Shown here: piece by piece, positions 1-64,000 of the stretch
How positions within the stretch are numbered: position 1 is the first letter of the stretch
Layout: each line of letters begins with the position of its first letter
From: Mucidula mucida
Lineage: Eukaryota > Basidiomycota > Agaricomycetes > Agaricales > Physalacriaceae
DNA: 64,000 bases
Assembly: GCA_015501055.1 (NCBI GenBank)
Contig: JADNYV010000054.1
Span: forward strand, 146,864-210,863
Direction: 5' to 3'
Position numbers and translations under genes: made by a program
The notes under the pieces: generated by a model
What the model saw: the letters and a program-made list of their open reading frames with translations, nothing else
What the model was told of the DNA's origin: nothing
Databases searched by the model: none

Positions 1-1302
1 CTCGCTAGCGAACGCGCCGCAATCCAGGAATTTCATACTATGGACTCCACGCGACACCAGCCCCCAACGCCAGTGAATAGAGCTGTTGCCGATCTATATG
101 CGCTCGTCGCTGGCACTGCTGACCACTGGCTCATGTTCCTCGAAGGACTCTTTCTTTTCAGACTTGGTCGAAAATCCGACGCCATCACCGTTCTCCTCAA
201 TTCAATACACAGATTGCCCTGGAATTGGTCCGCTTGGTGTCTTCTATGCGACTGCATAGACTCCGAAGCAGACTACACGGCCGTGATAAACCGAATACCC
301 ATTTCCAAACGCCATCCCGCAGTTCATATGTTCCAAATCAAAACTCTCAATGAGTTGTTTCTGCCATGTCACACTCTGTGTGATACAATGCTCATCGACT
401 TCGAAACGAGCCCTTGGCTGCTCACAGAGAAGGCAAAAAACTATTATAGCATCGGCGCCGTCCCCGAGGCACAGGCAATATTCGAGTCCATCATTGCGGC
501 ACACCCTCTGCGTCTTGATGCAGTGGACACCTTCTCATCCCTCCTCTACGTCTCCTTCGATCTAGACAAACTCGCTCATTATGCCACTCGCTTCAAGATC
601 TTCAAAGACCGCCCAGAAGCTTGTATATTCATAGGCAATACATATGCTCTTCGCGGAGAGCACGAAAAAGCTATCAAATATTTCATCCGCGCCACAAATC
701 TTCACCCCACCTACGCACCCGCTTATATACTCCTTGGACACGCTTATTACGACATGACGAATCACTACGCCGCCATACAGGCCTACCGGCGTGCCCTGCA
801 TATAACCAAAAAGGATTTCCGAATATGGTTTGGGCTTGGACAATGCTATCGTGCCCTGGCAATGCATTCTTACGCGTTGTACTATTATCAGCGCGGTCAG
901 ACAATTCGTCCACATGATATCGCTATTTGGGAAGTCTTGGGCAGTTGCTACGAGGACCTTAATCGCCCACAGGATGCACTGCATGCCTACCAAAGGGCTC
1001 TTGATAACTCTCCACAACACTCTCTTCCCACAGTCCATCACCGAATGGCCAAGCTCCTACAGTCCCTCGCTCATTTTGAACGCGTCATTGAAATTTGCAG
1101 TATCAGCGAGAAGGACACGACGGTTTGGAGCGACCCACATATTAACTCACTCCTAGAGGCAGCGGAACTCCATATGAAGGGGGCTGATGGGGATTTGAAA
1201 CGTGCCAGGGAGTACTTGGACAAAATTGCAACATGTACGAATGTTTCTTCCGAAGACGCAAATCGTGCGACCAGGTTAATACCGAACTTGGCACGCGGTT
1301 GA
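1..1302 (+). CDS. APC8: APC8/CDC23-like anaphase-promoting complex TPR subunit (5' end outside window)
   Basis: The frame is open from base 1 to the stop at 1300-1302, so the N-terminus lies off the window; the ATG at 40 is internal. Roughly 430 residues of helical TPR repeats are visible. Diagnostic stretches are FIGNTYALRGEHEKAIKYF, HYAAIQAYRRALHI, FRIWFGLGQCYRAL and YALYYYQRGQTIRPHD, which line up with the HEKA..YF / AAIQAYR.A / R.WYGLGQ.YE / YCLYYYRRA..LRP.D pattern of Apc8. As a family member it would be a scaffold TPR subunit of the APC/C ubiquitin ligase, in the nucleus, helping bind Cdc20/Cdh1 and substrates. The visible part has no intron, unlike nearly every neighbour, which could reflect a long last exon or a retrocopy. 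Family assignment is strong; completeness is unknown. Confidence 0.85.
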   Translation, partial: LASERAAIQEFHTMDSTRHQPPTPVNRAVADLYALVAGTADHWLMFLEGLFLFRLGRKSDAITVLLNSIHRLPWNWSAWCLLCDCIDSEADYTAVINRIPISKRHPAVHMFQIKTLNELFLPCHTLCDTMLIDFETSPWLLTEKAKNYYSIGAVPEAQAIFESIIAAHPLRLDAVDTFSSLLYVSFDLDKLAHYATRFKIFKDRPEACIFIGNTYALRGEHEKAIKYFIRATNLHPTYAPAYILLGHAYYDMTNHYAAIQAYRRALHITKKDFRIWFGLGQCYRALAMHSYALYYYQRGQTIRPHDIAIWEVLGSCYEDLNRPQDALHAYQRALDNSPQHSLPTVHHRMAKLLQSLAHFERVIEICSISEKDTTVWSDPHINSLLEAAELHMKGADGDLKRAREYLDKIATCTNVSSEDANRATRLIPNLARG

Positions 1303-1912
1303 ATAATGCGCAGACGAAATGAGGTGGGGGTTGATTCAAGCCATGACACAGCGGACGCTAGCAACGATAATGCCTCTGGTAGACTAGCTAATGCGCGTAG
1401 TACGGTTTAGTGAATATTGCAACTCATGATCTTAGTAAAACCTGGACTCTGAGTTCGTCTGCAAGGAAGTACGGGTGAATGGCACAAAGACTACGATATC
1501 ATTGAGACAAAAAGGATCGAAGAACGTCTACTTACACTCCCAGAGCGCGACAACAAAAACTGTTATTGCGCTCGCACTCAGCCAGACGAATATATAGCAT
1601 GAGACCGCAGCAACGACGCTGGCCAAGATGGCTCCATTCATGGGATACGGTTGGGATACGGTGCCCAGTTGGTAGAGAGCAGCGGGAGAGAATCTTCTGG
1701 CCTGTGGTCGCCGACATACACGGAAACAAGGAGAAGGTCTTGCAGCCTTCAATAATACAAACTGAGGAGTAAACAGGAGGAGACAGAAGAGGAACACTGG
1801 ACGATAACCAGAGGATCGGACATCGCAGAGTCTGGGGTAAGTGTAAGCCTGATGAGTCATCCCATTATTTCGCGACGCCGCTGGCTCTGCTCCTCCCTCT
1901 CATTGCTCCATC
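1303..1912. other. Intergenic; one weak minus-strand ORF only
   Basis: Between the APC8 stop and the pyruvate carrier. A minus-strand frame at 1528-1860 encodes 110 residues ending in a hydrophobic segment (ILASVVAAVSCYIFVW and ITVFVVAL), so a small membrane protein is possible. I recognise no family, see no clear start context, and would not call it a gene on this evidence. Confidence 0.3.
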
Positions 1913-1959
1913 ATGTCTGCACCCGCTAGCAGCGCCATGGCTCCAAACTTACCGCTTTC

Positions 1960-2467
1960 ATGAACCACCCTGCTGGTGTGTGTTCCATCGTCTTCTCCGG
2001 TGGCGCTCTTTGATACCAATCAATCAATTTCTTGCAGGCCCCAAGACCGTTTTCTTCTGGGGGCCTATGATGAAGTGGGGTCTGGTCGCAGCTGGTCTCA
2101 AGGATATGAGCCGTCCTGTCGAGAAACTGAGTCTATCGCAAAACTTGGGTGCGTTACAGCCACCTCATACGTTTATTGGGGATGCGCTGACATGCCATCG
2201 CCGACAGCGCTCACGGCAACTGGATTCATTTGGGTACGATATGCCTTCGTGATTACACCTGTGAACTACAGTCTTGCTGGCGTGCGTCCATTTTCTCTCG
2301 TGTATGCTAGCATAACGTTGTTTCTCGCAGGTAAACTTTTTTGTCGGATTGAGTGGGCTAACGCAAGTCGGGCGTATTGCAAAGTGCGTTACTCATTCCG
2401 AATTGCTTCTTGTTTTTTTTGCTCAAGCTCTCTACGCAGCTACAAATTTGGCTCTTCAACACCTTAG
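1960..2467 (+). CDS. MPC2: Mitochondrial pyruvate carrier, MPC2 type
   Basis: Inner-membrane subunit of the heterodimeric mitochondrial pyruvate carrier, importing cytosolic pyruvate. Exons: about 1960-1975, 2038-2148, 2208-2281, 2331-2383 and 2440-2467. They join to a small protein containing MNHPAGPKTVFFWGP, MKWGLVAAGLKDMSRP, EKLSLSQNL, ATGFIWVRYAFVITPVNYSL and VNFFVGLSG, the typical MPC2 order; MPC1 differs in its second half. Two to three membrane helices are expected. The N-terminus is uncertain. The in-frame ATG is at 1960, but a better-looking upstream start at 1913 (MSAPASSAM) and the residues GSKLTAF just before 1960 are in two frames, off by one base near 1939. Convergent with the Apq12-like gene 90 bp away. 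Confidence 0.88.
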
Positions 2468-2557
2468 ATGTCCCTTATCTATACACTTTTTTCAACCAAC
2501 CAAGAAATTTCGTCTATGCGTGTGTCCTAAGAATACAAATGCTACAACCGTCCGAAG

Positions 2558-3202
2558 TTAACGCGAAACCGACGACTTTCCTTTGCCTGCCTTGCCCTCG
2601 TCCGACAACACCGGGTCCGCTGTGATTTCTTTTGCCCGGTCCCACCACTCTGTAATCGAGGATATGATGGCACTGGCATCAATTTGCCCATTGGCCTGAG
2701 GCTGGTTACGATCCTGATTCCAAGCACGATGCTGGTCAAACGACTCCCAGACGCGGGGTCGTTTGGGCAGGTTACGTTTTGTTCGGCTCGAGTGCTGCTC
2801 GCTCGCATCGCTGTTGATTGCATCGAGCGCTAAGCCCCACAAGCTGGATGTGACACTTGTGTTATTCGCTTGCTGGGCCCCCATCAGGTATCCGACCACT
2901 GCAACGAGCATCCCAAACAGGACGCCCCATTTGACAAAGAAGACCCCGGTGCGGAGCATCCAGGATGCAGTGCGATATACGCTCATAAGGGCGAGATAAG
3001 CAGTAATGAGGGCAATGAAAGGCGGCAGGAAGGTTTGAGTGTTCCATTCCGATGGATGTTTTGCCAAGAGCGGCGCGCTAAGCGAGTATACTGCCTGGAT
3101 GAATGCAAGGCAGTGGGAGAGGATGTTGATGAGCAGTGAATACGCGGGCGCCGGCAGTTTGGCGTGTAGGAGCTCGAGAACAGGTGCGATGAACAACGAC
3201 AT
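2558..3202 (-). CDS. Apq12-like nuclear pore assembly / lipid homeostasis membrane protein
   Basis: A 214-residue protein if translation starts at 3202 (MSLFIAPVLELLHAKL). The same frame stays open to 3397, but the upstream 65 residues look like leader read-through and span a probable TATA-like AT-rich stretch near 3350. Two or three hydrophobic helices (about residues 20-45, 60-85 and 90-112: FLPPFIALITAYLALMSVY, GVFFVKWGVLFGMLVAVVGY) are followed by a charged, low-complexity tail of about 100 residues. The paired helix arrangement resembles the Apq12 family of ER/nuclear-envelope proteins that affect pore assembly and membrane fluidity in yeast. The match is by layout and a few residues only, so it is tentative. 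Confidence 0.5.
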   Translation of the reverse strand: MSLFIAPVLELLHAKLPAPAYSLLINILSHCLAFIQAVYSLSAPLLAKHPSEWNTQTFLPPFIALITAYLALMSVYRTASWMLRTGVFFVKWGVLFGMLVAVVGYLMGAQQANNTSVTSSLWGLALDAINSDASEQHSSRTKRNLPKRPRVWESFDQHRAWNQDRNQPQANGQIDASAIISSITEWWDRAKEITADPVLSDEGKAGKGKSSVSR

Positions 3203-3445
3203 TTCTGATGGTCGTGTCCCAAGCCGCGATCTGACACGTGTCTCGTCCTTTATGTCAGCTGTCCCCTCGATCACAATGGCGGGAAAAGCCGGTGTCTGGG
3301 CGTATTTGCCCCAGGGGCTGACCTCGGCTTCTCGGCTTCTCCGGGTACTTATAAAGTTGTTCGCATACCCTTCTTCGTTGCCTTCCTTCTGCATCACAAG
3401 TCTGAAGTCCTCCGTCCCGTTTCAATTTTTATCCTTCCTCCCACA

Positions 3446-4096
3446 ATGGCTATGAAACGTAAATTTGAAGGTGCCCAAGACGCGACCCACAAGGTAGACG
3501 CGCCCATATCCTCCGCTTGGACCGTGTATATTAATTCCGCTATAGGATGCGAAACAGGTCAAGCTCGTTCCTTTCCCAAACTCTGACGACCTCGACACCG
3601 ATGTCGCAATGACCGATGCTGAGCCTTTACTCTATTCTTCGCACCACATTCGTGCCTCGTCGAATGTCAGTTCCGCCTCTTCCGACGACAGTGAGGATTC
3701 TCGTGAGTATCTCCTTTTTCACGTGACCCCTGTTGATTGCTCCCACAAGCATGCTACCCTTCGTTCGACCTTTACCCGCTTCCGTTTTTCGGCGCCAGTG
3801 GATCCGTCGATACGAACTCACACAGTTTTGCTCATTATTCAGCTCAAGCCTCCGTCGGCCTCCTTCAACCCAGGAATGACTTTGTCCATCACGGGTAGGT
3901 GTAACGTTCTAATCTTATCGGCGGTTTCTATGTGTGGATTTGTTGCTGTATGCTTACATGGCCTTTCCTCAATAGCTCGAACTGCTCGCAAATACCCAAA
4001 CTCAAGGTCGCCTGCGCTTCTTCCATCGGTGGTCAACGTACGATGTGGAGTTTCTGCGAACAATGTGGCGCCATCTCCATGGTCGACTCCGAATAA
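3446..4096 (+). CDS. Conserved unknown protein with C-terminal CxxC pair
   Basis: Exons 3446-3493, 3546-3702, 3750-3894 and 3976-4096 splice in frame to about 156 residues. It starts MAMKRKFEG, then has KQVKLVPFPNSDD, an acidic Ser-rich stretch (SSASSDDSEDS), YPSFDLYPLP, VGLLQP and a C-terminal block with KLKVACASSIGGQRTMW, CEQCGAISMVD. I associate this motif order with a short protein common in mushroom genomes, with no known function. A basic start and an acidic middle suggest a nuclear protein. The CEQC pair could bind metal together with upstream Cys residues. The gene lies 243 bp from, and divergent to, the Apq12-like gene, so the two may share a promoter. Confidence 0.65.
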
Positions 4097-4751
4097 ACCG
4101 ACTCCAGATACACATCCCCTCCCATCCTCTTTCCTTCATCTTCCCTTGCTCTATATTTGCTTTCATTCGACTCTTTTATGCTATCTTATCCCTTCCATTA
4201 TTCTTTTGTAACAGGCGACTCTCCCTCACCATCATCTCACCATATGATTAAAAGACCGTCGACGTAACCCAGCGCTCTACTAGTCGAAACTGCTCGTCAC
4301 GTACGGCCTCAAACGTCGCCACCGAAAAATGCCTCCATACATGGTCAATCTTCGTGTATATTACTTAGTGCTCCGGACATTCTGTTACACTGTATATGTA
4401 TCTTGTTGCTGAAAGATATTTATTATTGCTATTTGACAGCCTGACCCACGATAACCATGCCTTTGCCTCTAGACACTGACAGATGTAATAGTGATCCGCG
4501 GGGACCGTATCTTCGACCTTTGGGAGTCAGTTATATGTTCTGGCACTGGCTGTTATGACTTGGCAGAGCGGTTCACCACGCTACGATCAGTGGCGTACTT
4601 GAGTCCTCTTGAATTCATGAGTTCTTCCCGATAATTGGTTATCGACTTTGGTGGCTGGATTTAGACGCTGGGTGGCTTCTTTTACGGAATCCATATTTAA
4701 GATGGTCCACTTTATCACCTCTCTTAACCGCTGCCTTCTTACTCATTGACG
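4097..4751. other. Intergenic, no gene seen
   Basis: Pyrimidine-rich 3' region of the upstream gene and promoter of the next. A TATTTAA-type element lies near 4693, some 60 bp before the ATG at 4752. No ORF with recognisable protein content. Confidence 0.4.
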
Positions 4752-5132
4752 ATGGGAAACGCCAGCTCCATCCCTCAAAACAGCTCGCCGCTCGTCGTCA
4801 ACTGGGATGGCAAGTCCGCAATCATCTCGCGCCACATACAGTACGAGGTAGCAATCGTGAACTTACATGTCCGATCTGTTGACATATACCCTCAGGATGC
4901 TGTCGCCGCAGTCAAAGCTGTGCGGACTTTCAAGGAGTCGCTGTCTCACCATGAAATTTATTTCACCGCCTATCTACCCCAGATCGGGGAGGAGGAGTTC
5001 GAGTTGAGCGAGGATGCATGGGGCAAGGTCCTCGAATCTATCACCACCCTCAACGTGCATGTTGTCGGCCAAGATGGTGCGCCATTTTTCCAACCCCTAG
5101 CCGTAGGTGGCGACTTGACGCTGGATAGATAG
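4752..5132 (+). CDS. Small N-myristoylation-type unknown protein
   Basis: Translation starting at 4752 gives MGNASS, which fits the N-myristoylation rule (Gly2, Ser6), so membrane attachment is likely. The frame is open for 126 codons. A 48-nt stretch at 4848-4895 begins GTAGCA, ends CCTCAG and has a branch-like site, so it is probably an intron that happens to keep the frame; splicing leaves about 110 residues. The protein has an alternating beta/helix look (NWDGKSAIISRHIQYE, then a helix, then IYFTAYLPQIGEEEFELSE) and no cysteines or catalytic motif I can name. I recall similar MGN-starting short proteins in mushrooms, without known function. Confidence 0.55.
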   Translation: MGNASSIPQNSSPLVVNWDGKSAIISRHIQYEVAIVNLHVRSVDIYPQDAVAAVKAVRTFKESLSHHEIYFTAYLPQIGEEEFELSEDAWGKVLESITTLNVHVVGQDGAPFFQPLAVGGDLTLDR

Positions 5133-6749
5133 GCAAAACCCCGCGGTACACACCCCCGCACCGCCGTACGAAGTGAGCACGAATGGGTATCAGAAAATTA
5201 AATAAGAAGGCGATAGTTTTGTATAGGTAGCGCAGAGGAAGCGAATCAGACTTATATAAATCGCCACACGAGCGAGCCACTCGAGAACATGATCTTCAAC
5301 TCGACAAGCACCTCACTGGCACTAAATTTTGCATCGCTCGCCAACTGAACCCAGCAGAAGACCGCCGCTCTATCACCGACATTCTAGTGGTCATGGGTAC
5401 CCTCAGGTCTCGTACTGTGCCGTCCACCTGGTTCCTCTTCAGGTCTCAGTCCCAACAAGCCGATGTCCTTGGAATCATCCCAAGCTGGACTGTAAACTTA
5501 CGTTTTCGTCTAGACATACATTTAAGATTGAGAAGTGATGTGGCCTGCCTGCCTCCGATCTACCAGCAGTGAAATTTGCGGATTTAGTTGCTCGCAATTT
5601 CCACATTTACTTGCCATTATTACAGTGCTGTTAGTATCTGTTCGTCTCATAAATGAGTAAGCTGCGGACTGGCTTCTTATTTGAATCATCTCAACCTTGG
5701 TTGTACTGACCTGAGAGCGTGGGAACACTTAACGAATGAAAATCCGGAATAGGCTCAGCCATTTTGATTAAGACCCTCATCCCCACCTTTTTCAGCAAAC
5801 TTGTCACGTTTATTGATTCTGCGTGCTTGACGCACGTTGTACCTTGTGCTAAACGACGGAGAGACAGAGAGGATATCATCGTACAATTCGGACGCGGCGG
5901 ACTTAGAAATTTCGAGTTGTTGGTTGGTTGTAGGCAGAGTGAAGACGAAATTCATAAGGTAAGGGAACGACGCCCACTAGTTCTATATATAACGTTCAAA
6001 ACCTCGTGACTAGCTCAAGTCGTTAGCCTGAGAATGGCCCCATATATCGCACTCGTCACGGTGAAGTTAATATTCCTTCTACCCCCTTCAGCTGGACACG
6101 AGTGGTGCAGTCCCATCAAAGCGAAACGTCTGCGCGAACTCTTGACCTCGCCAAGACATTGTATCATACGTATGGGATGCTTCGCAATGCCGTCCTATTC
6201 TTGGCCCTGCGTTTAGCTCACTCCGTGAACAAGAAATCCGCAATGGAAAGAATCTATACGCATCACGCGAGCAGCACCAGTCATCGCGAGGCCATCAAGG
6301 TTTACTCAGCTGTGAGAAGTTTTCGGTGAGGCATTGCCGACTGACCCATTATTCCAGTGGCTTCCCGTCACTTCATACGCTCAACAGAATAGTAATACAT
6401 TTGAGTCGATGCGAGTCTACAGTCATCCACAGCAGCGCATGCGGGTGGTCGGGGTGGACTTGGACCTCCACTGACTGCGAGGTATGGGTCATTAATTGAC
6501 TTCGGACTTCTGTAGGAACACAGTTGTGGAATTGGACTGCATTTCACATCAAAAGCAGAACAATTCGGGTCCGTTCCCGACAAAACAAGTCATATGAACC
6601 TGTTTCTAACGTGTTTTTTATTGTGGCAAGTGGAACGTACGTTATCCCACGGAACAAAACAACTCCACTCTGACGTTCACCTGCTCCAGTATTATCTTAG
6701 AACATATAAACAGCTTCTTACTCAAACAGTCCCCATACCCCACGCCATC
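5133..6749. other. Long intergenic region upstream of the sugar transporter
   Basis: About 1.6 kb with only short, composition-driven ORFs and no recognisable protein, RNA or repeat. Its length, compared with the usual 100-400 bp gaps here, fits an extended regulatory region for the transporter at 6750 or decayed sequence. Confidence 0.35.
6705..6710 (+). promoter_or_regulatory. TATA box of the MFS transporter
   Basis: TATAAA within CATATAAAC, 40 bp upstream of the ATG at 6750. Good consensus but very close to the start codon, implying a short leader or an upstream start site. Confidence 0.45.
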
Positions 6750-9400
6750 ATGGAGAAGCCAGCTGTGGAGAAGAACGATTCTGGTTCCTTCCACGAAGAG
6801 AGGCCTTCCTCGGTCATCTCTTCCACGAATGCGAAGCTTGCTAATCCCCTGGCGGGCCTCTCACATGAACAGCTCATGCATGGCGCGAGGGAATTCGCGA
6901 AGCAGTATGATCTAGAGGACCTCTCTGAGGAGCTTCAGAAAGGCGCGCTGATTGCGCAAGACCCTCTTGCGTTCGAGCGTCTACCGATGCTCGACGATGC
7001 GGACAGGAATATTCTGAGGCGTGAGATCACTCATCGGTGGGATCAGCCAAAGACACTCTATTATTTGGTTATCCTTTGCTCTGTGGCAGCCGCCGTCCAG
7101 GGAGTAAGTCCTCGCTTTGTCACCATGAATGCTGTTTAAGTTGACCCCTCTGCATAGATGGATGAGAGTGTCATTAATGGGGCACAGCTCTTCTATCCAC
7201 AACAACTGGGTATCGAACAAGACGGTCCTAACGCTTCACGGAACCAGTGGCTGCTGGGTTTAGTCAACTCGGCACCATACGTGAGTAACTTGCTTCAGTG
7301 GTGAGATTTAGAACTGACCGTTTTGACTTAGCTTTGCTGCGCTGTTCTGGGTTGCTGGCTAACAGATCCGGTGCGCCTTTCATCCATTGCGAAATGAAAT
7401 CTAACTCGATTTTCAGTTGAACAAGCTCTTTGGTCGCCGAGGAACAATATTCATCACCGCCCTATTTTCCTTCTTGACTTGCATCTGGCAAGGAGTTACA
7501 AATTCATGGCCGCACTTGTTCGCAGCCCGCTTTGTACTTGGTTTGGGTATCGGTCCCAAGAGTGCTACTGTACCCGTCTATGCTGCTGAATGTGAGTGCT
7601 GTGGGCTCTTAGCATACACCATCTCAATGTTCTTGCCCTCTCTCAGGTGCGCCTCCGCCAATTCGTGGTGCTCTCGTCATGATGTGGCAAACTTGGACTG
7701 CGTTCGGAATCATGTTTGGATTTGTAGCCGATTTGGCGTTCTATCATGTCCCGGATAAACCCCATATTACCGGCCTCAACTGGCGTCTCATGTTGGCTAG
7801 CGTAAGCTCTGCATGGTTGACGAGTCATTCATTATAGCTGAATGACCGTAGGCCGGTGTACCCGCTTTGTTCATCGTTGCTCAAGTGTTCTTTTGTCCGG
7901 AGTCTCCCCGTTGGTATATAATGAAAGGTCGTTATCGCGATGCTTTTAACTCTTTGGCAAGACTACGGCATAGCCGTGTGCAGGCCGCTCGAGATCTCTA
8001 CTGTACGTTGTCTTGGTGCAGTCTGTGTTGAATGGTATTAATTGATGAGCGATAGACATTCACGTTCTTCTCGACGCTGAGAATAAGATCACGCGGAACC
8101 AAAGCAAACTCGTCGAACTTTTCACAGTGCCTCGTAACCGACGCGCGGCACTGGCGTCTTTTATCGTTATGTTTATGTGCGTATACTTTAGTTTCCATTC
8201 TTAGCTGTTGATGTTGATGGCTGTCCTTCATAGGCAACAATTGTGAGTTGGGGAAAGATTTCGTTTATTTGAACGTGAACTTGATCTATTCGTCATGATA
8301 GCTGCGGTATCAATGCGATTGCATACTACTCGGTTCGCTGAATGCCTTCTTTCTACAAACTGATTATTCAGTGCTTCGTAGTCAAGCATCTTCTCACAAG
8401 CTAATTTCTCCGACATCCAAGCTCTTATTGCGTCTTGGGGTTATGGGATGGTAAACTGGATATTCGCTCTCCCGGCTGTCTATACCATTGACACATTCGG
8501 TCGTCGTAATTTGCTGCTCACGACATTTCCTTTGATGGCGGCGTTCCTACTTCTAACGGGTTTTGCCTTGTAAGTTCTAACATTTATAGTGGGCCTGGTA
8601 GCTAACTTCCTCCAGCTGGATTCCGGAAGACGCTGGTAGAGCTCGGATTGGCGTCGTAGCATTGGGAATATACTTGTTTACCGCATGTTACTCTCCTGGT
8701 GAAGGACCCGTTCCGTTTACGGTCTGTTCCAAGTTCAATTCAGTGCCGTGAGATGTTGCTGATCGGTTTCTTGGCTCCTAGTATTCCGCCGAAGCGTTTC
8801 CCTTGTACATCCGCGATGTGGGCATGTCGTTTGCTACGGTATGTTGTCCTGCATTCACTATGGTTCGAATACTCATCTTCTCATCCAGGCCGTTCTTTGG
8901 TTCTTGTGAGTACCGTGTGACCCAATACGAGGACGCCTCGCTGACGATGTTTGCAGTAACTTTATTGTTTCAATAACGTTTCCGAGACTGGTGGGTGCAT
9001 TTCGACCCCAAGGCGCTTTCGGGTGGTATGCGGGATGGAAGTAAGCTTCATACCAGCGTTACTACTCTTCTCATTGACCATGCGTTTTCAGCGTGTTTGG
9101 ATTCTTCGCGGTATTACTTTTCCTTCCAGAGACTAAAGCTCTCTCTCTGGAAGAACTCGACCAAGGTATCCTCTTTGCAATCGACGGCCAGAAATTGGAC
9201 TCTAATAATTCCTCTCAGTCTTCAGCGTCCCGACGCATATCCATGCCGCTTATCAGATCAAAGCGCTTCCTCATAACATCAAGAAGTACATTTTTAGGAT
9301 GAAAGTTCCGGACTTACCGCCGTTGTATGAGCACGAAGGGACTGTAGGATACGATGACATGAAGAGAACATACGCACCTGGCGGAGTAGGCGCTGCTTGA
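6750..9400 (+). CDS. MFS sugar (hexose/polyol-type) transporter, 16 exons
   Basis: Plasma-membrane sugar porter family protein, probably a proton symporter for a hexose or polyol. Exons (by eye): 6750-7103, 7158-7280, 7332-7370, 7417-7591, 7647-7801, 7852-8002, 8056-8176, 8234-8242, 8302-8332, 8382-8569, 8616-8721, 8782-8838, 8889-8905, 8957-9040, 9092-9165, 9219-9400. Signatures: NKLFGRRG (R-x-G-R-R loop), [69 protein letters not shown], and [13 protein letters not shown]. All twelve membrane helices can be accounted for. The N-terminus (about 100 residues) is cytosolic and hydrophilic. Exon 8 is only 9 nt and encodes the QQ of the QQFCGINA motif. Substrate cannot be told from sequence alone. 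Confidence 0.92.
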
Positions 9401-9592
9401 GGAAATGATCCTGAATACGTTTGCAATATATTCAATGTATTACCATCAGTAATGTTGACGAATGAATGGTGTGAAGACTATAGCTTGAATAGGGCGGATC
9501 AACGAGCAGAGTAACAAGTGTCACGCACGTCATCTTGGCTGTACCATAACCAATACCACCTTGATGGTATTCAGCACTGGTTGAAAACTGTC

Positions 9593-11019
9593 ATGACCCA
9601 GACGACTTATCTCCAATACGAGGCGCCTTGTATGTATACTACTCTGCGTATGGCCAAAATTCGTAGTGACTCGTTGCAGGGCCTGTCCACAGCTTAGATT
9701 GGTGCAAGACACCAGCGCCTGGCCAGCACCTGTGGGCGCGATCTGCATATCGCCTTGGGATCGCCTCCTTCGTCGAGAACTATAACAATCGCATAGCCGT
9801 TGTCGGCCTGCAAGATGAACGGGTCCTCGTCGAGGATGACTATACGGACTACCCCGACTTTGCAACCCTTTGCGAAGTCGCTCATGGATACCCCGCGACG
9901 AGTCTACAATGGCAGCCAGCATCCGCTGCTAGCCATGCTTGGTCAAATAAGTCGCCATCGACAGAGCTCTTGGCAACTACGGGCGATGCATTACGCATAT
10001 GGGAGTATGTGAGCGATACGGGCTCACAGATGTCAGGTTATGTAGGGAGGCAGAGTGCACCAGTGACACACAATTTGTCCCTAAAGACTGCTTTGTCTGG
10101 AGTACGTTAACTCTGTTTTCGAGCTTGTTTTGCGTGCTGATACTACTCCAGCAATCCAAGGTCCAGAATCAGTCCACAGGCGCACCATTAACCAACTTTT
10201 CCTGGAACGAGAAGGTTCCCAGTCTAATTGTCACGTCTTCTATTGATACGACGTGTACCGTTTGGAATATCGACACCGCTGCGGCCGTCACGCAGCTCAT
10301 TGCCCACGACCGCGAGGTCTACGACGTCGCTTGGCTGCCCAATTCAACCGATATATTTGTTTCAGTAGGGGCTGATGGCAGTCTGCGCGCGTTCGACTTG
10401 CGGAGCCTGGAGCATTCTACCATCTTGTACGAAACACCAGCTCCCAAAAATGTACCAATCCCATCTGTTTCTCCCTCCGCTTCGGCGCGACCACCGACAT
10501 CGCCATTGCTCAGAATAGCATTCAACCCATCAGACTCGAACTACATGTCCACTTTTCATATGGATGGATCGGAGGTTCAGATTCTTGATATGCGAAGTCC
10601 CGGACAACCTGTGATAGAACTGAAGGCGCATCACGCACCAATCAACGCGTTAGGATGGGGATCTGCAGAGCGTCCTCTGCTGGCAACAGCTTGTAAGCTG
10701 CATTCACTTTGAAGCATTAAAATAAAGTTAACACGACTTAGCGGATGACTGCCAGCTCCTCTTGTGGGATCTCGCCAATTATACTCAGCCGGGCACGTCG
10801 CCCCGCAGCGCAGGATCACGCTTAAATTCTCCGAGACCGGACGTGAAAAAGCGGGTAGTAACTGAACCAGTAATGGCGTACACTGCGCCCAGTCCGATAA
10901 CTAACCTTGCTTGGTCTCCTTTGATCAAAGGGATGACGATGAACAGCGGGTTCTCCACGGGAACAGGGGAATGGGTGGCGATAGCAAGCGGGAAGTCAAT
11001 CAGGGCTCTTAAGGTGTAG
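9593..11019 (+). CDS. DCAF7/WDR68-type WD40 protein
   Basis: Exons 9593-9629, 9680-10101, 10152-10692 and 10742-11019. The protein starts MTQTTYLQYEAPWPVHSLDW and continues with AYRLGIASFVENYNNRIAVV, LLATTGDALRIWEY, TNFSWNEKVPSLIVTSSID, TTCTVWNIDTAAAVTQLIAH, DREVYDVAW, FVSVGADGSLRAFDLRSLEH and ASDDCQLLLWDL. This order matches the DCAF7/WDR68/TTG1 seven-blade WD40 family closely. Members act as adaptors for DYRK kinases and CUL4-DDB1 ligases and as scaffolds for transcription regulators. Two low-complexity insertions (after LRSLEHSTILYE and after LANYTQPG) distinguish it from the human protein. The last strand (WVAIASGKSIRALKV) corresponds to the human C-terminus. Confidence 0.9.
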
Positions 11020-11430
11020 CAAGACGTGGCAGGACCTGATTTTGGACAGTGCACGCGACAAGGAGGCTCGTGGCTTCTACATTGGTGTGATAAGGCTGGA
11101 GGAAGACTTTCTTGGGAGAATGCCGAGCGACACACCTGGACCTACGCAGACAGTGACAGATGAGAAGCATGGACAACATGAATTGTATCGCGAGCCTGTA
11201 GCTGTTATCAACGTATCATACGACGCGCCCTGCGCTCTCATGTGTTGAAATGTTCTTATCAAACTGAGGATGGCTTGTGGTCAGGCACATGCTTCCGATC
11301 TGCTCACCGCGTGGAATAAACCACCGAACCACTTGCTCCGAGTTGTTCGCCACGCTCAAGCTCTTTAAATACGCGCTTGACCTTTTGATGCCGTGTTTAG
11401 CCTCTTGGTTCCCGCCGCCGTCGTCCCGCC
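11020..11430. other. Intergenic, no gene seen
   Basis: 3' flank of the WD40 gene and promoter of the nucleoside transporter. A TTTAAATA element at about 11364-11371 lies 60 bp before the ATG at 11431. Confidence 0.35.
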
Positions 11431-13703
11431 ATGGTTGACTCCAGTCCTCGAGTAGAGCCCCATCCTTATGCTTCGCCCGTGATCACCTCCGAGCATGCTA
11501 CGACTCTCACTGAGCGCAAGACCTCTCACTCAAGTGCTGCATCGATTGACGAGAAAAAGGCGGCCCATGATCCCGAGGTTGTCCTTCCCCAGGATGTAGA
11601 TCAGACCGAGGAGCAAAAGCCCACCTTTTATCAACGCTACCGCCCATTCATTTTGGCTGCTGTGGCCATTGTCATCCTCGGATGGTGGATAAGTGCTACT
11701 GTTCTCCCTGCTACTCGCCATCGCTGGTGAATATTTCCGTTTTGTTCAAGTTCCGTTCCTAATAAAGTTTTAAGGATCATCCAGACGCTCTGGGCTTGGT
11801 TCTTCATCTTGTACGCAACTTCGCTGTCCGTGAGACCGACACTTGCTGATTGATCGGTGCATCTAGTGTCATCGCGTTTCGGTTCATTCCTGCCTCCGTG
11901 GTGTCAAGGCCTGTCGCGGCAGTATGGATGCCCTTCGTTCAGGAGCCCTGGTATAAACTCTCTTACCGTATCAGGTTGGCGATAGGCTGGGCGTGTCTTC
12001 TCGGAATCGTGTTTGGCTCTGCCTTTGGATTTGAGCTACAGGGGGTTCGTTATCTTGCTGTCGTTTCAATGATCTTTTGACAACTAACCGAACCTAGAAC
12101 TCGGGGTATGGCGACCGTGCCATCTCCGTCCTCGGTCTCTTTGTATTCCAATGCTGTTTCTGGTTGTTCTCCAAGAGGCGTTCCGCTGTTCCATGGTACT
12201 GGCAGTTATTTCTGAAACTCGCATTGCTCAACTTATCTCATCATCAGGCCCACCATCATTGTAGGTCTGTTTATTCAGCAAGCCGTCGCTCTCTTCGTGT
12301 TGAAGAGTGGCGCTGGTTTCTCCATCTTCAAATGGATCGCCACCCTTGCTGCCGACTTCCTTCAATGTGCCTACGACGGTGCTGCATTCTTCTTCGATGC
12401 CGACACAGTCGCCAAGCACTGGTTCTTCGTCAACACGTTGTCCTCCATCATCTTTTTCGTCGCCTTCGTGCAAATGATGTACTATCTCGGCGTTATGCAG
12501 TGGATCCTGAAGAATTTGTTTGTTCTTCACTTGACCGCTTTCATCAATCAACTAATGAACATCTCCAGCGCTTGGTTTTTCTTCAAGATAATGAATGTCT
12601 CCGGTGCGGAGGCCGTAGTCGCTGCTTCATCTCCTTGGATTGGTCAGGGAGAGTCCGCATGCTTGGTTAGACCGTACGTTGATTTGATGACCGACTCTGA
12701 GATCCGTAAGTGTAAAATCGTTGTCTTTACGTTCTTATCGCTGATATGTGGCGTGTTGAGATCTTACGATGACATCTGGTTTCTCAACTATCGCCGGTTC
12801 CGTATTGTCGGCCTACATCAGTATGGGCGTCCCGCCTGAGAACTTGGTCACTTCCTCCGTGATGAGTATCCCCGCGTCCATTGCTATATCAAAGATGCGC
12901 ATGCCTGAAGTCGACGAGCCGGTGACACGTGGAAATGTCATTATTGATCGAGGAGAGAGCAAGGAAAAGGCCCCAGTACGTCTCTTAACCTTGAATTCTT
13001 TGTTTAGGTAGTGAGCTCCTTTCCGCTTCTAGACAAACGCTCTCCATGCTTTCAGTCAAGGAGCTGTGTTCGGTCTTGTCGTCGCCGGTCAGATTCTGTA
13101 AGACATGATGATCGAAGCTTTGACGTCTACTGATGTTTACACAAGGACTAACGTGTTAACTGTGCTTTCCCTGGTTTCTGCGTAAGCGACTCTTCTGATC
13201 AATCAGTGGATGTGCTCTGATGAGTGGTTGACAGCATTAACGGTCTCCTTACTTGGGTTGGACATGGATTTGGTATCAACCATCTGACGCTTCAACTTAT
13301 CATTGGATACATCTTCTATCCTATCACCTTCTTCCTCGGTGTCCCGCGCCCCGAGATCCTCAAGGTATCACGTCTCATTGCCACGAAACTTGTGGCCAAC
13401 GAATTCGCCGCATATCTCGAACTTCAAGCGCTGATGGACACTGAAGAGGCACTGTCGAGTCGTGCCTATACAATCGCTTCTTATGCCCTTTGCGGCTTCG
13501 CCAACCTTGGTTCTCTTGGTATTCAGATTGGTGTGCTTAGTGCCCTTGCACCGTCCAAGGGCAAGGCCATTGCGCGTCTCGCTGTATCTGCTATGATTTG
13601 TGGATTCATTTCCACTCTGCAAACTGCAGGCATTGCGTATGTTATTTTGTTGGACTTCTGAGGCTTCAGGCTGACCATGGCGTATAGTGGAATGCTCGTG
13701 TAG
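11431..13703 (+). CDS. Concentrative nucleoside transporter (CNT/SLC28 family)
   Basis: Eleven exons: 11431-11726, 11775-11810, 11867-12044, 12098-12195, 12248-12517, 12569-12705, 12761-12975, 13033-13097, 13146-13181, 13235-13636, 13688-13703. After a hydrophilic tail of about 70 residues come many helices and the CNT core: [134 protein letters not shown] and NEFxAY are the nucleoside-binding signatures of the family. It would take up nucleosides with protons or sodium at the plasma membrane. All introns are GT-AG and the frame is intact. Confidence 0.93.
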
Positions 13704-14032
13704 AAATTTCTTGTGTATCATCTGGAGGATAGGTTGTAGTTTATACAGATCGACGGTATTCGCAGTAATATGATGATGATTTACCTCGACCGCGACGTTT
13801 GACTACAGTGACATTACGGCAAACTGATTTAAAGCACGAGCGTCTGGAAATTTGCAAGCAAATGCCAGAATATGAGTTCTGAAAGACCCTTGCCAGCCTC
13901 ACTTCGGGAATGTCACATGCTTTCTTGTCACGCCGGCCATCGCGCCGAAACTGTACAGTATATTACAAAGCTTCGGCAAACGGCGGATACATCTTTGCTT
14001 CGAGCACACTCTGGTCATCAACTCAAGACAAT
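13704..14032. other. Intergenic; promoter side of eS30
   Basis: 329 bp with no ORF of note. Expected to hold the promoter of the highly expressed ribosomal protein gene at 14033; no clear TATA box seen. Confidence 0.35.
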
Positions 14033-14521
14033 ATGGGCAAAGGTCCGTCCGTCGTCCTCGTCGCCCTCCATGGCGTGCTTATCGCCTTCATCTAGTTCAC
14101 GGCTCCCTCGCTCGTGCTGGAAAAGTCAAGTCACAGACGCCAAAGGTTGAGGCGCAGGAGAAAAAGAAAACTCCCAAAGGCCGGGCAAAGAAGAGAGTCC
14201 TATACAACCGTCGGTGAGCCAATCATCGCCTTCGCGCGCCGTCAATCGCTGACGCCCCTCTTAGCTTCGTTAACGTTACAACATTACCTGGGGGCAAACG
14301 ACGAATGTGAGTCATCCTCCCTTGTCCCAAGCCCTCCTGGTTCTCTTCGCACCATGGATGATGATCCAACAATAACACGCATAGTTCACACTGAAACTAA
14401 TCTGTTGACAAACAAGCATCTAACGTCTTTCGCTCCTATCTGACTCTTTTTTTCTTTTGCTACTCATCTCGAATTGCTCGTACTGACTCTGTATTTCAGG
14501 AACCCCAATCCTGAGAAGTAA
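14033..14521 (+). CDS. RPS30: 40S ribosomal protein eS30
   Basis: Four exons: 14033-14042, 14096-14213, 14265-14306, 14500-14521, giving 62 residues. The product reads [20 protein letters not shown], then [21 protein letters not shown] and ends NPNPEK. This is the standard small basic eS30 of the 40S subunit; there is no ubiquitin-like FUBI fusion, as in other fungi. The first exon is only 10 nt (MGK plus one base), a layout often seen in fungal ribosomal protein genes. The third intron is much the longest (193 nt) and carries a box C/D snoRNA. Confidence 0.95.
14353..14448 (+). ncRNA. Box C/D snoRNA, snR60/SNORD80-like, in eS30 intron 3
   Basis: Inside the 193-nt third intron of eS30: C box ATGATGA at 14358-14364, D' CTGA at 14391-14394, a weak C' at about 14403-14409 and D CTGA at 14440-14443. 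Upstream of D', GCATAGTTCAC (14379-14389) is complementary to GTGAACTATGC of 25S/28S rRNA. Upstream of D, 14425-14439 is complementary to ATAGGGGCGAAAGAC of the same rRNA with one G-U pair. rRNA text is from memory. Both targets lie about 90 nt apart in domain II, the pair I associate with yeast snR60 and human SNORD80. Two independent guide matches make this a confident RNA gene. The terminal stem is weak by eye. Confidence 0.82.
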
Positions 14522-14883
14522 GCGCCGTTGCTGCGCTTTTACTTCTATGGTCACCATGCTATGCTCTGCTGTATAATATGCTACGAATATCACATCCAGA
14601 CTCGTCTTGAATGTTATGTTGGAAGCTATGTTACGTCTCGCGTACGTTTGCTTCAGAGTGCTCTACCTTTCTTAGCTCAAGGTGCAGAGTATGTTTGTAC
14701 CTTGCAGAGATAGTATCATCATCTTGGCGCTACTGTGGGATAGTGATACTTCGAGCAAGAAAGCATATGTTATCAAGAGCTCCTTCGCCGACTTTGAAGC
14801 CTGTGTCGCATATATCAGCTACAGGTGACGTGTCAAGCAACGTCTACGATGAAATATCTAACGTCTAGTAAGTCGGACACCGC
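14522..14883. other. Intergenic, no gene seen
   Basis: Between the eS30 stop and the 3' end of the MYND gene (convergent). Only short meaningless frames. Confidence 0.35.
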
Positions 14884-16619
14884 TCAATGATCGTCCTCGA
14901 AAAACCACAAGCGCGTAATATCCTCGACAGCCGTCGGGACCCTCACGTATACTAACTTCCCCTTCTTCTTTCTTGCCTCGTCTACGACACTCCTCCATCC
15001 ATCCAAACTCAGCGACGCAACAGTGTATCCTTGTTCCTTTTGGTTGACGAACTGGCGTGCAGAAGCAACAGAAACGTCCCATGTTACTTCGGGTGTGGGG
15101 ACTGGATCCGGGGCATATGAAAGCTTTACGACCGCAGGATAGGTCGCGTCGATGAAGGAGGAGAGGAGCGACTGTATTTGGGAAGCATTTTCGAATAGGT
15201 AGAGACGGATTTGAGCGCGAAGAACATGGAGGTCTCGATCTGACATAGGAAGAGCGAGAGAGCCCTCTATTCGTGCAACATGTAAGTCAATTGGTGAAGG
15301 GACAAGAGCCTTTGTTACCTCGTCGCTTCTTTTGGAAAGAGGGGCATTGGCGCCGATGATAATCGTTCCATACTACTTTCTGACATTGCTTTGAGCAGAA
15401 ATGAATCAGCTCGCATCCAAAACAGGTCTGAACAGACAGCAAATGTTGTCGTGAACACTAGATTGCGTTTAATAAAAAGACGAATGTTGTGATAGTAAGA
15501 GAACAACGCGAGATCATCTCGGAGATCGGAGATAGAGACCGAGCGCGCGGTATGGACGCGTGCGATTGATCCACTTACTCCCAGTCATCCACCACGGTGT
15601 ACTGGGGTAAGTCGGTTTCACACATGGACAAGGACTACGTACTGACGGACACATAGAAATAGATTTACTATATATACTTACACGGTGTCCTAGGTACGAG
15701 CCCAGTCATCCACCACGGTGTACTGGGAAATAGATTTACTATATATACTTACACGGTGTCCTAGATTCTAACAACGAAGACACAGAAACGACATATACCT
15801 TCCCGTTAGCACAAACTTGGTAGTCGAAGATACGCCCGCCTTCTTGCATAGATAGTTTCTTCCGCAGCTCTTTCGCTTTGACCCTCACTGCGCTCGTTGA
15901 CTGCCATGCCATCAAGTTCCCTTTCTGTGGATTAAATTTCAACCGTGGTACGAACTGCTTCGTGCATTGCTTGAGTACCGGCCGATAGATGAGAGCCAAT
16001 TGCAACCGCAGAGTGATTTGTAGTATGGATTCGAGGATCTTGTCATGGTGTTCCTTCGGAAAGAGATGGAAATGCTGTCCCGATATTTCTCGTACGTAGT
16101 AGAGAAGCTGATATTCCAGTGCCTCCGCAATCCATTCGCAGCCACCTTTGGACTCGCCTGTGACGATGGAGCCAAAGTACGAAAGGAAGAATCGAAGTGC
16201 AGTTTGAGTTGCGACAGTGGAACGTACGTTGAAGGGTGCGTCCAGCATACGACGGACGGTGGAGGAAATAGCGCGAGTCACTTTGCCAATGAGGAGGGTT
16301 TCTCGTAGGATGTCTGTCAACGCAAACCTGTAAATGAAGAATAGTGTGTGTGTAAGCTCCTCAGAGCCTACAACTGACGTGTGGAGGCGTTGAAGAACAG
16401 CTGGAATCGCGTCTGGCATACGCGTACATAGTTCCATGGCTGTATGAGAATCGAGAGGTTTACTGAAGTCCGACGTGTAAAGGTTATCTGTAATAAAACC
16501 TTCCACGCTAGGGATTTCGGTGACAGGAATGTTTTTGCCTGTAAGAATCGAGATCCATGTTGCTCCAAACCAGGCTGCATAGCCGAAATCGCGTCAAATT
16601 TACGCGTAAAATAGTCCAT
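14884..16619 (-). CDS. MYND zinc-finger protein (Agaricomycete-type), with frame break near its start
   Basis: The large middle exon (about 16506-15740) encodes GFITDNLYTSDFSKPLDSHTA and a helical region. A later exon around 15340-15427 encodes a MYND finger: CFGCELIHFCSKQCQKVVW then H and C (NDYHRRQC). The last exon (about 15257-14884) encodes LALPMSDRDLHVLRAQIRLY and a tail ending RLWFFEDDH. MYND fingers mediate protein contacts; the rest is an all-helical domain of unknown role I associate with mushrooms. The start at 16619 (MDYFTRKFDA) is one base out of frame with the following DFGYAAWFGATW, near 16590. Exon structure at 15500-15770 is unresolved because a partial tandem duplication covers splice junctions there. 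Confidence 0.7.
15580..15764. repeat. Partial tandem duplication across a splice junction
   Basis: Unit 1 is 15580-15693 (114 bp), unit 2 is 15701-15764 (64 bp), with a 7-bp spacer. They share the first 27 bp and last 37 bp exactly by eye; unit 1 has an extra 50 bp between these halves. On the minus strand each unit carries a donor (GTAAGT), an acceptor (CCCAG or CCCCAG) and the exon start encoding YTVVDDW. Confidence 0.85.
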
Positions 16620-16743
16620 CCTGCGCCAACTTGGAAAATCGTTGTCTAGTGTCTATGCGTCGTGCGGGAACAGCGCTGTTGGTGGGAGGATCTAAGCCGA
16701 AATTACCTTTTAAGGATGATGCTCTCTCTCTCTTGCCACTATC
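16620..16743. promoter_or_regulatory. Short bidirectional promoter region (MYND gene / MSH4)
   Basis: Only 124 bp separate the divergent start codons at 16619 (minus) and 16744 (plus), so control elements of the two genes must overlap. No TATA box is evident. Confidence 0.4.
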
Positions 16744-19700
16744 ATGTACTCTCGGCAACCGACCGTCATACCATCCAGAGCGAGTACTGCACGGCCGACG
16801 TCGTACCACAGTCGTCCGAAAACAGGCCAAAGTCGCCCATGGACCGCACAATCTCGTCCAACAACGGGCAGGCCGCAGACGGCTGCTTCTGTTCGTCGTG
16901 ACGCCAGTTATGTCGTCGCCATTCTAGAAGGCCGCGGAATCTCGCGTGAGGTAGGCATGGCTGCACTCGACAAGGACACTGGGCGTGTCATGCTTGTGCA
17001 GGTATGTTTGCGCGGTCTCGTTACTTGCTGTCGAATTCATTGCTCCTTTTATAGATTGCCGACTGCCAGACCTATGTCAAGACTCTACACCAGATGCATC
17101 TGCATAATCCTGTTCTCATTCTCGTTCCAGATACCTTCCTGTCCGCGAGTGAGGCGTCAATGCTACCATCGGGTAAAAGAGCGGCGTCGGCATCTCTTCT
17201 GATGGAGTTCATCAACGAAGAATTTCCTGGCGTGCCTCTAGAGCCGATTGGAAGGAAGTACTGGAACGAAGCTAATGGTAAACGTTAACGACGTGTATAA
17301 CTCATGTTGCTGTTACTGATTCTCGGTCAGGTCTTGAATTCATTCAGCAGCTTTGTGTAGATGACGACGAGCGTGCTGGAACGCTTCTCTCTGTCGCCAA
17401 CAAGTGCGGTCTTTGTCAAGTCCTCGACCTTTCTTGACCTCGATTGTAGATACTATGCACTCTCCGCCACGTCTGCCCTGTTCAAATACACCGAAACCAA
17501 ACTCAATACTCGCTTTGCTTCAGAGTCCCTTCTCATCCGCTATGTCCCCGTTGACGGTACCATGATGATCGACCCAGAGACTGTCAGGAACTTGGAGCTG
17601 ATAGGTAACATGGCGAATAAAAAATCTGCGCATTCGTTGTTCGGGTAGGTGATATCGTTTTTCTCCTGACATGTTTGACTCTCTTATCACGCTGCGCAGT
17701 ACTCTGAACCACACTCATACTGCTATGGCTTCTCGTTTGCTCCGCGTGAACATCTTGTCCCCCATAACGGGCCAGAACTCAATCAATGCTCGTCTTGACG
17801 TAGTTGATGGTTTGGGTTTACTTGTTCTTACGTGAGGCCAAGATAAACAGTGCCGCAGAATTTGTCAAGAGCGAAGACGCGTTCACAGATGTTAAAGCAG
17901 CGCTTAAACCCATGAACAAGATGGACTTCGACAAATTGATTGTCTCTGTACGCGTGTTGTTCTCTGTCTTCGTCATATTACTTGGCTAATCCTCTTCTCA
18001 GCTTGCGTCCTCGGAAACGAAACCTACTAGCACCGCCCAAGGCGCATCAGCCCGTGTGTCGCAAATGCTCAATCTACGCAATATTGTCAAATGTTTGCCG
18101 CAACTCCGTGATGCACTTGCATCTTGCAAGTCGCAGCTGTTGGTCATCGTGCATGATGTGCAGCGTGTCTCCCTTTTCCGACGTCTTTCTGACCTAACCG
18201 ATAGATGCTTTCTGATGAGCGTTTAACAAAGGTCGATGACCTAATAGCAAAAAATCTAAATGAAGAAACCGTGCCTACCAAGGTTTGACGTGTTCTTCAT
18301 TGCTTTACTACCTCTTAAACGCAGTAGCATGGCATCGGCGCTCTAAATGCTAGAGTGTATGCTGTCAAGGCCAACTGCAACCGCCTTCTCGACGTAGCTC
18401 GAGAGACCTATAAAGAAAACGTGGGCGACATATACGCGCTGAATCTAACATTAAGCGAGGAGCACGGAATGCCCTTTAGTCTCGTCTATCAGGATACGGG
18501 CTTTGTTTTTACACTAAAAAAGCCAGATTTGGAAGGGGAGCTGCCGAAGGGGTTTATTAACGCTAGTTTGAAGAAGGGACGATGGGTATTTAGTTCGATG
18601 GAGCTGGTGAGTGTGTCCGATCTCTTCATGTCTTTTTGCGCACTCCTGACACAGACTAATACAGAAGAAAATGAATGCTAGAATGAAAGATGCATTGGAC
18701 GAAACTCTACTTTTGAGTGATAAGTGGGCTTTTCTCAATATGGTGCTGTAGAATGCGGTGATAATATTGATCTAGAATTATCGCTGACCTCGTTGGTGAA
18801 ATCGTTAATGATGTTGGCGCGCTATACAAGGCATCGGAAGCCGTGAGTCTCCCCTGTATCGCCCAGAACTACCGTCTGAACTAGCAGATTGCCCTCGTCG
18901 ACATGTTATGGTCCTTTGCCCACATCTCTATAAGTCGGTCTCTCCGTTGTCCATGTCTGTGTGATACTTACTTACCTGTTGCGGTCTAGTGCGTAACTAT
19001 GGTGTGCATTTCGTTCTCATGCAAGTAGTCCACGAAGCGTTGATCATGCCTGTCAGTCCGACCTGAGTTTACCGGGATACTTGCTATCAAGGCGGGACGG
19101 CATCCAATACTGGAGACCGTAAGCTCAGCGGGGACGCTCGTGCCAAACGATGTCTACTGTGATGATTCTTCATCGTTCCAGATCGTTCAAGGTCCCAAGT
19201 GCGTTCATCCTCTTGACTACGAAGTAAAACGTGTTTGAATGCTTAATCCAGCATGTCAGGCGAGGATACACTCCTGTGATTTCATTGCGCATATAGAACT
19301 CAAATGCTACATAGGAAAGAGTACGTACTTGAGACAGGTCGGTTTGTTGGCGGTCAGTGCAATGTGTGGGTGTTTTGTGGCAGCAGAGTATGCGAGTTTT
19401 CGGTACGTTCATTATGATGATGTCTCTGCCCCCTGCAAGTTTAACGACATTGTTAGCATCCATGATGCTTTGCTGACAAGGTTGTCGAATGACGATGACA
19501 TGGAGAGAAGCCTAAGCACCTTTGCGAGTGAAATGGCGACATCTGCTATGATCATTGGTGCGTCTCCAATCATATTCGGTATTCGTGTTGATGGTGGAGT
19601 ACTAGGTCTGGCGACTTCGAATACATTGGTCCTGATCGATGAACTTGGTCGAGGGACATCCCCGCGAGAGGGTGTCGGCATATCTCATGCTATCGCCGAG

Positions 19701-20516
19701 GCCCTTATTGAGCAAAAGGTGGGTCAGCATGTCCCAGGATCCAAGCATACTGAGGTTGAAGCTTTCAGGCTTTCGTGTTTTTTGCTACGTACATGCAACA
19801 ATACTTTCTGTATCTCTGTCCGCTGATGACAATGTCGTTCCAGTCATTTTGGTGAACTCAGCACGACACTTTCCAGGAGACCAACAGTTGTGAAGTAAGT
19901 GGACGTCTTTGATCCAAGATGGCACGCTCAATGCTCTTTAGCTTGCATCTTTCTGTCCAGGTACGCTTCGAACGCAACAGTAGCAATGCCTGCTTTAACA
20001 TCAGGAAGAAAACACGACATTCCGAATCTGACTTTGGGATGCGCTTCCAGTACAAGTATGGGCCTATTTCTCAATTTGTGCCCTAACGCTCATTTATCGC
20101 AGAATTATCGATGGAGCGCCCGAGGATATGGCGCATTATGGCATGATCGGTAGCGTCTTCAATCTAATTTACTGATACTCTTCAATGGCAGGCTTGGAAC
20201 TCGCGCGACTCGCCGGACCTTCCCGAAGACGTTCTTACCGAGAGTAAACGTGTTGCGGAAAACTTAGCTACCCTTCATGCGCGGAACGAGGCCAATAGTA
20301 AGAGCAACCAGACCGCCATCAGGAGGAAAGCACTGCTTCGAGTACGTTTTATAGTCAATGATGATTCAAACGCCCATTCTCAAGTCACAAATGTAGCTGC
20401 GAACTAACCTTAACCAAGCATTGGACCACTCGCTGCTGCCTGACGAAGAACTGCTTGCGTACATTGGACGATTCCAACAAGATATCACGAGGGCATTTCT
20501 GTACGGCAAATCTTGA
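16744..20516 (+). CDS. MSH4: MSH4, meiotic MutS homologue
   Basis: Highly split gene (about 18 exons). It starts MYSRQPTVIPSRAS with an Arg/Ser/Pro-rich N-terminus, then ASYVVAILEGRGISREVGMA and IADCQTYVKTLHQMHLHNP typical of Msh4. Lever/clamp region follows (RLLRVNILSPITGQNSINAR). The ATPase is intact after splicing: Walker A GPNMSGKST, Walker B LVLIDELGRGTSPREGVGIS, then FFATHFGEL, and the C-terminal helix bundle to the TGA at 20514-20516. With Msh5 it forms the MutS-gamma clamp that stabilises Holliday junctions in meiotic crossing over; it does no mismatch repair. Walker A is built from an 8-nt exon (19252-19259) followed by an apparent GC-AG intron (19260-19314). Expression is expected in basidia only. 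Confidence 0.92.
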
Positions 20517-20820
20517 CGTCTTCCTGCCTCTAGCTAGTGTAGTATCCTGCGTTTGTTCAAATGCCTCTTCACTTCGATAATACTAGATCATAGAATCAAG
20601 CTGGTAAATTTGTGCACGAAAACCGATCTCCTTGTCAGTCGTCATTCGACTTGTCACCCTACAGGGCTAGCGGTGTTGTTCATGTTGTACTTCCTGCATT
20701 TCAGATCGTCAGCAAGACGCATTCAGAAGGAATATAGGGTTCAAGGCATAGATAGAAGTCATACACTCATGAGTTAGTTGTATGTTTGTGGATATACATA
20801 TAAGCTGCATACATGACTCG
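20517..20820. other. Convergent intergenic region, no gene seen
   Basis: About 300 bp between the stops of MSH4 and the D-lactate dehydrogenase; 3' untranslated sequence of both is expected. Confidence 0.35.
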
Positions 20821-23157
20821 TCATCTCTTCGCCCTCGAACTATCATACGCTATCTTTTGAGCCTCACTCATCTGGATAAAGCTTAAAAAGGATCAGAAAA
20901 TTCAAGAAAGGCACTCTACTGTCATACCTTCCCGGGATTGAATAGTCCCAACGGGTCTACAGCACGTTTCAACGTTTTCATAAGTTCCACCGTTCCTTCG
21001 CCGAGCTCCTCAACTAGGTATCTCTTCTTTCCCATTCCAACACCATGCTCACCAGTACCTGATGTTCAAGCAAGCGTTAGCGCCGAGTCATCGAAAGCTG
21101 TGGGACACGCATACATGTTCCATCGAGAGCGATAGCTCTCCGCACCATTCGATCCGCCACTTCCTGTGCACAAATTCGCTCTTCGTCGTTTGAGAAGAGG
21201 ATGCCTGCATGGAAATTGCCATCGCCGGCATGTCCCAGAATGGCGGACTTGAGTCCACATTCAGCCAGGTCCTTCTTTGTCTCATAGACCAGGTCAGGGA
21301 GTTTAGATACCGGTACACTAGTGAATGAGAGAATTCACCGTCGAGAGCCAGTAGAGAAGAGGCACTGTACTCACCAAACATCAGTCGCCATTGCCCGGCA
21401 ACCGGGAACGAGAGCCATGGTTATGAAGGCGCCATTCTTTCGATCGTTCCAGAGGTCTTCTGCATCTTGCTGGTTGTTTGCGAGCTCGAAGCTCAGCGCA
21501 CCGTGGCGAGCAGTGACTTGTCGAGCCACCTTGGCGCTTTCAGCAAGCGATGCGGTGCTGGGACCTTGGAATTTCAGGAAGAGGCTGTCCTTTTCAGCCC
21601 ATCGACGGGAAGACTGTCCATAGAGGTTTGTGGCATGCATGAAGTCGTCATCGACCAATTCAACGCATTCTTCGGACGCTAAGCCTTAGTACTACGCAGT
21701 GACATCTGGGATGATAGACGCACGAAGGCCGATGCCATGGTTCAAGAGGTCCGTGGCAGCCTCAGTTGCGGCCTTCACGTCTTGAAATTGAACGACAGCA
21801 ACATTAGTTGGAAGAACCGGCGCAAGCCGAAGTGTCACTGAAACAATAGTAGCAGCATCAGTGCGGATATGTATTGGAAGCATCCAACTGACATTCAGTG
21901 ACGATACCCAAGGTTCCTTCTGCCCCAATGAACAGCTTAGTAGTATCGAAACCTGCAGATGATTTCCGGGACCGTTGCCTAGTCTTGATCACTTTCCCCG
22001 ATGGAAGGACTACTGTCTGCAAAAGTCAGAATTCAGAGTGAGAGAATGAATTGAAGGCGGGTCTCGTACAGCGTTTAGAAACCATTCTGCTTTGGCGGTT
22101 CCGTATCGGACAGCGTTGGCTGTGTGATACGGTTAACATTGAGAGACGCGTGCGGAAGGTGGAAGCATACTTCCTGAACATCCTGTACTCAGCATGCCGC
22201 CGACAGTAGCGCTCGGAGCAGGGTCAAGCTGAAAAAGTTCCATACAGGACGTCATCTTGGCAGTTCCTTTGAACTCACAGGAAAGAACAACGGTATTCCT
22301 ACGTCGCAAAATATACACATATTAGTCCGGCCTTGAGGAGAGAAAAAATCTTGAACTTACCTTTCTCTTTTAGAGTCTGGTTGAGTTCCATCCACCCAAG
22401 ACCTGGCTGACAAACGACATCAGAATCCGCCTCTATCCACAAGTCTCAGCCAAAGTCAGTGTAAGACAACGTTGATGCTCACCGTGAATGTTGATGATTT
22501 TGTTCATCCTCGACAAATCTACACAAATTCCCCCAGAAACATGCTACTCCAAAGTCAGCGAGACGAGAAACGAGACTAGGAAGTGAAAGATAATCGCTCA
22601 CACTTCTAGAGTGGCCCTCCAGGCCTGTTCCTCCCGAGTAGGGCACGATGGGCATCCGGAATTTCGTCGCAATCTTAACAACTAGCACAACATCCTCCGT
22701 ACTCTCTGGGTATATCACCACGCTGTGCGGCAGGGCTAAATGTAAAAGAAATATAGTTACACGCTGCATATTCAATCTGGGAAAACAACGTACGCGGAAA
22801 CACGTCCATCATGGTATACCCATGCGCAAGAAGATCGTCGGGGTCAGTGGAGACAATATCATCACCCCGATCCTTGAACGTGGTCTTGAGCTCTGAGATG
22901 GCGCGTTTGAAGTCCTGTGGGGACCCAAATCTTGGTTTCGCGACTGAAGATGAGGTTGGCGTCGTGTACTGCGACATGGCGTATCCAGTAGCTCCACTTC
23001 CTAGCACGATGAGGCCGTAGACGAGGTAACTATTCAATCTTCCGCTCTGCGCAGGGGGACGCGGAGGGATTGTTTGGGACTGATGTAAGCTGCATAAGGC
23101 TGTCGTAGCGCGGCGGGGGAAACGCAGGCAACTGCGAAAGGGAAGCATGTTTACCAA
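20821..23157 (-). CDS. DLD1: D-lactate dehydrogenase (cytochrome), mitochondrial, FAD-linked
   Basis: Oxidises D-lactate to pyruvate and passes electrons to cytochrome c. Starts at 23157 (or 23148) with a presequence rich in Arg and Ser ([20 protein letters not shown]) and one membrane helix ([17 protein letters not shown]), as in Dld1. The FAD-binding fold follows: [99 protein letters not shown]. The C-terminal FAD-oxidase cap has [26 protein letters not shown] and LFNPGK, ending at the TGA at 20821-20823. Introns are small and numerous. Family assignment is secure; glycolate or related 2-hydroxyacids cannot be excluded as substrates. Confidence 0.9.
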
Positions 23158-23437
23158 CTCGAGAGCGATTGGGGGTCCTGTGATCTTGATGGTCTGAGCG
23201 TGGAACCTTTACGGCAGTATGGATGCCACGATGAACAGTCTTATTCGCCAGAAGCGGGGTATCGAGCGGCGAAGTCCCGCATGCGAGTACATGATGGTAA
23301 TCGGTGCCACCGTACTGGCGAGGGAAAGGCACAAATAGAGATCAACACCGACCTCGCCCGCGCTCTCAGCAAAAGCACATCAAATGGTAGCAATTAGGAT
23401 TTAAAGATAGCGTACGAGATATATAGATGTATAAGCG

Positions 23438-25366
23438 TTATTCATAACACAAAATAAACACCTCTCCTCCGCCAACACTGAGAATAATCGTGCCATGACT
23501 TTGGTCAAGGTTTATAGTCTCCACTTTATCGAGGTTAAGCTCGGGTGGTATCTCAAGCGTGTATACAACCGCAGTAGCTTGAGCGTCCTCAGCAGCCTCG
23601 AGCGGCGGGAAGGTCACAAAACGAAGCGCCTTCTTCTCCGTATCCTCATCCACGTACTCGATCCAGGCGGCATGTCCAAAGTCGACCGCAATAAGAGGTC
23701 GCCGCTCTTCTCCGTGATCCTCCAGCTCTAGGACAGCGCATATCTCAAACTCTGAACGTACGTACCACATAGGCAGCGGGGGTCCTTCGATGACCTGTCG
23801 GGTAGAAGCTTCACTCGTACACGTCGGGGGAGGCGGATATCGCAAGTCGACTTTGCTCATAGGGACCATGAAATAGTGTTGAGCGAGAGCAAACGACCCT
23901 CCACGTCTTGCCTCCATGTCATGCAGAAGAAGGACGGATGAACTCGCGCGATGGCCTTCCTGGAATTTAGGCCACCACTGGCGAACAAAGTGGGCCGACT
24001 CTGAAGTCCACGGGGGCATGGGGAAAGGATCGGCCGGGATGGAAGGGTCAGAATTTTCCGTCGGTATTGGATGGTCCTGGCGGTAGATAAAGTTCCTCTT
24101 CAGCGTCTGAAACGGCGCTACACGGCCGGATATGACGGGCATTTTGACTATGGGCCTTAGCGATAGCCGCAGCAGTGAGAGAGGGTAGATATGTTGATAC
24201 GCTGCAGTTGTTTCTTCAGAGTGAACGACAAGCGCGTCATCTAGAAGGATGCAACTCCAGTTGGCTTCGGTGCCCTGTTCAACAATAAGTCTCTCTCTAC
24301 CAAAATATTAGTATGAAGGGTGGCGTACGTGTTCTAGTCCAGTATCAATGAAAATATATGACGGTTGGTCCCAGTCAGGTAGCATGTATAGGCCGATGCT
24401 GTCATGCTCGCTGTTGACAGCTTTCGGGATCTGAACGAAACAAGCTATTGTACGATTCAGGGGATCCAACAGGAAGAAGTTCATCACGAGGCCCGCTGTC
24501 CTACACGTCGCGAGTTGGGAGAATTGTGGGGGCGAGCTCACAGCTCCGTCTGTAGAGCACTGGGGAAAGTATAGTTGCACTATCACAAAATCGGTGATAT
24601 CACTATCAAAATCCGAGCTATAGAAAGTTTGAGTTGAAGAAGGAAGAACACAAGAGGCCTGTACGCACTCTGTATCTGGCTTCTCAGCCATGGCGAAATA
24701 GACATAGCGCCTTTCAAAATCCACTCTGCACTTCCACAACTCCCATTCCGGACCAAGCGACCACTCTGCTATCTGGGTATCCGAAATGATATCCCAGCAA
24801 AGGACCTTTCCGGACTTTGTAGCACACAATATATAGTTTGAGGTTATTGAGCTGAGCCAGTCGACCTCTATTTCTGCCCATGGATCGACGAGAGTTAACC
24901 TGCGGTACCATCGTCGCGTCCGGCCTATTATGTTGTCGTCAAAACAATCGAGATAATTGCTCTGCGGGTGAACGCCGAGCGGGTAGGTGGCCTGGATAGG
25001 TCTGGGGGCTCTGGAGCGCCACTCATGTTCACTTCTGTGCGCCTTGTTCACTGTCCGCATGAGGTCTGCCGCGGAGAGATCTGATGGTTGAGTAAATCCT
25101 CGGAGTGGTAAAGGGCGGCATCGCGCAAGGAGATCGTGAGCTAATTGTCGGTAGATGGGGCGTGTCATGGAGAAATCACGAAGGGATCTACATGTCTGAG
25201 ATAAATATGAGCAAAGTTGGATGGAGAATGGAAACCAGAAAGAGTTGGAAAGGACTCTGGAGGGGGATATACTTCAACTCACCAGATGTAATGCATGCAC
25301 ATCTTTCAAATCTAGAAATGTGGCGACGACTAAGAGTACATCGTAGGGCAGCGTATCGAGCCCCAT
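23438..25366 (-). CDS. F-box protein with WD/beta-propeller-like C-terminal region
   Basis: Starts at 25366 (MGLDTLPYDVLLVVATFLDL); the frame is open further upstream but that part is composition-driven. The F-box (about residues 1-45) is LPYDVLLVVATFLDLKDVHA followed after the first intron by TCRSLRDFS. The second exon runs from about 25195 to 24325. It has propeller-like strands such as SNYILCATKSGKVLCWDI and WELWKCRVDFERRYVYFAMA. The third exon runs to the stop at 23438 and repeats such strands (GTIILSVGGGEVFILCYE). Such proteins act as substrate receptors of SCF ubiquitin ligases and are greatly expanded in mushrooms. The partner here is unknown. Confidence 0.78.
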
Positions 25367-25749
25367 AATTTTCGAGTTTCCGTTTTGGACAGCGGTGGAG
25401 AGGCAGGATGAATGGCGGAGAGGCAGCGGCAACTGAGGTAGGTCTGTGGGAGGCTGGGATTGAGGATAATTCAAGGGAACAGTGTTGAGAGCTAGGCGGT
25501 ATGCTGCCAAGAACGCATCGAACACAGTACGAGCAAGGACCAAGGCCAATGTTGTCGTTGTGGTTCTCGTCAGGACGCAAAGCATGGTCCGGCATCCTGA
25601 TCGGCACAACGTGCGAATCCTCACAGTCATACTGGGACCATGTCTCTATTTATTCTGTTGCATAATTGTGTAGAATTACATTGAAGATCTCCTCTACCAT
25701 CTTGAACTATAATACAAACGAGAACCAAATTATTACCGGGTATTAGTCT
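25367..25749. other. Intergenic, no gene seen
   Basis: Upstream of the F-box start (minus) and downstream of the NAD kinase stop (minus). The stretch 25470-25630 is an open minus-strand frame but low in coding character. Confidence 0.35.
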
Positions 25750-28633
25750 TTATTCATGCATCGCTGTCGCTAGCAGCGCTATCGCTGCTCTCGTCATGTC
25801 CCCACACGGCAAACGTTCTATGCCCCGTATCCCTTGACCGGGAACGGTGGCGATGGCGCAAATTCGCCATTGTAGGAGTCTTGACTTCGTCAAATCCCTG
25901 TCCTTGGGGATCCGACTTTTGCCACTAGCGCGTTTGGGAGAATACAAGTCATCCCGTGCGCCGTGTTGTCCAAGAAAACTTGGTCCCGAGTGTGCAGTGC
26001 CCTGCTCCGAGTCGTCCAAGTCAAACTCTACCCGATGCCGTGGCGAGACACCATTGACTGGCAGATGAGGCTCGGGTCCTGCGAAACGACTGGGTGTTTC
26101 GACGCCAGAGCGGAGCCCGTTTCGCGAACGAGAGCGTGATTTTTTTGACCTATCCTTTCTGAAAGATGTTTGAAGTAGAGCTTGATGAAGTTTGTTCTCT
26201 TCGATCAATTCATTGGCCTTTTCGAGTCCAATGGCCTCTGAAGAAGGCGACAACACGTTCGGAACAGCGGCTTTGGCTGCTTCGGGAGATGAATCGTCAA
26301 TGTCAAACTTGTCCTCCTCCTCCTCCGCGTCGTCTTCGTCTGAAACTTCGTCCTCCTCTTCGTCTTCCAGAGATTCTTCTGGTACGTCGGGCGTTGTGGC
26401 GCCAGAGACATCGCCCCGCTTGCCGTGCTTCTTTGGCTTGGCGGGCTCTTCAACGACGACAAATGATTTCTGTCGTTCTCGCTCGTTCCACTTGAGCGTT
26501 CGTGAAATGGCATGGAACCAGTCCGTCGATTGTTTGTCAGCGCAGACTGTCGGAAATGGGTATTTGGATGCAGTGACTTTGATATGGTCTCCCTCTGAAA
26601 TACCGCGTCAAATGATGGAAAACAAACAAGGTCGATCGACCTACGCTTCAGTTCGACTCTTCCTCGGCCGTCGAACGATGCCCATGCCGTGCTTCGGGAA
26701 TTGAAAGGAACACATATCCGAAGCTCCATACTGTCAGGCAGTAACATCGGTCTAAACGAAAGAGTGTGGGGACATATCGGAGTGATGAGAAGAGCGGGTA
26801 TCTCAGGATGTACGAGCGATCCGCCGGCAGATAACTGGGAAATTGAGTGTCAGAATAGCGCAACACATAATTACTCTCACATACCGAATATGCCGTCGAA
26901 CCGGTCGGGGTAGATACAGTCAGCCCATCGGCTTGAACGGTAGTCATATGGTGCTCATCGCCTATAAGAAACTACATTAGTCACTTAGCCTTACAGCGAA
27001 ACAAGGAAGACATACCGAATAGTTCCAATAGACTGACATAGGGACTTGGACCGCGATCCACAACAAGATCGTTCAAGACCTCAAAGGTCTCCACTGGCCT
27101 CGTCGTGAAACACATAATCTCCTTGTCTTTCGCCGATTTGCTGCCTTCATTCATGGCAAATCCGCCATTCCAGCCGCCTTCCAGAGCCTCCCAGCCTCCT
27201 TTTTCCACGTTTTTCATCATGATCTCACCGGTCTCCCCTTTTTTGACAGCCTTGCAAGCCTTGCCGGTGTTCGCAACAGCGCGATACACTGTGCAAGTGA
27301 AGCGCATGCGCAGGTTGACTCGTATACCATTGTCGATAACAGAGTCCATCACAGATTGATGATCCGCAAAATCGAAATTGGTGAGGAAGCCCAGGGAACC
27401 CAAGGCAAAGGGAAGGACGGGTGGAACGATGCGTTGAAAGAGCCATGAAGTGAATAACACAGTTCCATCGCCTCCAAGCTAGTAGAGACTTAAGTATGAA
27501 GATGACGATAACAAGGATACACGTACAGTCACGACAAAGTCGAACAAATGAGGACTGTGGCTGCACATATCACTAGTCCAGTAGCGAAGTTGGCCCTCTT
27601 CTTTCTTGAGATAGAACTCTTCCTTGGGCACCTGGGTAGATGTCATTGATGATAAGGAAGTACTGCTAGAAGTGCGTCGACGTGGGAATGGGGCAAAGAG
27701 CTCGGGATGGTCGCGTTCGATACCCTCTGCATCGAAACGCCTTGAATGACGCAGCTGATTGTCGACATAGCTATAATAGATTTAGCTCAAGAAGATGATA
27801 CGCGCAGTCAGACGACGCACACAACCATCCCCCTGGCCTGTCCGGGGCGCGGCCGAAGCATTAGATAGAGCGCAAGCTCTCGTGTCAGCTTGATCAATCG
27901 GTTATCCCGAGCCTTTGTGATGATGAGAATGTTTTGAATGTTGGATCTAACGCGAGCACGACCTGCACATGAAGATGAGCATAGTCCCTGTAAAGATATA
28001 TAGAGACGAACCGAGCTGTTTGCTCATTTCTCGCACACCGACAGCCGTCTCTGCAAGCTGCCTTGTGAGGCTGCCGCCATATTCGTCGTCTTCGTCGTTG
28101 CTAGCCATGGCCGAGCTAGAACCTGATCTGGGCGAGGAGCTAGAGGGCGTGTATCCATTGGTGCTGCCATTTCCGTTAGTGCGCTGCAAAGAAGGCGCGA
28201 CGCCGACATCGCCAAGAAATGCGTTTTGTTTATTTCGGAGCCAATCCGTCAAGGATGCCCCTTTGTCGAGATGGGAATGGACAAAACAGGGGGAATGCAT
28301 GGGCGGCTGATGGCCGTTGAGCTGAGGACGATGTTGAGCAACGGGTGCACTGGACGTGGGGGTCAGAATGTTGGTGGTATTGGGTATGCCGTTTAGACCA
28401 TTTTTCTTGATGCCGGGGGGTGACGTCTGTTCCAAAACGATATCGGACTGCCACGACGGATCGAGATTGAGCGACAATGGACGACCAGTGGACAGACGGC
28501 TGCCTTTGCGCGAGAGCGAGGGCCGAAAGGGAGATTCATAGGCGTCGACGACAATCTCGGGTCGCGGAGATGTGGGAGGCGTCGAGAACGTATCTTCGAC
28601 GTCGGGAGAAACGAGCCCATTGGTGGAAGCCAT
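25750..28633 (-). CDS. NAD kinase (ATP-NAD kinase family), with C-terminal frame shift
   Basis: Phosphorylates NAD(H) to NADP(H). Starts at 28633 ([16 protein letters not shown]) with a Ser/Pro-rich regulatory extension of about 200 residues. The catalytic part spans several exons: [35 protein letters not shown] (GGDGT motif), [36 protein letters not shown], and [20 protein letters not shown] then [20 protein letters not shown], and [13 protein letters not shown] long acidic and Arg/Ser-rich tail follows. Length and layout fit cytosolic Utr1-type enzymes of fungi. Near 25917 the tail changes frame. The upstream frame stops at 25750-25752. The other frame, which reads [14 protein letters not shown], stops at 25754-25756. 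Confidence 0.9.
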
Positions 28634-28771
28634 TGGTCCAGACCGCGTAATGGTAGGTAAAGGATTGCCGGGTCCTACAGGACCTCGCGGTACTTAAACA
28701 AGCCTATTCGGGTTGTTGTTGTTGATGTCGTCCAGACAACTTATGGGTACATCAGATTCTCCTTGACGTTC

Positions 28772-30142
28772 CTAAAAAAATACTGTATCCTGATCTACAA
28801 AACGCGCTAGTTGTCTGTAATCAGCCCGGTCCTTCGCTATCTGCCACAACCACGCATCCACTTCGCTCAATTCTATTCCTTTCATCCATGACAGTTCATC
28901 TGCTCGATCAGCAGCAAACTCAGCCACCAATCGCGCTCTTTTGACAATCATTTCACAAGCATCAATCGCCGCTCCCCGAAGAATATATGACTGATCCTTG
29001 CTAAGCACAGGACCCTCTTCCCTTTGACCAGTAGGTACCGCTTCGTCCCCGGCAGCTCCCAGCAATAAAGTCACCGCCGTTGCCGATCCTGCTTTGGGAA
29101 ACACTGAGCCAAAAACAGTGGATGATGTCAAGTCAATGACACCGAAATGAACAAGCATGGAGGGAATGACATTGTCGCTGAAGATAGGTAACCCATTCGT
29201 TAAAGGGATGGGAAACGGAGGCGGACACATTGATCCAAACCGCACTCGCACACCATTGATCAAGAACAAGGCTTTCTTGAAACAGTATATCGCTTGACAG
29301 TTCATTTCAGCGCGACCTTGCAACCTGCGTACAACTTACGTTCATCATTGACAACAGCCATGTCTCGGAATCCAGGTATTGCACGTACGAGCTGCATATC
29401 AGGTTTCATTCATCCAAAAATCACACTTTGATTGTGGACGCTGACCCACCCGTTCAAGAATAACTTCCACATCTGCATCGTCCTTTGTTCCTGCTACCTT
29501 CGCACCTTCCTCTAGTGCCTCAACAACGAACGACCCGAGATCGGGATATCCCGAATTGACAAGGACTTCGCCCGTCTCGGCCAACACGTTCGAAATGAGC
29601 TTGCACATTTCGTACATTGGACCGCCAAGCGTTCCTACGGTGATGCCCGGAATCTCAGCATGAGGCTTTTCCACATGAACGCTAACGCGCATGAATTCAG
29701 CAACCTTGGTAACGTCGACTGTACGCATGCCTTTGGCGGATAGAAGATCTCCTTCGCCTGTAGTAGAAACGATGTACATTCCCAGGACAAGCGCGCGAAT
29801 AGAATCCCATGCACCGCGTCCCGTAGCGTTGTGTAATGGTACACGAAATCCTGACGCAAAGTTCAGCAGGGACAGAACAGAGATGACGTTGAGCTCGGCG
29901 AGGTGGGACGAGAACTTGAGCGGCATGACAAGACCTTGCGACTTGGAAACTGATTGAAAGGACGAGGTAAAGGAATCTGAGAGGAGTAATCGCTCAATCG
30001 CTTCATCAGTGATCTACAAAGGGAATGAATGAAAAAGCAGAATTGTCTCGTGGCTACTTGCAGAAATCTGAGCTCCGAGTCGTGCGCGCCGCGACGATTC
30101 ACGAATTGAATTGAGATACGTTCCAGACGCGGGGAGAGCCAT
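28772..30142 (-). CDS. QNG1: Queuosine salvage protein QNG1 (DUF2419)
   Basis: Queuosine 5'-phosphate N-glycosylase family, which frees the queuine base for tRNA modification. Starts at 30142 (MALPASGTYLNSIRES). Exon 1 (30062-30142) is joined to ITDEAIERLLL by a GC-AG intron. Then PLKFSSHLAELNVISVLSLL, GRGAWDSIRALVLGMY, ETGEVLVNSGYPDLGSFVVE and LVRAIPGFRDMAVV. The last exon (to 28772) has AIYCFKKALFLINGVRVRFG, LPIFSDNVIPSMLVHFGVID, a mid-helix with DACEMIVKR and VDAWLWQIAKDRADY. The ladder of blocks (FRD...FKKA..L; IPSMLVHFG; LW..AKDR) parallels the human protein block by block. Fungi do not make queuine, so a salvage role from diet or bacteria is expected. Confidence 0.82.
30014..30061 (-). 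other. GC-AG intron in QNG1
   Basis: Reads GCAAGT at its 5' end (30061 downward) and TTTGTAG at its 3' end, 48 nt. The GC donor is the only phase that keeps the frame between AQIS and ITDEAIERL. GCAAGT is the textbook GC-donor consensus. Confidence 0.65.
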
Positions 30143-30249
30143 GATAGTAGCTGCGGGTCGCCAGGCGCGTCAAGGAGATGATGGCTGTAAAAGGCAAAAT
30201 GCTCGTGTCATACTTATGACGTACACAAGTTTTTTTGAAGTCGACCGTC
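30143..30249. promoter_or_regulatory. Short bidirectional promoter region (QNG1 / AIM41)
   Basis: 107 bp between divergent start codons at 30142 and 30250. No TATA element seen. Confidence 0.4.
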
Positions 30250-30992
30250 ATGTCTGCGACTCTTTGCCTGCGAAATGCAACGCGCTCCTTGATAACGCGT
30301 CGCTTCTACAGCGCGTCAGCTGAAGGAGTCTGTATGGATACGCCTCGTTTCTCGGGTTTCCTACTATTCTGACGTGTCCGCTCAGCTGTACGACAACAAA
30401 TCATGGACGGAGTCAAAACAGCAATGAAAGTGAGTACGGTCTATATTCCCAGACACACAAACATGAATCTCTTGTTAGGCTAAGGATACTTTCAAATCCA
30501 CGTTGTTACGCGTTCGTTCTTCGTATTCGAGATATTTGCTGCTCTGACAAGACAAACTCAGTCTGTGCTTGCTGAAATATATTCTGCGGACAAAGTCAGC
30601 GGAGACCTTCCAACACCTGCAATCATCTCCGTTATGCGAAAGTCGATTGCCCGACGTGTACGTCTTCTACCGAAAACCCAAATTCTTGCTTCTCAAGTAC
30701 TGCCCCACAGAACGATGCTATCGCTCAATTCAAGCAAGGCAACCGAGAGGACCTTGCAGAGAAAGAAGCACGCGAAATCGAAATTATCAACTCATTTCTG
30801 CCACCATTGCTAAGTGAAGACGAAATTGACGTTCGTATTCGCGCAGCTATCGAAAGGTCAGATGTACAGGACCTTCAAAAGGGCAAGGGGAAAGTCCTTA
30901 AAGCATTCTACACAAGCACAGATCGATCAGAAGTGGACACGGTAGTTGTAAACCAGAGATTGGATGCTGTTATTAAGAGCATTGTTGCCTAA
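30250..30992 (+). CDS. AIM41: AIM41-like YqeY-domain mitochondrial protein
   Basis: Starts at 30250 with an evident mitochondrial presequence (MSATLCLRNATRSLITRRFY, then SASA). The YqeY/GatB-tail domain follows, assembled from five exons: VRQQIMDGVKTAMKAKDTF, STLLRSVLAEIYSADKV, IISVMRKSIARRNDAIAQF, NREDLAEKEAREIEIINSFL and PPLLSEDEIDVRIRAAIE, ending at the TAA at 30990-30992. The domain resembles the C-terminal part of glutamyl-tRNA(Gln) amidotransferase subunit B, which contacts tRNA. Yeast Aim41 is a mitochondrial protein of unclear role. The first intron uses donor GTATGG at about 30332. Divergent from QNG1 at 107 bp. Confidence 0.85.
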
Positions 30993-31222
30993 TGCCTAAG
31001 CTTATTTTCTGCAAGTATACGTGAGCAGACGGGGAGAAGCTACATACGTCTTGTAATCATAATCTTTATCGACGAGATTAAACTCTGGAGGGCATGGCTC
31101 ATAAGAGACGAAGTGCACTGTTCATTCAAACAGTAATGTCAGGTCGAAATCCATTCAACACTTGCCCGAACTGAGCTCTGCAACGAATGGAACATATACT
31201 GATACAATTTCCACAAACACCT

Positions 31223-34033
31223 CTACGCCGCTTGTATATCCTCCCTTTCCGCTTGTGGTGGTAACTGTGCAGCTTCCTCCAATGTTGTTTCCGGGATAGG
31301 TGATGGCGTCTCGGTAGTCCGAGTAGGCACTGGCTGTACAGAGGTGGGAGGCAGCGCACTACGAACTCGCATCAGCTCGTCAATACACCTATAAACTGCG
31401 CCGGATACACCCTCGAGCACGCGAAGCCGCTCGTCTATGGCCTCCCTTGTCACTCGGTCCATCGTAGCCAACTGCTCTGCGGTCAAAGTAGGCGGCAGTT
31501 GGGCAAGCGGTGTCATCAACGGTCGTTGCAACCGAGTAGCTGGTCGGAAGATACTTCGTGAAGAGCTGGATGAAGGATGGGGAGTAAATGGAACGCTGCG
31601 ACGTGGAGTGTTAGGATTGAGATCCAAGGGAATGAGTGAAGGGAGTTGAATTTGGATGCCTTCAGGTAAGGTGTTTGATGATGAAGGTCCTGCGTTTGTA
31701 GATTGCGAAGGCGTTTCTGTCGAAGGAGAATTGGATGAGAATTCCCCTGCAACGGTACTAGCACTGAGGCTAGTAGACGTAGCAGATTGCGATGCATGCG
31801 GAGGAGACGAAGTGGACGGCCCACTGTGCGTCGTATGTGGGACGGGCTCGTTCAGACCTTCCGGTGTGGACGACCTTGACCGCGGACGAGCCATCACTGA
31901 ATCAGTCGAAAACGGCACGTCTGCATTGGAAGGCGCATCAGAGGGCGGTATAGGGACGGACGACGTCGAGGTCTGGGAGGAGTTGAACCTTCTTAGAGCA
32001 GCGAGAGCTGCCGCTTCTCGGGGATTGTTCGAGGAGGAGGATGGTTGAAGCGCAGTAGAGTCTGCTGGGTCAGAGGAGGGAGTAAAACTAGGATCTGGTA
32101 CTGTCGGTGTGGGCTGAGAGATGTCACTGGATGAGGAGGAACTATTTGAAGGAGCAGCTGCAGCAGCTGACCCAGACGACGGCACGGACGTAGCTGGCGG
32201 CAGTTGATCCTGCCCTTGGATTCCCTCTACTTGCCAAGGCTGCCACACACCACCAGGTCCATGGAATCCAGAGAACTGAGGTGGTCGTCGTTCTGTAGTT
32301 GGCGGAGGAGCTTGTTGATTGGCACCATAATTATGTACATCGTACTGGATGATGACATTCACTGGTTGGTTAACAGCGTTTCCTCTGTTTTGATTCTGAG
32401 GAACGTTGGCCATGAGACGGCGTATGAGATCCATCGGTGCATTGTTGTTTGCGTTGGCAGGAGCAGGATTCCGGTTTCCATTTTGTCCTGCAGGGTTTGG
32501 CTGAGGAGCGGCGCCGGCGCCCACGCCAGCAGCTTGTCTTCCTGGTTGTTCGGTACCAGTAGGGCGATTCGTGGGGTTTGTTTCCAATACAGTACGGCGA
32601 CTAGAGGGTACATGGTCATCAAATAATTTGGTAGAAAGCATTGGAAGGAACCCACCAGGTAGGACAACTCTGTTGGCGTTCGAGCCACGATCTGAGGCAA
32701 TGGAAATGGAAGATATGCCCGCAAGGCAATTTCTTCGGGGTCGTGTTCGGACCTTCTGTCGCAGCTGGCTGAGCACCCTCGGCAGGTAAAATCATCTCTT
32801 CACGACATATAATGCAGGTGTGATCGGATGAGGCCATCTCTTCCGGCGTTGCGTTAGGATATCTTTCGTCCATATTTCTAGTCGCCGTTTGATAGCGCCG
32901 AAGAGCATTCAACCGGGTGACGAAAGATCTGGCGGTGAAGTATATGTCGCGAACTATGTTCAAGGGTAGGCCATAGAATGTGAGGATAATGGTGAAGAAG
33001 CAGAGATACGTTGTGAGTTTGCTAAAGTCTGTGGGGGAAAAAAGGCTTAACGCAAAAACAAAGGTATTGGAAAGGAGCAGACAAACCGGTGACCAGTTCG
33101 AAATAGAAAGTCCATATACTCTTTTGCTCCCATGGAGGAGCATTTTCTCCTCCGCGAGTACTTGCACGTCGAAAATCGTAGACAGACAGAAGATACTTGG
33201 CGATGGTGTTCGCCGCAGTAGCGAGAAGGATGCCATACTATACGCGATTTAGAGGTAACGTCGTCATACTTGATGCGAGAATACTGACTTCACACGCAAA
33301 GAGCACCATTCCACCAACTCCATATGTCAACGTGTTCTCGACGGCAAATAGTAACATTAACATGTCTGCAGTCCAAAGAATGAGGAAAAGAGTCGACATG
33401 CGAACGTGGAAGAGAAGTGAAGGTCCAGGATAAGGTCGCTGATCCATCTGCAGCGGATGTTTATGAGATGTTTTTGGTGCTGCAGATAAAGCTCACCCAT
33501 TCGATACGGTCGGCTGCTAGCCAGTGGAACGACTTTATGAACAGGAGAGAGCCAAACATGATCGCGAAAGGAGCATCAAACTCATCACGAAAGATGGTGA
33601 AGGCAAGAAGAGATTCTGTCACGAATATCCAGAGGCGGTCGTATAATCGCTATCGACAGTTAAACACAAGTACGAGAAACAAAGAGGCCACGTACCTCGA
33701 TTTCGTTAGCTCGCAGAGTGCCAAAGAATATCTTCTGTACCAAATGGCCAGCGAGAAGGGCCAAAATGAAACCAAAGTTGGCGAATATCTAGATGGCTAT
33801 TAGACGCGTACCAAAGCAAACAAATACCGACCAACCAGGACACTACGACTACTTTTGGAGAGATAGATGGCAACCGAGTAGAAGTTGGTGTAATTCCTAA
33901 GAGCATTCGCCACAGCTGCACAGACCGCGATGGTGGACAAAGCGCCATAGAGTAACAAACGGTGAGAAGTGAGCGAGTTGGTGATTGCGCGAGTGCCTTG
34001 ACGGAATATTGGGTTGAGTGGCATGCTTGCCAA
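31223..34033 (-). CDS. HRD1: HRD1/synoviolin-type ER membrane RING E3 ubiquitin ligase
   Basis: Core of the ER-associated degradation ligase. Starts at about 34033 with a multi-helix membrane domain: SHRLLLYGALSTIAVCAAVA, FYSVAIYLSKSSRS, FANFGFILALLAGHLVQKIF, FGTLRANEIERLYDRLWIF, FTIFRDEFDAPFAIMF and FHWLAADRIEWMDQRPYPGP. Each is a recognisable Hrd1 block. The cytosolic RING-H2 finger is complete: C-I-I-C, LPCGHIFHFHCLRSWLERQQ, then SCPT followed by CRRTVL after an intron. A long Pro/Ser/Asn-rich tail of over 400 residues runs to the stop at 31223. Introns lie between the helices. Divergent with the next F-box gene at 98 bp. Confidence 0.92.
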
Positions 34034-34131
34034 AAGGCAGCCGTGAGGGTAGGATGCAAGGTTGGCAGCCTTTCGGTCATACGTGTCGAATCATCGGACC
34101 GAGTGTGCCGTCTCCCATCACGACGACCACC
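34034..34131. promoter_or_regulatory. Short bidirectional promoter region (HRD1 / F-box gene)
   Basis: 98 bp between divergent ATGs at 34033 and 34132. Confidence 0.35.
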
Positions 34132-36152
34132 ATGGAAAAGGATCCCATCCTGCGTCAGTTCCTCGATGCTCCCAGCCACGGCGTCAGGTAATACTTGATC
34201 TTCCCAAAACTTGCTTGACTGACAGTGTACAGCTCTCTTGAGGATGTCTTTATATCCCTTAAAGACCACTTCCCCCCGTTACGCGATCAAGTCTTGCCCA
34301 CGACCAGCTCGTCTGACATTGACGACCTCATCAGCGATTTCCATAGGCTCATTACAGCTATACAGATTCGTCGAAATATTCTTGTTCCCATCCATCATAT
34401 TCCCGACGACATCATGATCCTTATCCTGCGGTACTATTGCTTCGGCACTACTGTTAAATACAGCCGGGACTCGTATTTGACAAACGAAAAGATCATATAC
34501 ACTTTGAGGTGGACCAAGCTTATGCTCGTGTGCCGTCGCTGGTACAATCTACTCCTCCATGACGGGCTTGTCTGGAGTTACCTCGATACCGGCCGTCTGC
34601 GCGCCTTCTCTCACATTCCCGTTCAAGTCGACCGCTCCCTAGACTACCTTATTTCGTTGCGACATCGCGATACCAATGATACCACTGCGTATGACCATAA
34701 CCTCGTGCCTTTAGCGCGTATTGCTCGTCGGATACGCCGGCTTGAGCTCAGATCTCTCAGTCCTACTTCCGTCATGAGCATCTTGAACAAGCTCTTACCA
34801 CACAAGCTCCCTGAACTGGAATCGCTCTACACACAACGAAGAGCAAAGACGACGAGCCACCACCTGTCCTTCCTGACAGCTTCTTAGCATTCCCGAAACT
34901 CTGTCGCGTTCAGAGCAAGGACGTCTTCTTGTCCATTAACTGTCTTCCTGAAAGATTGACAGAGCTGCGTCTATGCACTAGCCGCCGCAATATGCTCACG
35001 CCCCAGGTGGATGCGCCAACCTTTTTCAACACGCTTCTCAATCTCGGCAATCTTGAAATACTTCAAGTCAAAAGCTTTGTCCGCTGGTCAAAGCCCCAAA
35101 GACAGCTCGCCCCAGAGTTGCCCACCGTAACTCTGCCCAACCTCCGTATCCTGAATGTCGAAAATGGACGCCATGTTTTGGTTGCATTCCTCCTCTTCCT
35201 AGCAATTCCTCACCATGCGACAATACACATCACTGATCTTACCCCTGCACTGACTGCTCGCGACGTGTCTCGTAAGCTGTTCACACCCTTGAGGCATCAT
35301 TATCGTCACCCTTCCGTTGGACTTATTCGCATGATAACCCTCGATCCACTCGACGTAAAGGATGTCCATTTCACCTCCAGAGATATACAGATCCGCTGCT
35401 TCCGCAGCATTGATGTATCGCAAAAGATGATTCCCAAGTCTAGAGGCGACAAGGAAAAAACCGAGGACGGTGACGAAAAGGGCGTATTCTCGCTGCTGTT
35501 CACGTACCAGCGCGGTAAACACAGAAACCGCGTGTGCAGAAGACTATTCAGAGCCCTTTGCCATGGCGTTACTGTTCTTCATGTCCAGAACGTCTTGCGT
35601 CCGGAGAACACGATGTCTGTGGGATTATGGAAAGTCATTCTACTCTCGCTACCTAGTCTCTCAACACTTTATCTTGCCTCCGAGTCCGCCAGTACCCAGA
35701 CCTTTTCAGACGCCTTCCTTCGACTTTCGCATACACATCCCAAGACATTCCCCCGCATTCAGACTATTCACGTCTCTCACGACGGCTTGCCATATTTGGG
35801 ACGCGACGCAACAGAGGAGGAAACCGCAATACCGGCGGAATCTTACCGGAAACTGCGCGACGTTGCACAGCGTTTGAAAGAGCTGGGCCACCCGCTTTTG
35901 CACATTTCGTCAAGCAAGTTTTATTCGATATGGCCAGGTTCAAAACAGTCCAAGGAAATATCTCGTCTGGTCAAGACCTTCACGTATGATTCGGGAAAAG
36001 ACAACGCCAAGGTTTACAACCACAAGGATATTAAACGAAGGATTCGGGAGAGAAGAGAATATCAACGCAAGGTGTCTATAAAGTATGGCTGGGATTTGCC
36101 TGAGTCACCTTTGGAAGAGAGTGATTCCGAGGCTGGAGAGGCTGAAGTTTGA
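34132..36152 (+). CDS. F-box / leucine-rich-like protein with an internal frame shift
   Basis: Exon 1 (34132-34188) encodes MEKDPILRQFLDAPSHGV; after a short intron the second exon begins at about 34233 with SLEDVFISLKDHFPPLRDQV. The F-box is HHIPDDIMILILRYYCF plus TKLMLVCRRWYNLLLHDGL and VWSYLDTGRL, the usual IPxDIL..I.....VCRRW..L...P.LW pattern. Beyond it, LRR-like strands follow (LTELRLCTS, LPNLRILNVENGRH, LSTLYLASES). At about 34828-34838 (CTACACACAACG) the frame changes. The first frame stops at 34885-34887, while the other reads DEPPPVLPDSFLAFPKL and runs on to 36152. Removing one CA unit of the ACACACA run would join the two. Likely one gene of about 670 residues, SCF substrate receptor, target unknown. 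Confidence 0.7.
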
Positions 36153-36263
36153 GTGCTTCTTACAAGTCAAAACTTCTTCAACCTTGGAATTCAATCTATA
36201 GTATATGTGCTCGGGTAACATTAGATGGTATGTACAATAATGATAAAGTAGTGCTCATATACT

Positions 36264-37511
36264 TCATTGTCCAGTTCCCTGCCACCACTTGGAGAGTTTA
36301 GCGTAAGCGTACTTGATGCTCTTTGCTGGACCAGCGCTAAGAACACCTTTCGCCGTCTGAACAGTCGCAGGCCAACGCACGATGCTAGCCATTTCTATGA
36401 AACATTTCAGCATGACGAAGATATAGAGGAACTTGGCAACGAACCTTTCTGCAACATTTGAGGTAATGATGCGTCTCCCGCAACTTGAGCCCATGCGTCA
36501 TCAGTGTCCAAACTGCGTTGCCTCCTGATAGAATCCAACAACTTCTTCGGCAGCTTCCGCAGATGCTTCTCCCTAGCCAGTGCACTCATATCTTGTTCGA
36601 TTCCGTTCTGACCCCAATGCACACCAGGCAGCCCAACCACCAAACGTCTATAGAGTTCGTGGAATTGCGCTTCCTGCTTGCGAACAATGTTCCCTACTTT
36701 GCCTCTGTTCTCTGCGGGAAGAACCATCCGCGGATCACCAGCATAGGAGATGCCGGCGATCCGCTCGTACAGCTCTCGCTCGGTGAATTGTTGAGGGAGA
36801 GTAAGAAGGGCGGCGCGCACGGCACTGACAAGGTTGACCTGCTGGTTCAACCGCACCCGAGCATCGTCCTTGATTATACGTAGGGGCTTGTGCATGCGAC
36901 CAGCGAGATACAACGAGTCCCAGTTGAGGAGATCGGAGCAGAGATTGTCCACAGTGGTTACGCCGTACTTGATAGTGACACCATGCGAGGGAACATACGC
37001 ATTGAACCAGACCCCGGGCGCGATGGATTGAAAACGCGAAACATAGTCAGACCCGAGCGTGCGGGCGTGCAGGGGGTAATGAGAGGGAACTGGTGCATAT
37101 TTATCGAGTGGAAGTGGTCTGCGTGGGTGACGGCAAACATGAAATCAAGCATAGGCTTCTTGTCGGCTGTTTGGCCATCTTGCTCAAAGACGCCAGACCC
37201 GTATGCGAACGCATAACGTATCGGGGCATCAAAACCATCGACTATGCTTTCCAACAGTGCCCGCGTCGAGTCTGTGACTGGTAAAAGCTGATTGCGCCCA
37301 AATGTAGGCGGTAGCTGAGGCAATCGGTGATTGTGGGTGGTTTCCGCTCGACGGGGCTGCGGGTAGAGTCGTGTAGGGCGTTTTCTAGGCTGGGTGGCGG
37401 ACCGGGAGGTGGGGGATAGGTATTATTGGATGTAGGCAAGCTTTCGGTATTGAGATATCTCTGGCATGCGAGGGAGCGAGGAAGACGAGAGATGCGACGA
37501 GTAGCGAGCAT
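36264..37511 (-). CDS. TAM41: TAM41-type mitochondrial phosphatidate cytidylyltransferase, with two frame breaks
   Basis: Makes CDP-diacylglycerol in the mitochondrial inner membrane for cardiolipin synthesis. A presequence starts at 37511 (MLATRRISRLPRSLACQ). Core blocks: LPPTFGRNQLLPV, IRYAFAYGSGVFEQ, MLDFMFAVTHADHFHSINMH, SHYPLHARTLGSDYVSRFQ, APGVWFNAYV, GVTIKYGVTTVDNLCSDLLN, WDSLYLAGRMHKPLRI, then FTERELYERIAGISYAGDPR and RKVGNIV-like GKVGNIVRKQEAQFHELY. The last exon reads MASIVRWPATVQTAKGVLS and ends near 36264. The YGSGVFEQ and MLDF nucleotidyltransferase motifs are intact. Two one-base frame changes separate these blocks, near 37321-37325 and 37084-37090. Either this copy is damaged or the assembly has indels; the catalytic residues themselves are all kept. 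Confidence 0.85.
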
Positions 37512-37913
37512 ATTATAGTACAGATATATGAGTGATGGTCGTGGATTGAAAGCCATATGCGTCGCCTGCCGGCTTTTGGTACTCGGCCCGAATGCCGACA
37601 TCAATCATCATTGATCATGCGGTCGCGGTCTCGGTCATATCATTGACAGACGCCACTTAAATGGCTTGACTTGAATACTGAAATTTCAATACCCGATGGC
37701 ATTGCTAGCGCCGAAGCTGCTATTACTGAAGTGCCCAACATGTGAACCTGACATGTTCGCCCTAATGATGTTGCAGCGCGCCTTCTGTCGTGTACGTGCA
37801 AACTAGCTTTTCTTTCCATCTTCGCCCTCATCATACTTTAAGCCAGCTTTGCTGCTAGATAGCAACCACTCGTCAGTAGACTGAAACTGTTCTGTGTTTG
37901 ACTCACGAAAATC
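37512..37913. other. Intergenic, no gene seen
   Basis: Upstream of TAM41 and of the kinase fragment. Only short frames. Confidence 0.3.
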
Positions 37914-38669
37914 TATAGTTTTCGTCCACCTCCAAGTGTTATTAACTCATCTCTCCACCCTGATCGCTGGTGGGTTGAAGGGTTCGGTCTAGACAAGGAC
38001 ACAACATCAGAGTCTCACTCGATTATCCTTCGCAAGGGTCTGTATCGACTGACCCTCATTGCATCCCGCCGTGAATACTGGCTGAGCCCACCTCATACTG
38101 ACAATGCCGTGGCTTCCGCTTTCAACGAGGACCTGAAAGACAATCCCAAGTGGACCAAGCTGCATGTCCTGGGATCAGGTAGTAACGGCGTCGTCCGCGC
38201 TCTACGCAACAATGTTACCGGGCAGTACGTTGCTGAAAAAAGGATGACGCTTTCGCCACTCAGAAGCAACTACCGCAAAGAGACCCAAGTCATGCAGGGT
38301 GTATCCAACATCCACCTTGTGAAATATCTAGGGTAACCGTCATCGCACACATTGGACAATCCTTTTTCTGAACTTTCTCTACATTGGGAGTTCTATGACG
38401 AAAACCGGTGGCAGTTCTGTATCTACATGGAATATGTGCCTGGTGGAACTCTTGCTGGCCTTGCATCCTCCCTCCAACTCGACGGGATCCTTTCGCGTCA
38501 AGTCGTCAAAGGCTTGGCCTTTCTACACGACCGACAAATCGTTCACCGTGACATCAAAGGTGTAAATTTGTTCCTGACACTGAAAGGTTGTGTCAAGGTA
38601 GGGCATCTTGGCGGTGTGTCGGAAGTTAAGAGTATAAGCAGTATAATCTATAAGTCGTCCAGCGCTTAA
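37914..38669 (+). pseudogene. Protein kinase N-lobe to catalytic loop, truncated after the DFG position
   Basis: An open frame begins about 37914 (SLHPDRWWVEGFGLDKDT) and runs to 38336; a second exon follows from about 38352. Kinase motifs in order: glycine loop LGSGSNGVVRAL, AEKRM (the expected VAxK lysine), EYVPGGTLAGL hinge, VVKGLAFLHDRQIVHRDIKG then VNLFLT (HRDIKGxN loop). The DFG site reads VKVGHLGGV, so the magnesium-binding Asp is replaced, and the frame ends soon after at SSIIYKSSSA. The GSGSxGxV and HRDIKGxN pattern fits the STE11/MAPKKK-like group. No APE motif or C-lobe follows on this strand; the missing part lies inverted just downstream. Confidence 0.6.
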
Positions 38670-38935
38670 CTCTTTCTAGGGCCAACCTTTTTGTTTACTG
38701 GTGCACCACAGACGCAGAGGATGAATCAGAAAGCCTGAGGATTCAGCAATTTCGGACTTGTTTGAATAGTTATATCTGTGGCATCGTCTCCATTCATTAA
38801 TCAAGTGTACTCCAGTAATTGTGAACCATGGTCTGTTTCTCCAAAGTCCAACAGCAGTTTTATTCTCATCGATACATAACCATCGAACGCCATGATTGAT
38901 CACATTTCAATCAACAAGGACTACATTTCTCCGTA

Positions 38936-39300
38936 TCACTGAACAGTGAACCAAGCCATGCCCAGCAGCTGTGAGCTAGATGGTCTATCTCCTTCACGAT
39001 TGAATATTTCTCGGAGAGTGGTGCGCCACTCCGGGCCCACCGTCGCCAATAACTCTTCTGTGTACTGAATGTATAGAGGATCGTCGTAGTCCCATGAATC
39101 CAACTCAACCAGAGTCAATGATATGATAGTCGAGAATTGGTACATAACTCACGCGACAAAGTACTTGCCATCTCTGCAACTGTCTCCAGGGATGTCCCTG
39201 CAATTTCATCTCAACGACGACCATCCCAGGACTCCAGACATTGATTCTCGAGTCGTATGATTCACGCACAGCTTCAGGTGACATCGTTCGCGTTTCCTGT
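38936..39300 (-). pseudogene. Protein kinase C-lobe, inverted relative to the adjacent N-lobe
   Basis: On the minus strand, from about 39290 down: RTMSPEAVRESYDSRINVWS (APE motif as SPEAV, then D-x-W), PGMVVVEMKLQGHPWRQLQ (G..V.EM..G..PW), an intron, then LVELDSWDYDDPLYIQYTEE and GDRPSSSQLLGMAWF (the terminal RP...LL...F). These are subdomains VIII to XI. No N-lobe precedes it on this strand. It is the natural continuation of the fragment at 37914-38669, flipped. Expression as a kinase from this arrangement is not possible. Confidence 0.6.
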
Positions 39301-39518
39301 ACAGCATTGCTGCATTCTCCTGGCATTCTCTGATACCCATATGCGCACTTCGTACAGCGGTGCGCATGCGTACACAACGCGGGATTTTGCCTATGGCGCC
39401 TCCAGCGCGGATCCCCTTTCTCCTCAACGAGGATCTTGCGTACATTACCGCATAGATGTGTGATGCAATTTTCACAAAATGTATTTCATACAACAACTAG
39501 ACCTAACCCAAACTACGA

Positions 39519-41425
39519 TCAGTCATCCTTTTTAGGTATTTTGGGAGGTGGCGGGAAGCCGCTACCAGCTGTAGGATTGGGGGTAGGCGGGAATGAACCT
39601 GCTCCAGGTGGCGGTCCCGTGGGGAAGCCTCCACCCATCGCAGGATTAGGCGTTGGCGGAAACATGGAATAAGACGGGGTTCCAGGAAGAGGTGTTGCCT
39701 CAAATGGCGAGCCGGCCGAAGTTACAGCAGAGTCTACACCTAAACTTGACGTACGCATGCCTCGACTAGGCGGGGGAGGAACTGGGCTCCTTGGATTGGG
39801 CGAGTGGGGACCAAAGGCGCCTGGTGAAGAAAAGCTGTGACCTAGACTCGGTGTGCCAGGGTTCGAATATACAGGTTGCGAACCGAGGAATGGCGAACCG
39901 ACTGGCGTATTGGAATACGACCCATAACCGGGAACCGGAGATCCTGCGTAACCTGCGCCATCGACCGCCCACCCAGAACCTTGGCGTACAATCTTGCTGC
40001 GAGACCGAATTTCTCCTCCGCCCCATTTTGAACGTAGTCCTTTTCCCACCTTTGCACCTGATGCTTCTGCGGCAACAAGGCTTGCAGAATCATCGGTGCC
40101 AGCAACTACTTCGACGGCTTTGGTCGTCACGCGAATCGCGTAGCCCATACACACAAAGACACCACCAATAACACCGACGCATCTGGAACTGAGTTAAGCA
40201 ATACCGAAAGCGAAATGGAAAGGCCTTTACCGGATAATGAGTTGGACGAAAGACGTCGTGCGCTGATGAATAGTCAAACTCATCGGATCCAGGTCAAATT
40301 TGAAGAAGATTCCGGGGGTTCCACGGTTATGCTCTAACACCCGTGTATAATGGGTAACACTGTATTGATGGGTTCGCAATGGCTTTGAACGAGGGGCGAT
40401 GTATGTTGTCGGGACAACATGAAGGAAATATTGATATGCAACGAAAGCTGTAGATAGACCATTAGATTTTGCAGAGGGCCGCGGATTGTTGACGTACGAT
40501 CGTGGGTAACTTCAAAAGAATTGTCCAGAGGTTGAACCATTTCGGGGAAATGAGGTCCAAAGGAAAATTCTGTGATGACATGGGAAAGGTTCATAACTGG
40601 AGAGGTCGATGAGCCAGCGCGAACTAAATATCATACAAACAACTAACATTTGTGGTCGACGTGTTCGTGACTAGCATATCCATGCCCCAGAGTGGTGATA
40701 TGAAGGTTAGCTGTAACCTTCTTCACTTCGAGAGTACCCGAAACTCTGCACGCGGATCCATGTGGCTGATAGTTGTATGTCGGTTTGAATAGGTCGTCCG
40801 ATCCACGACGTAGAATAGTATCAAAGAAGCCTCGAGACTTTCTAGCTTGAGAAACAGCTTGCTGAACAGACAGAGCATCGGAATGAGCTCTGCATTACAA
40901 TGAGCGACGTCTGCGAGGGAAGCGAGGGCACGTACTTGAGCTTGGTAGCTTGACCGACATCAAATTTAGTCTACAAGGAGGATGAGATCGAACGAGCACT
41001 AGAACATGGTTCGTACCCCGTCACGGCGCAATCCATGCCCACTGAGGAATAACCTGTCTCCAACAGCATCTCTTAGATCCACACTAATGTCTACGCAAAG
41101 CTTAGAATCTTCGCTAATTCTGTAGAGATAACTCACATCTACAAGGCATGTTGACCACCAAGTCCACATTGATGTTCATGAAGCTCGACTGGTCCATATC
41201 GACCGAAAATTCGTGGTCCGGCCACCCAAATATAAACTCGCCGATATCATTGAGCATCAAGAGAAACGCCAGAAAGCTGACGAAGAGAGTCATAAAACCG
41301 CGCGACTCTGAGCGCGTCTTGAACGACGACGGGAGCTTGGGGAAGGCATCGAACTGGGCGAGCGGAACTGGCACGGCGGAGTCGAGCTTGTCAAGAATTG
41401 TCTTGTCGTCGTCGAAGGACGCCAT
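39519..41425 (-). CDS. ERV41: ERV41/ERGIC2-type COPII vesicle cargo receptor
   Basis: Cycles between ER and Golgi with Erv46. Starts at 41425 (MASFDDDKTILDKLDSAVP). Blocks: FDAFPKLPSSFKTRSESRGF, a membrane helix (MTLFVSFLAFLLMLNDIGEF), SFMNINVDLVVNMPCRY, ISVDLRDAVGDR, the lumenal domain with ANLHITTLGHGYASHEHVDH, MNLSHVITEFSFGPHFPEMV, QPLDNSFEVTHDPF and YFLHVVPTTYIA. It ends with a second helix (CVGVIGGVFVCMGYA). A long Gly/Pro-rich cytosolic tail of over 150 residues follows, with repeated FPPTPNP, ending KIPKKDD. The KKDD-like end recalls a C-terminal lysine retrieval signal, though the spacing is not standard. Tail length is greater than in yeast or human members. Confidence 0.9.
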
Positions 41426-41719
41426 AATGGCAGAAACGAGTAAAAGCTGGCACGCAACACGTCCTGACACGTCGACTTGATCCCCGTTGTTTGGCTTCCG
41501 CGTATAAATCAAACAAGCGGGGAAATCTATGCGATCTTTCGCCACAATCAATGCACAATCATCAGGCGATCGCATAGTGATTACAAGAGCAGAATTTACC
41601 TCGAAAAAGGCTATGAACTTCTCTCCGACTTGGTCCTACTTTCCAGTCCAGACCATCAATCGTTGATATCCAGGGTTAGGGTTAATATTCCCACCAGGCT
41701 TACTCTCCATCCAGCCATC

Positions 41720-42633
41720 ATGTCCTCAGACACTGAAGGGCCATTTGTGCAGTCCGGAGACCATCTCAACGATTTCCTGCGGCTATTCTGGCAGAGGCAA
41801 ATAGACGCTGCAGAACGGGAAACGCCCGACTTCCGGCACCCGGCACTTCCCCTAGCTCGCATCAAGAAGGTCATGAAGAGCGATCCAGATGTCAAGGTGA
41901 GGGTATTTAATACGCTTCGTCGGTCGATGATTAAATATAATAGTCGTGTTTAAGATGATTGCTGCTGATGGTGCGGCCATTCCTTACGCTTCATATGCTC
42001 AAGTGTGACCGTTTACTTTCGTAGCACCTATACTGTTCTGCAAAGCTTGTGAGAGTAGGTCGCACGCTGAGCGAAACTGCGCGTCAATAACTTATCATCG
42101 TGTAGTCTTCATAGCTGAAGTCACAGCGCGCGCGTTTCTTGTCGCGGATGCCAACAAAGTCAGCATTTACTTGTTCTACGCGATGTTTTGATTGAACAAA
42201 CTGCGGACCTTAGCGCCGAACCCTATCGCGTGCAGATATTGCAAAGGCTCTCAGCAAGACTGATCAATTTGATTTCCTCATAGACATCGTCCCCCGGGAG
42301 GAACTACCTTTCCCGACCGGAGGAGCAGCAGTCGGATCCAGCAATGTTCGAAGGGCAGTGCCCGCCACCACAAACATAGCCATGGTCAAGCATGAACATG
42401 TAAGTCCGCTCGACCGTGCCGCGGTGCGGAATTCTAATGGCCTCTCAGAATCCGAGACCGTTAGCTGGCATGTCGCTGGACCCAGGCACCATTGCAGAGA
42501 CGAGTCGTGGCCCACATCGATCAGAACTTGAAGAAGTAAGATGGTTGTCGCCCATTTCAGAGTCGCATTGACACCTTCGCAGTTCGAAACCCTCTTGAAT
42601 TCACGAACTATGCAAGAAAGACATGGTATTTGA
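41720..42633 (+). CDS. HAP5: HAP5/NF-YC histone-fold subunit of the CCAAT-binding factor
   Basis: Exons 41720-41896, 41955-41970, 42025-42054, 42106-42158, 42214-42399, 42449-42535 and 42583-42633. The histone fold reads [80 protein letters not shown] and [14 protein letters not shown]. PLARIKKxMK...MI and ACExF...T.RA are diagnostic of NF-YC. It pairs with Hap3/NF-YB and, with Hap2/NF-YA, binds CCAAT boxes, regulating respiration and carbon use. The C-terminal 90 residues are unstructured, ending TMQERHGI. A divergent arrangement with ERV41 leaves about 295 bp between starts. Confidence 0.93.
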
Positions 42634-44197
42634 TCAATCGATACGATTTTCTCTTATGGCGTCGGGCTGTCTGTGTTGAGTGCAGTTGTATTTTTATGTA
42701 TGAGCTTCCTGTAAATTATTACCACTTTCTTGTCCATGGCAGGATTACTTCGCCTTCTTGGTACCGTATTCAGAGCCGCGCCATCCCCCTTCAGCTTGGA
42801 AGCACTACGACCACAAAGAAAATATCCTCAAGTCTTGCGAAAGGATTTCAATAACTACATCAACACTGAACGAATTCCACGCACCCCTTCGACGGCTCTC
42901 CGTCTTTTCTACAGGTCCTCGGCCAGATATGCCGACCGCTATGTCAGTCCATGCAAGTCTTCGACAATACAAGGACTGCCTCATCCTGTATAAATTGACC
43001 AACGATTCCGAGTCAGACACGATCGTTGACCGGCGAAGGAAGGATACTTCGACGCAGCAGGAGAACGCGAAGCGCGCGTCTTGACTTCATAGCTCAACTA
43101 ACCCCTCAGCGTCGAGCCGGGCGTGTTCGATCTCTTTGAAAACGTGAAGGATGGGTCGTAATAAGTTAGACATTCTTTAGACATTCGATAGGGTCCAACC
43201 AACCGCTGCTATTTGACGGAGAGTTTCAAAGGTCCTGGTGCGGATTTAAGTGCATATATTATCGGCAGAAGTGAAGATGATGATGAGGAGGATATCGGCA
43301 TATCACCTAGCCAAATGAAAGCATCGCGCGGTTCAAGGCGGTCGAGATAAGAATTATGCCGTTGGCCTGGCGAAGCAGAACGGCATACATGTTACGGGAA
43401 TCCAGGGCGCCGACAGGATGATGTTGGTTGGCCCTTGTCTGGCAGACCATGAGGTTATGTAGTCCATTTCACTGTCACGACTCACAGGAACACCCTGACA
43501 TGATTTGATAGATTGAGGATAACGAAAACACTGAGCGTAAGATCGAAGTCTACGGGAGGAGGCCTTATCAGCGAAATTGAGATCCAGAAGTTGACTAAAG
43601 CTACAGCTGCGAAAGCGTCGCAGCCCGTCGCACCAACGAGAAACATCATGTCTTGCAGAGATACTTCTATTTGCCCTCTGCCACATATAGATTATTCTTG
43701 TTGAACTTGCTTGACGGAATTAGACCAGGTATCGTTGATCCATTATTAGTTATCGGGTCGACGCCTCCGGAGATTACGACCATAGAAGCAAGACGACAGA
43801 ACGATACGTATATTCCTGTGAACCTAGTAACTTCCGTGTCCTTAATTATTGCGTTAGCCAAGCTTGCCATCTCTGTGGCGCGAAAAATGAACGCACTTAT
43901 CATTATAGTTCCAGAAGATATCATTGGCATCCGGTCACGTATATTAATTAGGGCGAGGTAGACTGACGGCTCGTGCACAATATGATCTTCGTGGGGAGCC
44001 TGATGAATATTGCAAACGTATAAATTAGATGGACTACCGGAACACCTGAAAATCCTAGATACCTCAGATTTGGCTATTAATGAATGTGTAAATCCCCTGT
44101 GATAAATAGTCCTGTAAGTCCTGTGTATATCCGCTAGCCTGCTGCGCGTGAAGTACCGTGCCAGAGAAATTAAGGTATGACGCGTAGTAATGATTAA
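42634..44197. other. Gene-poor region with two weak ORF traces
   Basis: A plus-strand frame at 42716-43084 (YSEPRHPPSAWKHYDHKENI) lacks any family I can support. On the minus strand, frames at about 43980-43460 contain hydrophobic runs (MMFLVGATGCDAFAAVALVN, MPMISSGTIMISAFIF) that could be exons of a multi-helix membrane protein or its remains. Both are broken by stops, and neither is called as a gene. Confidence 0.35.
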
Positions 44198-45770
44198 TTA
44201 TAAAAGGTTCGCCCATCCAGCGTCACGGGCCTTCTTGACGACACGTTTCACTTCTTGGGAGCGAGCGCGAGTCGTGACGAGAAGAGTATCGGGCATGTCA
44301 ACGATGACCAGATCGTCAACACCGAGACACGAAATGAGTCGTCCAGACCCTGGAACGACGATGCCCCCATAAACTTGTTCGGTAAGAACTGTAGGCAATA
44401 TTCAGTGACATTGAGGAGACATACGGAAAATTGCATACCAAGACTGCTGTCACCAAGGATGCGGGGTTGGTTTTGCTCTGCAGGCAAAAGATCGGCGAGC
44501 GACGAGAAATCTCCGACGTCGTCCCAACCAAACGTTGCAGGCACAACAGCTACCTTCTTCTCTGCAGCTGCGGGCTCGGCAACAGCGTTGTCGATTGGGA
44601 TCTTCTCCAGTTTGGGCCATACCTCGGCGAGGACTTTTTCCCGCTCTTGCGGGTTGTTCCATGCTTTACCAATTTTCTTCAAGCCTTCGGCCATTTCAGG
44701 CTTATACTCTTTAAGAAGCTCCAAGAGCACAGACGCCTTGGTCACGAACATACCAGCGTTCCAGCGGTATTTACCGGTCGCGAGGTAGCCTGCTGCAGTG
44801 CGTGCATCGGGTTTTTCCTTGAAGCTGTCAACCATCCTTGCGTTTGGTGTTTCATCATCTCCGAGCTTATCCCCAAGACGGATGTATCCAAAGCCAGTGG
44901 AAGGGTATGAAGGCGCGATACCTATGGTCACTAGCAGACCTTTCTTCGCGACCTCCACTGCCTCTGCGACGGCTGAGAGGAAGGCTTCGTCGCCTGAAAT
45001 CATGTGGTCCGCAGCGAAGGAGCCAATTATAGCGTCTGGGTCGCGTTCGGCGAGGACAGCTGCGGCGAGACCGATCGCAGCCATAGAGTCCTTTGGACCG
45101 GGCTCGCAGAAAATGTTATCGGGATCGATGTCAGGGAGTTGTTCGCGAATAGCCTTGACATGACTCGGCCCAGCGACAATGGTAGTGCGTGCAGGGGAAG
45201 AAAGTGGTAATAGACGGTCCCATGTCGCCTGTATGAGAGAACGACCCTTGAGCGTGAGGTCAAGCAGGAACTTGGGGTGGTTTTCACGGGAGAGTGGCCA
45301 CAGACGCGTTCCAGCACCTCCAGCTGGAATGACCACGTAGAAACCCGGAATGTCCCTGCATTTGTGGTGGTAGGAGGAAAGCACGTTGTCTCCGAGCGGA
45401 GAGGGATGATGGTGCACATGGACCGACGGAAGGGCGGGAACGAGAGCGGGAATGGTCGGAGAAAGGAATGGTGTCCGCGAGCGCAGCTGAGGGCTCGGGG
45501 GGACCGCTGGTGTCATGAAGCCTGGAGTCCGAGAGCCATTTCCATGGTAGAGCCCGTCGCGCAGTTGATGTTCAAGGCTCGCATTAGACGCCTTGAGTTC
45601 AGCACATTCGCGCTTGAGCTCCTCGACATCTTGTTGCTACAGAAAGGTCAGGACGTCGACAAAGAGGGAAGGACTTTGCACACAGATTTCTGCATCATCG
45701 TGAGGATGGTTTGGAACATTTCGTTGACGCCGGGACTGCCATTGGACTCGACACGTCCCGCAGTGCTCAT
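44198..45770 (-). CDS. Mannose-1-phosphate guanylyltransferase of bacterial type with N-terminal coiled coil
   Basis: Would make GDP-mannose from GTP and mannose 1-phosphate. Three exons: start at 45770 (MSTAGRVESNGSPGVNEMFQ), a second from about 45637 opening with a coiled coil (QQDVEELKRECAELKASNA, SLEHQLRD), and a last from about 44390 to 44198. The catalytic part has PAGGAGTRLWPLSRENHPKF, SFAADHMISGDEAF, STGFGYIRLGDKL, FKEKP, YRWNAGMFVTKASVLLELLK, NAVAEPAAAEKKVAVVPATF, GWDDVGDFSSLADLLP, and a C-terminal GGIVVPGSGRLISCLGVDDL. This is the GGxGTRLWPLSR/PK class found in bacteria, especially as I recall it from actinobacteria. It is not the fungal Psa1/Mpg1 class, which begins ALILVGGFGTRLRPLT. 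About 115 N-terminal residues have no bacterial counterpart. Confidence 0.85.
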
Positions 45771-46469
45771 TATGGTTCTAGATGGTCGGAATATGAGTAC
45801 AATGAAAAATAAAGACCTGCGAGACTTACAGATGTTGTTAACGAGAGTAAGAAAATAAGGTGGAGGTAAAGGAGAAAAATCCGCTGCAACATGCAGGGTA
45901 TACATGTCCGAGATGATCTCGATCGAACACGTATAACGTGTCCTTTCATGCACTAGAGCTTTTCAAATTTACGAGACGCGGCGTTTCCAGGGCTTTACGT
46001 GCCAACGTTCGTCTAGCCATGTATTTCGTTGACAGCTCACGATACGCACTTGACGGTGTTGAATGAATAGCATTCAACATGCGAAATGAAGGCACGACAA
46101 CTCGCCGACCGATGATGCTCCGCTGTCGCTCAAATTTCTGGGAAATGCGTACAAGCGGAAACATTTGTGCGCACTCGTTCTGAATCTGTTGACCGACTGT
46201 TGTATTGAGGGTCATGAGGCCAATAGCCTAGGTCGCGTCAGGTGGAACGTAAAAGCCGCGTTCCGTCGATGCCTCGAGCAGCCTCAGCATCGCCTCTGAC
46301 GTGACTTCACAGCAATAAGGACACCTATCCAACTACGCAGGATCCGGATTTGAACAACCCAGCGCCCAATGAACCGGTAAGGACCCATATCTTCTTGGTA
46401 TTCTGCATATATTGCTGTTCACTCATTCATTGTATCTAATTCTATTCCTTGAACGATGATATAACTTGG
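45771..46469. other. Intergenic with one weak ORF
   Basis: A minus-strand frame at 45946-46215 encodes 89 residues with no recognised motif. The rest holds the 3' side of RIX7 and the promoter of the guanylyltransferase. No RNA gene seen. Confidence 0.3.
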
Positions 46470-47501
46470 TCAAGAGATATCCTTTTCAGGTTCTGAAGGC
46501 ATTTTAGCGTCCTTGACCATAGTCACTGGTGATCCAGCCAACTTCGACTTGAGTGCCTCATACTTTTTCCTCTGCTTCTCGCTGACACTAGGCCCCACCT
46601 TGTCCAACGCACTGATAAAGTCGGATATTCCAACGGTCACCCGAGGTCTCTCAGCGACAGAATTAGTCTCATCCAGCAGATCTAGAGCTCCCAACGTTCG
46701 TCGCAAGGCAATGACCCCGGCCTCACGAACAAGCGCAGCAAGATCAGCTCCGCTGAAGCTATCGCAGCGCTCACGTACAACATCCTCCACTTCCTGCATT
46801 GCACAGCCCAGCGGCACTTTCCTTGTCATTGTGCGCACAATTTCGGCACGCTCTTCGGGGCGCGGCAAATCGACGTAAAGCAGCTTGTCCAGTCTGCCGG
46901 GGCGCACCATCGCTGGGTCAATCATGTCCGGACGGTTGGTAGCCGCGATGACATAGACGCTCTTGCGCGCGTCCAGGCCGTCGAGCTCCGTGAGGAGCGT
47001 ATTTACAACGCGCGCTGAGGATTCAGACTAGGGAACGCGATGAATGGAGTGTCTTGCGCAAAATGTGAGAGACCCCCTACCAAGTTGTCGTCCCGGCGGG
47101 GGACGAGGGCATCCAACTCGTCGAAGAAGATCACACACGGAGACGAAGCACGCGCTCGAGAAAATACTTGGCGTACAGCTCTCTCACTCTCGCCGACGTA
47201 CTGAACGATCATATGTATGAGAATTGATTAAGACACAAGATACGGCATACCTTGTTCAGCAACTCTGGACCTTTCACGCTGATAAAATTTGCCCGAGATT
47301 CATTTGCAACCGCTTTAGCCAACAGTGTCTTCCCGCAGCCCGGTGGGCCCCAGAGCAGCACTCCACACGCCGCTTCGATACCGACCGCACTGAACAACTC
47401 TGGTCTTCTGATGGGCTGTACGATAGCCATATGAAGCTCGTCCCGAGTACGGTGCAATGCTCCAATGTCGGCCCAGGATACGTCTGGGACGGTGGCGAAA
47501 C
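46470..47501 (-). CDS. RIX7: RIX7/NVL AAA ATPase, C-terminal half (D2), severed by retroelement
   Basis: C-terminal part of the nucleolar AAA ATPase that strips factors from pre-60S ribosomes. Reading begins at the insertion edge with [20 protein letters not shown]. Then [20 protein letters not shown] (Walker A), [58 protein letters not shown] (Walker B), [60 protein letters not shown]. The lid and C-terminal tail end at the stop near 46470. All D2 motifs are intact. Its 5' continuation lies 10.8 kb away at 58269-59815. It has no promoter or start of its own, so it is probably silent except through LTR-driven transcription. Confidence 0.9.
47497..47501. repeat. Target site duplication, left copy
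   Basis: GAAAC immediately left of the LTR at 47502; identical to 58269-58273. Confidence 0.9.
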
Positions 47502-47717
47502 TGTAACCCGTAGGTACACTGTCGAGGTCCGGAGGGCCCGAAATAACACGATAAAGCAATAAGATTGAGTCCAAATGGGACCTCGGGGACCCGTAAGCGT
47601 AGAAACGGATAGAAAACAAAGCCAGTAGTCGTAGTAAAAGAGTAAGTAAAGATCGCCCGAAGGCGATCGACATAACGTTCGTGCCAAACATGTCCATATC
47701 GGGAACTCCCCGTTACA
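47502..47717 (-). repeat. 3' LTR (216 bp)
   Basis: Begins TGTAAC and ends GTTACA; compared by eye with 58053-58268, no difference was found. Confidence 0.95.
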
Positions 47718-47728
47718 CCCTCCCCCTC
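47718..47728 (-). promoter_or_regulatory. Polypurine tract of the retroelement
   Basis: Minus strand reads GAGGGGGAGGG directly before the 3' LTR, the expected place and composition for the plus-strand DNA primer. Confidence 0.8.
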
Positions 47729-47766
47729 AAGACCGAATCATCGATGAAGGTCTTGACCACAGGGCT

Positions 47767-49593
47767 TTACTCCGACTCGATAGGCGACGATTCGATGGGC
47801 GCGCTGTTTGACGCACCCCCCGCCTCGGAGGATGTAGTTCCGGTGCCTGCCATCACCACATCCCGTCCGCCCTTAGTCTTCGTCTGTCGCGCCTTATCAT
47901 CAAGATCCTTCTGGCGTAGCAGCACTCTGCGCCATCGATAAAACGCGAGATCAATCACCGGCCATCCGACTGTCTCTGGAGACCAGTATTCAAGTGCGCC
48001 TTCGAGTTTGGGCGGCATACCATATACTACGAGCCGCTCTGGTACGCCCCTCAGAATGAATTCCCATTCTCCCCGCTCATCCGCTGTGAACATAGATTCC
48101 AGGAACATCACGCACTGCATTGCCCACGGCCACGCGTCAGTGACCATCCGTATGGATACGCCAACCTCCGCGAAGAAGCACGCCAACTCGCGTACATCGA
48201 GGTTATCCACCTTCTCCACTGGGAATGGTTGAGGGGAAAACGACGGCGTGATAGTCACACCCGCCTCCGCTACTAGCTCCGCATAGAGTCCGACGCAGGC
48301 GATGAGGTGTGTCGCCGTGAGAGTGAAGCGTCGACGATTGCGGTTCGCCATCGTCTGCTTCTTGGTGTCCGGTGATAATGCCGCCACCATCTGGTGGCCG
48401 CGAACCGTCCGAAGATCCACAAATCCCTTGTCATCAGATACGTGGATGCCAGGCGCCAGCTCGGGAAGGGCGGTCCCCGCCGCCCAAACAGCAATTTGCA
48501 ACTCGGTGGCCGAGGGGCCTGCTGAGTCGGGTCGTTTGAACTTCCTGAACTCGTGATTCACCGAGAAGGTGAGCAACCGCTGCGCCGCCTCATGAGGACG
48601 CCCGCGAGACTGATGCCACCTAGGAAAGTTCTTCGCGGCCTCCGTACGCATATGTTTCAATGCAGGGGTAAGCGATATTGTCCCGTTCGTTGCGTACTCC
48701 CAGTGCTCAGCCAACCATAGAACGGCTTGCAGCAGAAAGTACGCCTCGTAGTTGCCCGGCGTTCTCGCGCTTCGCAACAGCGCTTTTGCGCTCTCCAGAT
48801 CATCAGGGAAAGCCGGATCCGCAAATATCGTCGTCTCCGGCGCTGAGTCGGCAAGGTACTCGACGATTGCTACCGTCACGGCTGCTTCCCTCAATCCGGA
48901 CCTCTTGTCAGCCGCGGTCAGTCGCGATACACGATCCGCCGCTGGGACAAGGTGCGCCAACGAATTGGGGGCCCTCATGATGTCGAACTGGGCTTTCGAC
49001 GGGTCCTCACCATAGACCATGATTATGTCTGGTGATGCCCTCTCCTCGCCTTGTCCAGCATCATCGCTGACGAAGGTCTTAGCTAGTTTGATCGCATCGG
49101 CGACCAACTTCACTTGTGTCTGGTATATTGGCTCCGTCGCATCCAGACGTAGTCGTTTCCGACTACGGTCCACATCCGACGTCACCGCTGCCTTGAGACT
49201 CGTGTTCTCCAATTGCAGCTGCTGAATGTCATGCTCGAGACGTGCGATGACTTCATCTGCTTTGGCAAGGTCCTCCGCTACGCCGGCCAACATCGCGTGA
49301 TACTGGTTGTCCCGGGCCGCAACAAAAGTAGGCTCTCGCCTCTCTTGTGGCCCGTACAAGTGTACACGATAATCGTCGCAAATCGTACACTTCCCTGCCG
49401 GGTGAGTGATCGTCCCGCAACGGTCGTTATACTCGAATGCCAGCTGGGGCACACGATAGTCGGGACGGAACGAGGTGGAGCCTGTACCGCCACGACCACC
49501 GCCACGACCGCGACCACGCCCATCAGCACCACGAAACGTGGTACCACGTGCACGACCTCGGAGGAAGTTCGACGACGACATAAGGAATAGCAA
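47767..49593 (-). CDS. Retroelement third ORF (608 codons), unknown function
   Basis: Lies between pol and the 3' LTR in the same orientation. Start at 49593 (MLFLM) or, more likely, 49581 (MSSSNFLRGRARG). Residues 10-40 form an RGG-type basic region (GRGRGGGRGG), suggesting RNA binding. Residues about 55-80 hold a Cys/His cluster (RCGTITHPAGKCTICDDYRV). Residues about 105-140 form a coiled coil (VIARLEHDIQQLQLENTSLK) followed by a basic run (RSRKRLRL). The remaining 450 residues are globular, with no motif I know, ending in a Ser/Glu tail. No signal peptide or membrane helix, so it is not a typical envelope. Coding character is strong (one frame open for 1.8 kb). It could be a second nucleocapsid-like, silencing-suppressor or captured host gene; none is shown. 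Confidence 0.85.
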   Translation of the reverse strand: MLFLMSSSNFLRGRARGTTFRGADGRGRGRGGGRGGTGSTSFRPDYRVPQLAFEYNDRCGTITHPAGKCTICDDYRVHLYGPQERREPTFVAARDNQYHAMLAGVAEDLAKADEVIARLEHDIQQLQLENTSLKAAVTSDVDRSRKRLRLDATEPIYQTQVKLVADAIKLAKTFVSDDAGQGEERASPDIIMVYGEDPSKAQFDIMRAPNSLAHLVPAADRVSRLTAADKRSGLREAAVTVAIVEYLADSAPETTIFADPAFPDDLESAKALLRSARTPGNYEAYFLLQAVLWLAEHWEYATNGTISLTPALKHMRTEAAKNFPRWHQSRGRPHEAAQRLLTFSVNHEFRKFKRPDSAGPSATELQIAVWAAGTALPELAPGIHVSDDKGFVDLRTVRGHQMVAALSPDTKKQTMANRNRRRFTLTATHLIACVGLYAELVAEAGVTITPSFSPQPFPVEKVDNLDVRELACFFAEVGVSIRMVTDAWPWAMQCVMFLESMFTADERGEWEFILRGVPERLVVYGMPPKLEGALEYWSPETVGWPVIDLAFYRWRRVLLRQKDLDDKARQTKTKGGRDVVMAGTGTTSSEAGGASNSAPIESSPIESE

Positions 49594-49833
49594 GCTGGGG
49601 TGAATTCAGCACAACACTGCTATCACCCCGGCTTAAAACTATTTTAAGTCCCGACTTGCCGCGCTGTGAGTCAAGTTCCACCTGGCTAACACACCGTCCT
49701 CATGTTGTACACCAGGGAAAAATCTGACCTCTTCGCTTATGCAGCTACCCGCGCGTTGGGAGCAATATCATTCCGATCCTTCATCATTGGAATGACACAG
49801 CCACCACGGGCAGTATCACGACCACTTTTAGGT

Positions 49834-52800
49834 CTATCCCGTCTTACGCGCTCGAGCGCGTTTTGCAGGTGTTCTTGATGTTGCACGGGCAGGCTTTGGT
49901 AAGTCCTCCCATTTCGCGACACCTTTCAATTTGAGGTACTCATCAAGCGCACTTAGATCCTTGACGTTATCTAGTGGCTCAAATGTCTCATCGCCTGACA
50001 TCCACCGAACGTGGAACCAGATCTTTGTCCGACGCCACTCGTGGTCCGCGATACCATCAACAAAGAATTCTGCGTCGGGTGACGCGCCGAAGTCATATGG
50101 TTCAGGCGCGCTACGATCTGGGAAAAGCAGTGCGTCTGACTCCTCATATGGGCGGAGCAGGCTAACGTGGAACCTGTTATGCAGGCGTCGTTTCACTAAT
50201 GTCTCGGGCAATTCCAGCGTGTACGTTGACGTCGCTGGGAATGCCTCTTCCACTGTATATGGCCCGATAAACTTAGGTAAGAGTTTTCGAGCCCTGCCTT
50301 TTGGGAAGTTAATGTTCCGAGTTGACAGGTAAACTCTCGACCCGGGCTTAATCTCGGGCTCCTCGCGACGCTTCCTGTTTGCTTTGTGAGCTTGAAACAC
50401 GCGTGCCGCTATGATTGCCTCATGCGCATCGTACAGATTCTGCATGGCTTGTGCGCCGAAGGCGCGGATACCCGGCTGGATGTTAGGGAACTCAGGAACC
50501 TCTCGAATCATCGATGGTACGTAGCCGTACACCAACTCAAAAGGTGCGAATCCTGTCGTCTCGTTTATGCTAGCATTCAGAGCAAACTCGACTAATGGAG
50601 TCTTCATCAGCCAGTCCTTCTGATCAGCGCGGATTGCTGCTCGGAAGATCTGGGCGACCGACCGATTAGCACGTTCTGTGATACCATCCGTTTGTGGATG
50701 AAACGAGGTCGACATCAGCAACTTGGCGCCCAACAAGCGATGGAGCTGCCGCCACCATGTTGACGTGAATTTAGAATCACGATCTGACACGATCGACTCT
50801 GGGAGGCCGTGCAGTCGCACAATCTCTCTCAGATAGATCAACGACAAGTCCGTCGCAGTATTCGTGGTATGTACGGGTATCAAATGCACCTGTGATGTTA
50901 ATCGACAGATGATTACCCACAGGTAATTGTATCCTTGCACCTCCGGAAATGGGCCAACAAAGTCCATTGCTATTGAGCGCCACTTTCCCGTTGGAACGGG
51001 AAGGGAGTGTAGCTTTCCAGCCGGTGCGCGATAACTTCCCTTAGCCGCATGGCATGTCTGACACGTTTTGCAGAACCTGTCGGTCATTGCGGATATCTTC
51101 GGCCACCAGTACCAGCGCCGGACATAATCAGATGTGCGTTGAGCACCGAAATGTCCCACTGTCCGGTGAGCCGTTTCCAGTATTGCTCCTCGTAGAGAGC
51201 GTTGACCTGCAGGCGACTTCGGGATGCATAGCACACGTTCGCCGCCTAGGTTATTCGTGAAAATCAGGCCCTCAGTTACTGAAAACCGTGGGTGATCTTC
51301 AGGCTTCTTGATAATCTTACTGAACAACGGATCTTCAGAGTACCACCGCCGAATGTCAGCGAGGAACTCATCATCCGTCTCCAGCGTCAGTGGCATCACA
51401 TTGTCCTTCGCGCGTGATTCGAACACAGTTGGGTTAACTGTTGGCAGCTCGTGCGGTACTTCTGGGTCAGGTTCCCGCGCCGCCTCCATCTCCGCTGCTT
51501 CAACATCACGCGGCTCAAGGCGCTCTGCCAGTTTTCGCGCCTCAGTCTGCCGACGAGTCTGCATAGCCCGCAGGTGCTCGTGGACTTCCTGCAGCCGACC
51601 ACTCGGTAAATCCTCGCCGAGTCTATCTAGACGAATATCTGCATTGGCATAGTCTTCGGGAGGCTGTACCTCATCAGGTTCGTCTGTCTCGTAGTAACGC
51701 GACAGCGCGTCCGCAACCTTATTATTGACGCCCTTCACATAGTTGATATCGAAGTCAAAACGCGCTAAGTATTCCATCCAACGCATCTGTCGGCTTGACA
51801 GCCGACGTTGCGTCTTGAAAAATTCAAGTGCTTTATGGTCGGTCACCACATGGATGCGATAACCGACTAGCTTATCTTCCCACTTTAGGAGTGCCTCGAG
51901 GATGGCTAGCGTCTCTTGCTCGAAGACTGCATAGTGCCTCTGAGAGTTTGAAAACTTCCTAGACATGAACCCCGCTGGCCGACATGTCTGCCAAGTAGGT
52001 CCTTGCCCATACATTGCACCTACACCTCTAATTGACGCGTCACAGATTACCCATATAGGTTCATCTAAGTCTGGTCGAATCGGGCGTAGGATTGGCGTTG
52101 AGCAACACAATTGTTTGATTCGCTCAAAGCATGTATCATGTATCGGTCGCCAATAGAACGGTTGATGGTTCATAGCCATTTCCGATAACGGCGTCGTATA
52201 CGCAGTGATATCCGGCAAGAAATGTCCCAGGTATGTCACCATACCCAGAAACTTCTGTACATCATTGTAATTTCGTGGTACACGCCAATTACGAATCTTC
52301 GCCAGCTTATCTGTGTCTGCATGAAGGCCACGATCATCAATCATGTGCCCTAAGCAGTCCACTTCAGCTGCGTAGAGATCTAACTTCTCCGCTTTCAGGT
52401 AGAATTCGTGCTCCCGAAGGCGCGCAAATATGAGACCCAAGTGTCTCTCATGTTCGGCTATCGAATCACTGAATACGAAGATGTCATCAAGGTAAACATG
52501 CATGAATATTCCAATATAGTCTTGGAACATCGTGTACATCAGTCTTTGGAATGTAGAGGGTGCGTTACAATCACCCTGCTGCATTACGTGACTTACAAAC
52601 GTCCCAAACACAGTTGAGAACACTGACTTCCAGACATCGCCGGGAATCGTTCGCACCTGTTCATAGGCATTTGACAAATCAATCTTGCTACGCACACGCT
52701 TGCGCGCCACGTCCAGCCGGATATGATCCTGATCTGGAAATGGCGTCACATCCTTGTGCGTATTCTCATTTCGTTTACGACAATCAATTGTCGTACGCAA

Positions 52801-53514
52801 GCTGCTATCCTTCTTTGGGACACAAAGCATTGGCGCAGCTTGTGTAGCCGTCTGACGTTCCCACCATCCCGACCGCTGATACTGCTTAATCTTCTCAAGA
52901 AGCTGCGGTTTCATGGAGTCGGGACACTTGGGCGTGTAGTACTGGTACTTCTTTGCTTCGTCGATCAGAGGAATCGTATGATTCACCTCTCTCAACGGTG
53001 GCAATTTCTCTGGTGGGCCGGCAAGTATATCTGCACAGCACTCCATCCATTGCTGACGCAACCTGGGAACGTCCTCTTCAGTCAATTCCTGGTCACTATC
53101 CTTTCTTGTTCGCATTTGGAACAGCCCCGCCGTTGCTTGAAGGGACTCCTCCAAGTTCAGACAAGGTATGTCATCAATGACTTCCGCCTGGGTCTGTGCT
53201 ACCGTCTCGTCTTCTACGTGTGTTTGAACACGCGAATAACGAGGCAGCTCCAGCTCACGCAGTAGCTCATCAATCTCGTTTAGATAGATTTTTGTCTGCG
53301 GATCGGCAATGTCCATAGCCATCGCCCGATTCGCAATATCTTCAATATCCTCAATCGTTATCCCATCCTCGGGACCTAGCAAGACCGGCAAGTGTCGACT
53401 GAGACCCGCAGATGCAGATTCATTCGATTTAGCCTTCTCGGACTCCTCGACGTGCATCCAAAGCGGAGTCGTGCGAACTTCTCGACCTTGGTTGAATACC
53501 CGAGGCGGGGACTG
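49834..53514 (-). CDS. pol: Retroelement Pol: reverse transcriptase, RNase H, integrase, chromodomain
   Basis: First ATG at 53457; the frame opens right after the UGA at 53515-53517 with 19 codons (QSPPRVFNQGREVR...). Domains by residue from that ATG: reverse transcriptase about 170-400 with QQGDCNAPSTFQRLMYTMF and the catalytic YLDDIFVFSDS near 320; RNase H about 450-580 beginning ICDASIRGVGAMYGQG; integrase HHCC zinc finger about 760-805 (HRTVGHFGAQ...CKTCQTCHAAKG); the DDE core beginning MDFVGPFPEVQG with SIVSDRDSKFTSTWW and SFHPQTDGITERANRSV; GPY/F module FIGPYTVEEAF; chromodomain about 1130-1180 (HEWRRTKIWFHVRWMSG, ETFEPLDNV). All catalytic residues visible are conserved. No protease here; it is in the upstream ORF. 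Confidence 0.96.
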   Translation of the reverse strand, partial: QSPPRVFNQGREVRTTPLWMHVEESEKAKSNESASAGLSRHLPVLLGPEDGITIEDIEDIANRAMAMDIADPQTKIYLNEIDELLRELELPRYSRVQTHVEDETVAQTQAEVIDDIPCLNLEESLQATAGLFQMRTRKDSDQELTEEDVPRLRQQWMECCADILAGPPEKLPPLREVNHTIPLIDEAKKYQYYTPKCPDSMKPQLLEKIKQYQRSGWWERQTATQAAPMLCVPKKDSSLRTTIDCRKRNENTHKDVTPFPDQDHIRLDVARKRVRSKIDLSNAYEQVRTIPGDVWKSVFSTVFGTFVSHVMQQGDCNAPSTFQRLMYTMFQDYIGIFMHVYLDDIFVFSDSIAEHERHLGLIFARLREHEFYLKAEKLDLYAAEVDCLGHMIDDRGLHADTDKLAKIRNWRVPRNYNDVQKFLGMVTYLGHFLPDITAYTTPLSEMAMNHQPFYWRPIHDTCFERIKQLCCSTPILRPIRPDLDEPIWVICDASIRGVGAMYGQGPTWQTCRPAGFMSRKFSNSQRHYAVFEQETLAILEALLKWEDKLVGYRIHVVTDHKALEFFKTQRRLSSRQMRWMEYLARFDFDINYVKGVNNKVADALSRYYETDEPDEVQPPEDYANADIRLDRLGEDLPSGRLQEVHEHLRAMQTRRQTEARKLAERLEPRDVEAAEMEAAREPDPEVPHELPTVNPTVFESRAKDNVMPLTLETDDEFLADIRRWYSEDPLFSKIIKKPEDHPRFSVTEGLIFTNNLGGERVLCIPKSPAGQRSLRGAILETAHRTVGHFGAQRTSDYVRRWYWWPKISAMTDRFCKTCQTCHAAKGSYRAPAGKLHSLPVPTGKWRSIAMDFVGPFPEVQGYNYLWVIICRLTSQVHLIPVHTTNTATDLSLIYLREIVRLHGLPESIVSDRDSKFTSTWWRQLHRLLGAKLLMSTSFHPQTDGITERANRSVAQIFRAAIRADQKDWLMKTPLVEFALNASINETTGFAPFELVYGYVPSMIREVPEFPNIQPGIRAFGAQAMQNLYDAHEAIIAARVFQAHKANRKRREEPEIKPGSRVYLSTRNINFPKGRARKLLPKFIGPYTVEEAFPATSTYTLELPETLVKRRLHNRFHVSLLRPYEESDALLFPDRSAPEPYDFGASPDAEFFVDGIADHEWRRTKIWFHVRWMSGDETFEPLDNVKDLSALDEYLKLKGVAKWEDLPKPARATSRTPAKRARARKTG

Positions 53515-53517
53515 TCA
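53515..53517 (-). promoter_or_regulatory. In-frame UGA between gag-protease and pol (candidate readthrough stop)
   Basis: Minus strand GAT TGA CAG TCC. The preceding ORF and the pol frame share the same phase: 19 sense codons lie between the stop and the pol ATG. UGA followed by C is generally the leakiest stop context. Confidence 0.6.
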
Positions 53518-56500
53518 ATCCCTTGGCTTCTTCTTCAGGTGAGCGTAACGCTCCCCCTCAGCAGAAGCCCTGGCCTTGCCCTTGATATCTGACTTCAAAT
53601 CCTCCCGAGGAATAGACCGGCTGGGCCTTGGCTTTGTTGGGACGACTAGACCCTCCAGCTTCTTCTTCGGTTGAACGTTCGCCGAATATCGTCGAGCAAT
53701 CTCGTGCAGCTCTTCCTTCTCTAGTAGAGTAGGCATGGGCTGGCCCTTCACACGGACTACATCGTACTCAAAGTCCAATGAAATCTTGTGTCGCCTCATA
53801 AACGACGTTCCGACAACAACATCATAACGATCAACGTTCGCGATATCAAAATATTCGCGCCCAGAGACCGCTATCTTACTACTGTCATATGAGAAGGGTG
53901 CGAACGCCCCATATATGATTTGCGACCGACTGCCTTTAGTACCAAGCTGAATCGTAATAGGCTCATCAAGCTCAAACAACTCCGGCTGGACTAGGTGAGC
54001 AAAATCGTGGCTCATAAGCTCAGTTGTGCACCCACTATCACATAGTGTGAACGCCTTATGTCCATTAACCTCAAGAAACACTGCTAGGCATCGCTTCTCT
54101 TGGTTCGTACGACGAGGGCGTTTTAGCGAGCGAGGCAACTGTGAGCGCGTAGGGTCTAACGTTGGAACGTAGCCCCGCTTTCCATCAGCGTCTCTCGTCT
54201 CGTCAATCTGCATAGTCCGTAGGAACTCGCCATATTCCAGGACATACTCGTCCTCTGATTCAGCGACGCTTTCGCAATCACTATCTGAGTATGACTCCTC
54301 TGTCTCACGCATGCCATAGGCGCGTACGTCCTCCCAGTCACCAGCCCACATCATCCCAACTCGTGGCTGGTCTGATGTGCCGGCGTCGACAGGATCCTCT
54401 TGATTTGTGTTTACCACATCATCATCCGCCGCGTCCTCATCGAATTGGGATCCACCCCAAGGATCGGCTTCCTCTGGATTATCCCACTCGTGAGGCTCAT
54501 CCTCACTATCATCATCATCTACAATGTGATATAGCGTCTCCGCGGCCCGATCTTTGTTCAAGCTATACAGCGGGCAGACAGTGTCCTTTGCAAAGTGACC
54601 TTCCTGTCCGCATGCGTAACAAGTTTTCGACTTTGCCCCACGCACTTTGACATCTTTATTCCCAATGCGTTGGGTTGTCTGGTTCTGTCCACCTCCTCGA
54701 TACGGCGCACTACGACCTGATTTTCCGTTATCCTGCTTAGAAGTGGCGGGTGCAGGTGGTCGCGCGTCACGTCGAGGTGTTCTCTCTCGAGGTATGGGTG
54801 CCGGGACAACATCGCGTGCCTTTATTGTTGGCAATGCATGTCGCTCCTGGGCCACTATCCGAGCGCGAGGATGTACTCCGGAGAGGGCATCCTTACGTTC
54901 AGACTTCATACTCTGTTCCAGTGCTAATGCTCTCTGCATAATCACGTTCAGAGAGGCGGTACGTTCGGGCGTAATACCCTCGATCCGCATCTGCCGGCGA
55001 ATATACTGTGGCAGCGCGTTATATAGTATCGAATGGAACCGATATACATCTGGCGGCGTTGGCATCAAGCTTGCTAGACTGATCATATAGTAGAATAGTG
55101 CACGGGCACCACCACTAACCATGTATTTAGCAGACTCAAGGCGCGATGCAGTCAAGCGCAGTGAATCATCATCAACGAACTGCACAAACAAACTGTGGAG
55201 TACCTCAATGAAAGAAGTACCATGGTTTGCTGCAGCCTTATATGTATTAGTGACCCGGCGGTAGTGTTCCAACGCACCCCCAGCCAGGCCTTGAGCTAGC
55301 AGAGTGATACGTGTCAGGTCAGCCTCAGATGGCGCGTCAGTATCCTCCAATGTGGGAGGCCCATGTGCACCTGTCTGATCCAACCAGCGTATCATGTCGC
55401 GAGCCCATCTATCAAACACCGTAATGTCATTCGTAGCACCTGTGAATTTAGGCGCTGAATCAACATTGCGTGCTATTATCTTTGCAAGTTCACGATCACG
55501 GTCGTTCAGTTCGCGATATAAGCGCGCCATGACCATGTCTTCGATTTCGAAAAAGATCGCATCCAATACTGATACTCCAGTCTCGCGTACTGGAGGTACA
55601 TATATGAACTCGTCTTTCGTCTCCGGCTTGACCTCATTCATAACCGACGTCGAACGACGAAGACGCTTGGCGTAACGGTTGACTGGTGGGCGGCCATTCC
55701 GGCTATCATCTCCATCATCACCGGGACCATCGTCTCCATCATCTCCATCATCGTCACCATCTCCTGGAGGTGGCATTTTATCCCCCGGATCAGGCACATT
55801 ACGACCAGTATTACTTGGTCCTGGTCCATGACCAGCATCATCTCCACTATCGCCGGCACCGTCGCTATCAGAGCCACTCGGATCGGGGTCTGGTTGATGT
55901 GGCGGCGTAGGCAGAGCACGCACTGGCACAGTCTGTACCGGTGCCGCTTTGTGCCGGGTTATCGTAGGTGAGCGCTGAACCTGAGTGGTTACTCGTCTCG
56001 AACTCGCCACATGTATGGCCGGATCCGACCTTTGTGGTCGACGTCCCGGCGCCTTCTCAGACGTGTTCTTCTTCCGGGGCGAAACAGCCTCCTGGCTAGC
56101 CCGTACATGGACACTTGCGCGACGCGGTGCCTGTACGACAACAGGTGTCTCCTCCACAATACTTGTGCGACGCGGCCTCTGCACTATGGCAGGTGTCTCA
56201 TCCACAATACTTGTGCGATGCGGCCTCTGCACTATGGCAGGTATCTCATCCACAATACTTGTGCGACGCGGCCTCTGCACTATGGCAGGTGTCTCGTCCA
56301 CGATACTTGTGCGACGCGGGTCCTGCACTATGGCAGGTGTCTCCTCAATAATACGCGTCATTCGTACCTGAACTGGCTCCGGCTCTTCAGTCTTGATCCC
56401 CTTCAATACCGGGATCTCAACATCGTCCTCGACCAGCACACCGAGTCGTCCAAACACATCACGTCGTCCAAACACGTCAGACAGTGGCACTGGTGGCTTC

Positions 56501-57795
56501 TCCGATATTAGTATTTGCGCGTCTGTGTGCGCTTCATGCACTTTCAGGTTGTCAGGCTGCGGAACGTCGCTGTACTTTGCACGCGCCGTTGCCGCTGCCT
56601 GCTTCCTTTCTCTCCTCATGCGCTCCCAAACGGTCTCAGTCTCCTTCTGAGCCTGTACCACTGGAGTCTCCGGTACAACATCTTCAGCCTCCTGTGGGAC
56701 CTGTACCTCTGGCACGACAGCTGCAATCGGGCCATCAGTTGCCTGCATCCATTCATCAAGCTCCCAGGTAGGCGACGGAAATCGCGCGATAAACGGCGCA
56801 CATCTAGCATCGTCCAGATCAGGAATCTTTACTTGAATGGTTGGTTTCGAGGCAATATAGGCCATCATATTACCATCAATTATCTCTAACACAACATCTT
56901 GCTTGGGTACTGTACTAGTGTTGTACTCAACCATCTGTCCGTTGTGAATCATCTGTAGAACTCCACGCTCGAACACGTCCTGATGCCACGCCTTCACCGA
57001 AGCAGAAGAGCGCGCCGTCCGACCTGAAGATCGTGAAGTAGTCGACATCGAAGACGCCGGGCGAATTATCCCCGCCGGCTTTTCTGTCCTTGATCGTTCC
57101 ATCGCCCTGACGCGACGCACATACTGGGAGTCAGTCTCTTCCTCCTGTCGAGGAAGAGCAAGATTCTGTTGAACTGCGTCCATCGTCTGGTCAAATGGAT
57201 TAGCCAAATCACCTCGTGCAGCATGGCTGCGAAATGATTCAACATACATTTCCACGCGGGCGTTAACCTGCGGTGGCAACTCGAGCACTTGACGCCCTCC
57301 CTCACGCACGTTGGCCTCAAAATTGGCAACGTTCGTAGGTGCATCTTTTGCTCCATCAGATACAACGGCCCGGGGACTAACACTCGCTTTCACTCGTGTC
57401 GCCCCCAGATCCTCCGACTGTCGATTCGACGTGTTTACCGCGTCAAACCGACTATCGGGTAATGGTCGGTAGTCGCCTCGAACGCGCCGCGTAGGTGTGA
57501 CCTTAGGCGGCGTGCTCGAGACAGCATGTGTTGGTGTAGGCGGCAGTCCCGACTGGGACCGCGCCGGCTCGGTTGACGTGATGGGGGGCTGGAATGCCTG
57601 AATGCCTCCAGCGTCACCTATGTCGTCCAAGCTGATAGGTAGCGGGACATCCTCAGCTGCCTGAGGCTGTCGTCGCCGAGTCTGCTGCGGCAGGTCGTCC
57701 TTCGTGAATTCCGGGAGTTCCTGCCGCAAGCGTGCCGACTGTCGCGACACATGAGAGGGTGCCGACTGTTTCGACGCCCGTGAGGTTTCGCTCAT
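53515..57795 (-). CDS. gag: Retroelement Gag with zinc knuckle and aspartic protease
   Basis: 1426 codons from 57795 (MSETSRASKQSAPSHVSRQS), long for a Gag-protease. Residues 1-740 are low-complexity and charged, including a 48-bp tandem repeat encoding VDETPAIVQRPRRTSI (about 480-560) and a Gly/Asp-rich stretch (PGDGDDDGDDGDD). A capsid-like helical domain spans about 745-960 (APKFTGATNDITVFDRWARD, ALPQYIRRQMRIEG). The CCHC knuckle is CYACGQEGHFAKDTVCP at about 1060. The retropepsin follows near 1250: AFTLCDSGCTTELMSHDFA, with a DSG active site, and YDVVVGTSFMRRH. It ends KKPRD at the UGA. Gag should build the particle and the protease mature it. Confidence 0.93.
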   Translation of the reverse strand: MSETSRASKQSAPSHVSRQSARLRQELPEFTKDDLPQQTRRRQPQAAEDVPLPISLDDIGDAGGIQAFQPPITSTEPARSQSGLPPTPTHAVSSTPPKVTPTRRVRGDYRPLPDSRFDAVNTSNRQSEDLGATRVKASVSPRAVVSDGAKDAPTNVANFEANVREGGRQVLELPPQVNARVEMYVESFRSHAARGDLANPFDQTMDAVQQNLALPRQEEETDSQYVRRVRAMERSRTEKPAGIIRPASSMSTTSRSSGRTARSSASVKAWHQDVFERGVLQMIHNGQMVEYNTSTVPKQDVVLEIIDGNMMAYIASKPTIQVKIPDLDDARCAPFIARFPSPTWELDEWMQATDGPIAAVVPEVQVPQEAEDVVPETPVVQAQKETETVWERMRRERKQAAATARAKYSDVPQPDNLKVHEAHTDAQILISEKPPVPLSDVFGRRDVFGRLGVLVEDDVEIPVLKGIKTEEPEPVQVRMTRIIEETPAIVQDPRRTSIVDETPAIVQRPRRTSIVDEIPAIVQRPHRTSIVDETPAIVQRPRRTSIVEETPVVVQAPRRASVHVRASQEAVSPRKKNTSEKAPGRRPQRSDPAIHVASSRRVTTQVQRSPTITRHKAAPVQTVPVRALPTPPHQPDPDPSGSDSDGAGDSGDDAGHGPGPSNTGRNVPDPGDKMPPPGDGDDDGDDGDDGPGDDGDDSRNGRPPVNRYAKRLRRSTSVMNEVKPETKDEFIYVPPVRETGVSVLDAIFFEIEDMVMARLYRELNDRDRELAKIIARNVDSAPKFTGATNDITVFDRWARDMIRWLDQTGAHGPPTLEDTDAPSEADLTRITLLAQGLAGGALEHYRRVTNTYKAAANHGTSFIEVLHSLFVQFVDDDSLRLTASRLESAKYMVSGGARALFYYMISLASLMPTPPDVYRFHSILYNALPQYIRRQMRIEGITPERTASLNVIMQRALALEQSMKSERKDALSGVHPRARIVAQERHALPTIKARDVVPAPIPRERTPRRDARPPAPATSKQDNGKSGRSAPYRGGGQNQTTQRIGNKDVKVRGAKSKTCYACGQEGHFAKDTVCPLYSLNKDRAAETLYHIVDDDDSEDEPHEWDNPEEADPWGGSQFDEDAADDDVVNTNQEDPVDAGTSDQPRVGMMWAGDWEDVRAYGMRETEESYSDSDCESVAESEDEYVLEYGEFLRTMQIDETRDADGKRGYVPTLDPTRSQLPRSLKRPRRTNQEKRCLAVFLEVNGHKAFTLCDSGCTTELMSHDFAHLVQPELFELDEPITIQLGTKGSRSQIIYGAFAPFSYDSSKIAVSGREYFDIANVDRYDVVVGTSFMRRHKISLDFEYDVVRVKGQPMPTLLEKEELHEIARRYSANVQPKKKLEGLVVPTKPRPSRSIPREDLKSDIKGKARASAEGERYAHLKKKPRD
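56115..56355 (-). repeat. 48-bp coding tandem repeat in Gag
   Basis: About five head-to-tail copies encoding variants of VDETPAIVQRPRRTSI; central copies are nearly identical, outer ones (IEETPAIVQDP, VEETPVVVQAPRRAS) diverged. Period of 16 codons keeps the frame. Confidence 0.9.
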
Positions 57796-58052
57796 CGTCG
57801 TAGCCTAGGGCGTAGACGAAAGCGAAAGGAATGGGGGGAGCGCTGGCGTCCTGTGACAACCAACGTATGGGCGACGGCGACTGGCTCGCCGACGTCCGTG
57901 GGGGGCTAAAAAAAAATTTTCAGCAGTAGCAAAAGGTGTCTAACACACCGTGTAAGTATGTGAGGCCTTTTGCCTCAAATCCGGAGGCTCGACCTGTTGT
58001 CGAAGCCGTTTGCGCTCCCTGTTGGACGCAACGTGTTGCGTGTTAAAAAAAG
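57796..58052 (-). other. Retroelement leader (between 5' LTR and gag)
   Basis: 257 bp with no long ORF. Directly after the LTR the minus strand reads CTTTTTTTAACACGCAACAC, where a primer binding site is expected. It lacks the usual TGG that pairs with tRNA CCA ends. Confidence 0.6.
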
Positions 58053-58268
58053 TGTAACCCGTAGGTACACTGTCGAGGTCCGGAGGGCCCGAAATAACAC
58101 GATAAAGCAATAAGATTGAGTCCAAATGGGACCTCGGGGACCCGTAAGCGTAGAAACGGATAGAAAACAAAGCCAGTAGTCGTAGTAAAAGAGTAAGTAA
58201 AGATCGCCCGAAGGCGATCGACATAACGTTCGTGCCAAACATGTCCATATCGGGAACTCCCCGTTACA
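58053..58268 (-). repeat. 5' LTR (216 bp)
   Basis: Reads as an exact copy of 47502-47717; carries the presumed promoter for element transcription. Confidence 0.95.
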
Positions 58269-58273
58269 GAAAC
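58269..58273. repeat. Target site duplication, right copy
   Basis: GAAAC immediately right of the LTR; matches 47497-47501. One of the two copies is the original RIX7 codon sequence. Confidence 0.9.
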
Positions 58274-59815
58274 CTTCGCGTTTGGAGGAGGGTTGGACCT
58301 GTGTTAGGGCAACAGTGAAGTCTGCGGCTGTGATGTAGAGCGGTTCTAATTGCTGGGTGGTCAAAGAATCAGGATGGGCGTTCAGAAAGTGGGCTATAGA
58401 GTGAATGGAGGAGGTGGGGAAGGATAATGAGGAGGTTGAGGGTGTCTGAGAAGTAGAAGCAAAGTCTACAGACGGTTGAACTACTTCATCAACTTGCATG
58501 TCAGCATCCTGGTCTGTAGAGACCGAAGGCAGAGTCAAAGTTCCTTCGGAAAGTTGTTTGAAGATACGTTTCACAGCGATGATACCTGCTGCTGCAGTGA
58601 GAGCAGACAGATCCGCACCGACATAACCTGGCGTAGCCTTGGCAAAGGCAGTGAAATTAAAGTCCCCTTCTAATCTTAGCTTTGAACAGAGGACTCGTAG
58701 AATTCTACAAACAAAGTAAGAACTCATCCGACAGTGATGTCAGGGACAACAGACCTTTCGCGCCCTTCATCATCCGGAACACCCATACTGATTTCATGAT
58801 CAAATCGACCCGCTCGTCGCAGCGCCGCGTCTAGAGCGTCCGGACGATTCGTGGCGCCAATCACAATAACGGGTTTGTGTTCATTCTTCTCCCACGACAT
58901 ATCTAGCAACGTTAATTCGCGTCGATTGATACAGACAACCCCTTCAACTTACCGTCCATGCACGTAAGGAATTGGGCCACTATTCGTCGCTCCATTTCTC
59001 TTTGAGCACTTTCACGTTTCGGTGTCACAGCGTCGATCTCGTCGATGAATAGTATACATGGCGCGACTCTCTGGGGACTGTGTGAGAATAAAGCATTGAG
59101 CAGCGCGAATTGATGTACCTTTGCTTCATCAAAAGCGTCTCTCAGTGTCTTTTCCGATTCTCCGGACATACCAGATACTATAGATGGCGCCGATATATTT
59201 ATGAATGGCATACCAAGTTCCTGTTCGATATCAGGGCGCGCGTCACTTTGAAGGACAGATTCTTACCCCAGCCATGGCATTTGCAAGAAGCGTCTTCCCA
59301 CATCCGGGTGGGCCATGAAGCAATACGCCTCGAGGGGGCTGGACGCCGGTATGCAGATATACTTCCGGATGGCAAAGCGGCATTGCTACGATTTCGAGCA
59401 TCTTCTCAACACAAGCATCGACTCCACCAAGATCAGATAGACGCGCGGTAGGTGGTGTGTAGTTCTTTGGAGGTGGATTAGACGATAATTTGGTTCGCTT
59501 CGCGCCGTCTTCGCGGGAAGACCTGATTTTGCGTTTGGCGGACGAGGGCGGGGGGTCGGTTGGTTCTGGCACCACCGACGGAGTCTGTACAGAAGCGATT
59601 GTTGCCGGTCCCTCGTTGTTTAGCTCTACCGGGAGAGTTGAGGGTTCATCAGGGGGAGTCTGAGGCGCGCTCGATGCAGCATTCAAGTTTAATTTGGTTT
59701 TGCGATGATTTGACCAGAGTCCTTGCATGTTTCTGTTGAGAACATTGGAGCTCTACCTACGTTTCTGTAAGTCGATTACCGGAATAGCATCTCTTGGACG
59801 CACCGATCCTTCCAT
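58269..59815 (-). CDS. RIX7: RIX7/NVL AAA ATPase, N-terminal half (D1), severed by retroelement
   Basis: Start placed at 59815 ([19 protein letters not shown]), joined by a short intron to [15 protein letters not shown]. Earlier exons may exist, since family members have a longer N-terminal domain. A basic, Pro/Ser-rich linker leads to D1: [40 protein letters not shown] (Walker A), [53 protein letters not shown] (Walker B), [58 protein letters not shown]. The inter-domain linker ends QPSSKREGF at the LTR. The product, if made, would end inside the LTR and lack D2. D1 and D2 together form the Rix7 hexamer that removes Nsa1 from pre-60S particles. Confidence 0.9.
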
Positions 59816-60277
59816 TCTGAGCTGAAAAAAAGAATTCTACGTCTGAGGAAAATTTGGGAAGAGATAGCGTGAGAATGATCGGATCGAATACCAGACGCAC
59901 TAACTCGCACTACGCGTTCGGGGTACATGCTATCTCATTCTCTCAACGGATCGCCTATCTACAGCGGGGCATGGACTAGCATTGGCGCCTAAGGTGACGT
60001 GCAAAACTAGATAACGCGTCGTCTTCCGTCTCCGCCGTTCGCCAGCGCGTCGTGAAATCCACGAGACGAAGAGAATGCACGACAGGACGCCGTACGCATA
60101 ACATCTTGCACGCTACGAGCCTCAATCTGAACCATTTGGCCAAGCTATGCACTTGCCGGACAATCCAGAATGGATACTATCTATGCCATAACAACAAGGA
60201 GCTATAATGCATGTTCGACATAGTACCATACAACTGACATGAACACAACAGATAGCATACAATAAGCCCTCCTTTAT
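59816..60277. other. Intergenic, possible extra 5' RIX7 exon
   Basis: Minus strand around 59945-59870 has a short ATG frame (MYPERVVRVSAS) ending at a GT donor, and a strong pyrimidine-AG acceptor lies just before 59815. A 5' exon of RIX7 is therefore possible but not established. Confidence 0.3.
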
Positions 60278-61587
<1,310 letters not shown>

Positions 61588-62186
61588 GTCTTGAGGTCAA
61601 TATCGTCGATATTTTTGCAGTGTGGACGACGGCAGAGCTCCAAGGCATTTGCCGAAAACTGTACAGTTCCGGACAGCGGCCCGGAGGCCGGTCAGAGATG
61701 AGCCCTGCTCGACGCGTGCTATGATTCCCCATCAACGCATCGTATAACGCCTGAAAATGCGACGCCGATAGCTAGAGATCAATTTCCTACAATAATCGTG
61801 CGCAATCCAGAAATTTAATGATCAGCAAGGCGCGTACGCTGTTATAAGCGCGTCAAGTGATCAATTTGGATCCATCTACTCGAGATACTTGTGTTATAGA
61901 GGAAGGATACGATGTATGTATACGACAGACTTCATTAAAAGAGGACATCGAACCGAAAATGGAAGTACGAAAGATAGATGGGATCTCGATCAGCTTATGT
62001 GATCAAGTTGGCTTTTGTTACCGTCTCCCTTCACTCCGTCTTTCTCTCTTACTCCTCCTCCTTTTCTTGTGCGACAGAGCTAATTCATTGCATTATCGAT
62101 ATCAACTGTCCCTTTCTGCGATACCTCAAAACACCACCTACTTGTACCCAGTCAACGGTGACCCACAGGGGACCGCCAGCATATAG
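61588..62186. other. Divergent intergenic region (RPL4 / unknown gene)
   Basis: About 600 bp. Holds the RPL4 promoter and the leader of the plus-strand gene. A frame at 61857-62186 has a hydrophobic run but no family match; I take it as leader sequence. Confidence 0.35.
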
Positions 62187-64000
62187 ATGTCTGAGAGAGA
62201 CGTGCATATGAGTGGGCCTGAGCCTGTTGCCCGACCTGGTGCTGCCTCTCCCAGGTCAGCGCAGGAGCAAGCTACAACGATTGACAAGTCAGCAACTGAT
62301 ATATCGTCCCTCATCAAGTATGTCTGGCGTCTATATTCACCGCGGAACCTGATCTTCCTTCAGTCCTGCCCCTTCCGCTCCTGCTCCTGCTACTACTCAT
62401 GAACGTCATGTCCAACCAGGCGCCGCTTCACCTCCGCTTAGCTCTAGCCGGTTCCAGTCTTTACCTACCCCGCATAGGTTCGTCTTGGTACCTTGCGAGA
62501 TAGGTAGTGGCTCACCATACACAGTCCCAGCCATTTTGGACAATTCACATTTCCGCAGACACCAGAGTCGCCGCTTGCCCATCAGAGGTGCGTGGCCACT
62601 TCTGCGGTCCATCTCCGTTCCCACTGATCATCGCTCAAGTGCATCCTACACTGCTCCTCGATTGCCCTTTGATGCTAGACCGTACGTTCCCGTACAAAAC
62701 TCTACGGTGCTTTCTCATGACATTTCATAGCTCTGGAGATTCGACCAGTCATTCCACCCCGCGCCATCCACAGATGATGACACCCGACTCCAGGTGCGTG
62801 TGTTTACAAAGTGCTTGTTCTGCATCTCAAAATCATCAGTCCTTTCGCTTCAAGACTCAACACGAATGCATCCGTAGCTCAAGCGCCGGCTCAGCGAAAT
62901 GGTCCTGTGTAAGTTATCTAAACCATGAGTAAAACCGGGCTTATCCGTTGATAGGATGCCTGTGGCCATCCCATTTCGGCTAGCCAATTCCCCAACTACC
63001 TCGCCGACCGATTCCTCTCGACCTTCCCAAGCGACATCCCCATTCATGGCCAAATTGTTGGCGGCCGAACGTCAACAAAGGCATTCGGCTCCCAACTCAT
63101 CTCAAGCATCTCCCATGCAAATTGATGACTTGTTCTCGACTGGCCCAAAATCATCGCTCTCAACGCCTCCTACCTCTCCACCTATCAATATGACCTCTTC
63201 TTCATCTGTTCTTCTCCCCCCGCCTCCCAGTGTTGGTGGTGAGATAGACAGGATTCGTCAAGCAATGGCTCAAGAACAACAAGAGTTGGAAAGCCGTCGC
63301 CCCGACTATCTTCAACGAACCAAGCGCGAATCCGAGCCACCCAGCCTCACAGAGCATTCCGATATCCCGGTTCACCCTAGCGTTGGCATTTTGGAAAGTC
63401 CTAACAAGGGCAGGCGTATCAAACTTTTCCAGGAAACATCTGAAGAGAGCTTTGAAGAGAGTTTGATGGCTGGTGGGTACGGGCGTTATGTACGTATCAG
63501 CCGTTGAATCACTGTCTGGTACTAAGTATTTGCCAGAGAACTGCTGACTGGGTCCGACAACCACAGCCTCTTCTCCTTACGACTCCTGGCTCGGCAGGTT
63601 CCTCCAAGATACTTTCTGCCCTTGAAAAGGCTGAAGTAGAGGAACCACCACCTCCTACTGAGAAGGAGCTCAAGAAGCGGAAGCGCCTTGATGCCTTTAA
63701 GAGCAACACAGGTTCTCACTCTGGTCCGTCAACCCTCTTTCCTGTCGAGTTGGAAGGAAAAGGCCGCGTCTTGCTAGACATTCCAAACGAATCGCTGGTG
63801 GCGGATTCGCCTCGCAAACGAGGTGCCGCCCGTCGCCGAAAGAAGGGTGAACTGGCCAAGGAGGTTCCTGTGGTTCCTGCACCTGAAGAGCATCTTGATT
63901 CTCCGAATTGGTGTGATGCAGAGTTTCCTTGGCGGTTGCGCACCGAGGAGCGCACGGAGGCTGCGAGGTTGGAAGAACGTGCACGTTTGGCAATCATTGA
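62187..64000 (+). CDS. Unrecognised low-complexity protein (3' end outside window)
   Basis: Start at 62187 (MSERDVHMSGPEPVARPGAA), then several short exons separated by introns, e.g. a donor GTATGT near 62318. The clearest exon (about 62956-63488) encodes MPVAIPFRLANSPTTSPTD, Ser/Pro-rich text with many SP and TP sites, a predicted helix (GGEIDRIRQAMAQEQQELES) and RRIKLFQETSEESFEESLMA. The last exon (from about 63537) has TADWVRQPQPLLLTTPGSAG, LEKAEVEEPPPPTEKELKKR and a basic patch (SPRKRGAARRRKKGELAK), suggesting a nuclear protein. I recognise no domain. Many SP/TP sites suggest phosphorylation by CDK or MAP kinases, which is inference only. Frame runs off the window end. Confidence 0.6.

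Follow-up and report, generated by a model that had tools for sequence, protein, structure and literature searches.

The 64,000-bp stretch of Mucidula mucida DNA analyzed here (the window) harbors a RIX7/NVL gene, referred to as RIX7 copy B (RIX7B), whose coding sequence is divided by an LTR element of 10,767 bp located at 47502-58268 on the minus strand. The element and the gene have the same orientation. A second RIX7 gene, copy A, is present on contig C141 of the same assembly and served as the reference for delimiting the two parts of copy B. The features of the locus are given below.

46470-47501, minus strand: 3' part of RIX7 copy B, comprising ATVPDVSW, D2 (second AAA domain) and the stop; from alignment with C141, whose corresponding AAA regions match NVL/Rix7/Cdc48 structures
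47497-47501, no strand: target-site duplication GAAAC, copy 1; read from the sequence, with a single copy in C141
47502-47717, minus strand: 3' LTR, 216 bp, directly preceded by a purine tract on this strand
47767-49605, minus strand: third frame of the element, 612 codons, without a Pfam family; from open frame and Pfam
49834-53514, minus strand: pol-like frame, 1226 codons; from open frame and Pfam
53515-57804, minus strand: gag-like frame, 1429 codons, with a CCHC zinc knuckle and ending in TGA; from open frame and Pfam
58053-58268, minus strand: 5' LTR, 216 bp, identical to the other LTR
58269-58273, no strand: target-site duplication GAAAC, copy 2; read from the sequence
58274-59815, minus strand: 5' part of RIX7 copy B, comprising the N-terminal region, D1 (first AAA domain) and the linker up to KREGF; from alignment with C141 and a splice-site check

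The paired LTRs, identical at 216/216 bases, start with TG and finish with CA (TGTAAC...GTTACA) and are bordered by the target-site duplication. The LTR at 47502-47717 was assigned as the 3' LTR because of the purine tract preceding it. Positions 47497-47501 belong to the 3' part of copy B and at the same time form one of the GAAAC copies. Copy B starts with an ATG at 59815 and ends with a TGA at 46470-46472 on the minus strand, and the coding sequence is interrupted behind codon 434 of 741, within the linker that joins D1 to D2 and immediately ahead of D2. With the element and one GAAAC removed, the frame is continuous and reads [13 protein letters not shown]; the coding sequence is otherwise free of stops over 741 codons and contains seven introns, all GT..AG. 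Owing to the break, D1 and D2 are never found within one open frame, and were the two LTRs to recombine, 221 bp would remain, which is not a multiple of three. The original prediction, that an element splits RIX7 into co-oriented halves whose frame rejoins (KREGF, then ATVPDVSW) and carries identical 216-bp LTRs and both 5-bp duplications, is thus upheld in its anatomy. It had named an assembly chimera as one finding that would undo it. The same residues are contiguous around a single GAAAC at the same base in the independent C141 copy, and hence the junctions represent an insertion and not a chimera.

The gag and pol frames of the element lie in one reading frame with a TGA between them. Pfam analysis of the gag frame identified zf-CCHC (23.5 bits against a cut-off of 20.8), and in pol it listed, in order, RVT_1 (232-392), RT_RNaseH (482-586), the integrase zinc-binding domain Integrase_H2C2 (772-825) and rve (848-940), the last of these, the integrase core, scoring 30.3 bits, just below its cut-off of 32.6. 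A Tf2-type SH3 domain was also identified in pol. No aspartic protease family was listed for the element by Pfam at E 0.01. The 612-codon third frame had no Pfam match, and among 7984 scored candidates its one match at E ≤ 1e-3 was a hypothetical protein of Hymenopellis radicata (45% identical over 39% of the query). The order reverse transcriptase, RNase H and integrase is that of Ty3/gypsy elements, and on its domain order the element in RIX7 copy B is classed as a Ty3/gypsy LTR retrotransposon.

Used as a query against the assembly, the LTR had 20 matches among the best candidates. Of these, 11 were ∼100% identical over 215 bases or more, one was a partial match (98%) located at the end of a contig, and eight were 75-84% identical. 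The 11 near-full copies include the two of the window; 10 are identical and one carries a single mismatch. Five different target duplications were observed, namely, GAAAC (window), CACCG (C860), TCAAG (C760), ACTTT (C263) and GCTGC (C273/C905), such that the family occupies four further insertion sites besides the window, with near-identical LTRs. The GCTGC duplication has one side at C273 and the other at C905, and the other side of C905 is the C760 flank (TCAAG), which suggests that C905 is either misjoined or recombinant. Comparison of the inner 1.5-kb ends of the elements with the window showed 0-2 mismatches and 0-2 gap bases each, the sole exception being an internal deletion common to C760 and C905. 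Dating from a single LTR pair was set aside, as zero differences in 216 bp is a weak date alone. The insertion is considered recent since 10 of the 11 near-full LTR copies are identical and the remaining one is one base off. The claim of a very recent insertion is therefore retained on the near-identity of the other family members rather than on the window pair alone; as judged from these repeats, the family moved recently, and no absolute age is assigned to it.

The original prediction had also called for a search for a second RIX7, and one was found. Copy A (C141:3933-6524) is uninterrupted, has a single GAAAC at the target site, is open over 748 codons and contains the same seven introns as copy B. 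Each flank of the insertion had two matches, one being the window itself and the other C141:3927-4978 (85%) for the left flank and C141:4974-6509 (86%) for the right; these two C141 stretches have five bases in common, which is one GAAAC. When the copy A protein was compared with the assembly, 60 matches were listed (60 of 73 candidates scored), among which C141 and the window contig were 80-100% identical and the others 31-63%. The highest of the 31-63% matches spans only 32 residues. Pieces of copy A match NVL, Rix7 and Cdc48-family chains, and the D1 and D2 motifs are present in both copies, by which both are RIX7/NVL genes with two predicted tandem AAA domains. The copies share 86.5% identity over the whole gene, with 1941/2190 exon positions the same (88.6%, first exon left out) and 208/283 intron positions the same (73.5%, six introns, first intron left out). 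Over 741 codons, dS was 0.451 and dN 0.038, giving a dN/dS of 0.085, from which both copies appear to have been kept under purifying selection.

The best 120 of 7993 matches to copy A were from Agaricomycetes where the source was named, and several were named RIX7. The top matches were two different H. radicata proteins (identified at species level, possibly from more than one strain). Copy A was 94.7% and 92.9% identical to H. radicata proteins 1 and 2, respectively, and copy B 93.4% and 94.3%. Nine informative sites supported the pairing of copy A with H. radicata 1 and copy B with H. radicata 2, two supported copies A and B against both H. radicata proteins, and none supported the third pairing. 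In a maximum-likelihood tree of 13 sequences, copy B and H. radicata 2 were joined at 97/96, and with the root drawn at the midpoint, H. radicata 1 joined this pair at 90/91, with copy A outside. Copy A and H. radicata 1 did not form a clade in this tree, and the date of the duplication therefore rests on the copy B pairing and the site counts. As the H. radicata proteins pair with copies A and B, RIX7 was likely duplicated before the Mucidula/Hymenopellis species split. The four sequences carry comparable numbers of private changes (11 in A, 13 in B, and 10 and 12 in the H. radicata proteins); the similar values for B and A give no sign of relaxed selection on copy B before the insertion. No report of a RIX7 duplication in Agaricales was present among the literature matches listed, and a literature search yielded no paper on whole genome duplication in Hymenopellis.

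The deposited model of H. radicata copy 2 is without two stretches of D2, one of them holding the Walker A motif, which correspond to 33 and 24 bases in the window gene, each GT..AG. These stretches are too short for ordinary introns, and the sequence between them reads differently. Pfam still listed two AAA stretches in this protein. The model may reflect either an error of annotation or a damaged gene that the predictor patched over, and the copy B paralogue may have been lost in parallel in H. radicata.

Rix7 is described as an essential AAA ATPase of 60S assembly, and in yeast, Walker A changes in either D1 or D2 are reported to cause severe growth defects, a D1 Walker B change having a mild effect (PMC6355894). 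Since both Walker A motifs are needed in yeast, separating D1 from D2 is expected to abolish the function of the gene. RIX7 copy B is thus likely inactivated by the insertion, and the intact copy A would be what keeps the cell alive. The sequence of events that fits these data would begin with the duplication of RIX7 in an ancestor shared with Hymenopellis, both copies being held under purifying selection; a recently active Ty3/gypsy family would then have inserted into copy B between D1 and D2, and copy A on C141 would supply the essential function. Very probably, therefore, the Ty3/gypsy insertion breaks one of two RIX7 genes and copy A covers the function, provided that the two genes, which are placed in the same assembly, share a nucleus. 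The break is likely tolerated because an uninterrupted second RIX7 is present elsewhere in the same assembly.

The original prediction had proposed a candidate balanced lethal allele, and the principal alternative is a version of it, in which one nucleus of a dikaryon has lost its only RIX7 to the insertion, and C141 carries a strongly diverged allele of the same gene from the other nucleus. Its premise was lost with the finding of copy A, as the window gene is not the only RIX7: in place of a haploid genome with no other functional copy, the assembly contains a second one, which may lie in the same nucleus. An allelic relationship is consistent with the existence of near-identical haplotype pieces, one of which differs from the window by the presence or absence of an LTR, and with the finding of no further copy of the window RIX7 or of the searched C141 stretches in the assembly. 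Against it, C141 and the window share the gene and not its neighbors. At the DNA level, only the gene aligned between them (46495-47501 and 58269-59861); at the protein level, retroelement frames were also alike. Pfam families were found in six of the 10 frames tested on C141 (WD40 protein, pieces of a fungal protein kinase, copia-type reverse transcriptase) and in three of the 10 tested around the window gene (nucleotidyl transferase, ERGIC protein, ribosomal protein L4), with none in common. Haplotype-like contig pairs are also far closer than copies A and B, with four mismatches in 2898 columns for C161/C567, 101/6990 for C137/C214, 2/3016, 2/2002, 1/484 and 0/523 for the window and C845 (5/6025 together), and 0/3699 for the window and C328. 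Moreover, window positions 1-46494 and 59862-64000 gave no 80-95% match in the assembly outside the solo-LTR repeat at 15485-15773 (best candidates scored), and H. radicata likewise has both versions of the gene. The nucleotidyl-transferase stretch of the window matched C137 and C214 at 73%. The balanced lethal reading is accordingly regarded as improbable. A hybrid genome with two subgenomes ∼86% identical was considered and disfavored, since the searched window stretches are without 80-95% matches. A genome identity of ∼85% is described between some members of this group (PMC9961838), and as the A-B identity of 86.5% is close to this between-species value, C141 could conceivably derive from another species or from a nucleus of great divergence.

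Contig C845 (15,007 bp) bears on the nuclear state of the strain: it matches window 12100-27421 at ∼100% and is without a 289-bp LTR-like repeat (solo LTR; 15485-15773) that has ACGAA on both sides in the window. At this site, which is ∼32 kb from the RIX7 insertion, the two C845 matches share five bases. The absence of the solo LTR from C845 means that the assembly holds two versions of this region. The strain may therefore be dikaryotic or carry a mixed allele, and the RIX7B break may be absent from some nuclei; one dikaryotic and two monokaryotic strains are reported for this group (PMC9961838). An empty-site allele of copy B was not found in the assembly with either flank, and the only single-GAAAC gene recovered by this check was the diverged copy A. 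Among the three ways out that had been offered for a break in an essential gene (an intact allele in a second nucleus or chromosome set, a paralogue, and a mixed allele), the paralogue is the one that the data show. A tolerated loss of RIX7B is likely, and a lethal mutation sustained by a partner nucleus probably does not apply.

It is also conceivable, with a far lower probability, that both halves of the gene remain in use, the 5' half encoding D1 followed by a tail of residues from the LTR, and a separate D2 protein beginning in the 3' LTR. The frame of the 5' half runs without a stop across the LTR and for a further 75 bases, the D2 frame extends over 70 stop-free codons of the 3' LTR (47712-47503) that include ATGs, and the element and gene share orientation; however, both frames may be open by chance, yeast is described as needing Walker A in both AAA domains (PMC6355894), and copy A is present to do the work. 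That RIX7B now constitutes two genes, whose D1-LTR and LTR-started D2 proteins would act on ribosome assembly as modulators or poisons in the presence of intact RIX7A, is similarly hard to credit. Least likely is an assembly error in which the element was misjoined into RIX7, a chimera brought to mind by C905, which resembles such a join (C760 TCAAG flank on one side and C273 GCTGC flank on the other), and rejected at the RIX7 site because the outer flanks are halves of one gene, their meeting point is identical to that in C141, and the GAAAC duplications at both element ends match.

With the loss of RIX7B covered by copy A as the preferred reading, a supposed lethal allele of an essential gene is replaced by a case of duplicate-gene loss. 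A constrained RIX7 pair (dN/dS 0.085), likely older than its species, would have lost one member to a still-young retrotransposon family, providing a natural experiment on the time over which a duplicated ribosome-assembly ATPase remains redundant. The mechanism, a retrotransposon entering a likely redundant paralogue, is ordinary, and some interest lies in the recent loss within a constrained pair.

The element resembles fungal Ty3/gypsy retrotransposons in its TG..CA LTRs, 5-bp target duplication, CCHC gag, order of reverse transcriptase, RNase H and integrase, Tf2-type SH3 domain and purine tract before the 3' LTR. It differs from them in the 612-codon frame without a Pfam match between pol and the 3' LTR and in the protease domain, which Pfam does not report here at E 0.01. 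Recent transposon insertions have been described in another mushroom-forming fungus, Marasmius oreades (PMC9674265); the active families named in that account are hAT, Mariner and LINE, whereas an LTR element is involved here. As in RIX7/NVL, a type II AAA ATPase that acts in 60S ribosome assembly (PMC6355894), both M. mucida genes have two AAA domains, and the nearest proteins are from Agaricales, several called RIX7 by their sources. What differs here is that RIX7 is found as two diverged copies, one of which is interrupted.

The gag and pol of the Ty3/gypsy element within RIX7B (RIX7 copy B) lie in the same frame and are separated solely by a TGA codon (window 53515-53517). The element contains a further frame:

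47767-49605, third frame of the element, 612 codons, with pol on one side and the 3' LTR on the other

A Pfam search with this third frame returned no family, and its single relative among the matches listed was from Hymenopellis radicata.

Near-identical copies of the element on other contigs of the same assembly were compared at the following loci:

C905:762-10769, element copy
C760:116102-126109, element copy
C273:38217, element-copy locus

The C905 copy was found to carry the C760 flank on one side and, on the other, the target duplication found at C273. These mixed flanks look like either an ectopic recombinant or an assembly join via the identical elements.

A solo LTR of 289 bp (window 15485-15773) is flanked on each side by ACGAA (region 15480-15778) and is absent from the near-identical contig C845 (locus L051, C845:2900-3900). 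Two versions of this region therefore exist in the assembly, one with the solo LTR and one without it. At the end of the window's contig, window 60302-64000 overlaps C328:32061-35757 over 3.7 kb with 0 mismatches and 2 gap bases, and C328 then extends ∼32 kb beyond.

The deposited model of the H. radicata protein pairing with RIX7B (P0002) lacks pieces of the second AAA domain (D2), including Walker A. These gaps could possibly reflect independent decay of the same paralogue as RIX7B, or an annotation error.
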